Shown here: positions 1 through 64,000 of the stretch, one piece after another
Layout: each line of letters opens with the position of its first letter
Numbering within the stretch: position 1 is the first letter of the stretch
DNA from: Flavobacteriales bacterium
Lineage (GTDB): Bacteria > Bacteroidota > Bacteroidia > Flavobacteriales_E > Vicingaceae
NCBI GenBank assembly: GCA_013359255.1
Contig: JABWCF010000003.1
Span: 62,001 to 126,000, forward strand
DNA: 64,000 nt
Direction: 5' to 3'
Program-made: the position numbers and the translations under genes
Notes under the pieces: model-generated
Told to the model about the DNA's origin: nothing
Databases searched by the model: none
The model's input: only the letters and a program-made list of their open reading frames with translations

Positions 1-2
1 TT

Positions 3-128
3 ATCACTTTTAACCGTATTTATGCCGAATACTTTAAAGAAAATCAACCCTGCAGAACTACTGTTGAAATAAATGCCCTGCCCACTCCTATTTCCATTGA
101 ATTAAAGGTAATAGCAACCATTGAATAA
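3..128 (+). CDS. RidA family protein, C-terminal fragment
   Basis: The first 41 complete codons visible end in a TAA and read as the tail of a RidA/YjgF/UK114 enamine-imine deaminase. The motif around YAEYFKENQPCRTTVEINALP matches the family's C-terminal strand with the conserved Arg-Thr-Thr-Val-Glu. The N-terminal two thirds lie outside the window. The stop codon overlaps the TTG start of the next gene, so the two may be translationally coupled. Family call comes from the motif only. Confidence 0.75.
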   Translation: MTFNRIYAEYFKENQPCRTTVEINALPTPISIELKVIATIE

Positions 129-2046
129 AAAATTCTTAAAACAATTCTTTCCTCCAGAAATAAAATTACTCTTTAGGTTATTTTTTACAGGTTCTGTTTT
201 ATTTATGCTTGGCCGAAGTTTTTTTTTATTTTCACATGTCAACCATTTCAGTTTTTTCGATTTAACTAAAACTTTTTTTATTGGTTTTAGGCTCGATTCC
301 GTTATAAATTCTGCGGTTTTACTCTTTGTGATACTGCTCTTATTTATATCCAATGTTTTTAATAAAATGTTTTATTTAAGAGCAGGCTTAATAGCGGTTT
401 CCTTTTTTTATGCCTTGGCCTTTTATCTGGTAATGGCCGATATTGTATTTTATTCTCATTACAAAACACATATTTCTATAAGTGCATTACACTGGATAGA
501 CTCCCCTCTTTTTATGATAAAAATGATTTTTGGAGAAATTAAAAACATCTTATATTTCTTAGTGTATTTACTTATTGCCTTTGTTCTTTTTTGGATTATA
601 AAACGAATGAGTAATAGTTACTCAAATTCATTTAAGCAAAACCACTACCGTTACATCATATTAGTATTGCTTATTCCTTTTTTAATTTTTGGAATACGAG
701 GACGACTAGCCTCCAAATCTACCATAAACTGGGGTGTGGCCATGTTTAGTACAAATCAAAATTTAAATATGGCCGCTATCAATCCGGTGTATTATTTTGT
801 AAAAAGTTTCGGCTGGAATAATGCAGCAAAAAATAAAATAATAGAATCTATTCCCTATCCGTATGCCCTGCAATTAGTAAAAAACAATATAACCACCCCA
901 TTTCAGTACACCAACAAGAATAGTATTTACCGAGAAGTAACTCCAAATGGAGAAGAAAAAAAATACAACATCGTGTTGGTTATTTCCGAAAGTTTAGGAA
1001 CCAGTAAAATGAATGCAAGCCATACGTTGCATGCCCTTACCCCTTTTACCGACTCACTTGCTTTAAGTAGTACTTATTTTTCCAACTTCTACGCAGATGG
1101 CATTCATACCTTTAACGGGCTTTATTCATCGCTTACGGGCATGCCCTCTTTACCTTTAGAACACTCATTAAAGCAATATGCCACTTATTTATCCGGAATA
1201 AAATTGCCGCAACTTTTAAATGAAAAAGGCTACCATACCACGTTTTATTCTACACACGATAAATTATTCGATAATCAATACGGATTTGCCAAATTAATAG
1301 GCTTCGAAAAAGTTATTTCACAAGAAAACTTTCCAACATCCGAAGTAATTGGCGCAACCGGTGTACCCGACCACGCACTATTTAATAAAGCAATAAAAGA
1401 TTTCGATACTACTCAAAAACACTTTTTTGCTTGCATACTAACCGGCACCGACCACCCTCCGTACGATATACCCAACATACCAAATTTTATCCCTGCATTT
1501 TCTCAGCCATTCGAAAATGCCGCAAATTATGCCGATTGGGCATTAAGAAATTTTATTTATCAGAGTCAATCTAAACCATGGTTTGATAACACCATTTTTA
1601 TTATAACCGGAGACCATGGATCCATTATCCATACCGAAAGCGATATGTATCTTTCTAAGCTAAGTGTACCACTGATTATCTACGCTCCGGCTATACTTAA
1701 ACAAAGCCAACCGAGAACAAGTCTTGCAGGGCAAATAGATATTCCGCCAACCATATTGGGGCTGCTGCAAATACCATACACAAACACAAGTTTTGGTATT
1801 GACGTATTTCGCGAAAAAAGAAATTTTATTTCTTCAACCTACGATGAAACGATGTTGGCATTTGACACCCTTAATTTTTACGTTTATAGAAAACTAGACC
1901 CTGCAATATTCATGAAAAATAAAAACATGAAATACTGCAAACGCCTGCAGTGTATAAGTAAAACCTGTTTGCCTTTAAAATTATTTCCGTTATGTACAGC
2001 AAAAGCTACAGATGAATTAAGAAACTTTCGTACAAACTCTCCTTGA
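121..2046 (+). CDS. LTA synthase-family membrane sulfatase/phosphotransferase
   Basis: A 641-residue protein with a very hydrophobic N-terminal third (about five predicted membrane segments within residues 15-195), followed by an extracytoplasmic alkaline-phosphatase-like domain. Metal and catalytic signatures can be seen: VLVISESLG near residue 285, HTFNGLYSSLTG near 328 (its Thr is the likely nucleophile), a DHPPY near 443 and ITGDHGS near 495. Family members move phosphoglycerol or phosphoethanolamine head groups onto surface polymers or lipids; the substrate here cannot be told. The start used is TTG at 121, which overlaps the RidA stop; the next in-frame Met is about residue 29 and would cut into the first membrane helix, so TTG is preferred. 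Confidence 0.8.
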   Translation: MNKKFLKQFFPPEIKLLFRLFFTGSVLFMLGRSFFLFSHVNHFSFFDLTKTFFIGFRLDSVINSAVLLFVILLLFISNVFNKMFYLRAGLIAVSFFYALAFYLVMADIVFYSHYKTHISISALHWIDSPLFMIKMIFGEIKNILYFLVYLLIAFVLFWIIKRMSNSYSNSFKQNHYRYIILVLLIPFLIFGIRGRLASKSTINWGVAMFSTNQNLNMAAINPVYYFVKSFGWNNAAKNKIIESIPYPYALQLVKNNITTPFQYTNKNSIYREVTPNGEEKKYNIVLVISESLGTSKMNASHTLHALTPFTDSLALSSTYFSNFYADGIHTFNGLYSSLTGMPSLPLEHSLKQYATYLSGIKLPQLLNEKGYHTTFYSTHDKLFDNQYGFAKLIGFEKVISQENFPTSEVIGATGVPDHALFNKAIKDFDTTQKHFFACILTGTDHPPYDIPNIPNFIPAFSQPFENAANYADWALRNFIYQSQSKPWFDNTIFIITGDHGSIIHTESDMYLSKLSVPLIIYAPAILKQSQPRTSLAGQIDIPPTILGLLQIPYTNTSFGIDVFREKRNFISSTYDETMLAFDTLNFYVYRKLDPAIFMKNKNMKYCKRLQCISKTCLPLKLFPLCTAKATDELRNFRTNSP

Positions 2047-2116
2047 ATATTACTTCTATTTTCAATTACCAACCCATTTAAGAATATTCTAAATGTTATA
2101 TCGAAAGAGTTTTTAT

Positions 2117-2124
2117 TAAATTTG
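2117..2124 (+). promoter_or_regulatory. Possible Bacteroidota -7 box upstream of ileS
   Basis: TAAATTTG matches the Bacteroidota -7 consensus TAnnTTTG and lies about 26 bp before the ileS ATG. The -33 TTTG element is not clear (TGTT occurs near the expected place). Weak, single-site evidence. Confidence 0.35.
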
Positions 2125-2149
2125 TTGCCTTTTTAAGTGAGGCATTGTA

Positions 2150-5100
2150 ATGCAACGATTTAACGAATATAAAAATCTCGATTTACCAACCATTGCAAAA
2201 GAAATTCTGCAAAAATGGAATACAGAGAAAACTTTTGAGCAAAGTATTTCTACCCGAGAAGGTAAACCCCCTTTTATTTTTTATGAAGGCCCCCCTAGTG
2301 CCAACGGTATGCCTGGCATACACCATGTAATGGCACGTACCATTAAAGATATTTTTTGTCGTTATAAAACCCTTAAAGGATTTCATGTTAAACGAAAAGC
2401 TGGATGGGATACACACGGCTTGCCTATAGAACTTAGCGTTGAAAAAGAATTAGGTATAACCAAAGAAGACATTGGCAAAAAAATATCGGTAGATGATTAC
2501 AATACCGCCTGTCGTAAGGCCGTAATGAAATATACCGACCAATGGGAAAATCTTACCGCTTTAATGGGCTATTGGGTAGATATGAAAAACCCGTACATTA
2601 CCTATGATAACAAATACATAGAAAGCGTATGGTGGCTCCTCAAAAATATCTACGATAAAAAATTACTGTACAAAGGGTACACCATACAACCCTATTCTCC
2701 GGCTGCCGGAACTGGACTAAGTTCTCACGAACTAAACCAACCAGGGTGCTACAAAAATGTAAAAGATACTAGTGCGGTTGCAATGTTTAAGCTAACAGAA
2801 AGTTCAAAACAAACAATAGAAACTTTATGTAAAAATAAGTGCAAAACTGATATTTATTTTTTAGCTTGGACAACCACTCCCTGGACACTCCCCTCCAACA
2901 CGGCCTTAGCAGTAGGAGAAAAAATTGATTATGTATTGGCCGAAGTACCAAAACCATTTTCAAAAACAAAAGAAGTCATTTCTGTAGTTTTTGCTGTAAA
3001 ATGCATTAAAAATCTTCAAAAGATTTCTTTAATCACAGAATCTCTGATACATGAAGGCAAATACCCTATTGGAGAACATGACGGAATTCAATTTATTCAT
3101 TATTTTAAAGGAAACGATTTAGTAAATCTTCAATACGAGCAATTATTGCCCTATACACTTCCACATGAAAATGCGAATAAAGCCTTTCGGGTAATTTCCG
3201 GAGATTTTGTTACTACCGAAGACGGCACAGGCATCGTACACATTGCCCCTACTTTTGGTGCAGATGATATGAGGGTTGCAAAAGAAGCAGGTATTCCTCC
3301 TTTGCTAGTATCCGATGAATACGGAAAACCCGTTCCCTTAGTAGATTTGAGAGGCCGTTTTAGACCGGAAATGCACGATGAAATATTCGGCTTTGCTGGC
3401 GAATACGTAAAAGAAGCCTTTTTAAGTGAACAAGAAAAAAAGAATGAACTTGCCAAGCAAAAAGAAAAACTTAAAGGAATTATAAGCGATACCACTAAGT
3501 TACAATACCTCAGCGTAGATGAACGCATCGTGCTAAAACTACAAAACGAAGGTAAACTTTTTAAAAAAGAAAAATACGAACATAACTACCCACACTGTTG
3601 GCGAACCGATAAACCGGTGCTGTATTACCCACTCGACAGTTGGTTTATTAAAGTGCCCAAAATACGCGAGAAGTTAGTTTCGCTAAATACCTCTATTCAC
3701 TGGAAGCCCGAAAGTACCGGCACCGGGCGTTTTGGCAACTGGCTCGAAAATGCCAATGACTGGAATCTTTCTCGTTCCCGATATTGGGGAATACCTCTCC
3801 CTATTTGGCGAAGCGAAGACGGGGAAGAAAAATGCATTGGCTCTCTAGAAGAATTAAAAAACGAATGTGCCAAAGCCTTTGGCTTAGGCCTCATGAAAAC
3901 AAACCCTCTGGAAAACTTTGTTCCAAACAACTTTTCAGAAGAAAACTATCGGGTATTCGATATGCACCGCCCGTACGTTGACGAAATTGTTCTTGCCTCC
4001 TCTACCAACAAACCCATGAAAAGAGAGTTGGATTTAATTGACGTTTGGTTCGATTCGGGCTCCATGCCCTACGCCCAGCTACACTACCCTTTCGAAGGCT
4101 CTTTAGAAGGCAACTTTCCGGCCGATTTTATTGCCGAAGGTGTTGACCAAACCAGGGGTTGGTTTTATACACTCCACACGATTGCCACCCTCTGCTTCGA
4201 TTCGGTTGCCTACAAAAACGTAATTTCAAACGGACTGGTGTTAGATAAAAACGGCCAAAAAATGAGCAAACGACTAGGAAATGCCGTTGACCCATTTGAA
4301 ACGCTCAAAAATTTCGGACCCGATGCCACTCGCTGGTACATGATTACTAATGCACAGCCATGGGATAACTTAAAATTTGATTTAGAAAGTTTATCAGAAA
4401 CACAACGCAAATTTTTTAGAGCCCTTTACAACACGTATGCTTTTTTTGCCCTCTACGCAAATGTAGATGGGTTTACTTATAAAGAAGAAGAAATACCCTT
4501 CGAAAACAGACCCGAATTAGACCAATGGATTATTTCTAAACAAAATTCTTTAATAAAAACAGTTGATAAATACTACGAAGAATACGAACCGACCAAAGCT
4601 GGCAGAGAACTAGAAGCTTTTGTTTTAGACCATCTCAGCAACTGGTATGTGCGTCTATCTCGCAGGCGTTTTTGGAAAGGAGATTATACTCACGACAAAA
4701 TATCGGCCTACCAAACCTTATATACTTGCATCGAAACGGTTGCTCTTTTAGCTTCGCCTATTGCCCCTTTTTTTACCGATAAATTATTTTTCGATTTAAA
4801 TAAAACAACCCAAAAACATCGTGTAAACTCTGTACATCTTGCCGATTTCCCTATTGTTTCCGAAAGTAATATAAATATCTATTTAGAAGAAAAAATGGCT
4901 ATTGCCCAACAAATATCTTCTATGGTGCTGGCCATTCGAAAAAAAGAAAATATAAAAGTACGCCAACCTCTGCAAAAAATAATGGTACCAGTGTTAAACC
5001 ACAGGTTTAAAGAACAGCTAAATGCCGTTAAGGAACTAGTACTTGCCGAGGTAAATGTAAAAGAAATAGAATTTCTGAACGATAATTCATCTCTGGTAAA

Positions 5101-5629
5101 ACAAATAAAACCTAATTTCAAAACGCTAGGGCCAAAATACGGCAAACACATGAAAGCCATTTCTGCCAAAATGCTAGAATTTAAGCAATCTGATATTCTT
5201 CGTTTTGAAAGTTCTGGTTTTTATGAGTTTGAAATTGGTAATGAAAAAATTTCTTTGTCATTACAAGATGTTGAAATTACCTCGCAAGATATACCCGGTT
5301 TTAGCGTAAGTTCCGAGGTTGGTATTACCCTTGCCCTTGATATAAATATAAGCCCCCAACTTAAAGAAGAAGGCATTGCAAGAGAGATAGTTAACAGAAT
5401 TCAAAACCTCAGAAAAGAGAAGGGATTTGACCTTACCGATAAGATTTCATTAAAAATTCAGCAACTCGGTGAAATAAATTCAGCAATTTATAACAATAAA
5501 AGTTATATTTGTTCGGAAACTTTGGCGGAGGATTTAGAATTGGTAGAAAATACTGATGCAGCCTTTTCCGATAAGTTAGAAATTGATGAACAAATTTCTA
5601 CAAACATTGTAATACATAAGTTAAATTAA
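2150..5629 (+). CDS. ileS: Isoleucyl-tRNA synthetase, GXHH-type
   Basis: A 1159-residue class I aminoacyl-tRNA synthetase that charges tRNA-Ile. The catalytic Rossmann fold carries the first signature as G56-I57-H58-H59 instead of canonical HIGH, within PPSANGMPGIHHVMART. The second signature is KMSKR at residues 704-708. A CP1 editing domain lies between them, including TTPWTLPSNTALAVG and GTGIVHIAPTFGADD. The C-terminal region has the anticodon-binding helices and a long extension typical of eukaryote-like (type 2) IleRS. The length fits Bacteroidota homologues. The swapped HIGH motif is the one linked to strong mupirocin resistance in IleRS2. It stands alone after a 100-bp gap and reads toward the DksA-like gene 10 bp downstream. 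Confidence 0.97.
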   Translation: MQRFNEYKNLDLPTIAKEILQKWNTEKTFEQSISTREGKPPFIFYEGPPSANGMPGIHHVMARTIKDIFCRYKTLKGFHVKRKAGWDTHGLPIELSVEKELGITKEDIGKKISVDDYNTACRKAVMKYTDQWENLTALMGYWVDMKNPYITYDNKYIESVWWLLKNIYDKKLLYKGYTIQPYSPAAGTGLSSHELNQPGCYKNVKDTSAVAMFKLTESSKQTIETLCKNKCKTDIYFLAWTTTPWTLPSNTALAVGEKIDYVLAEVPKPFSKTKEVISVVFAVKCIKNLQKISLITESLIHEGKYPIGEHDGIQFIHYFKGNDLVNLQYEQLLPYTLPHENANKAFRVISGDFVTTEDGTGIVHIAPTFGADDMRVAKEAGIPPLLVSDEYGKPVPLVDLRGRFRPEMHDEIFGFAGEYVKEAFLSEQEKKNELAKQKEKLKGIISDTTKLQYLSVDERIVLKLQNEGKLFKKEKYEHNYPHCWRTDKPVLYYPLDSWFIKVPKIREKLVSLNTSIHWKPESTGTGRFGNWLENANDWNLSRSRYWGIPLPIWRSEDGEEKCIGSLEELKNECAKAFGLGLMKTNPLENFVPNNFSEENYRVFDMHRPYVDEIVLASSTNKPMKRELDLIDVWFDSGSMPYAQLHYPFEGSLEGNFPADFIAEGVDQTRGWFYTLHTIATLCFDSVAYKNVISNGLVLDKNGQKMSKRLGNAVDPFETLKNFGPDATRWYMITNAQPWDNLKFDLESLSETQRKFFRALYNTYAFFALYANVDGFTYKEEEIPFENRPELDQWIISKQNSLIKTVDKYYEEYEPTKAGRELEAFVLDHLSNWYVRLSRRRFWKGDYTHDKISAYQTLYTCIETVALLASPIAPFFTDKLFFDLNKTTQKHRVNSVHLADFPIVSESNINIYLEEKMAIAQQISSMVLAIRKKENIKVRQPLQKIMVPVLNHRFKEQLNAVKELVLAEVNVKEIEFLNDNSSLVKQIKPNFKTLGPKYGKHMKAISAKMLEFKQSDILRFESSGFYEFEIGNEKISLSLQDVEITSQDIPGFSVSSEVGITLALDINISPQLKEEGIAREIVNRIQNLRKEKGFDLTDKISLKIQQLGEINSAIYNNKSYICSETLAEDLELVENTDAAFSDKLEIDEQISTNIVIHKLN

Positions 5630-5639
5630 ATAAAAAGTC

Positions 5640-6908
5640 ATGGCTGCAAAAGCTAAAAGTAAATCAAAACCTGCTCCTAAAGCAAAAGCAAAACCTGCTG
5701 CTAAAAAACCAGCACCCAAGGCAAAAGCAAAACCTGCTGCTAAAAAACCAGCACCCAAGGCGAAAGCAAAACCTGCTGCTAAAAAACCAGCACCCAAGGC
5801 GAAAGCAAAACCTGCTGCTAAAAAACCAGCACCCAAGGAAAAAGCAAAACCTGCTGCTAAAAAACCAGCACCCAAGGCAAAAGCAAAACCTGCTGCTAAA
5901 AAACCAGCACCCAAGGCAAAAGCAAAATCTGCTGCTAAAAAACCAGCACCCAAGGCGAAAGCAAAATCTGCTGCTAAAAAACCAGCACCCAAGGCGAAAG
6001 CAAAACCGATTGCTAAAAAAACTACTCCTAAAGCAAAACCCGCTGCTAAAAAACCAGCACCCAAGGAAAAAGCAAAATCGGTTGCTAAAAAAACCGCTCC
6101 TAAAGTAAAAACGAAACCGGTTGCTAAAAAAGAACTTGCTAAACCAACTAAAGCAGATGCCTCTCTTAAAAAAAGTGGCAAAAAACAAGCAATTACTTCC
6201 GGAAAATCATTGAAAAAAGAAAATAAAAAATTAATAGATGATAAGTTAGACCTAGATATTCCAGTTGATGAAATTTCGGTAAAAGCAGTGTTCGGAGATG
6301 ATGTGCCCGATGATATAGATGAAGATGATGATACAATTATTCCGGTTTCTGCAACGCCTAAACCTTCACGTAGATCAAGGAGAAAACCTCCTAAAATTGC
6401 ACCGGTGTCTCCTGGCCCACAAACCATAACACCCGCCAAGCCAAAACCATTAATTGAGAAAAAAAATATACCGCAACCAGCTTATACACCAGAAGTTAAA
6501 CCATTTATTAAAAAAGGAACAGGAAAAGTGGATAATAGAAATAGATACTCAGACGAAGAACTGAACGAATTCAAAAAATTAATTGAAGGAAAGTTACAAG
6601 CAGCAAAAAATGATTACGAATCATTAAAAAGCACGCTCTCTTACAAAGACCACCATGGTACTGATGATACTTACGCCACGTTTAAAATGATGGAAGATGG
6701 ATCTGAAACACTTTCTCGTGAAGAGGTTGCACAACTTGCCATACGTCAAGAAAAGTTTATCCAAAATTTAGAACACGCCTTGGTACGTATTCAAAATAAA
6801 ACCTACGGAATTTGCAGAGTTACTGGCAAATTGATTCCCAAGGAAAGATTACGTGCTGTGCCTCATGCTACATTAAGCATAGAAGCAAAAGAACAAATGA
6901 ACCGTTAA
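5640..6908 (+). CDS. TraR/DksA-type protein with Lys/Ala/Pro-rich tail
   Basis: A 422-residue protein in two parts. Residues 15-165 are a tandem Ala-Lys-Pro repeat resembling the tail of histone H1 or HU-like proteins and should be extended, strongly basic and nucleic-acid binding. Residues 165-290 are a low-complexity linker with an acidic patch (DDVPDDIDEDDD). The last 125 residues match the TraR/DksA family of Bacteroidota: a coiled-coil hairpin (residues about 305-365) and the GICRVTGKLIPKERLRAVPHAT knuckle, in which only one of the four usual zinc cysteines remains. DksA proteins act in the RNA polymerase secondary channel; whether this fusion does is unknown. The usual Bacteroidota homologue is only about 125 residues long, so the basic tail is the odd feature. 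Confidence 0.85.
   Translation: MAAKAKSKSKPAPKAKAKPAAKKPAPKAKAKPAAKKPAPKAKAKPAAKKPAPKAKAKPAAKKPAPKEKAKPAAKKPAPKAKAKPAAKKPAPKAKAKSAAKKPAPKAKAKSAAKKPAPKAKAKPIAKKTTPKAKPAAKKPAPKEKAKSVAKKTAPKVKTKPVAKKELAKPTKADASLKKSGKKQAITSGKSLKKENKKLIDDKLDLDIPVDEISVKAVFGDDVPDDIDEDDDTIIPVSATPKPSRRSRRKPPKIAPVSPGPQTITPAKPKPLIEKKNIPQPAYTPEVKPFIKKGTGKVDNRNRYSDEELNEFKKLIEGKLQAAKNDYESLKSTLSYKDHHGTDDTYATFKMMEDGSETLSREEVAQLAIRQEKFIQNLEHALVRIQNKTYGICRVTGKLIPKERLRAVPHATLSIEAKEQMNR
5682..6131 (+). repeat. 39-bp coding tandem repeat (AKAKPAAKKPAPK)
   Basis: Nine 39-bp units follow each other almost exactly, then three shorter or diverged units (11, 13 and 9 codons). All stay in frame, and the unit ends change mainly at Ala/Glu and Pro/Ser codons. 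High DNA identity between the first eight units points to recent slippage or unequal crossing over, so copy number may vary between strains. Confidence 0.95.
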
Positions 6909-6934
6909 TACCTATCTGATTAAACAATACCTTT

Positions 6935-6963
6935 GCGGGGCAACGGAGTTGCCCCGCATTTTT
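6935..6963 (+). terminator. Rho-independent terminator after the DksA-like gene
   Basis: Perfect 10-bp stem GCGGGGCAAC / GTTGCCCCGC with a GGA loop, followed by ATTTTT. It ends only about 5 nt before the lspA start codon. Confidence 0.85.
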
Positions 6964-6968
6964 ACTGC

Positions 6969-7634
6969 ATGAATAAAATAAGTCTTTTTTTTTCAAAACC
7001 TCTTCCCGTTGTAATATTGGTTTTACTTATAGACCAGATTAGTAAAATTTGGATAAAGACCAATATGTATCTTGGGCAAGAATTTCATGTATTGGGCGAT
7101 TGGTTTATTATTCATTTTACCGAAAACAACGGAATGGCCTTTGGACTTGAATTAGGTGGAGAAATCGGAAAAATAATTCTTAGTGTATTTCGTATTTTGG
7201 CAGTAATAGTAATTGGGTATTTTGTATTCCGATTACCAAAAGAAGGTGCCCCAAAAGGCTTAATTTTTTGCGGGGCTCTCGTTCTTGCAGGAGCTATTGG
7301 TAATATTATAGATAGCGTATTTTACGGATTAATTTTTAACGAAAGCTATGGGCAGGTTGCTACTTTATTTCCTACCGAAGGAGGTTACGCTCCTCTTTTA
7401 CAAGGCAGGGTGGTAGATATGCTTTACTTTCCTCTAATTGAAGGTTTTTTCCCTGAATGGGTACCGTTTTGGGGCGGAGAATATTTTCTGTTCTTCAGGC
7501 CCGTTTTTAACATTGCCGATTCGGCTATATCAGTTGGTATTTTTATTATTTTTATTTTTCATAAACGCTACTTTAATAAGCAAAAACCTTCCGAAGAAAC
7601 CTTAACTGAAAATACAGACTCGATAAACTCCTAA
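6969..7634 (+). CDS. lspA: Lipoprotein signal peptidase II
   Basis: A 221-residue inner-membrane aspartyl protease that cleaves prolipoproteins after lipidation. Four membrane helices are visible. The two catalytic aspartates are in GAIGNIIDSVFYG and FNIADSAISVGI. An insertion of about 45 residues between them (GQVATLFPTEGG to EYFLFFRP) is usual for Bacteroidota. ATG 6969 is chosen because the longer frame from 6933 starts inside the terminator hairpin and adds non-conserved residues. The gene overlaps the convergent mazG-like stop by 4 bp. The window codes for several lipoproteins that would be substrates. Confidence 0.93.
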   Translation: MNKISLFFSKPLPVVILVLLIDQISKIWIKTNMYLGQEFHVLGDWFIIHFTENNGMAFGLELGGEIGKIILSVFRILAVIVIGYFVFRLPKEGAPKGLIFCGALVLAGAIGNIIDSVFYGLIFNESYGQVATLFPTEGGYAPLLQGRVVDMLYFPLIEGFFPEWVPFWGGEYFLFFRPVFNIADSAISVGIFIIFIFHKRYFNKQKPSEETLTENTDSINS

Positions 7635-7957
7635 TGTAGTTTTTTGTTTTGTTTATGTCGTTTGTTATCGCGTTTTGCTTTTTTTTTCAGATTTTTTTGT
7701 AACGCTTTTTCTAAATCTACACCTGTCTGATTTGCCAAACAGATAAGCACAAACAAAACATCTGCCAACTCTTCGCTCAACACCTTTTCTTTATCTGTTT
7801 TCTTTTCAGATTGCTCTCCGTACCTCCTGGCAATAATACGCGCCACTTCGCCCACCTCTTCTGTAAGCATTGCCATATTGGTAAGTTCACTAAAATACCT
7901 TACTCCATGGGTTTTTATCCAGTTATCAACTATCTTTTGTGCATCAGAAATTTTCAT
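7631..7957 (-). CDS. MazG-like nucleotide pyrophosphohydrolase
   Basis: A 108-residue all-alpha NTP pyrophosphohydrolase. The metal-binding signature EEVGEVARIIARR followed by EELADVLFVLICLAN matches the EExxE...ExxD pattern of the MazG/dUTPase superfamily, which hydrolyses (d)NTPs to NMPs. ATG 7957 is chosen over the upstream in-frame codon because family alignment begins at MKISDAQ. It is the last gene of the rsgA-dtd-mazG operon, 1 bp after dtd, and its lysine-rich C-terminus is unusual but short. Confidence 0.85.
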   Translation of the reverse strand: MKISDAQKIVDNWIKTHGVRYFSELTNMAMLTEEVGEVARIIARRYGEQSEKKTDKEKVLSEELADVLFVLICLANQTGVDLEKALQKNLKKKAKRDNKRHKQNKKLH

Positions 7958-7958
7958 T

Positions 7959-8411
7959 TTATTCTTTGTTTTGAGAATCAATATAAATAGTAACAGGACC
8001 ATTATTCAGTAATTCTATTTGCATATCGGCACCAAATATTCCGCACTTTATTTCTTTTTGTAATTCTATTTTCAAAAATTCCTTTGTTTTTTCATAAAGA
8101 GGAATCGCGTACTCATGCTTTGCAGAACGCATAAATGATGGACGATTTCCTTTTTTTGTTGAAGCAAATAATGTAAATTGACTTACCAATAAGATCTCAC
8201 CATTTACTTCATTTAGAGATAGATTCATTAATCCGTTTTCGTCAGAAAAAATACGCATACGTGCAATTTTTCCAGCCAACCATTCAGCATCGTGCAATGT
8301 ATCAGCCTCCTCTATTCCAAGTAATACCAACATTCCTTTGCCAATGCTTGCAAACTCTTTGTTTTGTACAAACACTTTTGCATTATCTACTCTTTGAATA
8401 ATTGCTCTCAT
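7959..8411 (-). CDS. dtd: D-aminoacyl-tRNA deacylase
   Basis: A 150-residue protein of the DTD family, which removes D-amino acids and glycine mischarged on tRNA. Family motifs are the N-terminal MRAIIQRV, the SQFTLFA active-site motif (residues about 77-83) and the C-terminal NNGPVTIYID containing the Gly-Pro cis motif. ATG 8411 lies 3 nt after the rsgA stop; a GTG at 8414 is also in frame. Full length for the family. Confidence 0.95.
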   Translation of the reverse strand: MRAIIQRVDNAKVFVQNKEFASIGKGMLVLLGIEEADTLHDAEWLAGKIARMRIFSDENGLMNLSLNEVNGEILLVSQFTLFASTKKGNRPSFMRSAKHEYAIPLYEKTKEFLKIELQKEIKCGIFGADMQIELLNNGPVTIYIDSQNKE

Positions 8412-8414
8412 CAC

Positions 8415-9356
8415 TTAGGCATAATCATCCGATCTGAAATTTTCATCTTGGTCTTCGTTCAACATACTTAAATAACTTTGGTAACGCAAGGTAGAAATGC
8501 TATTTTCTTTTACTCCTTTTTTTATGGCACATCCGGGTTCGTTTACATGCATACAATTTGAAAAGCGGCAATTATCGAGCACCTTAAGCATTTCGGGAAA
8601 ATAATGCGAAAGATTTTGTTTTTCCATATCAATAAGCCCAAAACCACGAATACCGGGAGAATCAATAATATACCCCCCCAACGAGAGCGGAAACATTTCG
8701 GCAAAGGTAGTAGTGTGTTTTCCGGTTTCGTGTTGCACAGATAATTCGGCTGTTTTTAGTTTTAACTCAGGTTCTAAAAAATTAGTTAGAGTTGATTTTC
8801 CTGCTCCTGAAAACCCGGAAAAAAGAGAAATTTTGTTTTTTATTATTTTTTTCAATTCTTCAGTTCCTTCTCCACTCACAACAGAAGTTTCTATGCATTT
8901 ATATCCTGCATTTTCGTACACTTTTATTAAACGGGAAAGTTCCTCTTTTTCCTGCTCGTTGTATTGATCTGTTTTATGAAACAACAGTATGCTTGGGATA
9001 TGAAAAGCCTCAGCACTTACCAGAAAACGATCAATAAATCCGATTAATGTTTTCGGTTTTTTTATGGTAACCAACAAAAGAGCTTGGTCTATGTTTGATG
9101 CGATTATATGCCCTTTTCGAGAAAGGTTGGTAGATTTGCGAATAATGTAGTTTTTTCGGGGCAATACTTCTAAAATAAGTGCTAGATGTTCGTCTTCTAT
9201 TTCAAGCAATACCTCATCGCCCACCGCAACAGGATTTGTAGAAAAAGCAATGTTTTGTCTTAATTTTCCTTTCACTCTGCACTGGTAAATCTTGCCTTCC
9301 TCCGATTTTACGGAGTACCAACTTCCGGTAGATTTTAATACAATGCCTTTTAACAT
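8415..9356 (-). CDS. rsgA: Ribosome small-subunit GTPase A
   Basis: A 313-residue circularly permuted GTPase that assists late 30S maturation. An N-terminal OB fold (VKSTGSWYSVKSEEGKIYQCRVKG) is followed by G4 (LLFHKTDQ), then G1 (GFSGAGKSTLTN), G3 (DSPGIRGFG), and a C-terminal zinc knuckle with Cys residues in CRFSNCMHVNEPGC. Leader gene of a three-gene minus-strand operon with dtd and mazG-like; divergent from the gldA-like gene with a 63-bp shared upstream region. Confidence 0.96.
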   Translation of the reverse strand: MLKGIVLKSTGSWYSVKSEEGKIYQCRVKGKLRQNIAFSTNPVAVGDEVLLEIEDEHLALILEVLPRKNYIIRKSTNLSRKGHIIASNIDQALLLVTIKKPKTLIGFIDRFLVSAEAFHIPSILLFHKTDQYNEQEKEELSRLIKVYENAGYKCIETSVVSGEGTEELKKIIKNKISLFSGFSGAGKSTLTNFLEPELKLKTAELSVQHETGKHTTTFAEMFPLSLGGYIIDSPGIRGFGLIDMEKQNLSHYFPEMLKVLDNCRFSNCMHVNEPGCAIKKGVKENSISTLRYQSYLSMLNEDQDENFRSDDYA

Positions 9357-9419
9357 ATTTTTTTCAAAAATAGGAAAAGCAAGAACGATTGCTTCATAAT
9401 CTTATTAACTTCGTGCATT

Positions 9420-10328
9420 ATGTCTATCGAAGTAAAAAATGTAAACAAGTTGTATGGAAGTCAAAAAGCACTTGACAATGTGTCTTTTTCAGTAAATACA
9501 GGCGAAGTAGTAGGCTTTTTGGGGCCAAACGGAGCCGGAAAATCTACTCTGATGAAAATTATTACCTGCTACATTCCTCAAAGTAGTGGCAGTGTTAATG
9601 TGTGCGGATTTGACGTAGAAACACAATCCATTGATGTTCGGAAAAATGTAGGTTATCTTCCCGAAAATAATCCGCTTTATTACGACATGTACGTGAAAGA
9701 ATATTTAGAATTTATTGCAGGCATTCACAAAGTACCACAGATAAAACAAAGAGTTGCCGAAATGATAGAAACCATAGGATTAAGCGTGGAACAAAAGAAA
9801 AAAATCGGACAACTCTCTAAAGGATATAAACAACGAGTGGGTTTGGCACAGGCTCTTTTACACAATCCACAGGTTTTAATTTTAGACGAACCCACCACAG
9901 GCTTAGACCCTAATCAATTAGCCGAAATTCGCGCATTAATAAAACGCATCGGAGCCACCAAAACCATTATGCTTTCTACCCATATTATGCAAGAAGTAGA
10001 AGCCATATGCGACAGGGTAATTATTATTAACAACGGAAAAATAGTAGCCAATGCAAAAGCTTCCGACCTAAAAAAAATAGCATCGAACAAAGAAATAATT
10101 ACCATAGAATTTGCCGAAAGCTTAGAGGCTCAACAACTACAAAAAGTTAAAGGTGTTCTTAAGGTTTCTTTGCTTGCAAATAATACATGGGAAATAGAAG
10201 GTGATGGCCAAAGTGATGTACGCAATAATTTGTTTCATTTTGCGGTAGAAAACAAGCTATCGGTACTTACTTTACGAAAAGAAACACAAAGTATAGAAGA
10301 TGTTTTTAAAGAACTCACAAAACAATAA
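9420..10328 (+). CDS. gldA: GldA-like ABC transporter ATP-binding protein
   Basis: A 302-residue ABC ATPase. Walker A GPNGAGKST (residues about 35-43), signature LSKGYKQRVGLAQALL, Walker B LILDEPTTGLDP and the H-loop STHIMQEVEAICDRV are all intact. The C-terminal extension of about 80 residues and overall sequence resemble GldA, the ATPase partner of GldF/GldG in Bacteroidota gliding. The permease genes gldF and gldG are not adjacent, so a role in gliding is inferred, and a general ABC-2 exporter ATPase remains possible. Confidence 0.75.
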   Translation: MSIEVKNVNKLYGSQKALDNVSFSVNTGEVVGFLGPNGAGKSTLMKIITCYIPQSSGSVNVCGFDVETQSIDVRKNVGYLPENNPLYYDMYVKEYLEFIAGIHKVPQIKQRVAEMIETIGLSVEQKKKIGQLSKGYKQRVGLAQALLHNPQVLILDEPTTGLDPNQLAEIRALIKRIGATKTIMLSTHIMQEVEAICDRVIIINNGKIVANAKASDLKKIASNKEIITIEFAESLEAQQLQKVKGVLKVSLLANNTWEIEGDGQSDVRNNLFHFAVENKLSVLTLRKETQSIEDVFKELTKQ

Positions 10329-10412
10329 TGAAAAGTATTTCAGGATTTAAACAAATCTGTAAATTCGCCCATTATATAAAACAAATACTAACCATTCAAT
10401 TTTTTCAGATTT

Positions 10413-11669
10413 ATGCCATATCTTTTCACATCCGAATCGGTATCGGAAGGACATCCCGATAAAGTTGCCGATCAAATTTCCGACTCATTAATTGACCACT
10501 TTTTGGCTTTTGATTCAACGTCTAAAGTAGCCTGCGAAACTTTGGTTACTACTGGTCAAGTTGTACTTGCAGGAGAGGTAAAATCGAAAACATATCTCGA
10601 TGTACAAAATATAGCACGCGATGTAATTAAAAAAATTGGCTATACCAAAAGTGAATATATGTTCGAAGCTAATTCCTGTGGAATTCTTTCGGCACTACAT
10701 GAACAAAGTCCCGATATAAATCAAGGAGTAGAGAAAAAAGACCCCATGCAACAAGGAGCTGGCGACCAAGGCATGATGTTCGGATACGCCTGTAAAGAAA
10801 CCGATAATTTCATGCCTCTTCCATTAGAATTAGCTCATTTGCTTTTAATTGAACTTGCTGCTATTCGCAGAGAAGGAAAAGTAATGAAATACCTTCGCCC
10901 CGATTCTAAAAGCCAGGTTACCATTGAATACAGCGACCAAAACATTCCCATTAGAATTGACGCCATTGTAATTTCCACACAACATGATGATTTTGCAAGC
11001 GAATCTCAAATGCAGAAAAAAATTAAAGAAGATGTGATTAAAATATTAATCCCTCGTATTTTAAAAAAGCTACCTAAACGAGTACAAAATTTATTTAATA
11101 ACAAAATAAAATACCATGTTAATCCCACCGGTAAATTTGTAATAGGTGGCCCCCATGGTGATACCGGCCTTACCGGCCGAAAAATTATTGTAGATACATA
11201 CGGAGGCAAGGGTGCCCACGGAGGTGGGGCTTTTTCGGGGAAAGACCCTAGTAAAGTTGACCGCTCTGCGGCATATGCTACACGCCACATTGCAAAAAAT
11301 ATGGTAGCCTCAGGACTTTGTAACGAAGTATTGGTACAAGTTGCGTACGCCATTGGTGTTGCTGAGCCCATGGGATTATACGTAAACACGTATAACTCCG
11401 GTAATGTAAAATTATCTGATGGAGAAATCGCAAAACGAATACAAAAAATATTCGATATGCGCCCCTACGCCATTGAAACACGTTTTAATTTACGATCTCC
11501 TATTTACAGTGAAACCGCAGCATACGGGCACATGGGCAGAAAAACCGAAACCGTAACAAAGCTATTTACAGATGGCTCAGGACATACTAAAACGATGAAA
11601 GTTAAATTATTTCCATGGGAAGAATTAAACTACGTTGATAAAATAAAAAAAGAGTTCGGTTTGAAATGA
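10413..11669 (+). CDS. metK: S-adenosylmethionine synthetase
   Basis: A 418-residue enzyme that makes SAM from methionine and ATP. The N-terminal [20 protein letters not shown], the central [12 protein letters not shown] loop and the phosphate-binding [19 protein letters not shown] motif are all present. The 84-bp upstream region shows no structure I can identify as a SAM riboswitch. Confidence 0.98.
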
Positions 11670-11704
11670 GATGCCAATCTTAGATGTAAGAGCATATAAA
11701 TGAA

Positions 11705-13636
11705 ATGTGGAACAAAAAGTATATTCTTTTTTCTTATTTATTCATTTTCTTTTCCATTTGTAAAGCAAGCGTTGTTACCGATTCGCTTTTGTTAAGGAAA
11801 ACAAATTCCTTATTTGATTCTGCTGTAAAATACCTTTATGAAGATGTTGAAAAAAGTATTTTCTTTTCTAAAAAAGCCAAAGAATTCTCCCTTTTAAATA
11901 AGGATACAACTAATATAATCGGTTGCTCCAACCTTACAGGGAATGCTTATCACATAAGCGGAAAGTATGCCGAAGCGTATTCGATATATTCCCAAGCCTA
12001 TAAAATAGCGATAGAATCTAAAAACAAACATGGAAAATTAATGAGCATCGTAAATTTAGGTATTCTATTCTCAGATCAAAATAACTATAAAGAAGCAAAA
12101 AAGTATAACTACGAAGGCATACACCTAGCAATACAGAATAAGGACAGTGTTAATTTAGGAAGTTTATATAATAATTTGGCCATCGTATTTCAAAATAATA
12201 ACGAAACAGATAGTGCTATTATATATTACAATAAATCCATAGAGGTTAGAAAAAAGATTAAAAAGTTTAAACAAGTAGCTATCTGCCTTTCGAACATTGG
12301 AACTATTTACTTTGAAAAAAAGGATTTTGAAAAATCAATAGAATTTCAATTAGAGGCATTAAAATACGATTCTGAAAGTAAAAACAACTTTACTTTTTCT
12401 AACATAGCACAAGCCTACTTAAATTTAGGAAACTTTAAATTGGCTTTTGAATATGCAAATAAAGCATTACCTCTTGCCGAAAAAAATCATGATATCAGAA
12501 TATTAGATGATTTATATATTTTACTCTTTGATTACGAAATAAATAATAAAGACTATAAAAAAGCTATACACTACGCTCAGAAAGCCTTTAAAATTAATGA
12601 AGAATTGAGCAAAGAAGAAAGTCAACGAATTATTAATGAAACAGAAGCAAAGTACCAAACAGAAAAAAACGAACTCGAAATTAAAAATCTTCAAAATCAA
12701 AAAAAACTACAAGATGCCGAACTCAGAAAACAGGCCATCTTAAAATATTCATTCGGTCTTGGATTTATTTTAATTCTTGCATTCGCCTCCGTATTATTTA
12801 AAAGTTATAAATTAAAATCCAAGGCAAACAAAGAAATTGCACTGCAAAAATCTTTATTAGAATACAAACAAAAAGAAATATTAGATTCTATACATTATGC
12901 TCAGCGTATCCAACAATCTATCCAGCCCAAAAAAGAGAAACTCTTAGAATGGTTTCCCGAAAGTTTTATCTTTTTTCAACCAAAAGATATTGTTTCGGGC
13001 GACTTTTTTTGGTTCACCAAAGTAAATCATTTTATCTATGTAGTTGCAGCCGATTGCACAGGACATGGAGTTCCTGGAGCCTTAATGAGCATGATAGGAA
13101 TGAATTCTTTACATCAAATAATTGTTGAAAATGAAATAACTGAAACACATCAAATATTAAATACCCTTCATATTAAAGTAAAAATGGCTATGAATGCCGA
13201 TGTTTCAGCAGCTCGTGCTTCTAACGATGGTATGGATTTGGCCTTAATCCGATTTGATGTAAGAAATAAATCCATTCAATTTTCGGGGGCATCTCGCCCT
13301 TTGTTTTATTTTAAAAACAAGGAATTGTACCAATTGAAAGGCGACCGATACTCGATTGGAGGAGTAAAAAACGAAGAAACATCATATCAGTTATTCGAGT
13401 TATCGGCAGGAGAATTTGATACCGTTTATCTTTTCTCAGATGGTTATGCCGATCAAATGGGAGGAAGAAAACAAGGTGGAAAAAAATTAAAAATAAGTGG
13501 TTTAAAACAAATATTAGAGAGCATTCAAGATAAAACAATGAGAGAGCAAGAAATAGTGATTTCTACAGAATACAACAAATGGAAAGGCGAATTGGAGCAA
13601 ATTGATGATGTATGTGTAATTGGAATAAGAGTTTAG
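11705..13636 (+). CDS. TPR-containing SpoIIE/PP2C phosphatase
   Basis: A 643-residue signalling protein. An N-terminal signal sequence (residues 1-22) precedes about six tetratricopeptide repeats (residues about 60-310), a coiled-coil linker, one membrane helix (about 345-365), a second short coiled coil and a C-terminal SpoIIE-type PP2C phosphatase domain. Metal-binding motifs of that domain are GDFFWF near 431, DCTGHGVPGALMSM near 449 and DDVCVIGI near the end. This architecture is common in Bacteroidota as periplasmic-sensor regulators of anti-sigma or anti-anti-sigma partners; no partner is adjacent. Confidence 0.85.
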   Translation: MWNKKYILFSYLFIFFSICKASVVTDSLLLRKTNSLFDSAVKYLYEDVEKSIFFSKKAKEFSLLNKDTTNIIGCSNLTGNAYHISGKYAEAYSIYSQAYKIAIESKNKHGKLMSIVNLGILFSDQNNYKEAKKYNYEGIHLAIQNKDSVNLGSLYNNLAIVFQNNNETDSAIIYYNKSIEVRKKIKKFKQVAICLSNIGTIYFEKKDFEKSIEFQLEALKYDSESKNNFTFSNIAQAYLNLGNFKLAFEYANKALPLAEKNHDIRILDDLYILLFDYEINNKDYKKAIHYAQKAFKINEELSKEESQRIINETEAKYQTEKNELEIKNLQNQKKLQDAELRKQAILKYSFGLGFILILAFASVLFKSYKLKSKANKEIALQKSLLEYKQKEILDSIHYAQRIQQSIQPKKEKLLEWFPESFIFFQPKDIVSGDFFWFTKVNHFIYVVAADCTGHGVPGALMSMIGMNSLHQIIVENEITETHQILNTLHIKVKMAMNADVSAARASNDGMDLALIRFDVRNKSIQFSGASRPLFYFKNKELYQLKGDRYSIGGVKNEETSYQLFELSAGEFDTVYLFSDGYADQMGGRKQGGKKLKISGLKQILESIQDKTMREQEIVISTEYNKWKGELEQIDDVCVIGIRV

Positions 13637-13649
13637 TTATAACGCGAAA

Positions 13650-14567
13650 TTAAAACGTAAAACTCTTTTTAAACTCCAGCATTTCTCCTTCAAAATTCAC
13701 CTCACTATTAGGCAAAAGAGAATTTAATCTTTCGTCTGGTTTTACCCTTATTTGCCGCATATTAAAATGTTGGTTTACAAAAAGAGTTTCTAAATCGGGG
13801 TATAAATTTTTTATCGTTTCTACTATTTCTAGAATTTCCAAATTTCTTTCTGCCAAATTATAAATTCCAGCCTCCGTTTTATTTATAAGCATATTGGTTA
13901 ACACTCCCGCTACCGTTTGAACATGAACAAATGGGCGTACTTGTGAACCATTTCCGTGTATGGTAATACGACCGTTGTAATTGGCTTCAAACATAAATTT
14001 ATTAATTACTGCATCAAAACGCATGCTTTTACTATACCCGTAAACATTACTGCAACGCACTATATAGGCTCTTTTTTTTTGTGCCAACCGCTGTACATGC
14101 TCTTCGCCACGCAATTTAGAAATTCCATAATACGTTTTTGGATTTAAGGGAGAAGAAACATCGCTTACTTCCGAACCGGCACCATAAACCGAAATACTGC
14201 TTAAGTAGTAAAATTGCTGCACATTGCTTTCCTCAACAGCATAAACAAGTTCTGCCGTACCCCAATGGTTTACCTGCTCAAACAAATGCGGATTTTGGTC
14301 GGAAAAAGGAGTAGTAACCTTGGCGGCAAGGTGGTATACCACATCGATATTTTTCAATACTTTTTTCAGTTTGCGAGAATCTAAAATATCGCCTTGTACA
14401 AATCGAATTTTATAGACAGGAAATTTTTGAACACCAATAAACAAATTGTAATTGGGTCTGCTTAGGTTATCATAAATAATTATTTCAGAAACTTCATTTA
14501 ATGCAGCCAGCCTGTAACTAAGTTCTGTGCCTATGTATCCCGCACCACCGCTAATTAAAATTCTCAT
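13650..14567 (-). CDS. NAD-dependent sugar epimerase/dehydratase
   Basis: A 305-residue extended short-chain dehydrogenase. The NAD-binding GGAGYIG is at residues 7-13, the catalytic serine region is SSISVYG and the YxxxK pair is in YYGISKLRGE. Family members epimerise or dehydrate nucleotide-sugars; the substrate cannot be predicted. Convergent with the upstream TPR-phosphatase gene and separated from nifJ by a terminator, so it is transcribed alone. Confidence 0.85.
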   Translation of the reverse strand: MRILISGGAGYIGTELSYRLAALNEVSEIIIYDNLSRPNYNLFIGVQKFPVYKIRFVQGDILDSRKLKKVLKNIDVVYHLAAKVTTPFSDQNPHLFEQVNHWGTAELVYAVEESNVQQFYYLSSISVYGAGSEVSDVSSPLNPKTYYGISKLRGEEHVQRLAQKKRAYIVRCSNVYGYSKSMRFDAVINKFMFEANYNGRITIHGNGSQVRPFVHVQTVAGVLTNMLINKTEAGIYNLAERNLEILEIVETIKNLYPDLETLFVNQHFNMRQIRVKPDERLNSLLPNSEVNFEGEMLEFKKSFTF

Positions 14568-14652
14568 TTTTTATATAAATAGATTGTTTTATCGAAACAA
14601 CAAAAGTACGATTAAAGAAATACCTTGTTGAGATATAAATAATAGCATAACA

Positions 14653-14691
14653 AAAAAACTGCTGACATCAAGAGTCGTCAGCAGTTTTTTT
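14653..14691 (-). terminator. Terminator downstream of nifJ
   Basis: Stem CTGCTGAC / GTCAGCAG with a 10-nt loop, flanked by A-runs and T-runs on both sides so that it can work in both directions. It lies just after the nifJ stop on the minus strand. Confidence 0.8.
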
Positions 14692-14708
14692 TAAAGTGAA
14701 ATTTATTT

Positions 14709-17700
14709 TTACAACTCTTTAAGAGCAAGTAATCTCTCCCAGTGGTTATTTACATCTTGCTGGGCCATTTCCAACAATTCTCCGGCATGTGTTGCATTTT
14801 TTTGCAACAATGAACTAAAGCGAGTTTCGTTATACAGAAAATCTTTAACCGGAACAGAAGGTTCTTTGCAATCTAACGAAAAACGTTGCCCTTTTTCTTT
14901 AAGCGGATTATAACGGAACAAAGGCCAATAGCCCGATTTTACGGCATTGGTTTGTTGGTCGGCTCCGTTTGCCATATCGTATCCATGAGCAATACAATGA
15001 CTGTAGGCAATAACCATAGAAGTTCCGGGAAATGCTTCGGCTTCTTGTATGGTTTTAATAGCATGTGCATCATTAGCTCCCATGGCTATTTGAGCTACGT
15101 ATGCCGAACCATGAGCAATGGCCTGAAGGGCTAAATCTTTTTTAGTATTTTCTTTACCGTTTACCGAAAATTTTGCACTGGCACCTACAGAAGTAGATTT
15201 AGATTTTTGACCACCTGTATTGGAATATACTTCGGTATCTAACACAATAATATTTATATCTTCACCGGTAGAAAGCACATGGTCTAATCCGCCAAAACCA
15301 ATATCGTACGCCCATCCATCGCCACCAATAATCCAGTGCGATTTTTTGGTAAGGTGATCGGCCAATAAATGCAATTGTTTGGCATCAAAAGAATTTATTC
15401 CTGAAATGCGTTTACGTAGCTCTTTAATGTGTTCACGCTGTTTGCGGATTCCACTTTCTACAGTTTGGTCGCAGGTTAGAATTTGCTGTACCAACTCTTC
15501 TCCGATAGTATCTTTAAGTTTTAAAAGTAGTCGTTGAGCAATTTCCGTTTTTTTATCGTAAGCTAATTTTATTCCCAAACCAAACTCTGCATTGTCTTCA
15601 AATAAAGAGTTTGCCCAAGCCGGCCCATACCCTTCGTTATTAACTGCCCAAGGTGTGGTAGGCAAATTACCTCCATAAATAGAGGAACAACCGGTAGCAT
15701 TTGCCGCCACCATTCTATCGCCATATAATTGCGAAAGAAGTTTTACATAAGGCGTTTCACCACAACCTGAGCAGGCTCCTGAAAACTCAAAGAGAGGCTG
15801 TAAAAACTGTGTTCCTTTTACGGTATTTCTGCTTACACGGTCGCGGTTTATTTCGGGTAGAGAAAGGAAAAAATCCCAGTTTTTAATTTCAGCCTCTTTA
15901 ATCGCACTTTTATCCTGCATGTTTATTGCTTTGTGATTAGGGTCTGTTTTGCTGGCAACGGGGCAATATTCAACGCAAATTTTACAACCGGTGCAATCTT
16001 CTACGGCTACTTGCAAAGTGTATGCTTCTTTTTCTTTATCAAATTCTTTTCCAACAGGCGAGGTGTGTTTAAAAAGTTGTGGGGCATCGGCTAGATTTTC
16101 TTTGTCGTACACTTTGCAGCGAATGGCAGCATGCGGGCAAATTAAAAAACACTTTCCGCATTGTGAACAAAGGTCTTTATCCCAAACCGGAACACTATCG
16201 GCAATGTTCCTTTTTTCCCATTGCGTGGTGGCTACAGGATAGGTTCCATCTACAGGAAATGCACTAACGGGTAATTCGTCTCCTTCAAAAGATATAATTT
16301 TTGCCAATACTTCTTTTACAAAGTCCGGAGCATTTTCAGATACTGCTTTATCATTTTCTATGTTTCCTTTTGAATGAGCGGAATAATCAATTTCGTGTAA
16401 ATTACTAACTGCTGCATCTACAGCAACAAAATTTTTCTGAATTACTTTTTCGCCCTTTGCTGCATAGGTTTTTTGAATGGCATCTTTTATACGTTGAACA
16501 GCGTCTTCTTTAGGTAAAATACCGGCAATCGCAAAGAAACACGTTTGCAAAATAGTATTTACGCGAGTACCCATTCCGGTATCGCGAGCCACTTTGGAAG
16601 CATCTATGGCAAAAAGTTTTATTTGTTTTTCGATAACCTGTTCCTGAAAAGCTCTAGGCAACATATCCCATACATTTTCCTTTTCGTAGGGGGCATTTAA
16701 AAGAAAGGTGGCACCCTGTTCTGCGTCTTTTAAGAGATTATACTTATAAATATAATTGAATTGATGACAGGCTATAAAATTTGCTGAGTTGATAAGGTAG
16801 GTGGAATTAATAGGTTTTTTTCCAAACCGCAAGTGCGAAACCGTTAGTGAGCCCGACTTTTTAGAGTCGTACACAAAATATCCTTGTACAAAATTATCGG
16901 TTGTTTCTCCAATAATTTTAATTGAATTTTTGTTTGCACTCACGGTACCATCAGCCCCCAGTCCGTAAAATAAGCCTCGGAACAGATGTTGGTTATCTAA
17001 CGAAAATGTTTTATCAAAAGGTAAACTGAGGTGAGTGATATCATCATCTATTCCAACTGTAAAATGCTTTTTCGGGTTTTCTTTTTTCATTTCTTCAAAA
17101 ACAACTTTTACCATAGCCGGAGTAAATTCTTTTGATGCAAGTCCATATCTGCCTGCAATAATACGTGGTGTTGCTCCTTTCCACTCTTCGGCTAATACGT
17201 TTACAATATCCATATAAAGTGGGTCACCAATGCTTCCGGGTTCTTTGCATCGATCGAGTACACAAATAGTTTTTACAGAAGTTGGTATCTTTTTTACTAA
17301 TTCCTCTGCATCGGTAGGGCGAAATAAACGTACATAGAGATATCCTGTTTTTTCACCCTTTTTATTTAAGTACTCTACCGTTTCTGAAACGGTTCCGGCA
17401 GCCGAGCCCATAATAATAACCAGCCTGTCAGGATTTGCATCTCCGGTGTATTCGTACAAATCATAATGTCTTCCGGTAAGTTCACCAAATTTTTTCATGG
17501 TTTCGGCAACTATTTTCGGAGTGTTTAAATAGTAGGTATTGGCGGCCTCTCTGCTTTGAAAAAACACATCGGGATTTTGTGCCGTCCCCCTTATACTTGG
17601 GGTTTCGGTACTCATATATCGTTTACGAAATGCAAGTATTGCATCGTTATCCAACATGTTGGCTATTATATCATCTGAAAGAACTTCTACTTTGCTTAAT

Positions 17701-18236
17701 TCGTGCGAAGTTCTAAATCCGTCAAAAACATTTAAAAAAGGGATTTGCGATTTTAGTGTAGAGGCTTGTGCAATTAAAGCCATATCCATTGCTTCCTGCG
17801 CATTTTTTCCAAACAACATAGCCCAACCGGTTTGCCTAACCGACATTACATCGGAATGGTCGCCAAAAATAGAAAGGGCATGAGTGGCTAATGTTCTGGC
17901 TGCTATGTGAAATACTGTAGGCGTGAGTTCTCCTGCAATTTTGTACATATTCGGAATCATAAGCAGCAAACCTTGCGAGCAGGTAAATGTTGAAGCCAAG
18001 CTGCCTCCTTGTATGGCTCCATGTATGGCACCAGCAGCTCCGCCTTCACTTTGCATTTCCATTACACGGGGTATTTCTCCAAATACATTTTTAATTCCGG
18101 CAGCCGACCATTCATCGCAGTGTTCGCCCATATTCGAAGAGGGTGTAATGGGATAAATAGCACATATTTCATTTGTTTTGTAAGCAATATAAGCCGCAGC
18201 TTCGTTGCCATCCATTATTTTTGTTTTCATCTTCAT
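14709..18236 (-). CDS. nifJ: Pyruvate:ferredoxin (flavodoxin) oxidoreductase
   Basis: A 1175-residue single-chain PFOR that converts pyruvate and CoA to acetyl-CoA, CO2 and reduced ferredoxin. In order: domain I with YPITPSSNMGE, domain II, CoA-binding and gamma domain, a ferredoxin-like domain with two [4Fe-4S] motifs (CSQCGKCFLICP near 685 and CTGCKICVEYC near 745), the proximal cluster cysteines (SGACSGCGETPYVK) and the thiamine-binding GDGWAYDIGFGG near 970. It is the last gene of a six-gene minus-strand operon with a hemerythrin and a molybdenum hydroxylase. PFOR is oxygen-sensitive, which fits microaerobic or anaerobic life. Confidence 0.96.
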   Translation of the reverse strand: MKMKTKIMDGNEAAAYIAYKTNEICAIYPITPSSNMGEHCDEWSAAGIKNVFGEIPRVMEMQSEGGAAGAIHGAIQGGSLASTFTCSQGLLLMIPNMYKIAGELTPTVFHIAARTLATHALSIFGDHSDVMSVRQTGWAMLFGKNAQEAMDMALIAQASTLKSQIPFLNVFDGFRTSHELSKVEVLSDDIIANMLDNDAILAFRKRYMSTETPSIRGTAQNPDVFFQSREAANTYYLNTPKIVAETMKKFGELTGRHYDLYEYTGDANPDRLVIIMGSAAGTVSETVEYLNKKGEKTGYLYVRLFRPTDAEELVKKIPTSVKTICVLDRCKEPGSIGDPLYMDIVNVLAEEWKGATPRIIAGRYGLASKEFTPAMVKVVFEEMKKENPKKHFTVGIDDDITHLSLPFDKTFSLDNQHLFRGLFYGLGADGTVSANKNSIKIIGETTDNFVQGYFVYDSKKSGSLTVSHLRFGKKPINSTYLINSANFIACHQFNYIYKYNLLKDAEQGATFLLNAPYEKENVWDMLPRAFQEQVIEKQIKLFAIDASKVARDTGMGTRVNTILQTCFFAIAGILPKEDAVQRIKDAIQKTYAAKGEKVIQKNFVAVDAAVSNLHEIDYSAHSKGNIENDKAVSENAPDFVKEVLAKIISFEGDELPVSAFPVDGTYPVATTQWEKRNIADSVPVWDKDLCSQCGKCFLICPHAAIRCKVYDKENLADAPQLFKHTSPVGKEFDKEKEAYTLQVAVEDCTGCKICVEYCPVASKTDPNHKAINMQDKSAIKEAEIKNWDFFLSLPEINRDRVSRNTVKGTQFLQPLFEFSGACSGCGETPYVKLLSQLYGDRMVAANATGCSSIYGGNLPTTPWAVNNEGYGPAWANSLFEDNAEFGLGIKLAYDKKTEIAQRLLLKLKDTIGEELVQQILTCDQTVESGIRKQREHIKELRKRISGINSFDAKQLHLLADHLTKKSHWIIGGDGWAYDIGFGGLDHVLSTGEDINIIVLDTEVYSNTGGQKSKSTSVGASAKFSVNGKENTKKDLALQAIAHGSAYVAQIAMGANDAHAIKTIQEAEAFPGTSMVIAYSHCIAHGYDMANGADQQTNAVKSGYWPLFRYNPLKEKGQRFSLDCKEPSVPVKDFLYNETRFSSLLQKNATHAGELLEMAQQDVNNHWERLLALKEL

Positions 18237-18245
18237 TGTGTTTGT

Positions 18246-18767
18246 TTAAACAAATTGTAAACTGGTTTTTTTAAAATTTTTAATAAGTTCTTCTTTTTCT
18301 CCGTTTTTTTTATCTAAGTCATTAAAATGTTGGGCTATACTTTTCAATTCATCTTGAGTAAGCATTTGCTCTGCAACACTAAGTACAATAGTATTTTCTC
18401 TAAGGATATGATCTTTCATTAATTTAAGATATGCTCCAAAAGTTGAACGAAGCATTTTAAAATTATAACTTACATAAAAGTTTTCGGTATCGGCCATAAG
18501 CGATTTGAAATCCTCGTGATTGTCACATATTTCTTTTATAAATTTTTCGTTCATGTTTTCCGAACGGTTACGTAATAAGGGATACAAAAACAATTCTTCT
18601 TTCGGGTGGTGATATGTCTCTGTAAAATTTCTGAAAAAGAGAATTACATCGTGCAATAAATTTCTATACGATGTATCATCTGCAACTTTTTGCAGCATAT
18701 GCGATGATTCAACAGCTTTCAGCAATACCGCATGTTCATCTAAAAGAATTTGAATAGGGTTATTCAT
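18246..18767 (-). CDS. Hemerythrin-domain protein
   Basis: A 173-residue four-helix protein with the HHE di-iron ligands: H12, H53/H54 with E57/E58, H84, H120 and E124 (in KDHILRENTIV). Such proteins bind O2 or NO or sense iron and oxygen. It sits 9 bp before nifJ and 10 bp after the FAD subunit gene. This suggests, but does not prove, protection of the oxygen-labile PFOR and iron-sulphur hydroxylase. Confidence 0.88.
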   Translation of the reverse strand: MNNPIQILLDEHAVLLKAVESSHMLQKVADDTSYRNLLHDVILFFRNFTETYHHPKEELFLYPLLRNRSENMNEKFIKEICDNHEDFKSLMADTENFYVSYNFKMLRSTFGAYLKLMKDHILRENTIVLSVAEQMLTQDELKSIAQHFNDLDKKNGEKEELIKNFKKTSLQFV

Positions 18768-18777
18768 TATGTTTATT

Positions 18778-19710
18778 TTATATTTCTAATTCTTTGAAAC
18801 TTCTCTTTAAATATACTTCTATCATTTCTTTTCTGTATTTTCTAGAATATACATCATTATCTACTAATCTTGATTTTTTAATTGCCTCTTTAATTAATTC
18901 ATTTTTATCAGATAGCTTTGAGCCGCAAACTACAACAGGTTTAGGGTCTACACCACCCAAAACAATTTTAATGTTGCCATTTCTGTCTATCGTTACGGCC
19001 GATGTAAGTGATGTAAATTCTAACGACTCGCGTTGACGAAGTTTTTTGAAGCTCGATTTAAACGCACAGTTTAGAGGTACATTTACTGAAATAATTAATG
19101 AATTTTTATTGAATTTAAGAGGGGTTACTCCATCTCCGGAATAAATATCTTCGAGTAGAATTTCGTATTTTTTTTCTTTTTCTGATACTGAAATCGTAGC
19201 ATTCATGCTAATAAGTGCTACGGCCGTATCGGAAACAAATTTAGAAAAGCAGTTTTTTTTGCCGCCAGTGGCAATACAAATATCTCCATCGCATTTAAGG
19301 CAGTACCCTACTGCTTCTCTCCACCATTCGCTCTGATTATAAAAAATGCAGCGATTTTCTACTAATAAATTTCCTCCAATGGTTGCTGTTTTTCTTATAA
19401 CAGGTGATGCCACTACATCAGCTGCCTGAATAAGAACAGGAAAATTATTTTTAATATCTTCATTATTGCGTAATTCATTTAAACGCACAAGGCTGCCTAT
19501 TTGCAGATGCGAATCGGTTTTTTTTATTTCTTTCAGTTCTTTAATTCCTATAATGTCGATGTAACAGTTTTGTAAATCATTTCCTTGAAATTTATTAACC
19601 ATCACATCGGTGCCTCCGGCTAAAAACCGAAACTGATTTTTGTTGGCATCGGCAAATTCTAACGCTTCGGAAATTGTTGTAGGTTTTAAATATAGAGGTT
19701 CTTTTATCAT
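18778..19710 (-). CDS. FAD subunit of Mo-hydroxylase, HcrB-like with extra Fe-S insert
   Basis: A 310-residue FAD-binding subunit of the xanthine dehydrogenase family. The FAD motifs are FLAGGTDVMV (residues 29-38) and TATIGGNL (108-115). Immediately after is an insert with Cys121, Cys137, Cys140, Cys145 and Cys154. The spacing 121-137-145-154 (16, 8, 9) is that of the [4Fe-4S]-binding loop of the 4-hydroxybenzoyl-CoA reductase beta subunit as I remember it. Ordinary xanthine dehydrogenase FAD subunits lack this loop. It should therefore pass electrons between a low-potential donor such as ferredoxin, FAD and the [2Fe-2S]/Mo subunit coded just upstream (4-bp gap). Confidence 0.85.
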   Translation of the reverse strand: MIKEPLYLKPTTISEALEFADANKNQFRFLAGGTDVMVNKFQGNDLQNCYIDIIGIKELKEIKKTDSHLQIGSLVRLNELRNNEDIKNNFPVLIQAADVVASPVIRKTATIGGNLLVENRCIFYNQSEWWREAVGYCLKCDGDICIATGGKKNCFSKFVSDTAVALISMNATISVSEKEKKYEILLEDIYSGDGVTPLKFNKNSLIISVNVPLNCAFKSSFKKLRQRESLEFTSLTSAVTIDRNGNIKIVLGGVDPKPVVVCGSKLSDKNELIKEAIKKSRLVDNDVYSRKYRKEMIEVYLKRSFKELEI

Positions 19711-19714
19711 GGAG

Positions 19715-22507
19715 TTAGACGGTTTTAATTTCTTCCAATACTTTGTTTTTCTTCATTTGCTCCAAAATATCTTCGGCAGATATTGGAAGTTTTGTAATTC
19801 GAACACCTACCGCATTATAAATAGCATTTGCAATGGCAGGAATTACCGGATGTAATGCTCCTTCACCACATTCCTTTGCCCCAAATGGGCCTTCGGGGTC
19901 TATCGTTTCTATAATATGGGTGTGTATATCAGGCGTATCTAAGGTGGTTGGGATTTTATAATCGAGAAAATTATTATTTACCAACAAACCATTATAGTAT
20001 TTCATTTGCTCTGTTATTGCTTGCCCAATACCCATGTGCCAAGAGCCTTCGAGTTGCCCTTCTACAGCCATTGGATTAATGGCTTTTCCGCAATCGTGTG
20101 CACCCCATACATTTTGAATTTTAACAAATCCGGTTTCCGTATCCACGTCAACCTCTGCAATGCATGCTCCAAAACTGTACGATGGACTAAGTCCGGCTCC
20201 TGCTCCTTTAAATTCTCCTCCTAATTTTGGGGAAATATATTTTCCACTAACGCTTACCGCTCCTCTGTTTGCAGTAAGTATATCAATGGCTTCCATCCAT
20301 GTTAGTTCTACAGTTTTATCATTACTGAAAACTTTATTATCGGCAAGAATTATTTCTTCTTTTTGAATATTTTTCTTCAAGGAAACGGCTTCAATTATTT
20401 CATTCTTTAAATTCTCGGCAGCATTTTTAGCCGCATTACCTGCCATAAAAGTAACACGACTGGAGTAGCTGCCTAAATCAACAGGGGTAATAAGAGTGTC
20501 GGCTGCCAACACAAAAATTTTATCGATATCTATTCCCAATACTTCTGCTACAATGATAGCAAGCATGGTATCGCTACCTTGTCCAATATCACTTGCTCCC
20601 GAAGTAATTAAAACTCTACCATCAAAATCAAGTTTTAAATGTACCACCGATTGGGGCAATTCATTCCAAATAATGGGTAAAGCGCTTCCGCTTATAAAAA
20701 ATCCGCAGCCTACTCCAATCCCTTTTCCTTGTGGGAGTTTTCCTTTCTTATTCTTCCATTGCGATTCATCCATCACTTTTTGCAATGATTCACGACTACC
20801 ATTTGAAGTAATGCGATAGTGCCCCACAGTAAGAGTATTCGAATCTAAAAAATTTTTCATTCTTAATTCGCAGGGGTCCATGTTAATTTTATGAGCTAAC
20901 TCGTCAATCGTACTTTCTACTGCAAAGCGAGAGTTTACAGCTCCATGCCCTCGCATGGCTCCGCATTGTGGCTTGTTAGTATACACTCTGAATGTACGGA
21001 AACCAAAATTATCTAACTTGTATGGAGCTTGTAAGAGTACTCCATTGTAATACGATGTTACTACACCAAAACTTCCATATGCTCCTCCGTCAATGGCAAT
21101 ATCGGCATCTAACACTTTAATTATTCCATCGTTTGAAACGCCCATTTGTACCGTCATTTTTGACGGATGCCGTCCATGATTGGTAATAAAAACTTCTTCG
21201 CGAGATAATCTAACGCGAACCGGTTTTCCAACCTTTCTGGAAAGATAAGAGATAATCACTTCGTGTGGAAAGGGGTCGCTTTTACCTCCAAAACCTCCGC
21301 CCACATAAGGTTTAATTACCCTTACTTTACTAAGTGGGACTTCCATTACTTTGGCAAGAGCTCGATGCAAGTAATGTGGCACTTGCGTAGCTGTAATAAT
21401 TGTTAATCCGTTTTCATCCCACCATGCAGTAGCAGCATGTGGCTCCGTAAAACCGTGGTTGATTCCTTCGAAAGTAAAGTCAAATTTGCAGGTAGTGTCT
21501 GCTTCCTCTAAACCTTGTGGTTGATTGCCAAAACGCAATTCGGCTTTTTTATGGATATTATTATTAAACTTAACGTGCTCGTGAATCTTTTTGTTTTCCC
21601 CAATATCGTTAAGAGAATCGTCTATGCTTAAAAATTCTTTAATAGGCTTGTAAGTAACTTTAATTTTTTTACAGGCCAGTGCAGCAATTTCTTCACTATC
21701 GGCAACCACAGCGGCAACAATTTCGCCAATATACCTTGTTTTTTCTATTGCCATAGCGGTTTCGTCTTGGGAAACGGTAAGCACACCAAACTTTACGGGA
21801 ATTTCTTTTCCAGTGGCAACGTAATGTACCCCTTCCATTTTCTGTGCTTCAGAAGAATCTATTTTTTCTATTATAGCATGGGGATATATGCTGCGAAGAA
21901 ATTTACAATGCAGTGCATTTCGGGTGTAAATATCATCGGCATATTGTGCGGTGCCTTTTGCCTTTTTTTCGGCCTCGATATAGGGCACGGAAACGCCTAC
22001 TTTTGATGATGTTATTGTCGGTTGATTTGCTGTGATCTTAGAGTGATTTGTTTCAAGAGCATATTCTGCAACTGCTTCAATTATTTTTTTGTATCCGGTG
22101 CATCGACAAAGATTTCCTGATAGGGCTTCTTTTACTTCGTGAACTGTTGGGTTTGGATTTTTAGAAACAAAATCAAGTGATGTCATTATCATACCCGGTG
22201 TACAAAAGCCGCATTGAATAGCTCCTTTTTGTACAAACTTTTCTTGTAATTTATGTATCTCTCCATTTTTCGAAAGTGCTTCTATGGTTGTAATTTCGGC
22301 ATGGTTATATCGCATAACCGGAGTAATACAACTTAATACCGGTAGCCCATCGACTAGCACGGTACATGCTCCACAAGAGCCTTGTTCACATCCGATTTTT
22401 GTTCCTGTTAATCCCGCTTTATCGCGAATAACACTTGACAACATTTCATGTTCCCCAACTAATAGTTCGTGTTTTCTTCCGTTTATTGTAATATTAATTT
22501 TTTGCAT
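19715..22507 (-). CDS. Fused [2Fe-2S]-molybdopterin hydroxylase/reductase subunit
   Basis: A 930-residue fusion of the small and large subunits of the xanthine dehydrogenase family. Residues 1-155 carry two [2Fe-2S] clusters: Cys40, Cys45, Cys48 and Cys60, then QCGFCTPGM and LCRCTG. Residues about 170-920 are the molybdopterin-binding domains, with VGGGFGGKSDPF, GAMRGHGAVNSRFAVE, GASDIGQGSDT and, near the C-terminus, GAKECGEGALHP, whose Glu is the expected catalytic base. The end motif and the HcrB-like partner favour a reductase or hydroxylase of aromatic-acyl or heterocyclic substrates over a typical xanthine dehydrogenase; the substrate is unknown. An aldehyde oxidoreductase is another possibility, since those use the same fusion order. 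Confidence 0.9.
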   Translation of the reverse strand: MQKINITINGRKHELLVGEHEMLSSVIRDKAGLTGTKIGCEQGSCGACTVLVDGLPVLSCITPVMRYNHAEITTIEALSKNGEIHKLQEKFVQKGAIQCGFCTPGMIMTSLDFVSKNPNPTVHEVKEALSGNLCRCTGYKKIIEAVAEYALETNHSKITANQPTITSSKVGVSVPYIEAEKKAKGTAQYADDIYTRNALHCKFLRSIYPHAIIEKIDSSEAQKMEGVHYVATGKEIPVKFGVLTVSQDETAMAIEKTRYIGEIVAAVVADSEEIAALACKKIKVTYKPIKEFLSIDDSLNDIGENKKIHEHVKFNNNIHKKAELRFGNQPQGLEEADTTCKFDFTFEGINHGFTEPHAATAWWDENGLTIITATQVPHYLHRALAKVMEVPLSKVRVIKPYVGGGFGGKSDPFPHEVIISYLSRKVGKPVRVRLSREEVFITNHGRHPSKMTVQMGVSNDGIIKVLDADIAIDGGAYGSFGVVTSYYNGVLLQAPYKLDNFGFRTFRVYTNKPQCGAMRGHGAVNSRFAVESTIDELAHKINMDPCELRMKNFLDSNTLTVGHYRITSNGSRESLQKVMDESQWKNKKGKLPQGKGIGVGCGFFISGSALPIIWNELPQSVVHLKLDFDGRVLITSGASDIGQGSDTMLAIIVAEVLGIDIDKIFVLAADTLITPVDLGSYSSRVTFMAGNAAKNAAENLKNEIIEAVSLKKNIQKEEIILADNKVFSNDKTVELTWMEAIDILTANRGAVSVSGKYISPKLGGEFKGAGAGLSPSYSFGACIAEVDVDTETGFVKIQNVWGAHDCGKAINPMAVEGQLEGSWHMGIGQAITEQMKYYNGLLVNNNFLDYKIPTTLDTPDIHTHIIETIDPEGPFGAKECGEGALHPVIPAIANAIYNAVGVRITKLPISAEDILEQMKKNKVLEEIKTV

Positions 22508-22508
22508 T

Positions 22509-23321
22509 TTACTTTTTATTTACTTCTTGTTTTTGTGTTTGGCAAGTGATTGTATGTGATTGAGTATTTTTAATTTCTATCATTTTTGCTAAAATAGAAA
22601 TTGCAATTTCTTCGGGGTTATTTGAATTTAAGTCGTACCCCATTGGCATATCTACTTCCAAAAGTTGTTGTTCGCTTGCAATGTGCGAAGAGAGAAATAA
22701 TTTTTTTGTAACCTCTACTTTTCTTTTACTTCCAATCATACCTAAATAGGCCCGTTTTTTTTCTATGCAATAGGCTAATATTTCTCGGTCTAGTTTATGG
22801 TCGTAGGTAAGTATAGCAATATAGGTATGCTCGTTAAACGGCAAACTTCGGAGAATCTCAGTATACTCATAAGGCAGTTTAAAAACGGATTCGTCAGAGA
22901 TTTTGTCGAGTTCGTTTTTTCTTTCATCGATTAGAAAAACTTCAAAACCTGCAAAAGCTGAAAATTTAGCTAGGGCCCTTCCCACGTGCCCTGCACCAAA
23001 AATATACAGCTTGTTGTAAGGCAAAATCGTTTCGATAAATACTTCAACATTTCCGCCACAACACATTCCGTGTTCTTGTAATAGGTTGTGTGAAATAATG
23101 ATATTGCCATTTTTTTCAATCGTTTCTACTGCATCTTTAATTACTTTTTTTTCTAAGGCTCCGCCACCTATGCTTCCAAAAATTTTTCCGCTTGGCCATA
23201 CCAACATTTTTGCTCCTGTTTTTAAAGGAGTAGATCCCTTTGTTGAAATTATTGTGCAGAGAGCAATGCATTGGGCATTGTTGCGGGCTTCTTCTATTTT
23301 TTTATAAATACTTTCCATCAT
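22509..23321 (-). CDS. XdhC/CoxI-family Moco maturation factor
   Basis: A 270-residue protein of the XdhC/CoxI family, which binds molybdenum cofactor and delivers its matured form to hydroxylases. The N-terminal domain has ALCTIISTKGSTPLKTGAKMLV and GSIGGGALE; the C-terminal Rossmann domain starts at LYIFGAGHVGRAL and includes YLGMIGSKRKV. The start overlaps the mocA-like stop by 4 bp (ATGA), and the hydroxylase gene follows 1 bp later, so the factor and its client are tightly co-expressed. Confidence 0.9.
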   Translation of the reverse strand: MMESIYKKIEEARNNAQCIALCTIISTKGSTPLKTGAKMLVWPSGKIFGSIGGGALEKKVIKDAVETIEKNGNIIISHNLLQEHGMCCGGNVEVFIETILPYNKLYIFGAGHVGRALAKFSAFAGFEVFLIDERKNELDKISDESVFKLPYEYTEILRSLPFNEHTYIAILTYDHKLDREILAYCIEKKRAYLGMIGSKRKVEVTKKLFLSSHIASEQQLLEVDMPMGYDLNSNNPEEIAISILAKMIEIKNTQSHTITCQTQKQEVNKK

Positions 23322-23914
23322 GTATGTGCCAAATTGTTTTGCTGAAATAATTCCGGAGTATTTATGTTGGCATGAATACTATTGGTATTTACAGGAATAT
23401 TTTTTCGAATAAATAAACGCAAATGATTTTTGAGTGTGTCTTCCGTTACAACCTGATTAAGAGCTTTGATGTATTTAATAATTTTAGGGCTAAGCAGTAT
23501 CGGGTGCCCTCCTTTGGCATTGAACATAGGAACAATATAATCTGCTTCATTCTTGTGTTTATACAATTCACGAATAATTTCAACAGGCACAAAGGGATTA
23601 TCGCAATCTTGAATATACACATAGTGGTCGTTACTTACCTCCTTAATCCCAAGATATACGGAATACATTCTTTCTAATTGTGGCTTTGTGTTCGTAATTA
23701 TTTTAATATCTCCAAAAGGAAAGAGTAAGTTCAATTCGTAATTTAATTTTTCCGATGTAACGATGGTAATTTTTTTAATGCCTGCAGAAAGATATGTATT
23801 CACTATACACTCTACAAAAGAAATTCCTTTATCTAAAAAAGGAAGCAAAGCCTTAGGCCTCTGCATACGGGAAGATTCTCCTGCGGCTAATATAATTAAT
23901 TCGGAATGTTCCAA
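23318..23914 (-). CDS. MobA/MocA-like molybdenum cofactor nucleotidyltransferase
   Basis: A 198-residue nucleotidyltransferase with the N-terminal signature LAAGESSRMQRPKALLPF, which binds NTP, and the DCDNPFVP metal site. MocA-type members add CMP to molybdopterin to make the cytosine dinucleotide form used by many hydroxylases; MobA-like members add GMP. The position at the head of the hydroxylase operon favours the MocA role. Confidence 0.85.
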   Translation of the reverse strand: MEHSELIILAAGESSRMQRPKALLPFLDKGISFVECIVNTYLSAGIKKITIVTSEKLNYELNLLFPFGDIKIITNTKPQLERMYSVYLGIKEVSNDHYVYIQDCDNPFVPVEIIRELYKHKNEADYIVPMFNAKGGHPILLSPKIIKYIKALNQVVTEDTLKNHLRLFIRKNIPVNTNSIHANINTPELFQQNNLAHT

Positions 23915-23999
23915 TTTTTTAATTTATGAAGTGAATAAAGTTACCCTTAGGGGAGGGGTAAAAAAATGACACTAATCATAGTTTTTCTAGCTTCTATTA

Positions 24000-24034
24000 A
24001 AAAAAAAGCGTTGAGTAATTCAACGCTTTTTTTT
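24000..24034 (-). terminator. Terminator downstream of the minus-strand narK gene
   Basis: Stem AGCGTTGA / TCAACGCT with a 5-nt loop, between an A-run and a T-run, so it can act in both directions. It lies about 20 bp after the narK stop and upstream of the mocA-like gene, insulating the two units. Confidence 0.85.
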
Positions 24035-24052
24035 AATAAAGATAAACCAAAG

Positions 24053-25396
24053 TTAGCTTGGTCGTTCACAGCCTTTGCGGTTATAATACCACCAATTTAT
24101 AATGGTAGCTACAACAAAAAATACGGCAATAGTGTAAAAGAATCCGTTGGAATTTCCGGTGCTAGATAAAAATGCACTAACAGAAGTAGCAAAAATAAAA
24201 GGACCGAAAGCTGCAATGGCAGCGGTAAAACCAATAACTCCCGCAGCTTGTCTTGGATTATGACTAAATATAATGGGGTATTGGCGGAATGTGGCTGCAT
24301 TGCCCATGCCGGTAATAAAAAACAAAAATAACATTAAGTATAAGAATGAGGGAAATTGGTCTACTGAGGTAGGAGTAAGCAAACCTAACTGAACCATAGC
24401 TACACAACCAATAATCAAACCTATTCCGGTAAGTGTTGTAAGAATAGCTCCACCTACTTTATCAGCTATAAACCCAAACAATACGCGACTAGATGCCCCA
24501 ATAAGAGGGCCTAAAAATGCGTACTTCAGCGCATCAGGAGCATCAGGAAAATTACCGTATACCGTTTTTATCATTAATGGAAAAATAGCTGCTAATCCTG
24601 AAAACCCACCAAATGTCATTACATAGGTTATGGTGCAAAACCAGGTATGTTTATCGCTAAAAATATCTAATTGTTCTTTGAAAGAAGCTTTTACAGGTAT
24701 ACTTTTAATCAGATACCATGAAGCAATTGCTAAAATCACTAAAAGCGGCACATACCATAAAGCAGCACTTTGCAAATAAATTTCGGAAGTCCCCAACACT
24801 TCACCTGTTTTTGAATCAGTTTTAGTAAAAACTTGTGCTGCACCATATGTAGCAACCCCAAGCATAGCAGGAGTCATAAACTGGGCTACACTTACACCGA
24901 AATTTCCGATGCCCGCTTGAATACCCAACGCAGTACCTTGCAATCTTTTAGGAAAATACAAACTAGTACTTGGCATGTAAGAAGAAAAATCTCCTCCTCC
25001 AAAACCTGCAGTAAAAGCAATTACCATAAATACCCAAAATGGAGTAGTTGTGTTCATTACCGCCAACCCTAAACCTATAGCCGGAATTAATTTAATAATA
25101 GTAGAAATACTAATTACATGTCTTGAACCGTAAATAGGCAACAAAAAGGTATGTACAATACGCAGCAAACCAGCGGCTAATCCAGGCATAGCAGCAAGCC
25201 AAAACAGTTGGTCTTTATCGAACTTAAATCCGATACCCGGAAGTTTGGTTACAATGGCACTCATCATAAACCAAGTTGCGAAAGATAATATAAGAGAAAT
25301 TGTTGTTACAGTTAGCACCTTCCATGCAATTTTACTGCCCTCGGAATCCCAAAACTCTTTGTTCTCAGGTTCCCATTTTGTAAGCCATGTTGCCAT
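24053..25396 (-). CDS. NarK-type nitrate/nitrite transporter (NarK1-like)
   Basis: A 447-residue MFS transporter with about 12 membrane helices. The nitrate signature regions are FTAGFGGGDFSSYMPSTSLY with GIQAGIGNFGVSVAQ in the N-half and GMGNAATFRQYP with AAGVIGFTAAIAAFGPF in the C-half, both typical of the NarK/NNP family. The sequence type resembles NarK1 (nitrate/proton symport) rather than the paralogue at 26429. It is divergent from a Crp/Fnr regulator gene, and a shared TGAT-N4-ATCAT palindrome lies midway, about 83 bp from its start. Confidence 0.88.
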   Translation of the reverse strand: MATWLTKWEPENKEFWDSEGSKIAWKVLTVTTISLILSFATWFMMSAIVTKLPGIGFKFDKDQLFWLAAMPGLAAGLLRIVHTFLLPIYGSRHVISISTIIKLIPAIGLGLAVMNTTTPFWVFMVIAFTAGFGGGDFSSYMPSTSLYFPKRLQGTALGIQAGIGNFGVSVAQFMTPAMLGVATYGAAQVFTKTDSKTGEVLGTSEIYLQSAALWYVPLLVILAIASWYLIKSIPVKASFKEQLDIFSDKHTWFCTITYVMTFGGFSGLAAIFPLMIKTVYGNFPDAPDALKYAFLGPLIGASSRVLFGFIADKVGGAILTTLTGIGLIIGCVAMVQLGLLTPTSVDQFPSFLYLMLFLFFITGMGNAATFRQYPIIFSHNPRQAAGVIGFTAAIAAFGPFIFATSVSAFLSSTGNSNGFFYTIAVFFVVATIINWWYYNRKGCERPS

Positions 25397-25472
25397 AATT
25401 ATACGTTTTTAGTTGTTTTTTTAAGATTTTGTATCTACGTACAAATATTTATCAATGAATATTTATTAATTC

Positions 25473-25486
25473 ATGATTTGAATCAT
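25473..25486. promoter_or_regulatory. FNR-like palindrome, box 1
   Basis: ATGATTTGAATCAT, core TGAT-N4-ATCA, centred about 83 bp from the narK start and 86 bp from the regulator start, so it may control both divergent genes. Similar to the FNR/DNR half-site pattern TTGAT-N4-ATCAA. Confidence 0.7.
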
Positions 25487-25564
25487 AAATTGAATGAATA
25501 CACATTGATTTTGTTTTTAAAATGTAATGAATTAAATATAATTTCGTGGCAAACATTTTTAAAA

Positions 25565-26269
25565 ATGTCGGCCAATTATTTTTGTAAAACCTGCCCTCAG
25601 AAAAACTGCGTAATAAAGCTATGCAGCGAGGCTGATATGCAAGAAGTGTCGGACAAAAAAGAAACTAGTATTTACCGCAAAGGTCAGGTAATTTTTAGCG
25701 AAGGCAGCACTGTGTTTGGAATATACATTATACACAACGGAAAAGTAAAAGTTTACAATACGGGGTTTAATTTAAAACAACAAATTCTTCGATTTTCTGT
25801 AGATGGTGATTTACTAGGACACAGAGGGTTTGGTGCAAAAAAATATTCCATTGGAGCTATCGCTATAGAAGACTCTGTTATTTGTTTTATCGACAATCCT
25901 CTTTACTACAGAATCATCAAAAGAAACACCGAAATGCTTTTTCATATAATGGCTTTTTATGCTAGTGAATTAAGGGCGGCAGAAGCAAGAATGAAAAATC
26001 TTTCACAAATGAGTGTAAGAGAAAAAGTGGCTGAATCATTACAAATAATGAGTGCTATTTTTGGTAAAAAAGAAAAAGAAAAAATTGTGCTCGACACTCC
26101 TTTAACTCGTCAGGAAATGGCAGAAATAGGCGGAATGAGACCTGAACAATTTATTAAAGAGTTGAACATTTTCATAGCCGACAAGGTGGTTGGTTTCAGC
26201 GATAAAAACATCATTATAAATAAGCCCCATGTTTTATCAGAACTGTTAAGTATCTACAACCAACAATAA
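25565..26269 (+). CDS. Crp/Fnr regulator with N-terminal cysteine cluster
   Basis: A 234-residue protein with an N-terminal C7-x2-C10-x4-C15-x4-C20 cluster that could hold an iron-sulphur cluster, a cyclic-nucleotide-like beta barrel (IYRKGQVIFSEGSTVFGIYIIHNGKVKVY) and a C-terminal winged helix (LTRQEMAEIGGMRPEQFIKELN). The recognition helix lacks the classic ETxSR of FNR. ATG 25565 is chosen because the longer frame begins with TTG inside the palindrome box 1. The gene is framed by two nitrate transporters and FNR-like boxes, which suggests an anaerobic or nitrogen-oxide sensor. Confidence 0.85.
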   Translation: MSANYFCKTCPQKNCVIKLCSEADMQEVSDKKETSIYRKGQVIFSEGSTVFGIYIIHNGKVKVYNTGFNLKQQILRFSVDGDLLGHRGFGAKKYSIGAIAIEDSVICFIDNPLYYRIIKRNTEMLFHIMAFYASELRAAEARMKNLSQMSVREKVAESLQIMSAIFGKKEKEKIVLDTPLTRQEMAEIGGMRPEQFIKELNIFIADKVVGFSDKNIIINKPHVLSELLSIYNQQ

Positions 26270-26303
26270 AACATTATATATCAGCTAAATGAACCAACAT
26301 AAC

Positions 26304-26315
26304 TGATATGTATCA
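26304..26315. promoter_or_regulatory. FNR-like palindrome, box 2
   Basis: TGATATGTATCA, followed by T, upstream of the plus-strand narK gene. It lies 44 bp (about four helical turns) upstream of box 3, suggesting side-by-side binding. Confidence 0.65.
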
Positions 26316-26347
26316 TATTTTTTTCTGTTAAAAAACTACATTCTACT

Positions 26348-26359
26348 TGATACTTATCA
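26348..26359. promoter_or_regulatory. FNR-like palindrome, box 3
   Basis: TGATACTTATCA preceded by T and followed by T, centred about 75 bp before the narK start at 26429. Shares the extended NTGAT-N4-ATCAT form with the other four boxes. Confidence 0.7.
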
Positions 26360-26428
26360 TATAGAAAAGTATTCAGCCCGTTCACTTTTGCGTTGTAATA
26401 TTTTTTGTAGAATAAAAAACATACCCTT

Positions 26429-27985
26429 ATGAAAAAACCAGAATTATTAGATTTTAGTCAAGAAAGAATCCGTGTGCTACACTACACATGGATTGCATTT
26501 TTCGTAACATTTTATGTTTGGTTCAATATGGCACCGTTAGCTACAACAATGCTCGATGCGTTAGATTGGCTTAAACCGGAACATATAAAAGTGCTTGCTA
26601 TTTGTAACGTAGCATTAACCATACCCGCCCGCATCATTGTGGGAGCATTGATTGATAAATATGGTCCGCGTGTTGTATTTTCGGGCTTAATGGTAGTAAT
26701 GGCCATACCCGCAATATTTTTTGCATTTGGAAATTCGTTTATTCAATTAACAGTTGCCCGATTATTTTTAGGATCTATCGGTGCCGGTTTTGTAATTGGA
26801 ATCAAAATGGTAGCTAATTGGTTTCCCCCAAAGATAATAGGAAGGGCAGAAGGTTTTTATGCTGGTTGGGGAAATTTTGGTTCTGCATGGGCCGCCATGA
26901 CATTGCCTTGGTTTGCTATTACCGTATGTAAAGATTGGTTTGGTTTGGGCGAAGATGCTTGGCGATACGCTTTAGCTTTTAACGGATTGGTTTCTTTCGT
27001 TTATGGTATTATGTATTACTTTTTAGTAAAAGATATGCCCGACCATGCTCGTGCTAAAGCTGTAAAAGGAAAGGCAGAACCCATGACAGTAACCTCTTAC
27101 GGAGATTTAATTCAATATTTATTGTGGTCTTTCCCATTAGTGGGAGCAATGGGAGCATTAGCATGGAGAATAGGCAGTATTAAAGTTGACGGGGAAGCAT
27201 TGATACCACAAAACGGTTTATACACCATATATGCAGTACTTGCATTTATATATGTTGCACACGTAGTAAAAACGTTGCAAATAAACTTGCCCATCCTTAA
27301 AAAAGGAGTTCCGGAAAACGAAAAATACAGTTGGGGTAGCGTGGCCGCACTAAACAGCACCTATTTTGCAAATTTTGGTGCAGAACTAGCAGTAGTTTCA
27401 ATGTTACCCATGTTTTTTGAAATTACATTTTCTTCATTAACCAATGCAGAAAATCAACCTTTAATGACTGCCACACTTGCCGGATTAATAGCCTCATCGT
27501 TTGCATTTGTTAATCTTTTTGCACGACCACTTGGTGGCTATTTATCAGATACTATGAAGAACAGAAAACGCACCATGCTAATTTACATGGTAGGTATTGC
27601 GCTAGGTTTTTTGGCTATGGGTTTTATCGGAAAACAAGGCCATGTTGATGCAAATGGCTTAGTATCATTGGTGCCTACATTTAATGGTGTATGGTGGTTG
27701 GTGGTTGCGGTAGTAATTACCGTTGCCTGCTCTATGTTTGTGCAAGGAGCAGAAGGTGCCACATTTGCCATTATACCCATGATAAACAAAAAAATGACCG
27801 GGCAAATTGCCGGAATGGCCGGAGCTTATGGTAATGTGGGTGCGGTTGTTTATCTTATTCTTTATTCATTAGTTGAAACAAACACTTTCTTTTACATCTG
27901 TTCTGCAGGTGCCACATTTAGCTTTCTGTACTGTTTGTTTTTCTTGAAAGAGCCTGAAGGTTCGTTTGCCGAAAGCCATGATTAA
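26429..27985 (+). CDS. NarK/NasA-type nitrate/nitrite transporter, second type
   Basis: A 518-residue MFS protein with 12 or more membrane helices, a central cytoplasmic loop and an extended C-half. Nitrate-family motifs are RLFLGSIGAGFVIGIKMVANWF with GRAEGFYAGWGNFGSAWA, and FVQGAEGATFAIIPMINKKM with GQIAGMAGAYGNVGAV. It differs clearly from the 24053 transporter, so the pair may split nitrate uptake and nitrate/nitrite exchange, as in the NarK1/NarK2 pairs of denitrifiers. Two FNR-like boxes lie upstream. Confidence 0.9.
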   Translation: MKKPELLDFSQERIRVLHYTWIAFFVTFYVWFNMAPLATTMLDALDWLKPEHIKVLAICNVALTIPARIIVGALIDKYGPRVVFSGLMVVMAIPAIFFAFGNSFIQLTVARLFLGSIGAGFVIGIKMVANWFPPKIIGRAEGFYAGWGNFGSAWAAMTLPWFAITVCKDWFGLGEDAWRYALAFNGLVSFVYGIMYYFLVKDMPDHARAKAVKGKAEPMTVTSYGDLIQYLLWSFPLVGAMGALAWRIGSIKVDGEALIPQNGLYTIYAVLAFIYVAHVVKTLQINLPILKKGVPENEKYSWGSVAALNSTYFANFGAELAVVSMLPMFFEITFSSLTNAENQPLMTATLAGLIASSFAFVNLFARPLGGYLSDTMKNRKRTMLIYMVGIALGFLAMGFIGKQGHVDANGLVSLVPTFNGVWWLVVAVVITVACSMFVQGAEGATFAIIPMINKKMTGQIAGMAGAYGNVGAVVYLILYSLVETNTFFYICSAGATFSFLYCLFFLKEPEGSFAESHD

Positions 27986-28020
27986 TGTTTGGAAATACAT
28001 TGAGATTTAATACCTAGTTG

Positions 28021-28036
28021 TATGATTGGTATCATA
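28021..28036. promoter_or_regulatory. FNR-like palindrome, box 4
   Basis: TATGATTGGTATCATA, the most symmetric of the five boxes (6-bp half-sites), centred about 80 bp upstream of the porin ATG. Confidence 0.75.
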
Positions 28037-28108
28037 ACACTGAGATAGAATACAAAATAACTTTGAGAGCATAAATAATCAATAGTGATTAAATATAAAC
28101 CTAAAAAA

Positions 28109-29446
28109 ATGAAAACAAAAAAAGTACTCTCTGTGTGCAGTTTGATGGCAATGGTAGGTCTTTCTACTATGCAGCTACAAGCACAATCAAATTTTTCGGG
28201 TCAAATTATGCAGCGTGCCGAGTACATGCACGGATTTGGTTCTTTAGCCGATACAAGCCAAAATGCCGGCACATACATTGGCCAAAGGGCTAGATTAAAC
28301 TTTAATCATAATGCCGAAAAATTTAAAATCGGAGTATCTGTACAAGATATTCGAATTTGGGGAAATACCTCACAAATAAAAATTACCGATGGGTTACTTT
28401 CGGTACACGAAGCCTGGGGAGAAATAATATTTAATAAAAAACTGTCGGCCAAACTCGGAAGGCAAGAATTAAACTACGATGATGCCCGTTTTTTAGGAAA
28501 CTTAGACTGGGCATTGCAAGCAAGAGCACATGATATTGCATTGTTTAAATTCACCGATAGTTCATTTGCATTACATCTTGGTGCTGCATACAACCAAAAC
28601 GAAATAAAATCAATTGGAAATTATTATACCGTTCCTAACCAATACAAGGCGGCACAAATGCTTTGGATGGAGAAACAACTAAAACCTCTAACTATTAGTT
28701 TTTTAGCATGGAACAATGGGATGCAATTCAGCAAAGTTAATTCTGACGGAAAAATAGAAGAAAGTATAAAGTATTCTCAAACCATTGGTTTACCAAAAAT
28801 TGAATATAGCAAATCGGGTTTAACAGCTACTGGTTTTTATTACCACCAAATAGGCAAAACGGTAAAAGACCAAAATATAAATGCTTTCGATGCAGGTGTC
28901 GATATATCTTATGTTAAAACCCTAAATGATTCAATAAAAAATAAAATCAGATTCACCATTGGATACGAAATTCTTTCCGGCACAAGTCAAACCGACACAG
29001 CCAATAAAGATAATAATTCGTACAACCCAATGTACGGAACCAATCACCGTTTTAACGGATATATGGATTATTTTTACGTAGGTGGCCGCCACGCCAACTC
29101 TGTAGGCTTACAAGATGCTTACATCAGAATTCGATATGATTTTAATCCAAAATTATTTGCCTCTATAAATGCACATTATTTTATGGCCGCAGCCGATGTA
29201 AGAGATAAAAAAGTGGTAACCGAAATTTATCGAATGGATGATGCACTAGGCTCGGAGATTGATTTTACTTTAGGGTATTTAATTAACGATGCGGTTTCTC
29301 TTCAAGCAGGGTATTCCCAAATGTTTGCAACCGAAACAATGAAAGCATTGAGAGGCGGAAGTCTTGATGAAATGCAAAATTGGGCATATGTTAGCATTCT
29401 TTTCAGACCTAATATGAAAGTAAGGTTTTCCGGACTTAAATTTTAA
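28109..29446 (+). CDS. Alginate-export-family outer-membrane porin
   Basis: A 445-residue outer-membrane beta barrel. A signal peptide (residues 1-25, cut after LQAQ) precedes alternating amphipathic strands and a C-terminal aromatic residue (KF). YIGQRARLNF and KLGRQELNYDDARFLGNLDW are characteristic of the alginate_exp/porin group. ATG 28109 is chosen because it starts the signal peptide; a GTG at 28085 adds eight unlikely residues. The FNR-like box 4 upstream and the narK neighbours suggest an anion or nitrogen-oxide-related pore; the substrate is not shown by the sequence. Confidence 0.8.
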   Translation: MKTKKVLSVCSLMAMVGLSTMQLQAQSNFSGQIMQRAEYMHGFGSLADTSQNAGTYIGQRARLNFNHNAEKFKIGVSVQDIRIWGNTSQIKITDGLLSVHEAWGEIIFNKKLSAKLGRQELNYDDARFLGNLDWALQARAHDIALFKFTDSSFALHLGAAYNQNEIKSIGNYYTVPNQYKAAQMLWMEKQLKPLTISFLAWNNGMQFSKVNSDGKIEESIKYSQTIGLPKIEYSKSGLTATGFYYHQIGKTVKDQNINAFDAGVDISYVKTLNDSIKNKIRFTIGYEILSGTSQTDTANKDNNSYNPMYGTNHRFNGYMDYFYVGGRHANSVGLQDAYIRIRYDFNPKLFASINAHYFMAAADVRDKKVVTEIYRMDDALGSEIDFTLGYLINDAVSLQAGYSQMFATETMKALRGGSLDEMQNWAYVSILFRPNMKVRFSGLKF

Positions 29447-29464
29447 TTTATAAAAAAAGTAGCC

Positions 29465-30199
29465 ATGAAAAATAAATTCTTAACCATCGCCATTATAACA
29501 TTTGCCAGCATTGTCACTATTTGGTCTTGCAGCAAACACCCAGTGATGCCCTCGCATTCATCACTTTATTTAAACATAAAGTACTTAATCGATGATGCCT
29601 TACTAGAATTAGATACAATTAAATACACCAACGAAGCAGGCAATACGTATAGCGTAAGTAAATTAGAATATTTTATTTCTAACATTTCACTTAAAAAATC
29701 TGATGGATCTGTTTACAAAAGCAAAAAAATACAATATGTGAATGCCGCCAAAGAAAAATCAAATCAGATATACTTAGATTCTATTAGCCCAGGCACCTAC
29801 ACAGAACTATCGTTTATAATTGGCCTAAGTGCCGAGCAGAATGTTTCGAATAGTTTACCCAGCATACCCGAAAACAACAACATGTATTGGCCCGACCACA
29901 TGGGAGGAGGATACCATTTTATGAAATTCGAAGGACACTTCAATGATACAACTGCTACACCTGGATACGCCATTCACTTAGGAAAAACTGCCTATGCAGT
30001 TAAAATTAAAATTGCAAAACAAATTAAACTTACCCTTAGAAATCAAAAACAAACACTTAGCATGAATTTAAACGAATGGTTTAAAAATCCTAATGTTTTT
30101 GACCTAACAGGGGGAAACAATTACACCATGAGCAATGATTCGCTGATGAATGTAATAAGCAAAAACGGAGTAGATGTTTTTACTCTACCCGACAAGTAA
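29465..30199 (+). CDS. MbnP-family lipoprotein
   Basis: A 244-residue lipoprotein with lipobox cysteine C22 (after ASIVTIWS). The fold and motifs match MbnP, a copper-binding partner of MbnH: NIKYLIDD, YSVSKLEYFISNISL, NMYWPDHMGGGYHFMKFEG with aromatic residues, and AIHLGKTAYAV. In the characterised pair MbnH oxidises an MbnP tryptophan to kynurenine. It lies 18 bp after the porin and 83 bp before the MbnH-like gene, so the pair is conserved here. Confidence 0.82.
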   Translation: MKNKFLTIAIITFASIVTIWSCSKHPVMPSHSSLYLNIKYLIDDALLELDTIKYTNEAGNTYSVSKLEYFISNISLKKSDGSVYKSKKIQYVNAAKEKSNQIYLDSISPGTYTELSFIIGLSAEQNVSNSLPSIPENNNMYWPDHMGGGYHFMKFEGHFNDTTATPGYAIHLGKTAYAVKIKIAKQIKLTLRNQKQTLSMNLNEWFKNPNVFDLTGGNNYTMSNDSLMNVISKNGVDVFTLPDK

Positions 30200-30214
30200 A
30201 ATAAAAATTCTCCC

Positions 30215-30248
30215 ATCAAGAAGTATAATATAAATCATATTTCTTGAT
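30215..30248. other. Imperfect 34-bp inverted repeat between mbnP- and mbnH-like genes
   Basis: ATCAAGAA (30215) and TTCTTGAT (30241) are perfect 8-bp arms with a partly matched AT-rich interior. There is no T-run, so it is a poor terminator. It lies just upstream of the MbnH-like gene and could be an operator or an RNA processing hairpin. Confidence 0.55.
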
Positions 30249-30282
30249 AGGGATATTGCGTAACTTTATAAAAAATAGAGTT

Positions 30283-31314
30283 ATGCAAGTATTAAAACAA
30301 ACACTATACATGGCAGCCGCGATAGCGGTTGCCATTTTATTTTTTTCATGCAGAAAAAAGAAAGCTGACAAGGCACCCGATGACGCCTACGTGCCAACAC
30401 CCTATAATATTCAATATCCATCATACTTTCCGGCTATGCACATTGCCGAAGACAATCCACTTACTGTTGAAGGAGTAGAATTAGGAAGAAAGCTTTATTA
30501 CGATCCTCTTCTCTCCAAAGGAGGTCCAAACGATGGAAAATCTTGTTCCAGTTGCCACATTCAACAATATGGATTTACCCTGCCAAATTCCATTGTGCTC
30601 CCACACATCAATTTAGGTTTCAACTCTAATTTTTCATGGAAAGGGGCCGTAAGCGGCACAATGGAAGATATGATGAAATTTGAAGTTGAAGAATTTTTTG
30701 CTGCCACTCCTGCAAATTTTCAACAACATGCAGAATACCCTACACTCTTTAAACGTGTTTTCGGCTCAGAAACCATTACACACAAAGAACTTGCCTATGC
30801 ATTGGCACAATTCTTCAGAACCATGATTTCGAGTAATTCCCGTTTTGATAAATACCTTAGAAAGGAATTACAACTAACCCCATCGGAACTTAACGGTTTT
30901 ATGATTTTTAACACCGAAAAAGGCGATTGTTTTCACTGCCACACCGTTGGGCTTTTTACCGATAATCAATTCCATAATATCGGATTAGATTCTGTTTTTA
31001 CAGGAGAAAATCAGGGTCGTACCGAAATTACAGGTATGCCCACCGATTTGGGAAAATTTAAAACCTCAACCCTGCGTAATGTAGCCTTACGAAACAGCTT
31101 TATGCACGATGGCCGCTTTACCACGTTAGCACAGGTAATAGATCATTACAATACCGGAGTAAAAAAATCAAATACCTTAGACCCTATAATGACCAAACCG
31201 GGCAAAGAATTCGGGCTGCAATTAAACGCGTTGGAAAAAGCCGATTTAATAGCATTCCTGAACGCATTAACAGACGAATCGTTTATTACAAACCCCTCGC
31301 TATCTAAGCCTTAA
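30283..31314 (+). CDS. Di-heme cytochrome c peroxidase / MbnH-like lipoprotein
   Basis: A 343-residue protein with a lipoprotein signal (Cys23 after LFFS) and two heme-binding motifs: C88-S-S-C91-H92 and C216-F-H-C219-H220. LYYDPLLSKGG, DGKSCSSCHIQQYGF and FKTSTLRNVALRNSFMHDGRF are typical of the CcpA/MauG superfamily. Next to the MbnP-like gene it is best read as MbnH; a plain cytochrome c peroxidase is the alternative. ATG 30283 begins the signal; the TTG at 30244 lies in the inverted repeat. Confidence 0.88.
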   Translation: MQVLKQTLYMAAAIAVAILFFSCRKKKADKAPDDAYVPTPYNIQYPSYFPAMHIAEDNPLTVEGVELGRKLYYDPLLSKGGPNDGKSCSSCHIQQYGFTLPNSIVLPHINLGFNSNFSWKGAVSGTMEDMMKFEVEEFFAATPANFQQHAEYPTLFKRVFGSETITHKELAYALAQFFRTMISSNSRFDKYLRKELQLTPSELNGFMIFNTEKGDCFHCHTVGLFTDNQFHNIGLDSVFTGENQGRTEITGMPTDLGKFKTSTLRNVALRNSFMHDGRFTTLAQVIDHYNTGVKKSNTLDPIMTKPGKEFGLQLNALEKADLIAFLNALTDESFITNPSLSKP

Positions 31315-31323
31315 TAAGGCAAC

Positions 31324-31335
31324 TGATAAAAATCA
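31324..31335. promoter_or_regulatory. FNR-like palindrome, box 5
   Basis: TGATAAAAATCA followed by T, centred about 54 bp upstream of the hemerythrin gene at 31384, the head of a six-gene plus-strand operon. Confidence 0.65.
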
Positions 31336-31383
31336 TGACATCCTATTTCTAAAAAGCGTAATTTTATCGAAAATATAACGCTT

Positions 31384-32109
31384 ATGAAAATTATTGACAG
31401 AGAAACCGGCAAACGACTGGACAAAGACCTAAAACAAAATGACCCCCTGATAAGAAATGTTGAAAAGGAAGTTACTCCCGATGAGGAAAACTCTCCCATG
31501 GACCCTCCCGGAGCTTACGAAGGCACCCCTGTTTTAGATGTTGATGCCAGCAAAATGCACTCTTTGTTACAACGCTTTGTAAACGAACACATCGTTGCCT
31601 CTGAAAAAATAAAAATGTTCGAGAATGCTTTGGTTGAATTGAAAAACAATGGGTACCATTTTACCGATGACATTAACAGTACGTTTACCGCGTTTTTTAA
31701 ATTTTTCGATACAAATATTTTAGAACACAACCGAAACGAGGAAAAAGCTCTCTTCCCTCTTCTACATCAAAAACTAATTGAATCAGGCGAGCACGGAAAA
31801 GGCGATGCACCCCAAACAGCCGTAGATATTATGGAAGACGACCACGTAAAATTTATTCAATTGGGTGCTCTTACATTTAACTTTTTTGGATTAGCCGCAC
31901 GCCTTACCGATGAACGGTCTAAATTTTTTGTATTTGATGTAGCTTACCAAAATGCTCGAGAACTCACTGAAATGCTACGGCTACACATTTACAGAGAAGA
32001 TAACACCTTATTTCCTTTAGCTCAAAAACTCATTAGCTCCAATGAAATGAATGCACTGGAAAAAACCATTGAAAAGAAAGCTGTTTCTGGTCAACATCAT
32101 GCTCATTAG
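31384..32109 (+). CDS. Hemerythrin HHE-domain protein
   Basis: A 241-residue protein with a polar N-terminal tail of about 55 residues and a C-terminal four-helix di-iron bundle (residues about 55-235). Ligand motifs are NEHIVASEKI, LEHNRNEEKALFPLL, EDDHVKFIQ and RLHIYREDNTLFPLA. It differs from the shorter hemerythrin at 18246. Being first in an operon with two iron-sulphur enzymes (MoaA, NadA) and a Crp/Fnr regulator, it may scavenge or sense oxygen or NO, or supply iron for repair as RIC/YtfE does, though it lacks the ScdA-type N-terminus. Confidence 0.8.
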   Translation: MKIIDRETGKRLDKDLKQNDPLIRNVEKEVTPDEENSPMDPPGAYEGTPVLDVDASKMHSLLQRFVNEHIVASEKIKMFENALVELKNNGYHFTDDINSTFTAFFKFFDTNILEHNRNEEKALFPLLHQKLIESGEHGKGDAPQTAVDIMEDDHVKFIQLGALTFNFFGLAARLTDERSKFFVFDVAYQNARELTEMLRLHIYREDNTLFPLAQKLISSNEMNALEKTIEKKAVSGQHHAH

Positions 32110-32123
32110 GTAAAGAAAAAGCC

Positions 32124-33119
32124 ATGCAAATGATTACCGATAATTTTGGAAGAATACACGATTATTTACGAATCTCCTTAACCGAGTTATGCAACTTGCG
32201 GTGTTTCTATTGTATGCCCGAAGAAGGTGTTCCTTTACGAGACAAAGCCGAATTTATGAGGCATGAAGAAATACTCGAAATTGCCTCTGTGTTTGTAAAA
32301 CTAGGCGTAAAAAAAATACGGCTTACCGGTGGCGAACCCCTCGTAAAAGGAAATATCGAAAACATTCTATCAGGCTTGTCGAAACTACCTGTAGAATTAG
32401 CCATTACTACCAATGGAATAGTAGCAGATAAATACATAAATACACTTAAAGATAACAGAATAAAAAATATAAATGTTAGTTTAGATACACTGGATAAAGA
32501 AAAATTTTTAAAAATTTCCAGAAGAGATTACTTCGATAAAGTATTAAATAATATCCGGTTATTGATAGACGAAGGATTTAATGTAAAACTAAATACGGTA
32601 CTAATGCGAAATGTAAACGATGATGAAATAATCGATTTTATTACATTTTCAAGGCAGCACAAAGTACATGTTCGGTTTATTGAGTTTATGCCCTTTGACG
32701 GAAATAAATGGAGTTGGGACAAAGGGGTGTCTCAAAAAGAAGTAATAGAAAAAGCCGAACATTTTTTTGGAAAAAAACAAGTGTTAAAAATAAACGATGC
32801 TCCTAACGATACAGCCCGCAACTACCAAATAGAAGGTTTTAAAGGCTCATTTGCTGTTATCAGTTCGGTTACCAACCCCTTCTGCGATACGTGCAACCGC
32901 ATACGCTTAACAGCCGATGGAAAAATAAAAAATTGCCTCTTTTCAAGTTCTGAAACCGACTTGCTTACGCCCTACCGAAATGGAGAAGACATAGAAAAAT
33001 ATATTTTATCGTCTATAAAAAACAAAAAGCAAAGCAGAGGAGGAATTAATACCTTCGAAGAATTTATAAGTTCTTCAACCGAACACAAAAACAGGAGTAT
33101 GATTACTATTGGTGGATAA
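32124..33119 (+). CDS. moaA: GTP 3',8-cyclase
   Basis: A 331-residue radical SAM enzyme, the first step of molybdenum cofactor synthesis. The SAM cluster is C23-x3-C27-x2-C30 in CNLRCFYCMPEEG, the GGEPLV motif is present, and the second auxiliary cluster is in NPFCDTCNRIRLTADGKIKNC. The C-terminal tail is present although it ends in IGG in this copy. No other moa gene is nearby. It is co-transcribed with a hemerythrin (14-bp gap) and a Crp/Fnr gene (11-bp gap). Confidence 0.95.
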   Translation: MQMITDNFGRIHDYLRISLTELCNLRCFYCMPEEGVPLRDKAEFMRHEEILEIASVFVKLGVKKIRLTGGEPLVKGNIENILSGLSKLPVELAITTNGIVADKYINTLKDNRIKNINVSLDTLDKEKFLKISRRDYFDKVLNNIRLLIDEGFNVKLNTVLMRNVNDDEIIDFITFSRQHKVHVRFIEFMPFDGNKWSWDKGVSQKEVIEKAEHFFGKKQVLKINDAPNDTARNYQIEGFKGSFAVISSVTNPFCDTCNRIRLTADGKIKNCLFSSSETDLLTPYRNGEDIEKYILSSIKNKKQSRGGINTFEEFISSSTEHKNRSMITIGG

Positions 33120-33130
33120 ATATCTTCAGC

Positions 33131-33841
33131 ATGTCATCTTCCAGACTGAACAATATTCAAAAACTTTTACACGAACATTGCTCTCCGGAGTGGCTCGATT
33201 TACTTGCTTTCAAAAGCGAAGAAAAAATCTACCCTTCAGAAAGTTTTCTCTTAAAGGAGGGTGAAGAGGTTGAGCATATTTACATTATTCTTTCGGGCAA
33301 AGTAAAAGTTTTTGCTACAGAACAACCTAATGAAGAAAGAATCATCAGATTAGCAGGAGATGGCTATATTGTGGGCCATCGTTCGTTTGGAAAAAATTTT
33401 AATTTCCCGGTAAGCGCAAAAACCCTAACCACTACCACCGTTTTACAAATTCCCATACAGGTTTTTCAGAATTTACTAAAAGCAAACAACTTATTCTGCT
33501 ACCACTTTTTAATGTTTATGGCCGAAGAATTAAAAGATTCTGAGATTCATATCAAGGAACTTACCAACAATACCGTATTGCAGCGTGTAACGAAGGTAAT
33601 TAAAATAAATGCCGAAGTATTTGGCTACAGTACCATTGAAAAAAATATGCTTTCATTTACCCTATCACGCAAAGATATTGCGAACTTCGCAGGCACTACT
33701 TACGAAACCGTTATCAGAACATTAAATACCCTAGAAAAAATGGGGGTAATAAAAACCAATAAAAAAAACCTTTATATTCTTAACAGTAAAGAACTCCATA
33801 AAATTATTGAACAAAAAAATGTAAAACAACCTGCCGATTAA
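33131..33841 (+). CDS. Crp/Fnr-family regulator, second
   Basis: A 236-residue protein with an effector-binding barrel (SFLLKEGEEVEHIYIILSGKVKVF) and a winged helix (LSRKDIANFAGTTYETVIRTLNTL). It lacks an N-terminal cysteine cluster. Its recognition helix ETVIR is closer to that of FNR (ETISR) than the 25565 regulator's, so this one may be the better candidate for binding TGAT-N4-ATCA boxes. It sits within the hemerythrin-moaA-nadAB operon. Confidence 0.88.
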   Translation: MSSSRLNNIQKLLHEHCSPEWLDLLAFKSEEKIYPSESFLLKEGEEVEHIYIILSGKVKVFATEQPNEERIIRLAGDGYIVGHRSFGKNFNFPVSAKTLTTTTVLQIPIQVFQNLLKANNLFCYHFLMFMAEELKDSEIHIKELTNNTVLQRVTKVIKINAEVFGYSTIEKNMLSFTLSRKDIANFAGTTYETVIRTLNTLEKMGVIKTNKKNLYILNSKELHKIIEQKNVKQPAD

Positions 33842-33853
33842 CCGTACAAAAAT

Positions 33854-34819
33854 TTGATTACAAAAAACATTATCCCCGCTACCACCAATCAAGAATTATC
33901 CGAGTCTATCTTTAAACTAAAAAAAGAAAAGAATGCGGTAATTCTTGCTCATTACTATCAGGAAACGGCCATACAAGATGTAGCCGATTACATTGGAGAC
34001 AGCCTAGGTCTTTCTCAACAAGCAGCCACTACCGATGCCGACATTATTGTTTTTGCAGGGGTACACTTTATGGCCGAAACCGCAAAAATTTTAAACCCCA
34101 CCAAAAAAGTATTGCTACCCGATTTGAACGCAGGATGCTCATTGGCAGAATCATGCCCTCCCGATGCATTCAAAAAATTTATATTGCAACATCCACAACA
34201 TATTGTGGTAACCTACATTAATTGTTCGGCCGAAATAAAAACCCTGAGCAATATCGTTTGCACATCAGCCAATGCAGAAAAAATAATCAACTCGATACCC
34301 AAAAACAAACCCATAATTTTTGCACCCGATAAAAACTTAGGTAAATACCTAATGCACAAAACCGGCAGAGAAATGCTTCTCTGGAATGGTGCCTGCGTAG
34401 TTCATGAAGCATTTGCCATTGAAAAAATTTTAGCCTTACATCAGAAATATCCTAAAGCCCATATTGTGGCACACCCCGAATCAGAAGAACATATTTTAAA
34501 AATTGCACATTACGTGGGTTCTACCACAGGTATGATTAACTACGTTAAAAATACCGATGCTCCCGAATTTATTATTGCCACCGAAGCGGGCATTTTAAAT
34601 CAAATGGCTAAAGAGGTAACAAACAAATCGCTCATACCTGCTCCTGCCCAAGAAGACAACCACTGTGCCTGCAGCGAATGTGCCTACATGAAAGTAAATA
34701 CGTTGGAAAAATTATACCTTTGCTTGAAAGACGAAAGCCCCGAAATTATTATTGAAGAAAATATCAGAAAAAAGGCACTCGCTCCTATTCTTAAAATGCT
34801 CGAAATTTCATCATTGTAA
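33854..34819 (+). CDS. nadA: Quinolinate synthase A
   Basis: A 321-residue [4Fe-4S] enzyme that condenses iminoaspartate with dihydroxyacetone phosphate in NAD synthesis. Motifs are [36 protein letters not shown], and Cys residues in [19 protein letters not shown] and CACSECAYM that include the three cluster ligands. TTG at 33854 is the only start compatible with the family N-terminus. It is followed at 3 bp by nadB. Confidence 0.94.
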
Positions 34820-34822
34820 TTC

Positions 34823-36382
34823 ATGTACTCTACCGATATATTAGTGCTTGGCTCCGGCATAGCTGGTTTAACTTTCGCAATAAAATCTGCCATACATTTT
34901 CCGGAAAAAAAAATTACCTTAATTACAAAAGCCGATGAAAGCGAATCTAACACAAAATATGCACAGGGTGGAATAGCCGTTGTACACAACGAAATAAACG
35001 ATTCCTTTGAAAAACACATTACCGACACATTAAAAGCAGGCGATGGGTTATGTAATACTGAAGTAGTAGAAATGGTTGTAAAAGAAGGGCCACAACGCCT
35101 AAACGAAATTATATCGTGGGGAGTAGAATTTGATAAAGATAAAGAAGGGAAATTTTATTTAGGTAAAGAAGGTGGCCATTCCGAAAACAGAATATTGCAT
35201 TTTAAAGACATTACCGGATTGCAAATAGAAGAAAAGCTACTTTCTATAATGCGAAAACTACCCAATATCACTGTGCTAAACCATCATTTTGCATTAGATT
35301 TAATCACCGAACACCATTTAAAAATAAACACGAATAAACCTACCTGCTTTGGTGCGTATGTACTCAACAAAAGAAACAACAAGGTAGAAACTTTTCTTTC
35401 TAAAATAACATTGGTAGCTACCGGAGGAATGGGGCAAATTTATCGCACAACCACCAATCCTTTAATTGCTACCGGTGATGGTATTGCCATGGCATATCGT
35501 GCCAAAGCAGAAATTAAAAATATGGAATTTATTCAGTTTCATCCAACCGCTTTTTACGATTTAAAAGATAATCCGGCCTTTTTAATTACTGAAGCCATAC
35601 GAGGTGCTGGAGCATACCTAAGAGATAAAAACGGAGAACGCTTTATGCTTAAATACGATCAAAGAGGCGAGCTTGCCTCTCGGGATATTGTGGCTATTGC
35701 AATTGACAGTGAACTTAAAAAAACAGGAGCCGATTGCGTTTTTCTCGATTGCACCCATCTCGATAAAAAACTTATCGAAAAACAATTTCCAACTATCTAT
35801 AATCAATGCAAAGCAAAAGGAATAGATCTTTTAAAAGATTACATTCCGGTAGTTCCGGCTGCACACTATTTATGCGGTGGTATTGTTTCCGATAAACATG
35901 CTCATACCACCATTAGCCATTTGTTTGTCTGCGGAGAATGTGCCTACACCGGTTTACATGGGGCCAATCGTCTTGCTTCTAATTCATTGCTAGAGGCATT
36001 AGTATATGCACATCATGCTTTTTTGCACACCCAAAAAATAATTGAAAATATACATTTCAATTTCTCTGTTCCGGAATGGGACGCTGAAGGAAAAATTGAA
36101 CCGGAAGAAAAAGTATTGATTAAATACCACCTCAACGAATTAAAAAATATTATGAACGATTATGTTGGCATTGTGCGTTCAAATGAACGACTAAAAAAAG
36201 CATCCGACAAAATATACGCTATGCACCTTGAAGTAGAAAAAATATACAAAACAACTATCATCTCGCAACCACTGTGTGAGCTAAGAAATATGATAGCCGT
36301 ATGCACCATAGTCATTAAACACTCTATGCAACGAAAAGAAAATAAAGGAGGATTTTACAACATTAATTTAGTTTCCCAATGA
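34823..36382 (+). CDS. nadB: L-aspartate oxidase
   Basis: A 519-residue flavoenzyme that makes iminoaspartate for NadA. The FAD-binding motif GSGIAGLTFAIK is at residues about 9-20; NTKYAQGGIAVV, FIQFHPTAFY and ANRLASNSLLEALVYAHHA are family signatures, and a C-terminal helical domain is present. It overlaps the queD-like start by 4 bp, indicating translational coupling. Confidence 0.95.
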   Translation: MYSTDILVLGSGIAGLTFAIKSAIHFPEKKITLITKADESESNTKYAQGGIAVVHNEINDSFEKHITDTLKAGDGLCNTEVVEMVVKEGPQRLNEIISWGVEFDKDKEGKFYLGKEGGHSENRILHFKDITGLQIEEKLLSIMRKLPNITVLNHHFALDLITEHHLKINTNKPTCFGAYVLNKRNNKVETFLSKITLVATGGMGQIYRTTTNPLIATGDGIAMAYRAKAEIKNMEFIQFHPTAFYDLKDNPAFLITEAIRGAGAYLRDKNGERFMLKYDQRGELASRDIVAIAIDSELKKTGADCVFLDCTHLDKKLIEKQFPTIYNQCKAKGIDLLKDYIPVVPAAHYLCGGIVSDKHAHTTISHLFVCGECAYTGLHGANRLASNSLLEALVYAHHAFLHTQKIIENIHFNFSVPEWDAEGKIEPEEKVLIKYHLNELKNIMNDYVGIVRSNERLKKASDKIYAMHLEVEKIYKTTIISQPLCELRNMIAVCTIVIKHSMQRKENKGGFYNINLVSQ

Positions 36383-36825
36383 ACAAAGTAAGAATAACCA
36401 AGGAATTTAATTTTGAAATGGCTCATGCACTAGATATGTATGATGGAAAGTGTGCCAATATTCACGGGCACTCTTATAAATTATTTGTTACCTTAATCGG
36501 AATTCCTGTTTGCGATATTACCCATCCGAAAAACGGAATGGTAATGGATTTTGCCGATTTAAAAACGATTGTTAAAGAACAAATAATAGATGTGTACGAC
36601 CATGGCCTGGTGCTTTACAAAAAAAGCGAATACCTGCAAAATAAAACCCACTCGGCATACAAGGTAATTGTAAGCGATTACAATCCAACCTGTGAAAACC
36701 TATTACTCGATTTTGCAAAAAAAATAGAACCGCTGCTTCCTTCAGGAATAGAACTACACTCTCTTAAATTGGTAGAAACAGCCACCAGCTATGCCGAATG
36801 GTTTAAAAGCGATAACTTGCATTAA
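36379..36825 (+). CDS. queD: 6-carboxytetrahydropterin synthase / PTPS homologue
   Basis: A 148-residue T-fold enzyme. The zinc ligands are H16, H29 and H31 in MAHALDMYDGKCANIHGHSY, with catalytic Cys25. Family members make precursors of queuosine or convert dihydroneopterin triphosphate to a pterin; the sequence fits the QueD-like group. Last gene of the six-gene operon, ending 4 bp into the convergent histidine kinase. Confidence 0.85.
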   Translation: MNKVRITKEFNFEMAHALDMYDGKCANIHGHSYKLFVTLIGIPVCDITHPKNGMVMDFADLKTIVKEQIIDVYDHGLVLYKKSEYLQNKTHSAYKVIVSDYNPTCENLLLDFAKKIEPLLPSGIELHSLKLVETATSYAEWFKSDNLH

Positions 36826-37865
36826 GCCTTTCTTAAGGTAAAACTAAATACAGAACCTACATTCTGTTCACTTTTTACACTAATGGTTTGCTGATGAGCC
36901 TCTATAATATGTTTTACAATAGATAAACCTAAACCTGTTCCTCCACTAGTTCTGGAACGACTTTTATCGGCTCTGTAAAATCGTTCAAAAATACGAGGCA
37001 AGTGTTCTCCGGAAATTCCGATGCCATTGTCGTTTATCTCCACTAAAATATTTTCATCTAAATCATAAAAGGCCACTTGCGTTTGCCCATTTTCCTTACC
37101 GTATTTAATAGAATTTATAAAAAGGTTGGTTAGCACCTGAGTTATCCGGGCTTTATCAGCCATTACCCAAATAGGTTTATCAGAAGATTCTTTTAAAAAT
37201 ATTTTTATACTTCTTTCTTTTGCTTGTAATTCTGTTGAATTAATAACCTCTTTGGTTAAAGATAATAGATCTGTTTTTTCAATATTTAATGCGAGCCCAC
37301 CCGATTCTAATTTCGATATCATATCTAAATCTTCCACCAGAGCAATCATTCGTTCTACACTATTTTCGGTGCGTAATAAATAATCGCGGTTTATGGCAGG
37401 GTCATTCAGGCCTCCTTCCAAAAGTGTTAAAATATAACCCTGAATGTTGAATATAGGAGTTTTCAACTCGTGGGCCAGATTTCCAATAAATTCTCTGCGG
37501 TAAATTTCAAGTTTTTTTAATCGGTCAATTTCTTCCAGATTTCTGGAATGCCAGTCTATTACCTGTTTGTTTACATCATTGAGTATATCTTTTTCGAGAT
37601 TTAGATTGTGTAATTTATTCTTGGGGTCGATTCTAAGATTGTGTATGGTTTTATAGATTACTTTAATTTTATTGTACACAAATTTTTCTACTGCGGCTAA
37701 AATTAAAAAATAAGCAATCGTAAATGTGGAAAGAAAAATGGCAAACGTGTAATAGATGCGAAAATTATTTTGAAAGTAAAGCAGAATACTCAGTAAAACG
37801 GAAATAAAAAAGGCCAAGAGCAAAGCAACTATGAAGGCAAGCTTTCGGGGGGTAAAATTATTCAT
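36822..37865 (-). CDS. Sensor histidine kinase, PhoR-like
   Basis: A 347-residue membrane kinase: two closely spaced membrane helices (residues about 10-30 and 36-58) without a sizeable periplasmic sensor, a short linker, the phospho-acceptor box FIGNLAHELKTP (His near 133), N box NLFINSIKYG, and G boxes NDNGIGISGEHLPRIFERFYR and GGTGLGLSIVKHI. The domain layout fits PhoR-type kinases of Bacteroidota. It lies downstream of its likely response regulator. Confidence 0.9.
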   Translation of the reverse strand: MNNFTPRKLAFIVALLLAFFISVLLSILLYFQNNFRIYYTFAIFLSTFTIAYFLILAAVEKFVYNKIKVIYKTIHNLRIDPKNKLHNLNLEKDILNDVNKQVIDWHSRNLEEIDRLKKLEIYRREFIGNLAHELKTPIFNIQGYILTLLEGGLNDPAINRDYLLRTENSVERMIALVEDLDMISKLESGGLALNIEKTDLLSLTKEVINSTELQAKERSIKIFLKESSDKPIWVMADKARITQVLTNLFINSIKYGKENGQTQVAFYDLDENILVEINDNGIGISGEHLPRIFERFYRADKSRSRTSGGTGLGLSIVKHIIEAHQQTISVKSEQNVGSVFSFTLRKA

Positions 37866-37898
37866 TAGGCAAAGTTAATAAATTGCCTGTGATGGTTA

Positions 37899-38579
37899 TT
37901 ATAGTTCGAACTTATAACCTACACCCTTAATGGTTTTTATAAATTCATCGCCCAGTTTTTCTCTTAGTTTGCGAATGTGTACATCTATGGTACGGTCTCC
38001 CACAACTACTTCGCCCCCCCACACTTTATCTAAAATAACATCGCGGGTGTAAACTTTTCCGGGCTTAGACATGAGAAGAGCCAGTAATTCAAATTCTTTT
38101 TTAGGGAGGTTAAATTCTACCCCGTTTTTAGTCATGATATATTTTTCCCGATCAATTTGAATGGGGCCTACATTAATTTTAAGTTCAGGACTTTTCTCTT
38201 CTCCGCTTTTTCTTTTTAAAATAGCATTTACTCGGGAAATAAGCAAACGGGGTTTTATGGGTTTCGTTATATAGTCATCGGCCCCTGCATCGAAACCGGC
38301 AATTTGGGAATAATCTTCTCCACGTGCACTTAAAAAGGTAATAAATGTATTTTTAAGAGAGGGTATTTCTTTTAACTGATAACAGGTTTCAATACCATCC
38401 ATTTCGGGCATCATTACATCGAGAATAATTAATTCGGGTACTTCTCGCTTAGCAATTTCAACGGCATCTTTTCCGTTTAAAGCAGTAAAAACAGTGAATC
38501 CTTCTCTGTTTAAATTATAGCTCATAAATTCCAAAATATCGGGCTCATCATCTACCAATAATATTTTTGTTGTATTCAT
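37899..38579 (-). CDS. OmpR/PhoB-family response regulator
   Basis: A 226-residue regulator with an intact receiver (VDDEPD acidic pair, phospho-Asp in LIILDVMMPEMDG, Lys in YITKPI) and a C-terminal winged helix (VWGGEVVVGDRTIDVHIRKLREKLG). It is the partner of the histidine kinase gene 33 bp downstream. The similarity to PhoB suggests phosphate control; the sequence cannot prove it. Confidence 0.9.
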   Translation of the reverse strand: MNTTKILLVDDEPDILEFMSYNLNREGFTVFTALNGKDAVEIAKREVPELIILDVMMPEMDGIETCYQLKEIPSLKNTFITFLSARGEDYSQIAGFDAGADDYITKPIKPRLLISRVNAILKRKSGEEKSPELKINVGPIQIDREKYIMTKNGVEFNLPKKEFELLALLMSKPGKVYTRDVILDKVWGGEVVVGDRTIDVHIRKLREKLGDEFIKTIKGVGYKFEL

Positions 38580-38764
38580 AGTGAAATATTTATTTCCAAA
38601 ATTAAGATTATGTTATGCAGTAATACATTAAATCAATGTTACCATAATTTTAGCAATTTACAAAAGATGTGAATGAGCCGATGAGAATATATTGGATTTA
38701 TATGATTTTTATTGATTTCTCAAACAATGTATTTATTAAGAGTATATAAGAAAAGAGAGATAAT

Positions 38765-38794
38765 AAAAAGGCTGCCCAGATGGGCAGCCTTTTT
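38765..38794 (-). terminator. Terminator downstream of the beta-helix lipoprotein
   Basis: Perfect 10-bp stem AGGCTGCCCA / TGGGCAGCCT with a GA loop, A-run before and T-run after, so it can act in both directions. It separates the lipoprotein gene from the two-component pair. The rest of the gap (38580-38764) is AT-rich with no gene seen. Confidence 0.85.
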
Positions 38795-38812
38795 ATTCAA
38801 AAAAAACAACTA

Positions 38813-40234
38813 TTAGTACTCTGTATTTTGAGGATCCCAGTTAGTCCAAGAGCTTGTCCAGTTAGAAGACCCGAATGCACCTTTGTAAGAAACTTGTTCG
38901 AAAAATGTGCTTTGTAAATTAGTTGCAGCAAAGCTGGCTCCACTTAATAATGGCGAACCTCCTGATGGAATAAAGCTAGGATTAGTAAGGTTCCATGCGT
39001 TAGGAACCAATAGATTGGCATTATCGGCTTCTATACTATTTGCATATGCTGGAGTATTAAACCATGTAGAGATGTCCCAAGAACTTCCGCTGGCAACAGC
39101 TAAAGGAGTAGCACAACCTGAAATAATATTATTTCTGAATTGTAGTTCATCATTATCACTATTTGTTTCACAGGCAGAGCCATCTATTAATAACCCGGTT
39201 GGATAACCTGCCAGTAATGAATTGTAAATACAAGTTTTAGTATTTCTTCTAAGGTGTGCGGCTCTTTTGTATTGAGAGTTTATTGTAGTACCTGAAGTTT
39301 GTTTAGGACCAAATAAACTTACGTTAGAAAAAATAGAGTTTGTTATAGGAGTAGCCCCCGTGCCACTGGCATCATTATCTTGTTCAAAACCGTTAGAACC
39401 GGATTGGTCGGCTACGTTTGGATCGGTTAAAGCAAGCGCAAATTGTACTTTGCCGTTCCAACCGTTATCGCCATCAAAATTATCGTCCCAAGCACGGAAA
39501 GAAATAAGATGTTTTGCATTTACGGTTCCACCGAACCATTCGTAAGAATCATCTCCGCAATACGATACCTGAATATAATCTAGCTCAGTACCACTACCCA
39601 CACCACCCATGGTTAATCCATTAATTTCTTGGTTTGGTTGGAATGGAATTCCAGAAAATTCAATTCGTACATATTTTAATTTACCGGAGTTATCAGCCGC
39701 ATCGGGGCTGGCTCCTCCACCAAATGTAGCACCGGTTCCGCCTTCTACTACCCCTTCTCCTCCGGGTAGGTTTACAGGGCCTTTTCCACAAATAATAATT
39801 CCACCCCAATCGCCATAATCTCTTTGACCTTTGGGTTGATTAGATGTAAACACAATAGGTTCGTTGGCTGTACCAACCGCCATTAATTTAGCACCACGGT
39901 CTATAATTAAAGTTCCTTTAGAAGCTTTATCACCCACAATAACAGTTCCCGGTTCTATAGTTAACGTTACTCCGCTAGTAACAAATATAAATCCTTTTAA
40001 AATATATTTTTTTGTTTTTACCCAAGTAGTGCTGGCAGTAATGTTTGCTGTAACTTCCACTTCTTTTTCTTCGGGAATAGGATCTGGGTAAACACAAGAG
40101 CCATCGTCTTTTTTTGCTTTCGAATCGTAGTTGATTGCCTCTGCATCGGTGCAACCTTTTTTCTTACAAGAATAAAATCCGGCCGAAAGTGTAAGAGCCA
40201 GTGTAAGAATAAATAGTTTTTTTGTTGTTTTCAT
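38813..40234 (-). CDS. Exported beta-helix lipoprotein
   Basis: A 473-residue protein with a lipoprotein-like signal (Cys near 23, after SAGFYS) and the Bacteroidota motif GCTDAEAINYDSKAKKDDGS. The body is rich in Gly, Asn and short repeats (TLIIDRGAKL, GGIIICGKGPVNLPGG) as in right-handed parallel beta-helix surface proteins. ATG 40234 is used; an earlier in-frame ATG adds 12 residues before the signal. It lies directly downstream of a TonB receptor gene and is probably a surface partner of it. Confidence 0.75.
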   Translation of the reverse strand: MKTTKKLFILTLALTLSAGFYSCKKKGCTDAEAINYDSKAKKDDGSCVYPDPIPEEKEVEVTANITASTTWVKTKKYILKGFIFVTSGVTLTIEPGTVIVGDKASKGTLIIDRGAKLMAVGTANEPIVFTSNQPKGQRDYGDWGGIIICGKGPVNLPGGEGVVEGGTGATFGGGASPDAADNSGKLKYVRIEFSGIPFQPNQEINGLTMGGVGSGTELDYIQVSYCGDDSYEWFGGTVNAKHLISFRAWDDNFDGDNGWNGKVQFALALTDPNVADQSGSNGFEQDNDASGTGATPITNSIFSNVSLFGPKQTSGTTINSQYKRAAHLRRNTKTCIYNSLLAGYPTGLLIDGSACETNSDNDELQFRNNIISGCATPLAVASGSSWDISTWFNTPAYANSIEADNANLLVPNAWNLTNPSFIPSGGSPLLSGASFAATNLQSTFFEQVSYKGAFGSSNWTSSWTNWDPQNTEY

Positions 40235-40357
40235 ACCATTTTTTTTATAGATTAATTTTATGCAAAGCAACTTATCGAATGTTAAACGCTCGGTTGATTT
40301 TGTTTATCGTTCTATTAATAAAACCACTTGTAGTTTAACGAAATGTTAGCTTTCCGT

Positions 40358-43177
40358 TTAAAATTTTGCGTTTACTCCCAACGTGAAGTATGTGCCTCGT
40401 TTAAATTCCATCACGGTTTCATCGCGGTTATCGAGCAGTCCATTTTCGTTAGAATCTTGTAACAACCAAACCCGATTGTTTAGAATATCTTGAATACTAA
40501 TTTTTACCGAAAAGTGCTTTCCGATGCCCTTAGAAATATTTAAATCAACTACATTGCGTGGCATTTCATATATGTCGGGTGTTCCAAATGTACCTACCGC
40601 AAAAATTCGTTTTCCTATCACATTGTATAATGCATTTATTTGTAACTGCGATTCTTTATTATCATAATAAATACCGGTATTTATAATATATGGCGACTGA
40701 CCCATCATGGGTCGATTGTTTTGCTGACCAATGGCTTTGCTTCCTAATTCTACTTCGCTAATAATGTAAGAAGCATTAATGAGTAGACTAAAATCCTGTA
40801 GAAATTTCTGGGTAAAAACTTCCTGCATCGATTTTCTTATTTCTACTTCGGCTCCAATACTTTTAGCAAATGCTGCATTATCGAAAGTAAAATTTCTGGT
40901 TCCTCCAGAACCGGAGCCGGGAACAAAAAACATTTCGATGGGGTTTAAAAAGTATTTATAAAAAGCTCCTACCGAAATAATTTCGCTGGGGGTAGGATAA
41001 AATTCCCAACGAAAATCGGCATTGTGAATGGTAGCAATGAGCAAACTGTCGTTTCCATACAACACATTATTGAAATTAAAATCGTAATAAGCGAAGGGAG
41101 CCAGTTCTCTAAATTCGGGTCGGTTTACCGATTGAAAATAGGCTAAACGCAACATTGATTTTTCGGTTAAATTATACCCTATGTTTGCCGAAGGCAGTAT
41201 GCTTAAAACAGGATTGTTTACAATTACCGGTTTGTTTGAATAAGATTTGCTGGAAAGTTCCTGCGTATTGTGTTCGGCTCTTGCCCCAAAGGTAAAATTA
41301 AGTTTAGGAGTAAAAGGGATAGAGGCTCCAACATATCCGGCAAGTAGCGTATTAAAAGCGTTATAACTATCTGTAGGGTTTGTTCCTTCTTGTATTTTGA
41401 ATCCGGTAGAATCGTTAATATTTTTAGAAGAAAAAATTTCATCGAGTGGCAATAAAATTAAATCTTGATTAAACTGAGAACCTCGTGAACGACCATAGGA
41501 CATCCAGCGTGCATTAAACATGCGAGCTTTATCTTCGAAATAAAATCCGGTTCTTATTTTAGGTAACAAATCTTCTGATTTTACTTTTATGGCATGTTCA
41601 ATATCTACACTTGCCGTAATTACATTTTCGGAAAGATTGGAATAAAATCGTCCGGCATCGAGGCTTGATGCAGCGGGAGCAATAACCACCTGAAAGGGCA
41701 CATTATCTTCAGTAGTTTCAATATTTCGAACCGTGCGTATTCTTCTAAAGTCAGGTTCTTGAGAAAGTGCTGTAGAAAAACCGGCTAACCATTGTATTTT
41801 TGTTTGGTCGTTATTTAATTCGTGAGTTCCAGCAAACTGCCCGTTGTATATGGTTCTTTGCTGGTAGCGGTAGGCATAATTCTGCACCTGAAAACCCTCT
41901 TCTAAATTTTTTCCGAAACGCATGGTGGTTTGGTTTTGTCCCACCTGATTAAATAAATTTCGAAATTCTATTTTGTGTTTCGCATTAATTAAAGCAGTCC
42001 AGTTGTGCATTACCCCAATGCGTACAGAGTTAATGTAATTTTTATCGTTATATGAAAAAATAGTATCGCTGCGTTTGGCAATGGTATCGTAGGTGTTATA
42101 GCCCATAGTATTGGCTTCGTAAAATTCGTTAGCTAGGGTATAGTTAATAGCCGTTATTGTACCTATACTGTATTTTTCTTTTTTAAATTGAGTGCCATAC
42201 ATTAGGTTTAAACGTTGGTCTGGAAGGGCTGTAGTTTCTACTACTTTCCAGTTGTTAGGCAACATTTTGCCATACTTTTCTATTAATTTGGGGTCATCAA
42301 TTTTTGATAAATTTCTTCTTGAAAAGCCATCGGGTAAAGCTCTCAGACCGTTATCAAATCCTAAAAAATCGGTGTTGCTTTTTTCGCTGGTATAGGCTTC
42401 ATTAAAGGTAGTTTGTGCTCTATACGAAGTAGAATACCCGAGATTAAAAATGGTAGAATCAGGAATTCCTTTAGTAAATACTTTAATGACTCCACCGGCA
42501 AATTCACCGGGTAATTCGGGGGCTCCGGTTTTATAAATTAAAATTCTATCGAGCACTCCACTAGGTAAAATATCAAATGAAAATGCTTTACGGTCGCTCT
42601 CTAAACTAGGCGTAAGTCCTCCATTAAGTAAAACAGAATTATATCTTTCACTTAATCCGCGTACCATTACAAATTTATTGTTCATAATGGTTACTCCGGG
42701 TATTCTCCGAATCACATCAGATGCGGTACGGTCTTGCGTTTTCAAAATTTGTTCGCTGGAAACACCCGAAACTACTTGTTCGGCTTGTTTCATTTCCATC
42801 ATCACAGCCGTTTCGGTGTGTGTTACTTTAGTTTCGGTTATTACAAACTCATTCATATTAATCATACTTTCTTTGAGCTGTATATTTACCTTTTTGGTTT
42901 CGCCCGAAGTAAAGTTTAGTTTCAACGTATCGGTATTGTATCCGATAAACGAAACCAAAATATTTTGTTTGCCCGATGGGATGTTTTTCAGGGTAAAGTT
43001 TCCGTCAAAATCGCAAGAGGTGCCTATGGCTGTGCCCGGTATAACTATGGCTGCACCCGGCAAGGATTGTTTGGTTTTATAATCGGTAATGTTTCCTTGG
43101 AGTGTGGCGTTTTGTGCTTGAACTATAGCAACAGTTGTTGTAAGAAAAAGTATAAAAGATAATCTTGTTTTATTCAT
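40358..43177 (-). CDS. TonB-dependent receptor with carboxypeptidase-like domain
   Basis: A 939-residue outer-membrane receptor: signal peptide (residues 1-21), carboxypeptidase-regulatory-like domain (about 24-108, LQGNITDYKTKQSLPGAAIVIPG), plug (about 130-250, DVIRRIPGVTIMNNKFVMVRGLSERYNSVLLN in part) and a 22-strand barrel ending in an aromatic residue. No SusD partner is nearby; the adjacent beta-helix lipoprotein takes that position. The ligand is unknown; the PhoB-like neighbours make a phosphorus-containing substrate a reasonable guess only. Confidence 0.88.
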   Translation of the reverse strand: MNKTRLSFILFLTTTVAIVQAQNATLQGNITDYKTKQSLPGAAIVIPGTAIGTSCDFDGNFTLKNIPSGKQNILVSFIGYNTDTLKLNFTSGETKKVNIQLKESMINMNEFVITETKVTHTETAVMMEMKQAEQVVSGVSSEQILKTQDRTASDVIRRIPGVTIMNNKFVMVRGLSERYNSVLLNGGLTPSLESDRKAFSFDILPSGVLDRILIYKTGAPELPGEFAGGVIKVFTKGIPDSTIFNLGYSTSYRAQTTFNEAYTSEKSNTDFLGFDNGLRALPDGFSRRNLSKIDDPKLIEKYGKMLPNNWKVVETTALPDQRLNLMYGTQFKKEKYSIGTITAINYTLANEFYEANTMGYNTYDTIAKRSDTIFSYNDKNYINSVRIGVMHNWTALINAKHKIEFRNLFNQVGQNQTTMRFGKNLEEGFQVQNYAYRYQQRTIYNGQFAGTHELNNDQTKIQWLAGFSTALSQEPDFRRIRTVRNIETTEDNVPFQVVIAPAASSLDAGRFYSNLSENVITASVDIEHAIKVKSEDLLPKIRTGFYFEDKARMFNARWMSYGRSRGSQFNQDLILLPLDEIFSSKNINDSTGFKIQEGTNPTDSYNAFNTLLAGYVGASIPFTPKLNFTFGARAEHNTQELSSKSYSNKPVIVNNPVLSILPSANIGYNLTEKSMLRLAYFQSVNRPEFRELAPFAYYDFNFNNVLYGNDSLLIATIHNADFRWEFYPTPSEIISVGAFYKYFLNPIEMFFVPGSGSGGTRNFTFDNAAFAKSIGAEVEIRKSMQEVFTQKFLQDFSLLINASYIISEVELGSKAIGQQNNRPMMGQSPYIINTGIYYDNKESQLQINALYNVIGKRIFAVGTFGTPDIYEMPRNVVDLNISKGIGKHFSVKISIQDILNNRVWLLQDSNENGLLDNRDETVMEFKRGTYFTLGVNAKF

Positions 43178-43224
43178 TACGTATTAAATTATAATGCAAA
43201 ATGAAACTTTGAATAATACGTATT

Positions 43225-43251
43225 TGTTAGTGATATATTAAATCATTGTTA
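43225..43251. promoter_or_regulatory. TGTTA direct repeats with 11-bp period, upstream of the TonB receptor
   Basis: TGTTA at 43225, TATTA at 43236 and TGTTA at 43247 are spaced exactly 11 bp, like PhoB-type operators (direct repeats 11 bp apart). They lie 48-74 bp upstream of the receptor start. Confidence 0.5.
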
Positions 43252-43959
43252 AGCTAAAACGGATTTATTTAATAAATCTTCTTCCAACTTATACCCTACC
43301 CCTTTTACCGTTTTAATTACTTCATCGCCTAGTTTTTCTCTTATTTTTCTAATGTGTACATCAATGGTTCGGCCTATTTGTTTATATTCTTTTTTCCAAA
43401 TAGTTTGCACAATTTCATCGCGAGAAAAAACTTTTCCGGGTTTGGTAGTAAGCAACAACAGTATTTCAAATTCTTTACGTGGCAAAAAAATAAATTCGTT
43501 GTTTTTTAAAATGCTGTAGTGTTCTATATTAATTACCATTTGATTTGAAAAATGAATCAGATGTTCCTCTTGTGTTGTATTTTTTAATCTTTTCAGCAGG
43601 GCATTTATACGACTTACCAAAAGTTTAGTGCGTATAGGTTTTTTGATATAATCATCGGCACCGGCTTTGAAACATTCGATTTGCAGATAGTCTTCGGTGT
43701 TGGGCGAGTGAATAATAAGTATGGTATTGTTAAAGATTTCTTTTTTTCTTATTTCTATACATTGTTCTACCACATCGGTTTGATCTGCATCAGAAAAAAT
43801 ATCTAAAATAAATAGATGAGGAGGATGAAGTAACGCTTTTTCATTCGCCTCTTTAATGCTCGAAATCTGAAAAATATTGAAATCATTAGCCATTAAGTTA
43901 TTGCTTAACTCAAACAATGAATCGGTGTTTTTATTATAGAGGAATATGGTATAACTCAT
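43249..43959 (-). CDS. OmpR-family response regulator with degenerate acidic pocket
   Basis: A 236-residue protein with a receiver and a winged helix (IWKKEYKQIGRTIDVHIRKIREKLGDEV). The usual Asp-Asp pair after strand 1 is replaced by Asn-Lys-Asn (FLYNKNTD); the phospho-Asp (FILDIF) and Lys (DYIKKPI) remain. Mg2+ binding, and so phosphorylation, is doubtful. No kinase is adjacent, while the PhoB-like paralogue at 37899 is complete. It lies upstream of the TonB receptor and is likely its local regulator. Confidence 0.88.
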   Translation of the reverse strand: MSYTIFLYNKNTDSLFELSNNLMANDFNIFQISSIKEANEKALLHPPHLFILDIFSDADQTDVVEQCIEIRKKEIFNNTILIIHSPNTEDYLQIECFKAGADDYIKKPIRTKLLVSRINALLKRLKNTTQEEHLIHFSNQMVINIEHYSILKNNEFIFLPRKEFEILLLLTTKPGKVFSRDEIVQTIWKKEYKQIGRTIDVHIRKIREKLGDEVIKTVKGVGYKLEEDLLNKSVLA

Positions 43960-44067
43960 TTCAAACCATTAATAATGGCCGAAATTAGTGTGGTTGTCTA
44001 ATAATGACGTTAAGGCTTTTTTATGATACTATTAAGAAAACCAAAAGGGAATGTAAATAAAACGTAA

Positions 44068-44526
44068 TTAGTATGTGCGCTGAGAAATCAATTCGTTTTT
44101 TTCATTCCACTCGTACCAGATACCCGTTTTTTCTCCAAGGGTATATTCCATCTCAAAACGCTTTTTCCCGTTTGCATCCCATACCATCCATTTACCGTGT
44201 TTTTTTCCTAACTCATATTCGGCACTGGCCGTGTGTTTACCTTCTTCATTATAGCGTTCCCATTTGCCGTGTTTTTCGCCAAGCAGGTATTGTCCTTTTT
44301 CCATTAGTTTTCCGTTTGCAAAATAAAATAGGGCAGGGCCATTTAGTTTTCCGTTTTCTACGGTATATTCGGCACGGGTATTTTTATTGCTAAAATAGGT
44401 ATAAAATTTACCGTTGAACAAGCTGCCATCAGCATTATACAATAGCCCATCGGATTCGCTGTGTTGTTGCCCAAGTGCCGCAAAACTTACTAATGTGGCA
44501 AAAAGGAATATCATTGCGTTTTTCAT
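44068..44526 (-). CDS. MORN-repeat YwqK-family exported protein
   Basis: A 152-residue protein with a signal peptide (cut after AALGQ) and about five MORN_2-type repeats of the form NGKLxxKGxYxxGxKHGKWxxY. Family proteins are often labelled YwqK antitoxin without proof. No toxin gene is adjacent. Confidence 0.75.
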   Translation of the reverse strand: MKNAMIFLFATLVSFAALGQQHSESDGLLYNADGSLFNGKFYTYFSNKNTRAEYTVENGKLNGPALFYFANGKLMEKGQYLLGEKHGKWERYNEEGKHTASAEYELGKKHGKWMVWDANGKKRFEMEYTLGEKTGIWYEWNEKNELISQRTY

Positions 44527-44557
44527 AATCGTAGCATTTTGTGTTGTATAACGACAA

Positions 44558-44598
44558 TGTTATACAAATGTTACGATAATGTTATTAAGCCTATGTTA
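44558..44598. promoter_or_regulatory. TGTTA direct repeats with 11-bp period
   Basis: TGTTA at 44558, 44569 and 44580 with exact 11-bp spacing, plus a further copy at 44594. The run lies 32-72 bp upstream of the MORN-repeat gene. It has the same form as the run at 43225, suggesting a common OmpR/PhoB-family regulator. Confidence 0.6.
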
Positions 44599-44602
44599 AA
44601 TT

Positions 44603-44932
44603 TTAATTTTGTGTTAAGGGGAGGTCTATTTTGTAAGTGGCCTGTTTTTGTATTTCTACCGAAAATACTTGCTTTAGCTGGTAAGAAACGCTATTTATGC
44701 ATAGAGAATATTTTCCGGGTTTAAGGTTAGGTATTTCAAAATTTCCGTCAAAATCAGAATAGGTTATAATGTTTGTTCCTTCTATTTTAATTTCCACTCC
44801 TGCTAAAAGTTCTTGTGTGTAGCTATCTACTATTCTGCCTTTAACCATCGAGGTAGCCGCTTTATCATTACCATTGCCAGCCGTTACTGCAAAAGGGAGA
44901 AAGATGAGAAGAAAATAAAATACTTTTTTCAT
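44603..44932 (-). CDS. Single carboxypeptidase-regulatory-like domain protein
   Basis: A 109-residue protein with a signal peptide (residues 1-18) followed by one CarboxypepD_reg-like domain (VKGRIVDSYTQELLAGVEIKIEG, then SDFDGNFEIPNLKPGKYSLCI). It resembles the N-terminal domain of TonB receptors without the receptor. It may be a stand-alone domain or a remnant; the ORF is complete with its own start and stop. Confidence 0.7.
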   Translation of the reverse strand: MKKVFYFLLIFLPFAVTAGNGNDKAATSMVKGRIVDSYTQELLAGVEIKIEGTNIITYSDFDGNFEIPNLKPGKYSLCINSVSYQLKQVFSVEIQKQATYKIDLPLTQN

Positions 44933-45011
44933 GAAAACAAAGTTACTCGGACAAGCTACATTTGCTGCTTTTTGGAGTTTATGCTTTCTTTATACTTGTG
45001 TTAATTTAATA

Positions 45012-45650
45012 TTAATAAGAGGCGATTTGCCTCAGCAATTCGGTTTCTATTTCGTGTTTGCCTTCGAAAGGGTGTTCTGTGTAGTTGATACCTAATGAAG
45101 TGAGAAGTGTTTTTTGTTCTTCTGTTTTTTCAGAACTGATATAGGAATCGTTACTTGCCGAAACAAGATGTACATTTTTCCATTGCTTTTGTCCTTTGTA
45201 AAGTGGCATATCGGCAGGGAACGTACCGCACCATAAAATAATTTGTTGGGCATTTATTTCGGATTGTGCGTACCAACGGCACAATGCCGATACCCCTTGC
45301 GAAAAACCCAACAACCTTATAGCACAAGATTTGGGTGCATTTACAAGAATGTGTTTGCTCAATGTATTGAGATAAAAAATATAATCGGCAATTTCGTTTT
45401 CACGCTCTTCTTTAGTCATCCAGCTTGCCCCCACTTTTCCGGAAACTCCGTTTACGTATGCTCTGGATAAGGCTTCGGGGGCCACAATAAAAGCAGTATC
45501 GTTCTTCAACTCTTTAAATTGTTTTATAAAAAAACGGGCACTCTGCATGTAGCCGTGCAATACTATCCAAATGGTTTTTGTGTTGTGGTTCAGTTCGCCA
45601 AGAGTATAATAACGAGCAGTTCGTTGTGTGGTAAAGTGTTCTTCTTTCAT
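45012..45650 (-). CDS. Alpha/beta hydrolase, carboxylesterase-like
   Basis: A 212-residue protein with a nucleophile elbow LGFSQGVSAL (GxSxG), a candidate Asp in VSASNDSYISS and the His in FEGKHEIETELL. The layout fits the phospholipase/carboxylesterase (DLH-like) family. The substrate is unknown. No signal peptide is seen. Confidence 0.75.
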   Translation of the reverse strand: MKEEHFTTQRTARYYTLGELNHNTKTIWIVLHGYMQSARFFIKQFKELKNDTAFIVAPEALSRAYVNGVSGKVGASWMTKEERENEIADYIFYLNTLSKHILVNAPKSCAIRLLGFSQGVSALCRWYAQSEINAQQIILWCGTFPADMPLYKGQKQWKNVHLVSASNDSYISSEKTEEQKTLLTSLGINYTEHPFEGKHEIETELLRQIASY

Positions 45651-45691
45651 CTTGTATTTTAGTTAACTTCGCTTTTACAAAATTCATTAAA

Positions 45692-46402
45692 ATGCGTTTG
45701 ATACTTCCCTTTTTACTTCTTAATCTTTTACAAAATTCTTGGGCACAAAAAACAGCACAAGATTTTTTCGACATTGCTTATAAAGAATATTACAATCAGC
45801 AATACAATAATTCATTAGCCAATTATACCCGTTCGATAAAACTAGATAAACATAACGAAAAAGCTTGGTATAACCGAGGCTTAACCCATTATGCCCTAAA
45901 AGAATACCGCTATGCTGTAAAGGATTATTCTAAAGCGATTAAATTAAAAAAAGATTATGTTAATGCATACATAAACAGAGGGATTTCTTACATAGAACTA
46001 AAGGAATATAAAGAAGCTATTACCGATTTTAACAATGCTATTCGTTTAGATGAAAACGCCTATTTGGCCTGGTATAATAAAGGGATTTGTTATTACCGCG
46101 AAAAAAATTATACCGATGCTGAAACCTGTTTTAATGAAACCCTTAAGCTAAAACCCGCTTACGCATACGCTATGTTTTACAAAGGATTGGTATATTATGA
46201 AAAAGGGATTTTTGCAAATGGTGTTGACCAGTTTACCTTGGCTATTAAACACATGAAAGAAGAAGCCGGCACTGCCTACTACAACCGTGGTCTTTGTTAC
46301 CGAGGAATGGAACTGTTTGAAGAAGCTTGTAAAGATTTTAAAACTTCTTTAGAAAAAGGTTATGAAAAGGCTCAGGTAATGATAGATAATACTTGCGAAT
46401 GA
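45692..46402 (+). CDS. Exported TPR-repeat protein
   Basis: A 236-residue protein with a signal peptide (cut after NSWAQ) and about six tetratricopeptide repeats (residues about 25-225), each with the A-x-x-x-Y-x-N-R-G pattern, as in KAWYNRGLTHYALKEYRYAVKDY. Likely a periplasmic scaffold. It is the last ordinary chromosomal gene before the cassette array. Confidence 0.85.
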   Translation: MRLILPFLLLNLLQNSWAQKTAQDFFDIAYKEYYNQQYNNSLANYTRSIKLDKHNEKAWYNRGLTHYALKEYRYAVKDYSKAIKLKKDYVNAYINRGISYIELKEYKEAITDFNNAIRLDENAYLAWYNKGICYYREKNYTDAETCFNETLKLKPAYAYAMFYKGLVYYEKGIFANGVDQFTLAIKHMKEEAGTAYYNRGLCYRGMELFEEACKDFKTSLEKGYEKAQVMIDNTCE

Positions 46403-46470
46403 GATTTTACTATTGTTCGAATTTGTTTCTAATTTTTAAAATGAATACATTTACTAGCGGTAAATAATAT

Positions 46471-46546
46471 GCCATAAATCTACCTTATTTATACCAAATA
46501 AGGTAGATTAGGGAATGTTTATGGCGAGTATAAACAAGTTAGCAGG
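46471..46546 (+). repeat. Palindrome and first cassette core site
   Basis: TCTACCTTATTT / AAATAAGGTAGA form a perfect 12-bp stem (46479-46507), enclosed by GCCATAAA (46471) and TTTATGGC (46518). Thirteen bases later comes GTTAGCAGG (46538-46546), the exact complement of the inverse core CCTGCTAAC at 48195. It is read as the junction where the first cassette joined. No convincing left inverse core is seen, so it may be a secondary or attI-like site rather than an attC. The gap 46403-46605 holds nothing else recognisable. Confidence 0.65.
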
Positions 46547-46605
46547 CATGCTTTTAAACCTATTGTGAATAATGTAGTCAAATAGATAATTTAATCATCT
46601 TTAAT

Positions 46606-48189
46606 ATGAATAGGGTTATTTTTTACTTATCATTTATGCTTATTGCTAATGCAATTAAAGCTCAAACAACTAATCACGGTATTGATGTCAACTGGTATCA
46701 GACCCCAAAAGCAGCAGCGACTATAACTGGTGCTATTTCGTCAATGAATAGCGTTGGAGGTAGTGTAGCTAATGCAATGGTCGTTAAATCAAATGGAACG
46801 GTAGTTATATTTTATAGACAAGGCGGACAAAATAAATGGACACAGTCTGCAGACGGTGGCAATACCTGGACAAGTCCGGGAACGCTTTATGCACCTGCTG
46901 CAAACGGACTAACAACAATATCTGCTGACATTGATCAAAGCGACAATATCTATATCACATGGAAATCGGGAGACTTTTCCTTAGGATTTGCAAAATATAA
47001 TGGCGTTTCTTGGGTGACAACCAATACAATTAATACAATAACTCAGACAGCAGCCGATACTGTTCAATTCTCTCAAATAACATTAGACAGAAAAAACAGA
47101 ATTCACCTGATGTGGCAACAAGGGAATCATCAGAACTATAGTTCTGGAATTAAATCAACTTGCTGGTATGCTCGTTCAACCGACAATGGTAATAATTTTA
47201 ACATTGCTCAAATTTCTGACAATTCATTAGCTAATTATCATGCAGCGTTTCCTGTTGCCGATTTTGGAGGAACAAGCAGTGACACTCTTATGATTGCATG
47301 GCGAGAAAATGTGAATGGTTGTGGAAGTTCAATGCCGTCAATGTGCTCATCAAATGGCTGGAATTGGGATGTAAAAGCTCGAATTACATACGATGGTGGG
47401 GCTACATGGAATCCTGTTTTTATTCTCGAAGGAAGTGGCATAAATAATTCTGACGATGATCAATGGGATCCTAATTTAATTGTTGATAAAAATGGGATCA
47501 TTCATGCTTTTTACCACGTTTATCATAACATTACGCTGCCTGACTATAATGCTAATATTATTTATAAATATTCAGTAAATGGCGGCAATACGTGGAGTAT
47601 ACCTATTCAAATTTCAACGACAAACGTTAGAAGCCATTTAATCAAGACAGCCTATGATTTTTCTAATAATTTTGTTTGGTGTATTTGGAAAGATGAAATG
47701 GATTTTGGGAACATTACAAATAACCCACAAGCAGACCTTAAAACAGTTTACATTCAAAATACAGGAACTCCATTTATTGGTTCTCAAGAATTTATTACTG
47801 ACCACGGTAGCTCCGAAGTTGCGTTCCATAATTTCAAAGTTGGAGATGATGGGATTATGCGTGCTACCTATAACATATCAAAAATACAAGGGAAAGGCGA
47901 CACAATACTTTACACTCAAAGGAGTCTATTAACCACCGGGGCATCTGAAATATTGGTTTCAGATATTGCTAAATTATATCCAAATCCAACAACACATCAA
48001 ATAAATATTGTTCTTAATGACAATTATATAAATGAGACATATGTAATAAAAATATATAACTCACAAGGACAATTAATTGACGAACGAAAGCATAATTCAA
48101 CGCCAATTCAGCTAAATACATCAGGTGTTTATTTTGTAGAAATAAGTAACGTTAAAAGTAGGCAAATTCATAAAGTAATTCGACAATAG
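46606..48189 (+). CDS. Secreted BNR/Asp-box repeat protein with T9SS sorting domain
   Basis: A 527-residue protein with a signal peptide (residues 1-19, cut after IKAQ), then sialidase-like beta-propeller repeats with Asp-box motifs SADGGNTWTSP, STDNGNNF, TYDGGATW and SVNGGNTWSIP. The last 75 residues (IAKLYPNPTTHQINIVL to the end) are a type A T9SS C-terminal sorting domain, so the protein is exported across the outer membrane. The catalytic Arg triad of true sialidases is not clear, so an enzyme role is not claimed. It is the cargo of the first cassette. Confidence 0.85.
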   Translation: MNRVIFYLSFMLIANAIKAQTTNHGIDVNWYQTPKAAATITGAISSMNSVGGSVANAMVVKSNGTVVIFYRQGGQNKWTQSADGGNTWTSPGTLYAPAANGLTTISADIDQSDNIYITWKSGDFSLGFAKYNGVSWVTTNTINTITQTAADTVQFSQITLDRKNRIHLMWQQGNHQNYSSGIKSTCWYARSTDNGNNFNIAQISDNSLANYHAAFPVADFGGTSSDTLMIAWRENVNGCGSSMPSMCSSNGWNWDVKARITYDGGATWNPVFILEGSGINNSDDDQWDPNLIVDKNGIIHAFYHVYHNITLPDYNANIIYKYSVNGGNTWSIPIQISTTNVRSHLIKTAYDFSNNFVWCIWKDEMDFGNITNNPQADLKTVYIQNTGTPFIGSQEFITDHGSSEVAFHNFKVGDDGIMRATYNISKIQGKGDTILYTQRSLLTTGASEILVSDIAKLYPNPTTHQINIVLNDNYINETYVIKIYNSQGQLIDERKHNSTPIQLNTSGVYFVEISNVKSRQIHKVIRQ

Positions 48190-48194
48190 CACGA

Positions 48195-48333
48195 CCTGCT
48201 AACATCACCTATACGCAAGCAGGGGTTTCGTGCTTCGTAGGACAGGCAAGTTGTAAATTTCAAGTTCAGTTCTTCGTAGGAAGCTCAGTGGTTAAAATCC
48301 CTGCCTGCGTATAGCTGAGAAACGTTAGCAGTA
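48195..48333 (+). repeat. attC-like site A
   Basis: Inverse core CCTGCTAAC (48195) and core GTTAGCAGTA (48324) enclose arms TATACGCAAGCAGGG (48210) and CCCTGCCTGCGTATA (48299), which pair with one mismatch. The loop has CTTCGTAGGA twice (48233, 48272). Together they form an integron attC-type hairpin of about 139 nt. The core complements the inverse core of site B. Confidence 0.85.
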
Positions 48334-48470
48334 AGCCTAAAAGACGACAGTGCAACCCAAACAGACGACTAAAAACTGAGCATTAATAAAAAGACAAACC
48401 ATTTTGACAGGTGACCAACATAATGACCATATTCCAACGGGACAACTGAGCCGACACTCAAGCCGTCCCA

Positions 48471-48595
48471 TTGTTTTTTATTTTTCCACCACCGGACAAT
48501 TTTTAAAACAATTTTTGAAAGACAGCCACCGCACAGCAAGCACATTTGCATTTTTGCCAACGCACAAGCCGACCCAAAAATGCAAAAGAGCTTGC
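48471..48595 (+). repeat. Hairpin H1 with 5' AT-rich arm
   Basis: An AT-rich arm (48471-48523, TTTTTTATTTTT ... ATTTTTG) precedes hairpin 48536-48595: GCAAGC-ACA-TTTGCATTTTT against AAAAATGCAAA-AGA-GCTTGC, with a CACAAGCCGAC loop. The same architecture recurs at 53591, 54087 and 59559 with changed but still paired stems. Nothing else is seen in the gap 48334-48715 apart from site A and this element. Confidence 0.8.
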
Positions 48596-48715
48596 TCTTG
48601 CCTACGCACCCAAGCCCACCCCCACCCTGACACAATACGAGTGGATTTCAAGAGAAAAACGGGCAGACAACGGTATTAAATTTTAACTTTGACAATTGGA
48701 AAATTGAAGTAATAA

Positions 48716-51637
48716 ATGACGACAAAAACAGAAACAAAACAGTTTCAATATGAAATACAAAGCTATCAGGAGGACTGTGTCACAAACATTACCAGTCTTT
48801 TTGAGAGCCTTCGCCAAAAAGTGAATTTTGGTGAGGTGCTGACAGCACACCACAAAAAGAATAAATACAATTTTCCAATTCAAGACACTAAAAACATTGA
48901 CATAATGATGGAAACTGGAACGGGTAAAACCTTCACGTTTATAAAAACCATTTTTGAACTGAGCAAGCATTTCGGCTACAAAAAATTTATCATTCTTATT
49001 CCGACAGTTCCAATTCGAGAAGGAACAAAAACAAACTTAGAGGACACCAAAGATTACTTCAAAAGCTTTTACGCCAACGAGAAAGAAAAGGAAATTGAAA
49101 CCTTTGTTTACGAAGGAGGAAACATTTCAGCCGTTAGACAATTTATCGGCACTTCGCATTTATCGGTTTTGGTAATGACACCAAGTTCATTCAGCCACAA
49201 AGACAATATCTTAAACCGACCATTAGAAAAAGACATTAACACGCCTGAACTATTCATAAACAATCAGGAACCGCCAAAATCATATTTGGAATGTTTGAAA
49301 CGTCTGAATCCGATTGTAATAATGGACGAACCTCACCGTTTTGAGGGTAACGCTTTTAAAACCTATTTCGAAGGTTTTGAAAATTACTTTTTACGTTTTG
49401 GTGCTACTTTCCCAAAAAAGAAAGACAGTCTGCCTTTATCAAACGTGGCGTATGTATTAGATAGCATTTCTTCATTCCGACAAAGTTTGGTAAAGAAAAT
49501 TGTGGTTTACACGCAAGACGTAGTTGAGAACACAGACACACTCATTGGAATTGAAAAAATTGGAACAGTAAACAAAGCCCATGTAAGCACTTTAACCAAC
49601 GGAATTATTGCCAGACGAGAATTAGGAGTTGGAGCAGTTTTCAACGGTAAAAGCATAAAGAAAATAAACAAAGACACTATTGTGTTAGCAGACGACACCA
49701 TTGAAAAAGTTGATTATTCTTTGTCTGACGAATCATTACGGGCAATGATTAAGGAAACAATCAAAATTCATTTTGAGAAAGAAAAAGGTTTGTTTGAGCA
49801 AGGCGTAAAAGCTTTGACCTTGTTTTTTATGGAGAGCGACACCAGTTTATTTCGTGGCGAAAATCCGAAAGTCAAAAACATTTTTGAAGAAGAATACAAA
49901 AAGCAATACACAGAAATTGTAAACAAACTTGACCAATCAAGCGACTATTATAAATTCTTGCAGAACGATTTTGACAGCGACAATACTCTGCAAGTTCACA
50001 AAGGATATTTTTCAGGCGACAAAGGAAACGCAGACGAAAAAGTAAAAGCAGGTGTTGACGAAATTCTGAAAGACAAAAAGAAGTTACTATCGTTTGATAG
50101 TCCTACTCGTTTCATTTTCTCCATTTGGGCATTACAGGAAGGTTGGGACAATCCGAATGTATTTACCATTTGTAAACTTTCCAATCAAGGAAGTGAAATA
50201 TCAAAATTGCAACAGATTGGTAGAGGTTTACGCATTTGCGTAAATCAAAATTTACAGCGTAACACGCTTAAAAATCTTAATGACGACCAAGAAGCATTTT
50301 GGAAAATCAACAACCTTGATGTAGTTGTATCAAGCAAAGAACACGGTTTTGTTGAGGCAATTCAAAATGAAATTCTAAGCAATTCATTCCTGATTTCTGA
50401 AACATTCACCGAGCAAGAACTCATTAAGACACTCAAAGAAAAATCGGGCTTTGATGATGATACAGTAGTTACTTTGGTGGATGATATTTTGAAAGACAAG
50501 AAAATGATTGTTCGTAAGGCAATTGTTGACGGACAAAAGATTTACGAAAAATCGCCCGAGTTTTCAGCCATTCTAAAAGAACAAAATTTGCCAGAAGAAC
50601 AAGTAAAAGCAATTGAAAGTTTGTTTGCAACCGATACAAACACTTACGTTCAGAAAGCGGAGAAGAAAAGAGAGAAAAAGAAAGTTTTCATAAAGGCAAC
50701 GCATTTACAAGAGTTTCAAAACCTTTGGAACGCCATCAATAAAAATGCTTTTTATGTGTTGGAAACTTTGACAGCAGAACAGGAAAGCCAACTGATCCAA
50801 AACATAAAAACTCAAATAGAAGCGGTAAACATTGAAGAAATTCTATTGCAGACCATACGTGCAGAATTGAACGTAAACAAAATTGGCGAACAAGGAGCAA
50901 TTACAGAAAAGCTGACCGACACAGTTTCATACAAAAGCAAAGTTGATTATTTGGAATTGGTTCGCAATTTATCAAACAATACCAAAACCCCTATTTCATT
51001 TGTGGTTAAGGTTTTCAATGCTTTGAGTGATGATTTCAAGACCAAAATGCTCTGCAACAATCCTGAACAGGCACAACGAGAAATTTCAGAAATAATCAAC
51101 AAGAACTTAATTGCAATGCTCAAAGCAAACATTAAGTATGATGGAATTAATGGAACAGGTTTGCCAAACGTATTCAAGAGCGAAAAAGGAAAAACCTATT
51201 TAGATACAGGAAGCGTTGGCAAGTTTCAAAAAGACATTGCAGGCGATTTCAGTTTAAAAACCAAATGGGTATTTGAAGACGTGATTGAATATGATAGTGA
51301 TTTTGAATTGGAAATTGTGGAGCAAGACCCCGACATTGACAGCATTGAAATTTTCGGCAAACTTCCACGCCTGAAAATCAAAACACCATTGGGAGATTAC
51401 AACCCCGATTTTTGCTATGCTATAAAAAGCACCGAAGGCAACAAAATATTCCTTGTAGTGGAAGCCAAAGGCTATAAATCGTCAACGGCAATCCCTGTGG
51501 ATGAAAAAGGAAAGATTGACTTTGCCAAAAAGTATTTTGAGGCATTGGGCGAACACTACAAAGACCAAAACATTAAAATTTCATTTAAAGAACGTATCAG
51601 TAACAAGCAATTAGCAGCACTGATAAACAACGCATAA
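48716..51637 (+). CDS. res: Type III restriction enzyme, Res subunit
   Basis: A 973-residue superfamily 2 helicase-nuclease. Walker A is METGTGKTFTF (66-72), motif II is IVIMDEPHRF near 204, and motif VI is QQIGRGLRICVN. The C-terminal PD-(D/E)XK site is GDYNPDFCYA ... FLVVEAKG (residues about 895-920). It translocates with the Mod subunit and cuts unmodified DNA. It is followed 4 bp later by mod; in most described type III systems mod comes first. Aspartate codons are mainly GAC here, unlike GAT in the flanking chromosome, which points to foreign origin. Confidence 0.93.
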   Translation: MTTKTETKQFQYEIQSYQEDCVTNITSLFESLRQKVNFGEVLTAHHKKNKYNFPIQDTKNIDIMMETGTGKTFTFIKTIFELSKHFGYKKFIILIPTVPIREGTKTNLEDTKDYFKSFYANEKEKEIETFVYEGGNISAVRQFIGTSHLSVLVMTPSSFSHKDNILNRPLEKDINTPELFINNQEPPKSYLECLKRLNPIVIMDEPHRFEGNAFKTYFEGFENYFLRFGATFPKKKDSLPLSNVAYVLDSISSFRQSLVKKIVVYTQDVVENTDTLIGIEKIGTVNKAHVSTLTNGIIARRELGVGAVFNGKSIKKINKDTIVLADDTIEKVDYSLSDESLRAMIKETIKIHFEKEKGLFEQGVKALTLFFMESDTSLFRGENPKVKNIFEEEYKKQYTEIVNKLDQSSDYYKFLQNDFDSDNTLQVHKGYFSGDKGNADEKVKAGVDEILKDKKKLLSFDSPTRFIFSIWALQEGWDNPNVFTICKLSNQGSEISKLQQIGRGLRICVNQNLQRNTLKNLNDDQEAFWKINNLDVVVSSKEHGFVEAIQNEILSNSFLISETFTEQELIKTLKEKSGFDDDTVVTLVDDILKDKKMIVRKAIVDGQKIYEKSPEFSAILKEQNLPEEQVKAIESLFATDTNTYVQKAEKKREKKKVFIKATHLQEFQNLWNAINKNAFYVLETLTAEQESQLIQNIKTQIEAVNIEEILLQTIRAELNVNKIGEQGAITEKLTDTVSYKSKVDYLELVRNLSNNTKTPISFVVKVFNALSDDFKTKMLCNNPEQAQREISEIINKNLIAMLKANIKYDGINGTGLPNVFKSEKGKTYLDTGSVGKFQKDIAGDFSLKTKWVFEDVIEYDSDFELEIVEQDPDIDSIEIFGKLPRLKIKTPLGDYNPDFCYAIKSTEGNKIFLVVEAKGYKSSTAIPVDEKGKIDFAKKYFEALGEHYKDQNIKISFKERISNKQLAALINNA

Positions 51638-51641
51638 AACA

Positions 51642-53579
51642 ATGGCAGAACAAGATTTTATAAAAGCAGGATTTACAGTGGTTGGAACAGAAAACAACGA
51701 AAACAAATTGTTGAGTTTTCTGAAAGAGAACTACCCCAATGTAATCCGTGACACCGAAATAAATTTAGAAGAACTAAAAACCGTTTTGGGTTTACCGATT
51801 GACGAAAAGGTAAACGGTTACGGGTTAAACTTCGTAGGTCGAAACTTTGCAAGGGCAAAATATGCTCAAAAGACAGAAAAAGAGTTACTCCTAAATGATT
51901 CTTTAAGTAAAAACCTTGATAAAACAGAAAATTTGATTTTGAAAGGAGACAATCTTGACACTCTGAAAATCCTTAAAAATCATTACAGTGGCCAAATAAA
52001 GTGCATATACATAGACCCACCGTATAATACGAAAAGTGAAGAGTTTGTTTACCCTGATAAGTTTGATAAAGAGGAAGCGGAAGTTTTGGGCTTGGCAAAC
52101 TTAAGTGAAAGCGATTTTGCAAGAATGGACTTTAGTTTTAAAACCAAGAAGAGCCACAATGGTTGGTTGGCATTTATGTATCCTCGGCTTTTGTTGGCAA
52201 GAGATTTATTAAGCAAAGATGGTGTAATATTTATATCAATCGATGAAAATGAACATGCTCAATTAAAAATGCTCTGTGATGAAATTTTTGACGATGAAAA
52301 TTTTGCAGGCGACATTGTTTGGAAAAATAGCAGTAAAAATGATGAAGCATACATTTCTATGCAACATGAGTATGTTTTAGTCTATGTAAAGTCAAAAATT
52401 CACAATCTCGGTAAATGGGAAGAATTAAAAGAAGGACTTCCTGAAATATATAAGGCATTTGATGAGTTTAGAAAAAAACATGGAAATGATTGGGAGAAAA
52501 TCCATGAAGAGGGTTTGGCTTGGTTTAATCAATTTCCAGATTCTAATCCTATTAGAAACAGCAAGCATTACAATTGGATGGATGAAGAAGGGGTATATTT
52601 TCCCGATAATATTTCCAAGCCTGCCAAAGGTTACTATTACGACATAATACACCCAGTAACAAAACAACCTTGTAAAAAACCTGCTGGTGGTTGGCGTTTT
52701 ATTGAATCCACAATGAATGAAAAAATTGCACAAAACAAAATTCACTTTGGAAAAGACCACACAGTTGTCCCTAACAATAAAACGTATCTTAAAAACACCG
52801 AGTATCAAAGTTTAACCAGTGTAATATTTAAAGATGGTCGGGTAGCTTCCAACTGGCTTAAAACTCTTTTCGGTGTTAAAGATATTTTTACAAATCCGAA
52901 GGACTATGGTGTGCTAGTAAATTTAATGAAAGCTATTTCAATATCTAATAACGATATTGTCCTCGATTTTTTTGCTGGTTCTGGCTCAACAGGCGAAGCT
53001 GTTATGAGACTTAACGCAACAGATGGAGGAAACAGGAAATTTATTTTGTGCCAATTAGATGAGCCAATTAAAGACGATAAACCCGCTTATCAATTTTGCT
53101 TAGAAAACAATTTACCTCCAGTAATTTCAAGCATAACAATAGAACGACTAAAACGAGCAGGTGAAATAATTGCAAAGGAAGTCGAAGAAGCAAACAGCAA
53201 AACAGGAATGTTTGATGAAAATAAAAAACAAGTTCCTGATATTGGCTTTAAAGTGTTTGACAGCGTTGAAGCTCCGAAACTGAAAATAGATGACAAAGGA
53301 CAAATTTCATTTACTGAAAATCAAACGGATGCTTTAAGTCGCATTTACAATATGATTTTCACAGTAGGTTTAGACGAGCCAACACAAGTTCCTGAAGAAG
53401 TTGTAAAAGATTGCATTTACAAAATCAATAACCACTATTACATAACCAACAGCGAGAAAATTACGAGTGACGATTATTCGAACGCTATTAAAAACGGCAA
53501 AGTATTCATTGACGGTTGGACAGCCAGCCTAAACGGAACTTTGCAGAACTATAAAGAAGATGTGAAGATTGTGTTTTAA
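51642..53579 (+). CDS. mod: Type III DNA adenine methyltransferase, Mod subunit
   Basis: A 645-residue beta-class N6-adenine methyltransferase: motif IV IDPPYNT near 125 comes before the SAM-binding DFFAGSGSTGEAVMRLN near 442, which is the beta-class order. The region between them (about 200-420) is the target-recognition domain, which decides the methylated sequence and cannot be predicted here. It modifies one strand and gives Res its specificity. No simple-sequence repeat for phase variation is visible in the gene. Confidence 0.93.
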   Translation: MAEQDFIKAGFTVVGTENNENKLLSFLKENYPNVIRDTEINLEELKTVLGLPIDEKVNGYGLNFVGRNFARAKYAQKTEKELLLNDSLSKNLDKTENLILKGDNLDTLKILKNHYSGQIKCIYIDPPYNTKSEEFVYPDKFDKEEAEVLGLANLSESDFARMDFSFKTKKSHNGWLAFMYPRLLLARDLLSKDGVIFISIDENEHAQLKMLCDEIFDDENFAGDIVWKNSSKNDEAYISMQHEYVLVYVKSKIHNLGKWEELKEGLPEIYKAFDEFRKKHGNDWEKIHEEGLAWFNQFPDSNPIRNSKHYNWMDEEGVYFPDNISKPAKGYYYDIIHPVTKQPCKKPAGGWRFIESTMNEKIAQNKIHFGKDHTVVPNNKTYLKNTEYQSLTSVIFKDGRVASNWLKTLFGVKDIFTNPKDYGVLVNLMKAISISNNDIVLDFFAGSGSTGEAVMRLNATDGGNRKFILCQLDEPIKDDKPAYQFCLENNLPPVISSITIERLKRAGEIIAKEVEEANSKTGMFDENKKQVPDIGFKVFDSVEAPKLKIDDKGQISFTENQTDALSRIYNMIFTVGLDEPTQVPEEVVKDCIYKINNHYYITNSEKITSDDYSNAIKNGKVFIDGWTASLNGTLQNYKEDVKIVF

Positions 53580-53590
53580 GCCCAAGCATT

Positions 53591-53720
53591 TTGCAAGCAC
53601 ATTTGCAAACCGCACAAGCCGATACACAAGTCAAAGTTTGCAAAAGAGCTTGCAAAGCCAACGCAGACAAAAATGGTTTTAAAAAATTTTCCGACCCTCC
53701 AAAAAAAATAAAAAACGCAA
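53591..53720 (+). repeat. Hairpin H2 with 3' AT-rich arm
   Basis: Hairpin 53591-53655 (TTGCAAGC-ACA-TTTGCAAAC against GTTTGCAAA-AGA-GCTTGCAA) closes the restriction-modification unit, followed by GCCAACGCA and an AT-rich arm (53665-53720). Read in reverse complement, that arm matches the H1 arm, including TTTTTTATTTTT. The hairpin itself keeps the same orientation as H1. Confidence 0.8.
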
Positions 53721-53793
53721 CGCACAGCCGACACTATAATGACAACAAAACTCAATACTGACAATGGTTTGCAAGGACAGATGGCAAAAGGCC

Positions 53794-53931
53794 TACTGCT
53801 AACAGCGGTTTGGCGTAATGGCGGGTGCAGTGCTTCGAATGACAGTTTTGTGGTAGGTTCAAGTGCAGTTCTTCGATTGAACTTTTGTGCTAAAAATCCG
53901 CCACTACGCCAAGCCGCAAAACGTTACCTGC
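53794..53931 (+). repeat. attC-like site B
   Basis: Inverse core TACTGCTAAC (53794) and core GTTACCTGC (53923); arms CGGTTTGGCGTAATGGCGG (53806) and CCGCCACTACGCCAAGCCG (53898) pair at 17 of 19 positions. The inverse core is the exact complement of GTTAGCAGTA at site A and matches its own core only at four bases, as expected for integrated cassettes. Loop repeats of the CTTCGAATGA/CTTCGATTGA type are present. Confidence 0.85.
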
Positions 53932-54027
53932 AAGCCTAAAAGACGACACAGCAAGAATGAACGACAGAAATAAACATAAAGTAACAGGACAAATGAAACA
54001 TCAGACAGCCGACCCAAAAGCCAACGC

Positions 54028-54151
54028 TTCTGTATTTTTATTTTTTCCCACCGCACATTTTTTAAAAACAATTTTAGCCAGCCGCACAAATGGCACATTT
54101 GGTTTTGCCCGACACACAAGCCGACCCTTTGGCAAAATCAAAAGAGCCATT
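54028..54151 (+). repeat. Hairpin H3 with 5' AT-rich arm
   Basis: AT-rich arm (54028-54075, TGTATTTTTATTTTTT and TTTTTTAAAAACAATTTT) followed by hairpin 54087-54151: AAATGGC-ACA-TTTG against CAAA-AGA-GCCATTT, and an inner TTTTGCC/GGCAAAA stem. The stem sequence differs from H1, H2 and H4, yet pairing and the ACA/AGA bulge are kept. Tail TTGCCAACGCA follows. Confidence 0.8.
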
Positions 54152-54180
54152 TTTTGCCAACGCACTAACATAGAAGTAAT

Positions 54181-54681
54181 ATGAGTTTAAAAGGAGCAAA
54201 ATATATTGAAAACAAAAACATTCCTTGGGCATTAAACTTCAAGGAAGAACCTCAATTTTTCATTTACAGAATAGAACAAGAGGGAGAAAATATCAGACTA
54301 CATTATCTTGTAGAAGGCAGAGGAGTTAGCATTTATGTAACCGACCCAATAAAATATCAAGAGTTGCCTTCAAAGGTTGAAGTGATTTCAGGCGGTTGGT
54401 ATGGAGACAAAGGAAGATGGGCTCCATTGGAACGATATAAAGGAACTATCATTTGCGAGAAGGCAACTCAAATGAAAAAACTTTCTGACACAGGTGAAAA
54501 TTTCAAATTCAATGTTCGCAAACCGTTTTTATCAAGTAGTAAAATGCTGACAATAGAATCTGAAAAGGTTGGCATTGTTGAGATTAAATGTAAATCAATC
54601 ATTCCACAGGAATTTGAAATTTTACTTTTTAGCAAAAGTCAAAACAAATGGGTTCCGAGAAAATCTATGACATTTGAATAA
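54181..54681 (+). CDS. Unrecognised 166-residue protein, first gene of helicase operon
   Basis: I do not recognise this family. It has no signal peptide or membrane segment and appears to be a beta-rich soluble domain (alternating short strands, for example IRLHYLVEGRGVSIYVTD and VEVISGGWYGDKGRW). Its TAA overlaps the ATG of the helicase gene by one base (TAATG), so the two are translationally coupled and probably function together. Confidence 0.7.
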   Translation: MSLKGAKYIENKNIPWALNFKEEPQFFIYRIEQEGENIRLHYLVEGRGVSIYVTDPIKYQELPSKVEVISGGWYGDKGRWAPLERYKGTIICEKATQMKKLSDTGENFKFNVRKPFLSSSKMLTIESEKVGIVEIKCKSIIPQEFEILLFSKSQNKWVPRKSMTFE

Positions 54682-57600
54682 TGCAACTACAAGCAGGATA
54701 CATATTTGACTTTATCAAAAAGAAACTATCAGAGAGCAACGACAACTCTGAAGTTTCTGCTTTGCTTAAAAGTTTATCCTACTTTGAAATTGATTCCGAC
54801 ACAACAACCATTGATAACAGCAAACCCGAATTAGCAGTTTTAAGTAATCTGCTTTCAAAAGGGCTACCGACTCGACCAAGTTTATTTCTTGAACAGGCTT
54901 TTTTGAACACTTTTAAAATCGGTGAAACGAAAACCGATGAATTGGGAAACATAGAAACAGTTCCGAACAGTTCATTTGACAGCATTTCAAAACTTCTTTT
55001 CCAATCGCTTCACACAATTGACCCAAGAATAAAAGCCGAAAAATCAAAACTCAAACTTGAACCAAGTTTTGAGTTTGATAAAATCGGTAGCAAATACGAA
55101 GAAGATTTTTTGTTCAGACACATTCCTCAATTCATAGGCGAAGAATGGTTTCAGCTTTTGGAATCTCAAAGAGAGTTTACTTCAATCGTAAATTTTGATT
55201 CAACTTTTACAAGACAGCGAACGGATTTCACTATTGAATTTCCTTACAAGATTTCGGACAAGCACGGAATTGTAATTGAAATTGATGGACCACATCATTG
55301 GGAGAATCAAAGCCAAATGATTTTGGACGAACAAAGAGATACGGCAACAGCAAATACAGGTTGGTTAAATACTTTGAGAATACAGACAAGAAATTTTGGC
55401 AACATTCAAGGTCAGTTAACCCGCCTGAAAGAATTATCAAAGGAGCATTATTTTCAAATCCTCAAACAGAATTTTGCAACTCCTTTTTATCAAAACGAAA
55501 TTGGACTTAGGACACTTCAAGTTGTTCTATCTCCTTTTGCCATTGCCCGACTTCAAAAAGTTTTGATTCATTCCATTATTCAAAACAAACTCAATCTTCA
55601 AAACAAGAAATGGAACATTGCAGTAATTGAAAGAGATGTTCCTTGTGCTGCATTAGCAATCGCAGATTTGCAACAACAACTCAAAAACATTTTCGCCTTA
55701 AAAGGCGAAAATGTTTTTCCTGAAATTGAACTCACAGTTTTTGTAACTCCTGAATTCAAGTCAGCTGAAATAAACAGACAAGATTTCAAGAAACACTTTT
55801 CAAATATCAATTTCATTGACGTTGCTAACTCAACATCAAGTATTGAGTTTGATTTATTGCTTGATATTTCTATTCTGCAACGAAAGGGATTTTCGGGAAA
55901 TGAAATTTTTATCGCAGCAAAAAACAAAGTTGTAATTCGTTCCTCACATCATCTGACTACGAAAAGACATTTTCTAACCTCTGATGTTATTTCGTATCAA
56001 AAATTTGTTCAATACAATTCAAATAATCCTGACCAATCATTATTTGAGTTGAAGCCCATTCACACGCTTCGCTATTTTCTTCAAAATATATTTAGGAAAT
56101 ATAATTTTCGTGAAGGGCAGATTGAAATTTTAAATAAAGCATTACAGGGTGAAAGCGTTATAGGGTTATTACCGACAGGTGGCGGTAAGTCTTTAACCTA
56201 TCAACTTGCTGCATTGTTGCAGCCAGGCATTTGTCTTGTCATTGACCCGATAAAATCTTTGATGAAAGACCAGTTTGACAACTTGAAGAAAAATCAAATT
56301 GATGCTTGCAATTTCATCAACTCATCTTTAAAAACAAGAGAAGACAAGGAACGAGAAATAAAAAAACTCAAAAATGGTGAGGTGCTTTTTAGTTTCATTT
56401 CTCCTGAACGATTACAGATGAAGGAATTCAGAGACACTCTGAACGCAATGAATGAAAATCAAATCTTTTTCACCTATTGTGTAATAGACGAAGCACATTG
56501 CGTTTCGGAATGGGGACACGACTTCCGGACTTCCTATTTGAGTTTAGGTAAAAACGCTATTGAGTTCTGTAAGACAAAGAATAAAGAAACAATTCCGCTT
56601 TTCGGATTGACTGCTACTGCTTCCTTTGATGTTCTTTCAGATGTTCAGAGGGAACTTTCAGGCAACAACGATAGGCATAGATTGAAAGAAGATAGTGTTA
56701 TCAGGTTTGACACAGTTAACAGAAAGGAATTGAGTTATGAAATTATTGATGTCAATGCAAACCTGACTAAGCAAGATGACGATTGGAAGTTGAAAGAAAA
56801 ATTAGGCACAAGTAAGCAGGCTAAACTTATCAATCAACTTTCAAGATTTCCGTTTGATAAATCAAACGATTATGCGGGTATAATCTTTTGTCCTCACAAG
56901 GGTTGGTATTTCGGAGTGACGGACAGATACAAAGCAAATGCGACACAATTTAGAGGAGTTTATGATGCAGTTTTAAATGCAAAGATTCCCAACTTGAAGT
57001 TGGGTTCATTCATGGGTTCAGATGCAGACGATGAAAAGACAAGTGAGTTAATTGAAATAGATTCCATTCAAGCACAGGAAGATTTTATAGGAAACAAACT
57101 CAATCTACTTGTTTCTACAAAAGCTTTTGGAATGGGAATAGACAAACCAAATGTGAGATTCACTTTTCATATCAACTATCCAAGCTCAATAGAAAGTTTT
57201 GTTCAAGAAGCAGGAAGAGCAGGGAGAGATAGAAAGCCAGCAACTTGTTTTATTCTATTCAATAATGAACGAGTTAACAACGGAACTAAGGAACATGAGA
57301 TTGACAGAGATAATCTTCTATATTTTCACAACTCTTCCTTCAAAGGAGTTGAAAAAGAAAAAGCAATCTTGTATGAATTGCTTACAGCAATTCATACTCC
57401 GAATAAACTGTTTGATATTGAAGTTAAACTTTACGAACAGTTTGAACAAGACATAAACTTAGCACTGTGGCAGAGCCAAAAAGGATATTGGTATTTGTTT
57501 GTCAACGGTGAAACGTTTGAAGAGAAGTATGGAGCAGTTTGGATTCCGAGTTTGAAAGTTGATACAAGTAGAATTACAAAGCCACTAGATGAATGTGAAT

Positions 57601-58895
57601 CTATCTTGACTTTCATTAAGAATTTTATTCAGTCAAACGCAAATGGTGATGTAAATGTGTGGCTTAAAAAATCAACTACAATTGCAGGTTTGGAAACTTT
57701 GCTGAAAGCAAACGAAAAAATTGAACTCACACTTCGTTTTGAAAACAACATAACCGAGAGAATAGAAATTATTAGCAGATGGTTGCAGACAGCTTGCAAC
57801 ACAGACAAGTTTGACACTTTGGCCACGAAAGAAATTTTACTCTTTTCAAATTCATTTGATGATTTCAAAGACCAAGTAAATTCGAAGTTAGGTGGTGTAT
57901 CATTTGAAACAGTTGCAACAAACAGAGACAAGGCAAAAAAAAATCCAGTCGGAACAAGTGAAAAAGAATTGCAAAGATTATTTGACGGTTTTAGAACGAA
58001 GGCGGACACAGAGAAAGCACTTTACAGATTATCTACTGTTGGAATCATTGACGATTACACTATTGACTTCAATGCAAAAACCTATACGGTTTATGCAAAG
58101 AGAAAAACAGACGAGCAGTATTTTGCAAACCTTGAAAACTATATCCGTAAATATTATTCAGAAGTCAGAACAAAACAGGAAATCAAAAAGGCGAAAAAGT
58201 TTGAAGGCGAAACTGCAATTCAAAAGTGTCTTTTCTTTTTAACTGACTTTGTTTACCGAGAGATTGAAAAGAAACGCTTTGAAGGAATCGGGGTAATGAA
58301 GGAAGCGTGTGAGGTTGGAAAAGAAAAAGGTGGTGAGGAATTTAAAGAGTTTGTTGATTTATATTTCAATTCAAAGTATGCAAGGAAGAACTATGAAGTA
58401 AACGGAAAAAATAAATCTCTAACAGATAGAACAGACGAAGGAAAAAAGCAAAACATAAAATGGGTTTGGGAATTTATTGAAATCATTGATGAAGATAAAA
58501 CAGGCGGACACATCAATAATCTAAAACACTTGCGAGGAGCTTGCGTGAGGTTGATGATTCCACAACCTGACAATGCTTGCTTTCATTTGCTAAAAGCATT
58601 TTCAATTTTCATCTTAGAGCCAGAGAATAAAAGATTGATGGACGAAGCATCAAATAGTTTTTCAAAAGGGTTTATAGAATTTCAGAAAGAAAATAATTGG
58701 ACATTTGACTCAGTTTTAAATGAAGCAGAGAATTACAAAAAGTATGTTCTACAATTTTCAACTCATTCAGGTATTCAGGAAATAATGGAAAATCAAATTA
58801 CTATCCTTTCGGTGAAAGTTCATTCGGAATGGTTGGAAAACTTTAACAACAAATTTTTAAAAGAATATGAACCAAGACATTCATTCGCATCTTGA
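54681..58895 (+). CDS. PD-(D/E)XK nuclease / RecQ-type helicase fusion
   Basis: A 1404-residue protein. Residues about 130-260 hold a Vsr/DUF559-like nuclease module: RTDFTIEFP ... VIEIDGPHHWE ... DEQRDTATANTGWLNTLRIQ. Residues about 470-880 are a superfamily 2 helicase closest to RecQ, with FREGQIEIL (motif 0), LLPTGGGKSLTYQLAALL (Walker A), CVIDEAHCVSEWGHDF, GLTATAS, STKAFGMGIDKPNVRF and QEAGRAGRD (motif VI). The cysteine-rich RecQ zinc domain that normally follows is not seen. The 500-residue C-terminal part is unrecognised. A helicase plus nuclease in one chain, in a mobile cassette beside a restriction system, suggests antiviral defence. It overlaps the next gene by 29 bp. Confidence 0.85.
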   Translation: MQLQAGYIFDFIKKKLSESNDNSEVSALLKSLSYFEIDSDTTTIDNSKPELAVLSNLLSKGLPTRPSLFLEQAFLNTFKIGETKTDELGNIETVPNSSFDSISKLLFQSLHTIDPRIKAEKSKLKLEPSFEFDKIGSKYEEDFLFRHIPQFIGEEWFQLLESQREFTSIVNFDSTFTRQRTDFTIEFPYKISDKHGIVIEIDGPHHWENQSQMILDEQRDTATANTGWLNTLRIQTRNFGNIQGQLTRLKELSKEHYFQILKQNFATPFYQNEIGLRTLQVVLSPFAIARLQKVLIHSIIQNKLNLQNKKWNIAVIERDVPCAALAIADLQQQLKNIFALKGENVFPEIELTVFVTPEFKSAEINRQDFKKHFSNINFIDVANSTSSIEFDLLLDISILQRKGFSGNEIFIAAKNKVVIRSSHHLTTKRHFLTSDVISYQKFVQYNSNNPDQSLFELKPIHTLRYFLQNIFRKYNFREGQIEILNKALQGESVIGLLPTGGGKSLTYQLAALLQPGICLVIDPIKSLMKDQFDNLKKNQIDACNFINSSLKTREDKEREIKKLKNGEVLFSFISPERLQMKEFRDTLNAMNENQIFFTYCVIDEAHCVSEWGHDFRTSYLSLGKNAIEFCKTKNKETIPLFGLTATASFDVLSDVQRELSGNNDRHRLKEDSVIRFDTVNRKELSYEIIDVNANLTKQDDDWKLKEKLGTSKQAKLINQLSRFPFDKSNDYAGIIFCPHKGWYFGVTDRYKANATQFRGVYDAVLNAKIPNLKLGSFMGSDADDEKTSELIEIDSIQAQEDFIGNKLNLLVSTKAFGMGIDKPNVRFTFHINYPSSIESFVQEAGRAGRDRKPATCFILFNNERVNNGTKEHEIDRDNLLYFHNSSFKGVEKEKAILYELLTAIHTPNKLFDIEVKLYEQFEQDINLALWQSQKGYWYLFVNGETFEEKYGAVWIPSLKVDTSRITKPLDECESILTFIKNFIQSNANGDVNVWLKKSTTIAGLETLLKANEKIELTLRFENNITERIEIISRWLQTACNTDKFDTLATKEILLFSNSFDDFKDQVNSKLGGVSFETVATNRDKAKKNPVGTSEKELQRLFDGFRTKADTEKALYRLSTVGIIDDYTIDFNAKTYTVYAKRKTDEQYFANLENYIRKYYSEVRTKQEIKKAKKFEGETAIQKCLFFLTDFVYREIEKKRFEGIGVMKEACEVGKEKGGEEFKEFVDLYFNSKYARKNYEVNGKNKSLTDRTDEGKKQNIKWVWEFIEIIDEDKTGGHINNLKHLRGACVRLMIPQPDNACFHLLKAFSIFILEPENKRLMDEASNSFSKGFIEFQKENNWTFDSVLNEAENYKKYVLQFSTHSGIQEIMENQITILSVKVHSEWLENFNNKFLKEYEPRHSFAS

Positions 58896-59547
58896 GAAAC
58901 TCAAAGTTGAGTTAAACAAATTGGAGCCAGCCGTTAAACATTTGCAAAAAGCAGATGAAAACGCAACTGCACTTATCAGTGCAGTTAGCACTATTCATAA
59001 AGAGTATTCCAAGCATTTGCAAGCGATTGAAAAGCTACTTGTTGATTCCAACAAAGACCATCATAAACAAATTTCAAAGGACATTCAAGATTCAACTACT
59101 AAACTGAATGACTTAGGCGAAAAAATTACTAAGTCATTTAAAAGTGTTGAGAAAGAAGTTAAGGACTTACTTGATGAGTATAAATTCCTTTCATCGGAAA
59201 CAGAAAAGTTGGTAAACAAAATTGACAAGATTGATTTTCCAACACGACTTGACAAACTTGATTCAACTGTTGGTTCAATTAATCAAGGACTGCAAAACAC
59301 ACAGCAACGACTTGGCGACATTGAAAGAAATATCAAAGACGACTTGACCGCAAAACAAAAAGAGTTGAATTCAAGAATTGAATCAGCGGAGAACGCAACC
59401 AAACAACGAATTGACATTTCAGAGAAAGAGTTTACCAAGATGTTTGAAAGGGTCTCTAAAGAAAATAATCTTCTGAAAGTTTTACTCTTTGTTTCAATTG
59501 GCTTGACATTAGGACTAATCATTTACAGAATAATATCAGGAACATGA
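58867..59547 (+). CDS. Coiled-coil protein with C-terminal membrane anchor
   Basis: A 226-residue protein. Residues about 3-195 are heptad-rich and predicted coiled coil (LEKLKVELNKLEPAVKHL, then TRLDKLDSTVGSINQGL); residues about 200-222 (LLKVLLFVSIGLTLGLIIYRII) form one membrane helix with a short tail. No signal peptide, so the coiled coil faces the cytoplasm. The 29-bp overlap with the helicase gene implies co-production. It might tether the helicase-nuclease to the membrane or act as an effector; neither is shown. Confidence 0.8.
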   Translation: MNQDIHSHLEKLKVELNKLEPAVKHLQKADENATALISAVSTIHKEYSKHLQAIEKLLVDSNKDHHKQISKDIQDSTTKLNDLGEKITKSFKSVEKEVKDLLDEYKFLSSETEKLVNKIDKIDFPTRLDKLDSTVGSINQGLQNTQQRLGDIERNIKDDLTAKQKELNSRIESAENATKQRIDISEKEFTKMFERVSKENNLLKVLLFVSIGLTLGLIIYRIISGT

Positions 59548-59558
59548 CACCAACCCAA

Positions 59559-59690
59559 AAAGCAAGCACATTTGCAATTCGCACAAGCCAACGCACAGAC
59601 CAAAAATTGCAAAAGAGCTTGCTTTGCCAACGCAGAGAAAAATTGTTTTTAAAAAATTTCCCAACGCTTCAAAAAAATAAAAATACACCG
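59559..59690 (+). repeat. Hairpin H4 with 3' AT-rich arm
   Basis: Hairpin 59559-59625 (AAAGCAAGC-ACA-TTTGCAATT against AATTGCAAA-AGA-GCTTGCTTT), tail TTTGCCAACGCA, then an AT-rich arm to 59690. The reverse complement of that arm matches the H3 arm (GTATTTTTATTTTTT, TTTTTTAAAAACAATTTT), so H3 and H4 frame the helicase operon as a pair. Confidence 0.8.
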
Positions 59691-59775
59691 ACACACAGCC
59701 CAACAAACACAGCAGACAATGACACGGAAACTCAATATTGACAAGGGATATAGCGACTCTAAAGAAGGAAGGCCA

Positions 59776-59911
59776 GCAGGTAACAGCGTGTATGTGGCAA
59801 TAGCGGGTGATGTGGTAAATCGAAGGTCTGTGCTTCTAAAAAACTTTGTGCTAAACGGACAGGAAAGTGCTTCTAATCCGCTACTGCACATACACGCAAA
59901 ACGTTACCAGC
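59776..59911 (+). repeat. attC-like site C
   Basis: Inverse core GCAGGTAAC (59776) and core GTTACCAGC (59903); arms GCGTGTATGTGGCAATAGCG (59786) and CCGCTACTGCACATACACGC (59878) pair with few mismatches. The inverse core is the exact complement of the site B core GTTACCTGC. GTGCTTCT repeats are in the loop. Confidence 0.85.
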
Positions 59912-59931
59912 AAATTTAAAACGACAAGACA

Positions 59932-60582
59932 ATGAAACGACTGAAACTAATTTCGACATTTATCATTTTGACAAGTTTGTTTGCTTGTGAAGCACCTGTG
60001 ACTTTTAATGAACCACAGCCAACTGACACAGACAATTTACCAAAATTTTCAAAGCGTTTGCAAGGACAATATTTAAGCCTTGCAGACAGCTCAACACTTT
60101 CAATTAGTGACAAATTAATTCAAAGAATTTACGACTTTGACTACAAAATTCACGCAAACCAACTTGACAGTGCTTCACGACTTTCGGGCGACACTATTAT
60201 TGACTTAAAGACAAATGAAAAGACAGTAATAAAGCGTGACGGTGACAGTTTGATAACTCACGTTCATTACATTGACACTTTATTTCAAATAGACTATGAC
60301 AATGTTGTTAGGAAATTCAAAGGATATTATTTTCTCAACACTCGCTACGACAAGACAAGTTGGGAAGTCAAAAAAATTCAATTGACAAAAGGACAACTTG
60401 TAATAAGCAGTATCTCGACCAAACTTGACATTGACAACCTAAAGGAAATAACGGAAACACAGACCGACACTATTCCTCCTTACAAATTTACAGCGACAAA
60501 AAAACAGTTTAAAGAATTTATAAAAAATGACGGATTTAGCGACAGCGAAATATTTGTTAGACAGAAGAAAAACGGCCTATAA
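59932..60582 (+). CDS. Hypothetical lipoprotein
   Basis: A 216-residue protein with a clear lipoprotein signal (Cys19 or 20 in TSLFACEAP) and no recognised domain. It is rich in Asp, Thr and short beta-prone stretches (ISTKLDIDNLKEITETQTD). Its stop codon lies inside the inverse core of the attC-like site D, as is common for cassette genes. Aspartate is coded almost only by GAC, unlike the chromosome. Confidence 0.75.
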   Translation: MKRLKLISTFIILTSLFACEAPVTFNEPQPTDTDNLPKFSKRLQGQYLSLADSSTLSISDKLIQRIYDFDYKIHANQLDSASRLSGDTIIDLKTNEKTVIKRDGDSLITHVHYIDTLFQIDYDNVVRKFKGYYFLNTRYDKTSWEVKKIQLTKGQLVISSISTKLDIDNLKEITETQTDTIPPYKFTATKKQFKEFIKNDGFSDSEIFVRQKKNGL

Positions 60583-60712
60583 CACGGGTTTGGCAAAAGT
60601 GGCGGTTCAGTGCTTCGTGTGACAGTCTTTCGTAAATTTGAACATTCGTGCTTCGTATGAACATTTGTGGTGAAAATCGCCACCTTCGCCAAGCCCGAAA
60701 ACGTTGGCGGTA
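60575..60712 (+). repeat. attC-like site D
   Basis: Inverse core CTATAAC (ends 60583) and core GTTGGCGGTA (60703); arms CGGGTTTGGCAAAAGTGGCG (60585) and CGCCACCTTCGCCAAGCCCG (60678) pair well. Loop has two GTGCTTCGTRTGA copies. Its inverse core does not complement the site C core beyond the TAAC/GTTA bases, the only exception in the array. Confidence 0.8.
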
Positions 60713-60719
60713 ATTTTAT

Positions 60720-61763
60720 ATGACGACATTAACAAGACCAAAATCATTAAAACAAGGCGACACCGTTGCGACAATTTCACTTTCTTGGGGTGGAGCGGGA
60801 GAACTTTTACACAGATATGAAATCGGTAAAAGACGACTTCAAGAAGTTTTCGGACTTAACGTTGTTGAGACAAAAAACGCACTGAAATCAGCCGACTATA
60901 TTTCTAAAAATCCACAAGCGAGAGCAGAGGATTTGATGGAAGCATTTTCAGACAAATCTATCAAGGCGATTATTTCAAACATTGGTGGAGAGGATAGCAT
61001 AAGGACATTGCCTTACACCGACATTAATGTAATCAGACAAAATCCCAAAATATTTTTAGGATTTTCAGATACGACTGTAACTCACTTCGCTTGCTACAAA
61101 GCCGGACTGACTTCTTTTTACGGAACATCATTGTTAGTTGGATTTGCCGAAAATGGAGGAATGCAACAATATCAAATTGACGACATTAAACGAACTCTTT
61201 TTTCCTCTTTACCAGTTGGACAAATTTTTCAAAATAAAAGCGGTTGGACTTCGGAACGTTTGGAGTGGTTTGACAAATCACTTCAAAACACCAAACGAAA
61301 ACTGACCGACAGCAACGGGTGGAACTTTTTACAAGGGAATAACAAAGTTCAAGGACAACTGATTGGCGGCTGCGTTGACGTGCTTGAATTTTTAAAAGGG
61401 ACTGACTATTGGTTAAGCAAATCTGATTGGACGGACCAAATTTTGTTTTTGGAGACATCAGAGGAAATGATGCCTCCAACTAATTTCAGGCGAGCATTGA
61501 GAAATTATGCTGCACAAGGAGTGTTTGAAAAAATAAGTGGACTTATACTTGGCAGACCCTATAACAACAAATTCGTTGACGAATACAACAACATACTTTT
61601 ACAAGTTATCAGAGATGAACAAGGTAACGACCAGCTTCCAATCATTACAGAGATGGACTTTGGACATACTTGCCCGACATTTACGATACCATACGGAGTT
61701 GTTGCGGAGATTGACAGCAAACAGAAAACATTCAGCTTATTGGAGAGTGGAGTAATGGACTGA
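60720..61763 (+). CDS. S66 peptidase, MccF/LD-carboxypeptidase-like
   Basis: A 347-residue serine peptidase of family S66. The nucleophile is Ser116 in FLGFSDTTVTH, the Glu is in ILFLETSEEM, and the His is in ITEMDFGHTCP. MccF-type members hydrolyse microcin C and related aminoacyl-nucleotides and give resistance; others trim peptidoglycan as LD-carboxypeptidases. The sequence has no signal peptide, which favours the cytoplasmic MccF role. It begins 8 bp after the site D core and is the cargo of the last cassette. Confidence 0.88.
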   Translation: MTTLTRPKSLKQGDTVATISLSWGGAGELLHRYEIGKRRLQEVFGLNVVETKNALKSADYISKNPQARAEDLMEAFSDKSIKAIISNIGGEDSIRTLPYTDINVIRQNPKIFLGFSDTTVTHFACYKAGLTSFYGTSLLVGFAENGGMQQYQIDDIKRTLFSSLPVGQIFQNKSGWTSERLEWFDKSLQNTKRKLTDSNGWNFLQGNNKVQGQLIGGCVDVLEFLKGTDYWLSKSDWTDQILFLETSEEMMPPTNFRRALRNYAAQGVFEKISGLILGRPYNNKFVDEYNNILLQVIRDEQGNDQLPIITEMDFGHTCPTFTIPYGVVAEIDSKQKTFSLLESGVMD

Positions 61764-61774
61764 AAAAGAAAAAC

Positions 61775-61810
61775 TACCGCCAACATCGGTTTTGCGTCAG
61801 GCGGGGATGC
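61775..61810 (+). repeat. Half attC-like site E (truncated)
   Basis: TACCGCCAAC (61775) is the exact complement of the site D core GTTGGCGGTA, followed by a left arm CGGTTTTGCGTCAGGCGGGG. No right arm or closing GTT core is found in the next 130 bases, so the array was broken here. Confidence 0.8.
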
Positions 61811-61905
61811 TTACACATGGATTAAGAATTAATTGTGCATAGAATTGCATCTGTGTAGCAATTCGAGTTATCAATTATTTATTCTTATTCCCTATTTCAG
61901 CTACT

Positions 61906-62388
61906 TTATTCTATTTTTACCTTTTGAATATAGCCATTTTCAATAGTTCTGATTAGATATAGTCCTGCAGATAAATCAAAGGTTAAATTATTTTTACCTG
62001 GCTTTATTGTAAACACTTCTAACACCTTACCCATCATGTCTATTAATTCAACCTTCTCATTAAACCCCATCTTATGCTCTATAATAAATTCTCCATGGTT
62101 TGGGTTAGGATAAATTTTAAACTCATCGGAATGCTGGCTATGCTGATCAAAAGAATTAGTACCTGAAATATCTAACTTTGTTACAATCGCTTCCCATGTT
62201 AACCCATTAGTTGTAGTTTTAAATGCACCTACTGTTACAGGATAGCTTGTAGATTGTGTATAGCCTGTAATATAAGCGTTTCCATTGCCATCTATCGCTA
62301 TGCCAGTATTTCTATCATTAGAACTTCCTCCTATATAAGTAGAATACACTAAACTTGTACCCACTATATTTAACTTTGTAATAAAAAT
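61906..62388 (-). pseudogene. Truncated SBBP-repeat T9SS protein
   Basis: Open frame with the remains of a beta-propeller SBBP repeat (IFITKLNIVGTSLVYSTYIG, then GNAYITGYT) and an intact type A T9SS sorting domain (FKIYPNPNHGEFIIEH to the end). The repeat is cut at its N-terminal side near 62388, right at the start of the next gene. A GTG at 62364 could start a 152-residue product, but without a signal peptide it could not be secreted. It is therefore a remnant, adjacent to the broken attC-like site. Confidence 0.8.
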
Positions 62389-62391
62389 ACC

Positions 62392-63051
62392 ATGAAAAAC
62401 ATTTTAATCATTCATGCACACCCCGAAGAAAATTCGTTTTGTACCGCACTAAAAACTACTGCCCATACCTGTTTTAAAGCACAAGGTTGCGAAGTAAAAG
62501 TAAGTGATTTATACCGCATAAACTTTAATCCAGTAGGAGGAAAAACCGATTTCCTGCAATTAAACGATGCCACTTTTTTTAAATATCAAATGGAGCAGGT
62601 TAATGCTGTAACAAATCATTTATTTATTGAAGAAGTAAAAACAGAAATGGAAAAATTACAATGGTGTGATGTATTAATTTTTAATTTCCCACTTTGGTGG
62701 TTTGGGTTACCCGCTATTTTAAAAGGCTGGGTAGACAGAGTATTTGCTATGGGTTTTGTTTATGGAAATGGCAAAGGAGTTTACGAAAATGGTAGTTTTA
62801 AAAACAAAACCGCACTACTTACTTTAACTACCGGTGGACCTGAAATAGCCTACAACGGAGGAAAAAATGGAAATTTAGAAACCATCCTTTTTCCCATTAA
62901 TCATGGTATGTTTTATTTTGCAGGCATGCGTGTTTTACCTCCCTTTGTAAGTTATTGCCCGGCCCGAAAAACAGAAGAAGAACGCAAAAACGAATTGAAC
63001 CGATACCTAACCTATCTGAATAACATAGACCAATTAAAACCTATTTACTAA
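62392..63051 (+). CDS. Flavodoxin-fold NAD(P)H oxidoreductase
   Basis: A 219-residue NQO1/KefF-type flavoprotein: MKNILIIHAHPEENSFCTAL at the N-terminus (phosphate loop), VLIFNFPLWWFGLPAILKGWVDRVF with the Pro-Leu-Trp-Trp motif, and LLTLTTGGP. Family members reduce quinones or modulate potassium efflux channels. The start overlaps the end of the SBBP remnant; no potassium channel is adjacent. Confidence 0.85.
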   Translation: MKNILIIHAHPEENSFCTALKTTAHTCFKAQGCEVKVSDLYRINFNPVGGKTDFLQLNDATFFKYQMEQVNAVTNHLFIEEVKTEMEKLQWCDVLIFNFPLWWFGLPAILKGWVDRVFAMGFVYGNGKGVYENGSFKNKTALLTLTTGGPEIAYNGGKNGNLETILFPINHGMFYFAGMRVLPPFVSYCPARKTEEERKNELNRYLTYLNNIDQLKPIY

Positions 63052-63071
63052 ACAACTACAAATCGGATAAT

Positions 63072-63452
63072 TTATTTTCTGCTTTTATATGCAACAAACA
63101 TGTTGAGCCAAATACTGCGAGACAACCTAAAAACAAGAGGAAACACCACCACCAAAATTCCTCCGAAAATAAGAAGCGAAAGCACAAAATCGTTGATATT
63201 TAAAACATAAATAAGTAGTAAAAAAGCCACAACCAGTACAATCGTCAAGGCATAACTTACATACATAGCCCCATAAAAAAAACCCGTTTCTATCTCGTAC
63301 TTCAAATGGCAGTGCTCGCATCTTTCGGGCATATCACTTATTTCCGACAGATTGTACGGATTGGAATTGTTAAACAAATGGCCCTCGTGGCAATTGGGGC
63401 ATTTCATTTTAATAATACTGTACAATTTGGTTCCTTTTTTAATGAGGTTCAT
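63072..63452 (-). CDS. DUF983-family membrane protein
   Basis: A 126-residue protein with two zinc-type CxxC pairs (CPNCHEGHLF and CEHCHLKYEIETGFFYGAMYVSYAL) followed by two membrane helices. DUF983 members in alpha-proteobacteria and Bacteroidota are often linked to respiratory oxidase assembly, a link not proven here. Convergent with the oxidoreductase gene. Confidence 0.88.
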   Translation of the reverse strand: MNLIKKGTKLYSIIKMKCPNCHEGHLFNNSNPYNLSEISDMPERCEHCHLKYEIETGFFYGAMYVSYALTIVLVVAFLLLIYVLNINDFVLSLLIFGGILVVVFPLVFRLSRSIWLNMFVAYKSRK

Positions 63453-63548
63453 CTTTTTTCGGGCAAAAGTATTCCTATTAATCTGTTTTTAAAATATAAA
63501 TTACTGTATGAATAAACTTTAACAAGTGATTCGTAATTTCGCAGCCCT

Positions 63549-64000
63549 ATGATTGGAGTGAACAACTTAACCGTAAATTTTGGAGAGCGTTTTTTATTTA
63601 ACGATGTAACCCTTATTATTAATACGCAAGACCGTATTGGCCTAGTAGGTCGCAACGGAGCAGGAAAATCAACCTTGTTAAAAATACTAGCGGGGGTGTA
63701 CACCTCTCATTCGGGTTCCGTTTCCTATCCTTCCGGAACCAACATTGGTTATCTTCCGCAAGATATGGACTTTGTTTCTGGAAAAACGGTATTAGACGAA
63801 ACCCGCTCGGCATTTACCGAAGTGCAGGAACTGGAAAAACAACTCGAAAAAACAAACACCGAACTCGAAACCCGCACCGATTATGAATCGGATACCTACA
63901 TGGAACTGATAGAGAAACTAACCTCTATCAACGAACGACTTACTTTGTTGGGAGCTTTTTCTCTCGATGCCGATATCGAAAAAGTTTTAATGGGATTAGG
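63549..64000 (+). CDS. ABC-F ATPase, 5' part
   Basis: The first 150 residues of an ABC-F protein: MIGVNNLTVNFGERFLFNDV, Walker A VGRNGAGKSTLLKILAG, Q-loop IGYLPQDMDF, and a long helical insert with VQELEKQLEKTNTELET. It runs off the window. ABC-F proteins act on ribosomes (for example Uup, EttA or antibiotic-resistance types); the subgroup cannot be fixed. Confidence 0.88.
   Translation, partial: MIGVNNLTVNFGERFLFNDVTLIINTQDRIGLVGRNGAGKSTLLKILAGVYTSHSGSVSYPSGTNIGYLPQDMDFVSGKTVLDETRSAFTEVQELEKQLEKTNTELETRTDYESDTYMELIEKLTSINERLTLLGAFSLDADIEKVLMGL

What the first reader, a model, noticed from the sequence alone, without database searches (positions are those of the whole stretch)
25473..31336. 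Five TGAT-N4-ATCAT palindromes define a nitrate regulon
Boxes at 25473, 26304, 26348, 28021 and 31324 all lie in intergenic DNA 54-125 bp upstream of genes for NarK, Crp/Fnr, NarK, porin and the hemerythrin-moaA operon. By base composition only about two such 8-base cores would be expected in the whole window, yet five sit in under 6 kb, all ending in ATCAT. One of the two Crp/Fnr proteins in the region likely binds them.
Basis: partly seen in the sequence, partly recalled or inferred. Interest (0 to 1): 0.65.

Follow-up and report, generated by a model that had tools for sequence, protein, structure and literature searches.

The report
Bacteroidota FNR-type anaerobic regulon boxes
Five short DNA palindromes in front of nitrate-respiration genes are very probably binding sites for an FNR-type (oxygen-responsive) activator protein, and the same sites recur in front of nitrate genes across the phylum Bacteroidota, where I found no earlier description of them.

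Summary
Five TGAT-N4-ATCA palindromes lie in intergenic DNA between 25474 and 31335; shuffled window intergenic DNA gives 0.08 on average and never five in 2000 trials. They are part of a larger, conserved system. In 80 public narG loci, intergenic TGAT-N4-ATCA occurs 86 times (1-11 for other spacers), ATGAT-N4-ATCAT 63 times (0-1), and the classical FNR box TTGAT-N4-ATCAA once. The Bacteroidota sigma-A -7 element (TAnnTTTG) peaks at the distance that puts the box centre at -41.5, the class II activator position; boxes 26348, 28023 and 31324 fit it. The same box precedes narG, benzoyl-CoA reductase, a dearomatisation hydratase, modE-modA and Crp/Fnr genes elsewhere in the genome, so 'nitrate regulon' is right but too narrow. 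The best candidate binder is neither Crp/Fnr in the window but a third, FNR-like protein about 160 kb away, with FNR-type cysteines, an E-x-x-I-R recognition helix and a box in its own promoter; boxes are enriched only in family genomes carrying its orthologues (59 in 14 genomes, 9 in 18). The window's second Crp/Fnr may share the box; the first looks like a target. New variant of a known kind; binding and signal are untested.

The parts
25473..25486 (.). Box 1, ATGATTTGAATCAT, in the divergent narK1 / Crp-Fnr intergenic region
   Evidence: exact match; unchanged in the sister species; narK1 side has AATATTTG (5/6 to TAnnTTTG) at 25449-25442 on the - strand, offset 36
26304..26316 (+). Box 2, TGATATGTATCAT, distal box of narK2, 44 bp (2 x 22) upstream of box 3
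   Evidence: tandem spacing of 22 bp is over-represented in relatives (20 against a mean of 2.3)
26348..26360 (+). Box 3, TGATACTTATCAT, proximal box of narK2; same core as the narG promoter box elsewhere in the genome
   Evidence: -7-like CACTTTTG at the -41.5 spacing
26383..26390 (+). -7-like element CACTTTTG (5/6 to TAnnTTTG), offset 35 from box 3
   Evidence: sequence
28022..28035 (+). Box 4, ATGATTGGTATCAT, upstream of the porin-mbnP-mbnH genes
28058..28065 (+). -7 element TAACTTTG (6/6), offset 35 from box 4, so box centre at -41.5
   Evidence: sequence
31324..31336 (+). Box 5, TGATAAAAATCAT, upstream of the hemerythrin-moaA-Crp/Fnr operon
31359..31366 (+). -7-like element TAATTTTA (5/6), offset 35 from box 5
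   Evidence: sequence
24053..25396 (-). narK1, nitrate/nitrite MFS transporter; target of box 1
   Evidence: TIGR00886, 276 bits, somewhat below its cut-off of 311.7
25565..26269 (+). F1: Crp/Fnr with four N-terminal cysteines and a Cys at the FNR C122 position; helix GMRPEQFIKEL; target of box 1
   Evidence: Pfam cNMP_binding + HTH_Crp_2
26429..27985 (+). narK2, nitrate/nitrite MFS transporter; target of boxes 2 and 3
   Evidence: TIGR00886, 292 bits, somewhat below its cut-off
28109..29446 (+). Alginate_exp-type outer-membrane porin; target of box 4
   Evidence: PF13372
29465..30199 (+). MbnP-like copper-binding protein, probably in the porin operon
   Evidence: PF20243
30283..31314 (+). MbnH/MauG-like di-haem enzyme
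   Evidence: PF03150, TIGR04039
31384..32109 (+). Hemerythrin / RIC-like di-iron protein; target of box 5
   Evidence: PF01814, TIGR03652
32124..33119 (+). moaA, GTP 3',8-cyclase for the molybdenum cofactor
   Evidence: TIGR02666 above its cut-off
33131..33841 (+). F2: Crp/Fnr, class B, helix GTTYETVIRTL, no C122 cysteine; in the box-5 operon; candidate second reader of the box

Best explanation
The five boxes are operator sites of an FNR-type (Crp/Fnr family) transcription activator and belong to a genome-wide anaerobic regulon with the Bacteroidota operator tATGAT-N4-ATCATa (a TGAC/GTCA half-site is a tolerated variant). Shown: the sites are real, conserved, spacer-specific, lie at -41.5 from the predicted sigma-A -7 element at many promoters, and precede nitrate-respiration, molybdenum and regulator genes in many Bacteroidota. 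Inferred: under low oxygen a dimer of the FNR-like protein 'A1' encoded at G000:C18:249420-250133 binds the box. A1 has an N-terminal CxxC...C, a Cys at the FNR C122 position, an E-x-x-I-R recognition helix and a box in its own promoter. Bound at -41.5 it takes the place of a -33 element and recruits sigma-A RNA polymerase (class II activation). This switches on narK1/narK2, the porin operon, hemerythrin-moaA-Crp/Fnr, narG, modE-modA, the benzoyl-CoA reductase and hydratase genes, and further Crp/Fnr genes that may act on the same boxes as a second tier.
For: Window chance test: 5 observed, 0.08 expected, 0 of 2000. Sister species: 80/80 box columns kept against 407/439 elsewhere. 80 public narG loci: spacer 4 gives 86 intergenic sites against 1-11 for other spacers 0-12; ATGAT-N4-ATCAT 63 against 0-1; TGAT ranks first of 256 half-sites. 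narG operons with a box in the 1.7 kb upstream: 35 of 64 Bacteroidota, 0 of 13 others. -7 element (5 of 6 bases) at offset 35: 26 promoters against a mean of 1.35 per offset in relatives, 8 against 0.49 among own-genome promoters; TAnnTTTG spans -12 to -5 (PMC9723704), so the box centre is at -41.5. Tandem boxes 22 bp apart: 20 against 2.3. A second genus (G043) has a box before nearly every transcription unit of its nar/narK/moa cluster. Regulator: boxes track class A1 across 32 genomes (59 in 14 carriers, 9 in 18 non-carriers, p 1.2e-5; reversed control 13 and 10), also within genera g8 and g16. A1 genes whose promoters could be read carry a TGAY-N4-RTCA box about 60-106 bp upstream in most cases. 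A1 matches solved FNR (E 1e-23) with its C122 equivalent aligned.
Against: No binding or expression data. Class A1 co-occurs with classes B and C and with nitrate genes, so co-occurrence cannot separate them. Bacteroidales narG loci show boxes with a class B but no A1 gene within 10 kb. The N-terminal cysteines of A1 are spaced CxxC-x8-C, not CxxC-x5-C as in FNR. A1 scores 104 bits on the Fnr model, cut-off 228. A1 as a clade has weak support (81/66). One A1 carrier (G011) has no 16-base box. 29 of 64 Bacteroidota narG operons have no exact box. Loci related by descent are not independent; the own-genome -7 test avoids this.
Confidence: 0.72

Rival explanations
1. Same boxes, but the main reader is the window's second Crp/Fnr, F2 (33131-33841), or class B in general, acting as a DNR-like NO or nitrate sensor; A1 is only one more target.
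For: Class B is a well-supported clade that sits beside narG or moaA in many loci, has the same E-x-x-I-R helix, and is the Crp/Fnr class near boxed narG promoters in Bacteroidales.
Against: Class B genes seldom have their own box. G004 carries A1 and boxes, but its Crp/Fnr hits included no class B. Boxes also control non-nitrogen genes.
Confidence: 0.17
2. The window's first Crp/Fnr, F1 (25565-26269), binds the boxes as a local nitrate regulator, as its position between the two narK genes suggests.
For: It has a box in its own promoter and lies between narK1 and narK2; FNR-type cysteines are present.
Against: Its helix PEQFIK lacks the R185 equivalent, and its relatives use EQLSR. Boxes occur far from any F1 gene. 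G004 (locus L122) has boxes without class C hits.
Confidence: 0.08
3. A canonical FNR/DNR regulon with the ordinary TTGAT-N4-ATCAA box.
For: Same half-site core and spacer; overlapping gene set with DNR/FNR regulons (PMC1274295).
Against: TTGAT-N4-ATCAA occurs once in 140 kb of intergenic DNA while ATGAT-N4-ATCAT occurs 63 times; the base before TGAT is A in 84% of half-sites.
Confidence: 0.02
4. Chance palindromes in AT-rich intergenic DNA.
For: Whole-genome TGAT-N4-ATCA excess is only 63 against 35 in the reversed control, and that control is itself biased because it contains TAG.
Confidence: 0.01

Closest known systems
FNR regulon (Escherichia coli / Aliivibrio fischeri FNR)
   Same: Crp/Fnr fold, N-terminal CxxC cysteines and the C122 position, TGAT-N4-ATCA core, class II (-41.5) geometry, anaerobic nitrate-respiration targets
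   Different: Outer base A instead of T (ATGAT, not TTGAT), Ile in place of Ser212, third Cys spacing x8, sigma-A -7 element TAnnTTTG, targets include benzoyl-CoA reductase; O2 sensing untested
DNR / ANR regulons of Pseudomonas
   Same: Several Crp/Fnr paralogues possibly sharing one box; nar/nor/nos-type targets
   Different: Box TTGATnnnnATCAA (PMC1274295); no haem or NO-sensing evidence here
HcpR regulon
   Same: Variant half-site TGAC/GTCA seen upstream of some Bacteroidota Crp/Fnr genes
   Different: HcpR boxes are TTGACnnnnGTCAA, a CRP-like form or GTAACnnnnGTTAC and control hcp (PMC1274295)

Membership tests
FNR | cNMP-binding domain + Crp-type HTH | tested here: met
   A1 aligns to solved FNR over residues 10-233, E 1e-23; PF00027 and PF13545 in F1 and F2
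FNR | Four cluster cysteines (C20, C23, C29, C122 of E. coli FNR) | tested here: inconclusive
   A1 has CxxC-x8-C and a Cys aligned to C122, but the third spacing differs from CxxC-x5-C
FNR | Curated NCBIfam Fnr score (NF008365, 228 bits) | tested here: not met
   A1 104 bits; F1 57 and F2 76 bits
FNR | Recognition residues E209, S212, R213 | tested here: not met
   A1 and F2 have E and R but Ile for Ser; F1 has E, I, K
FNR | Operator TTGAT-N4-ATCAA | tested here: not met
   1 such site against 63 ATGAT-N4-ATCAT in the same DNA
FNR | Class II activation from -41.5 | tested here: met
   Predicted from -7 spacing only; no mapped transcription start
FNR | O2-labile [4Fe-4S] cluster | not testable with these tools
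   needs protein
DNR | Operator TTGAT-N4-ATCAA | tested here: not met
DNR | Haem-based NO sensing | not testable with these tools
   needs protein
HcpR | TTGACnnnnGTCAA or GTAACnnnnGTTAC box before hcp | tested here: not met
   Main box is ATGAT; TGAC-N4-GTCA only 14 times; hcp itself not searched
Class II Crp/Fnr-activated promoter of Bacteroidota | Box centred at -41.5 from a TAnnTTTG promoter | tested here: met
   26 against mean 1.35 and 8 against mean 0.49 at offset 35

The most novel reading that the evidence does not exclude
One ATGAT-N4-ATCAT operator, read by at least two Crp/Fnr paralogues (an FNR-like A1 and class B, perhaps with different signals), joins nitrate respiration and class I benzoyl-CoA (anaerobic aromatic) degradation into a single anaerobic regulon in Bacteroidota, with boxes in 22-bp tandem at narG-type promoters.
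Probability: 0.35. Interest if true: 0.72.

Novelty: new variant of a known kind. Interest (0 to 1): 0.58.

Why it matters
Bacteroidota contain many nitrate reducers and denitrifiers, yet I found no described operator for their anaerobic gene control in the paper library; [quoted passage not shown] A defined operator, promoter geometry and candidate regulator make the question directly testable and would let regulons be read from metagenomes. The changed outer base together with Ile in the recognition helix is also a clean test of how Crp/Fnr specificity evolves.

Tried and rejected
Whole-genome counts against the reversed pattern proved a poor control: the reversed pattern contains TAG and is depleted in coding DNA, so G006, G020 and G037 looked enriched. 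The two G006 sites inspected lie inside genes, and the 16-base pattern removed most of the effect. One-mismatch sites in the window show no excess. A search for full -33/-7 promoters (TTTG-N17-21-TAnnTTTG) downstream of boxes found none. In one search the loci of minus-strand genes (L216, L217, L223, L224, L227) are in contig orientation, so their upstream readings there are invalid; read the G005, G016 and G024 genes with strand handled (all with a box), while G009 and G011 were not read elsewhere. No nirK and no nrfA were found in the genome. Paper searches for this motif in Bacteroidetes found none; the library lacks most subscription journals. No structure prediction was run, as it would not have settled DNA specificity.

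Full report
Observation. Exact TGAT-N4-ATCA cores are at 25474, 26304, 26348, 28023 and 31324, all intergenic and all continuing as ATCAT. Intergenic DNA of the window, shuffled with dinucleotides kept, gives 0.079 such sites on average and never more than 2 in 2000 trials; five were seen. The sister species G005 keeps all 80 box columns while 32 of 439 other intergenic columns changed.

Surroundings. The boxes precede narK1 and the Crp/Fnr gene F1 (divergent), narK2 (two boxes 44 bp apart), a porin with mbnP/mbnH-type genes, and hemerythrin-moaA-Crp/Fnr F2. In the rest of the 2.92-Mb genome, intergenic ATGAT-N4-ATCAT sites precede a cytochrome c-narG operon, a benzoyl-CoA reductase operon (BcrC and BcrB above NCBIfam cut-offs), 6-oxocyclohex-1-ene-1-carbonyl-CoA hydratase (above cut-off), a modE-porin-modA operon, a UspA gene, a sigma-factor-like gene and two adjacent Crp/Fnr genes. 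The nosZ operon has a hybrid site AGTGATAGAAGTCATA with a perfect TAGATTTG at offset 36. There is no nirK and no nrfA.

Conservation. A scan of 84,980 species genomes with NarG gave 80 loci, mostly Bacteroidota. In their 140 kb of intergenic DNA, TGAT-N4-ATCA occurs 86 times and other spacers 1-11 times; ATGAT-N4-ATCAT 63 times against 0-1; TTGAT-N4-ATCAA once. TGAT is the top half-site of 256, TGAC the second. The consensus extends to tATGAT-N4-ATCATa, and second boxes sit 22 bp away far more often than at other distances. 35 of 64 Bacteroidota narG operons and 0 of 13 others have a box in the 1.7 kb upstream. In G043, another genus, boxes stand before the cytochrome-narGHJI operon (a 22-bp pair), hemerythrin-moaA-Crp, porin, a narK unit, two Crp/Fnr genes and a moeA-like gene, and on another contig before norC-norB.

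Promoter geometry. TAnnTTTG, the Bacteroidota -7 element, peaks exactly 35 bases after the box start, and secondary peaks at 57 and 79 fit boxes 22 and 44 bp further up. The element spans -12 to -5 (PMC9723704), so the box centre is at -41.5, the class II activator position of Crp/Fnr proteins (established knowledge). In the window, 28023 has TAACTTTG, 26348 CACTTTTG and 31324 TAATTTTA at that offset. The F1 side of box 1 has no -7 element there; a TAATTTCG at 25539 would put that box at -71.5, a class I position (inference). Own-genome promoters, which are not orthologues of each other, show the same peak (8 against a mean of 0.49).

Which regulator. The genome has seven clear Crp/Fnr proteins. 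Three carry N-terminal cysteines plus a Cys at the C122 position (F1, L047, A1); of F1 and A1, which were compared with solved structures, A1 matches FNR better. A1 and its relatives carry E-x-x-I-R helices and boxes about 60-106 bp upstream of their own genes in most cases that could be read. Across 32 family genomes of at least 90% completeness, the 16-base box totals 59 in 14 A1 carriers and 9 in 18 non-carriers (Mann-Whitney p 1.2e-5; reversed control 13 and 10), and the contrast holds inside genera g8 and g16. Genomes with only the related class A2 or only the receiver-Crp show no such excess, though A2 genes carry a hybrid TGAT/GTCA site near their start. The published correlation of Crp residues 180 and 181 with bases 3 and 6 (PMC1274295) fits a changed outer base in a protein with changed helix residues; which residue matters is inference. 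Classes B (F2) and C (F1) co-occur with A1, so a shared role is not excluded, and class B is a credible second reader.

Limits. Genes were called mechanically as longest open frames, so start codons are approximate. Public loci are related by descent, so their counts are not independent events; the spacer comparison and the own-genome -7 test are the strongest controls. Nothing here measures binding, oxygen sensing or expression.

Verdict. A real, conserved operator of an FNR-type anaerobic regulon in Bacteroidota, wider than nitrate, with a base change from the textbook FNR box. It probably works like FNR; it is not filed as FNR, because the operator, a recognition residue and the curated score were tested and not met.

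Noticed in passing
L029:955-4922 and L028:3841-4944 (in G000:C16:270836-275861 and 251262-261273): Class I ATP-dependent benzoyl-CoA reductase genes (BcrC, BcrB above NCBIfam cut-offs, a BcrA-like subunit) and 6-oxocyclohex-1-ene-1-carbonyl-CoA hydratase in a Flavobacteriales-type genome, both with a perfect box; no report of anaerobic aromatic degradation in such Bacteroidota was found in the papers searched.
   Followed up: partly
L233-L237, 16-31 bp upstream of class A2 Crp/Fnr genes: A conserved hybrid site TATGATATTTGTCA next to the start codon in five genomes, which looks like autoregulation by a related FNR-like protein.
   Followed up: no
L210, L122, L133, L152, L140 and G000:C18:250243-250935: A short, helix-diverged Crp/Fnr paralogue (GTTKNYLYK, GASLGYIRK and similar) repeatedly lies directly downstream of class A1, sometimes with its own box; it may be a partner or antagonist.
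   Followed up: no
29465-31314: An MbnP-like and MbnH/MauG-like pair sits in the nitrate region behind the porin; in G043 a similar protein next to the porin has its own box (L194:740).
   Followed up: partly
48716-58895: Type III restriction-modification-like genes followed by a large RecQ-like helicase gene, resembling a defence island.
   Followed up: no
L140, L167, L168, L206, L117, L132: Promoters of Crp/Fnr genes and neighbours with ATGAC-N4-GTCAT instead of ATGAT-N4-ATCAT, possibly a diverged operator in some lineages.
   Followed up: partly
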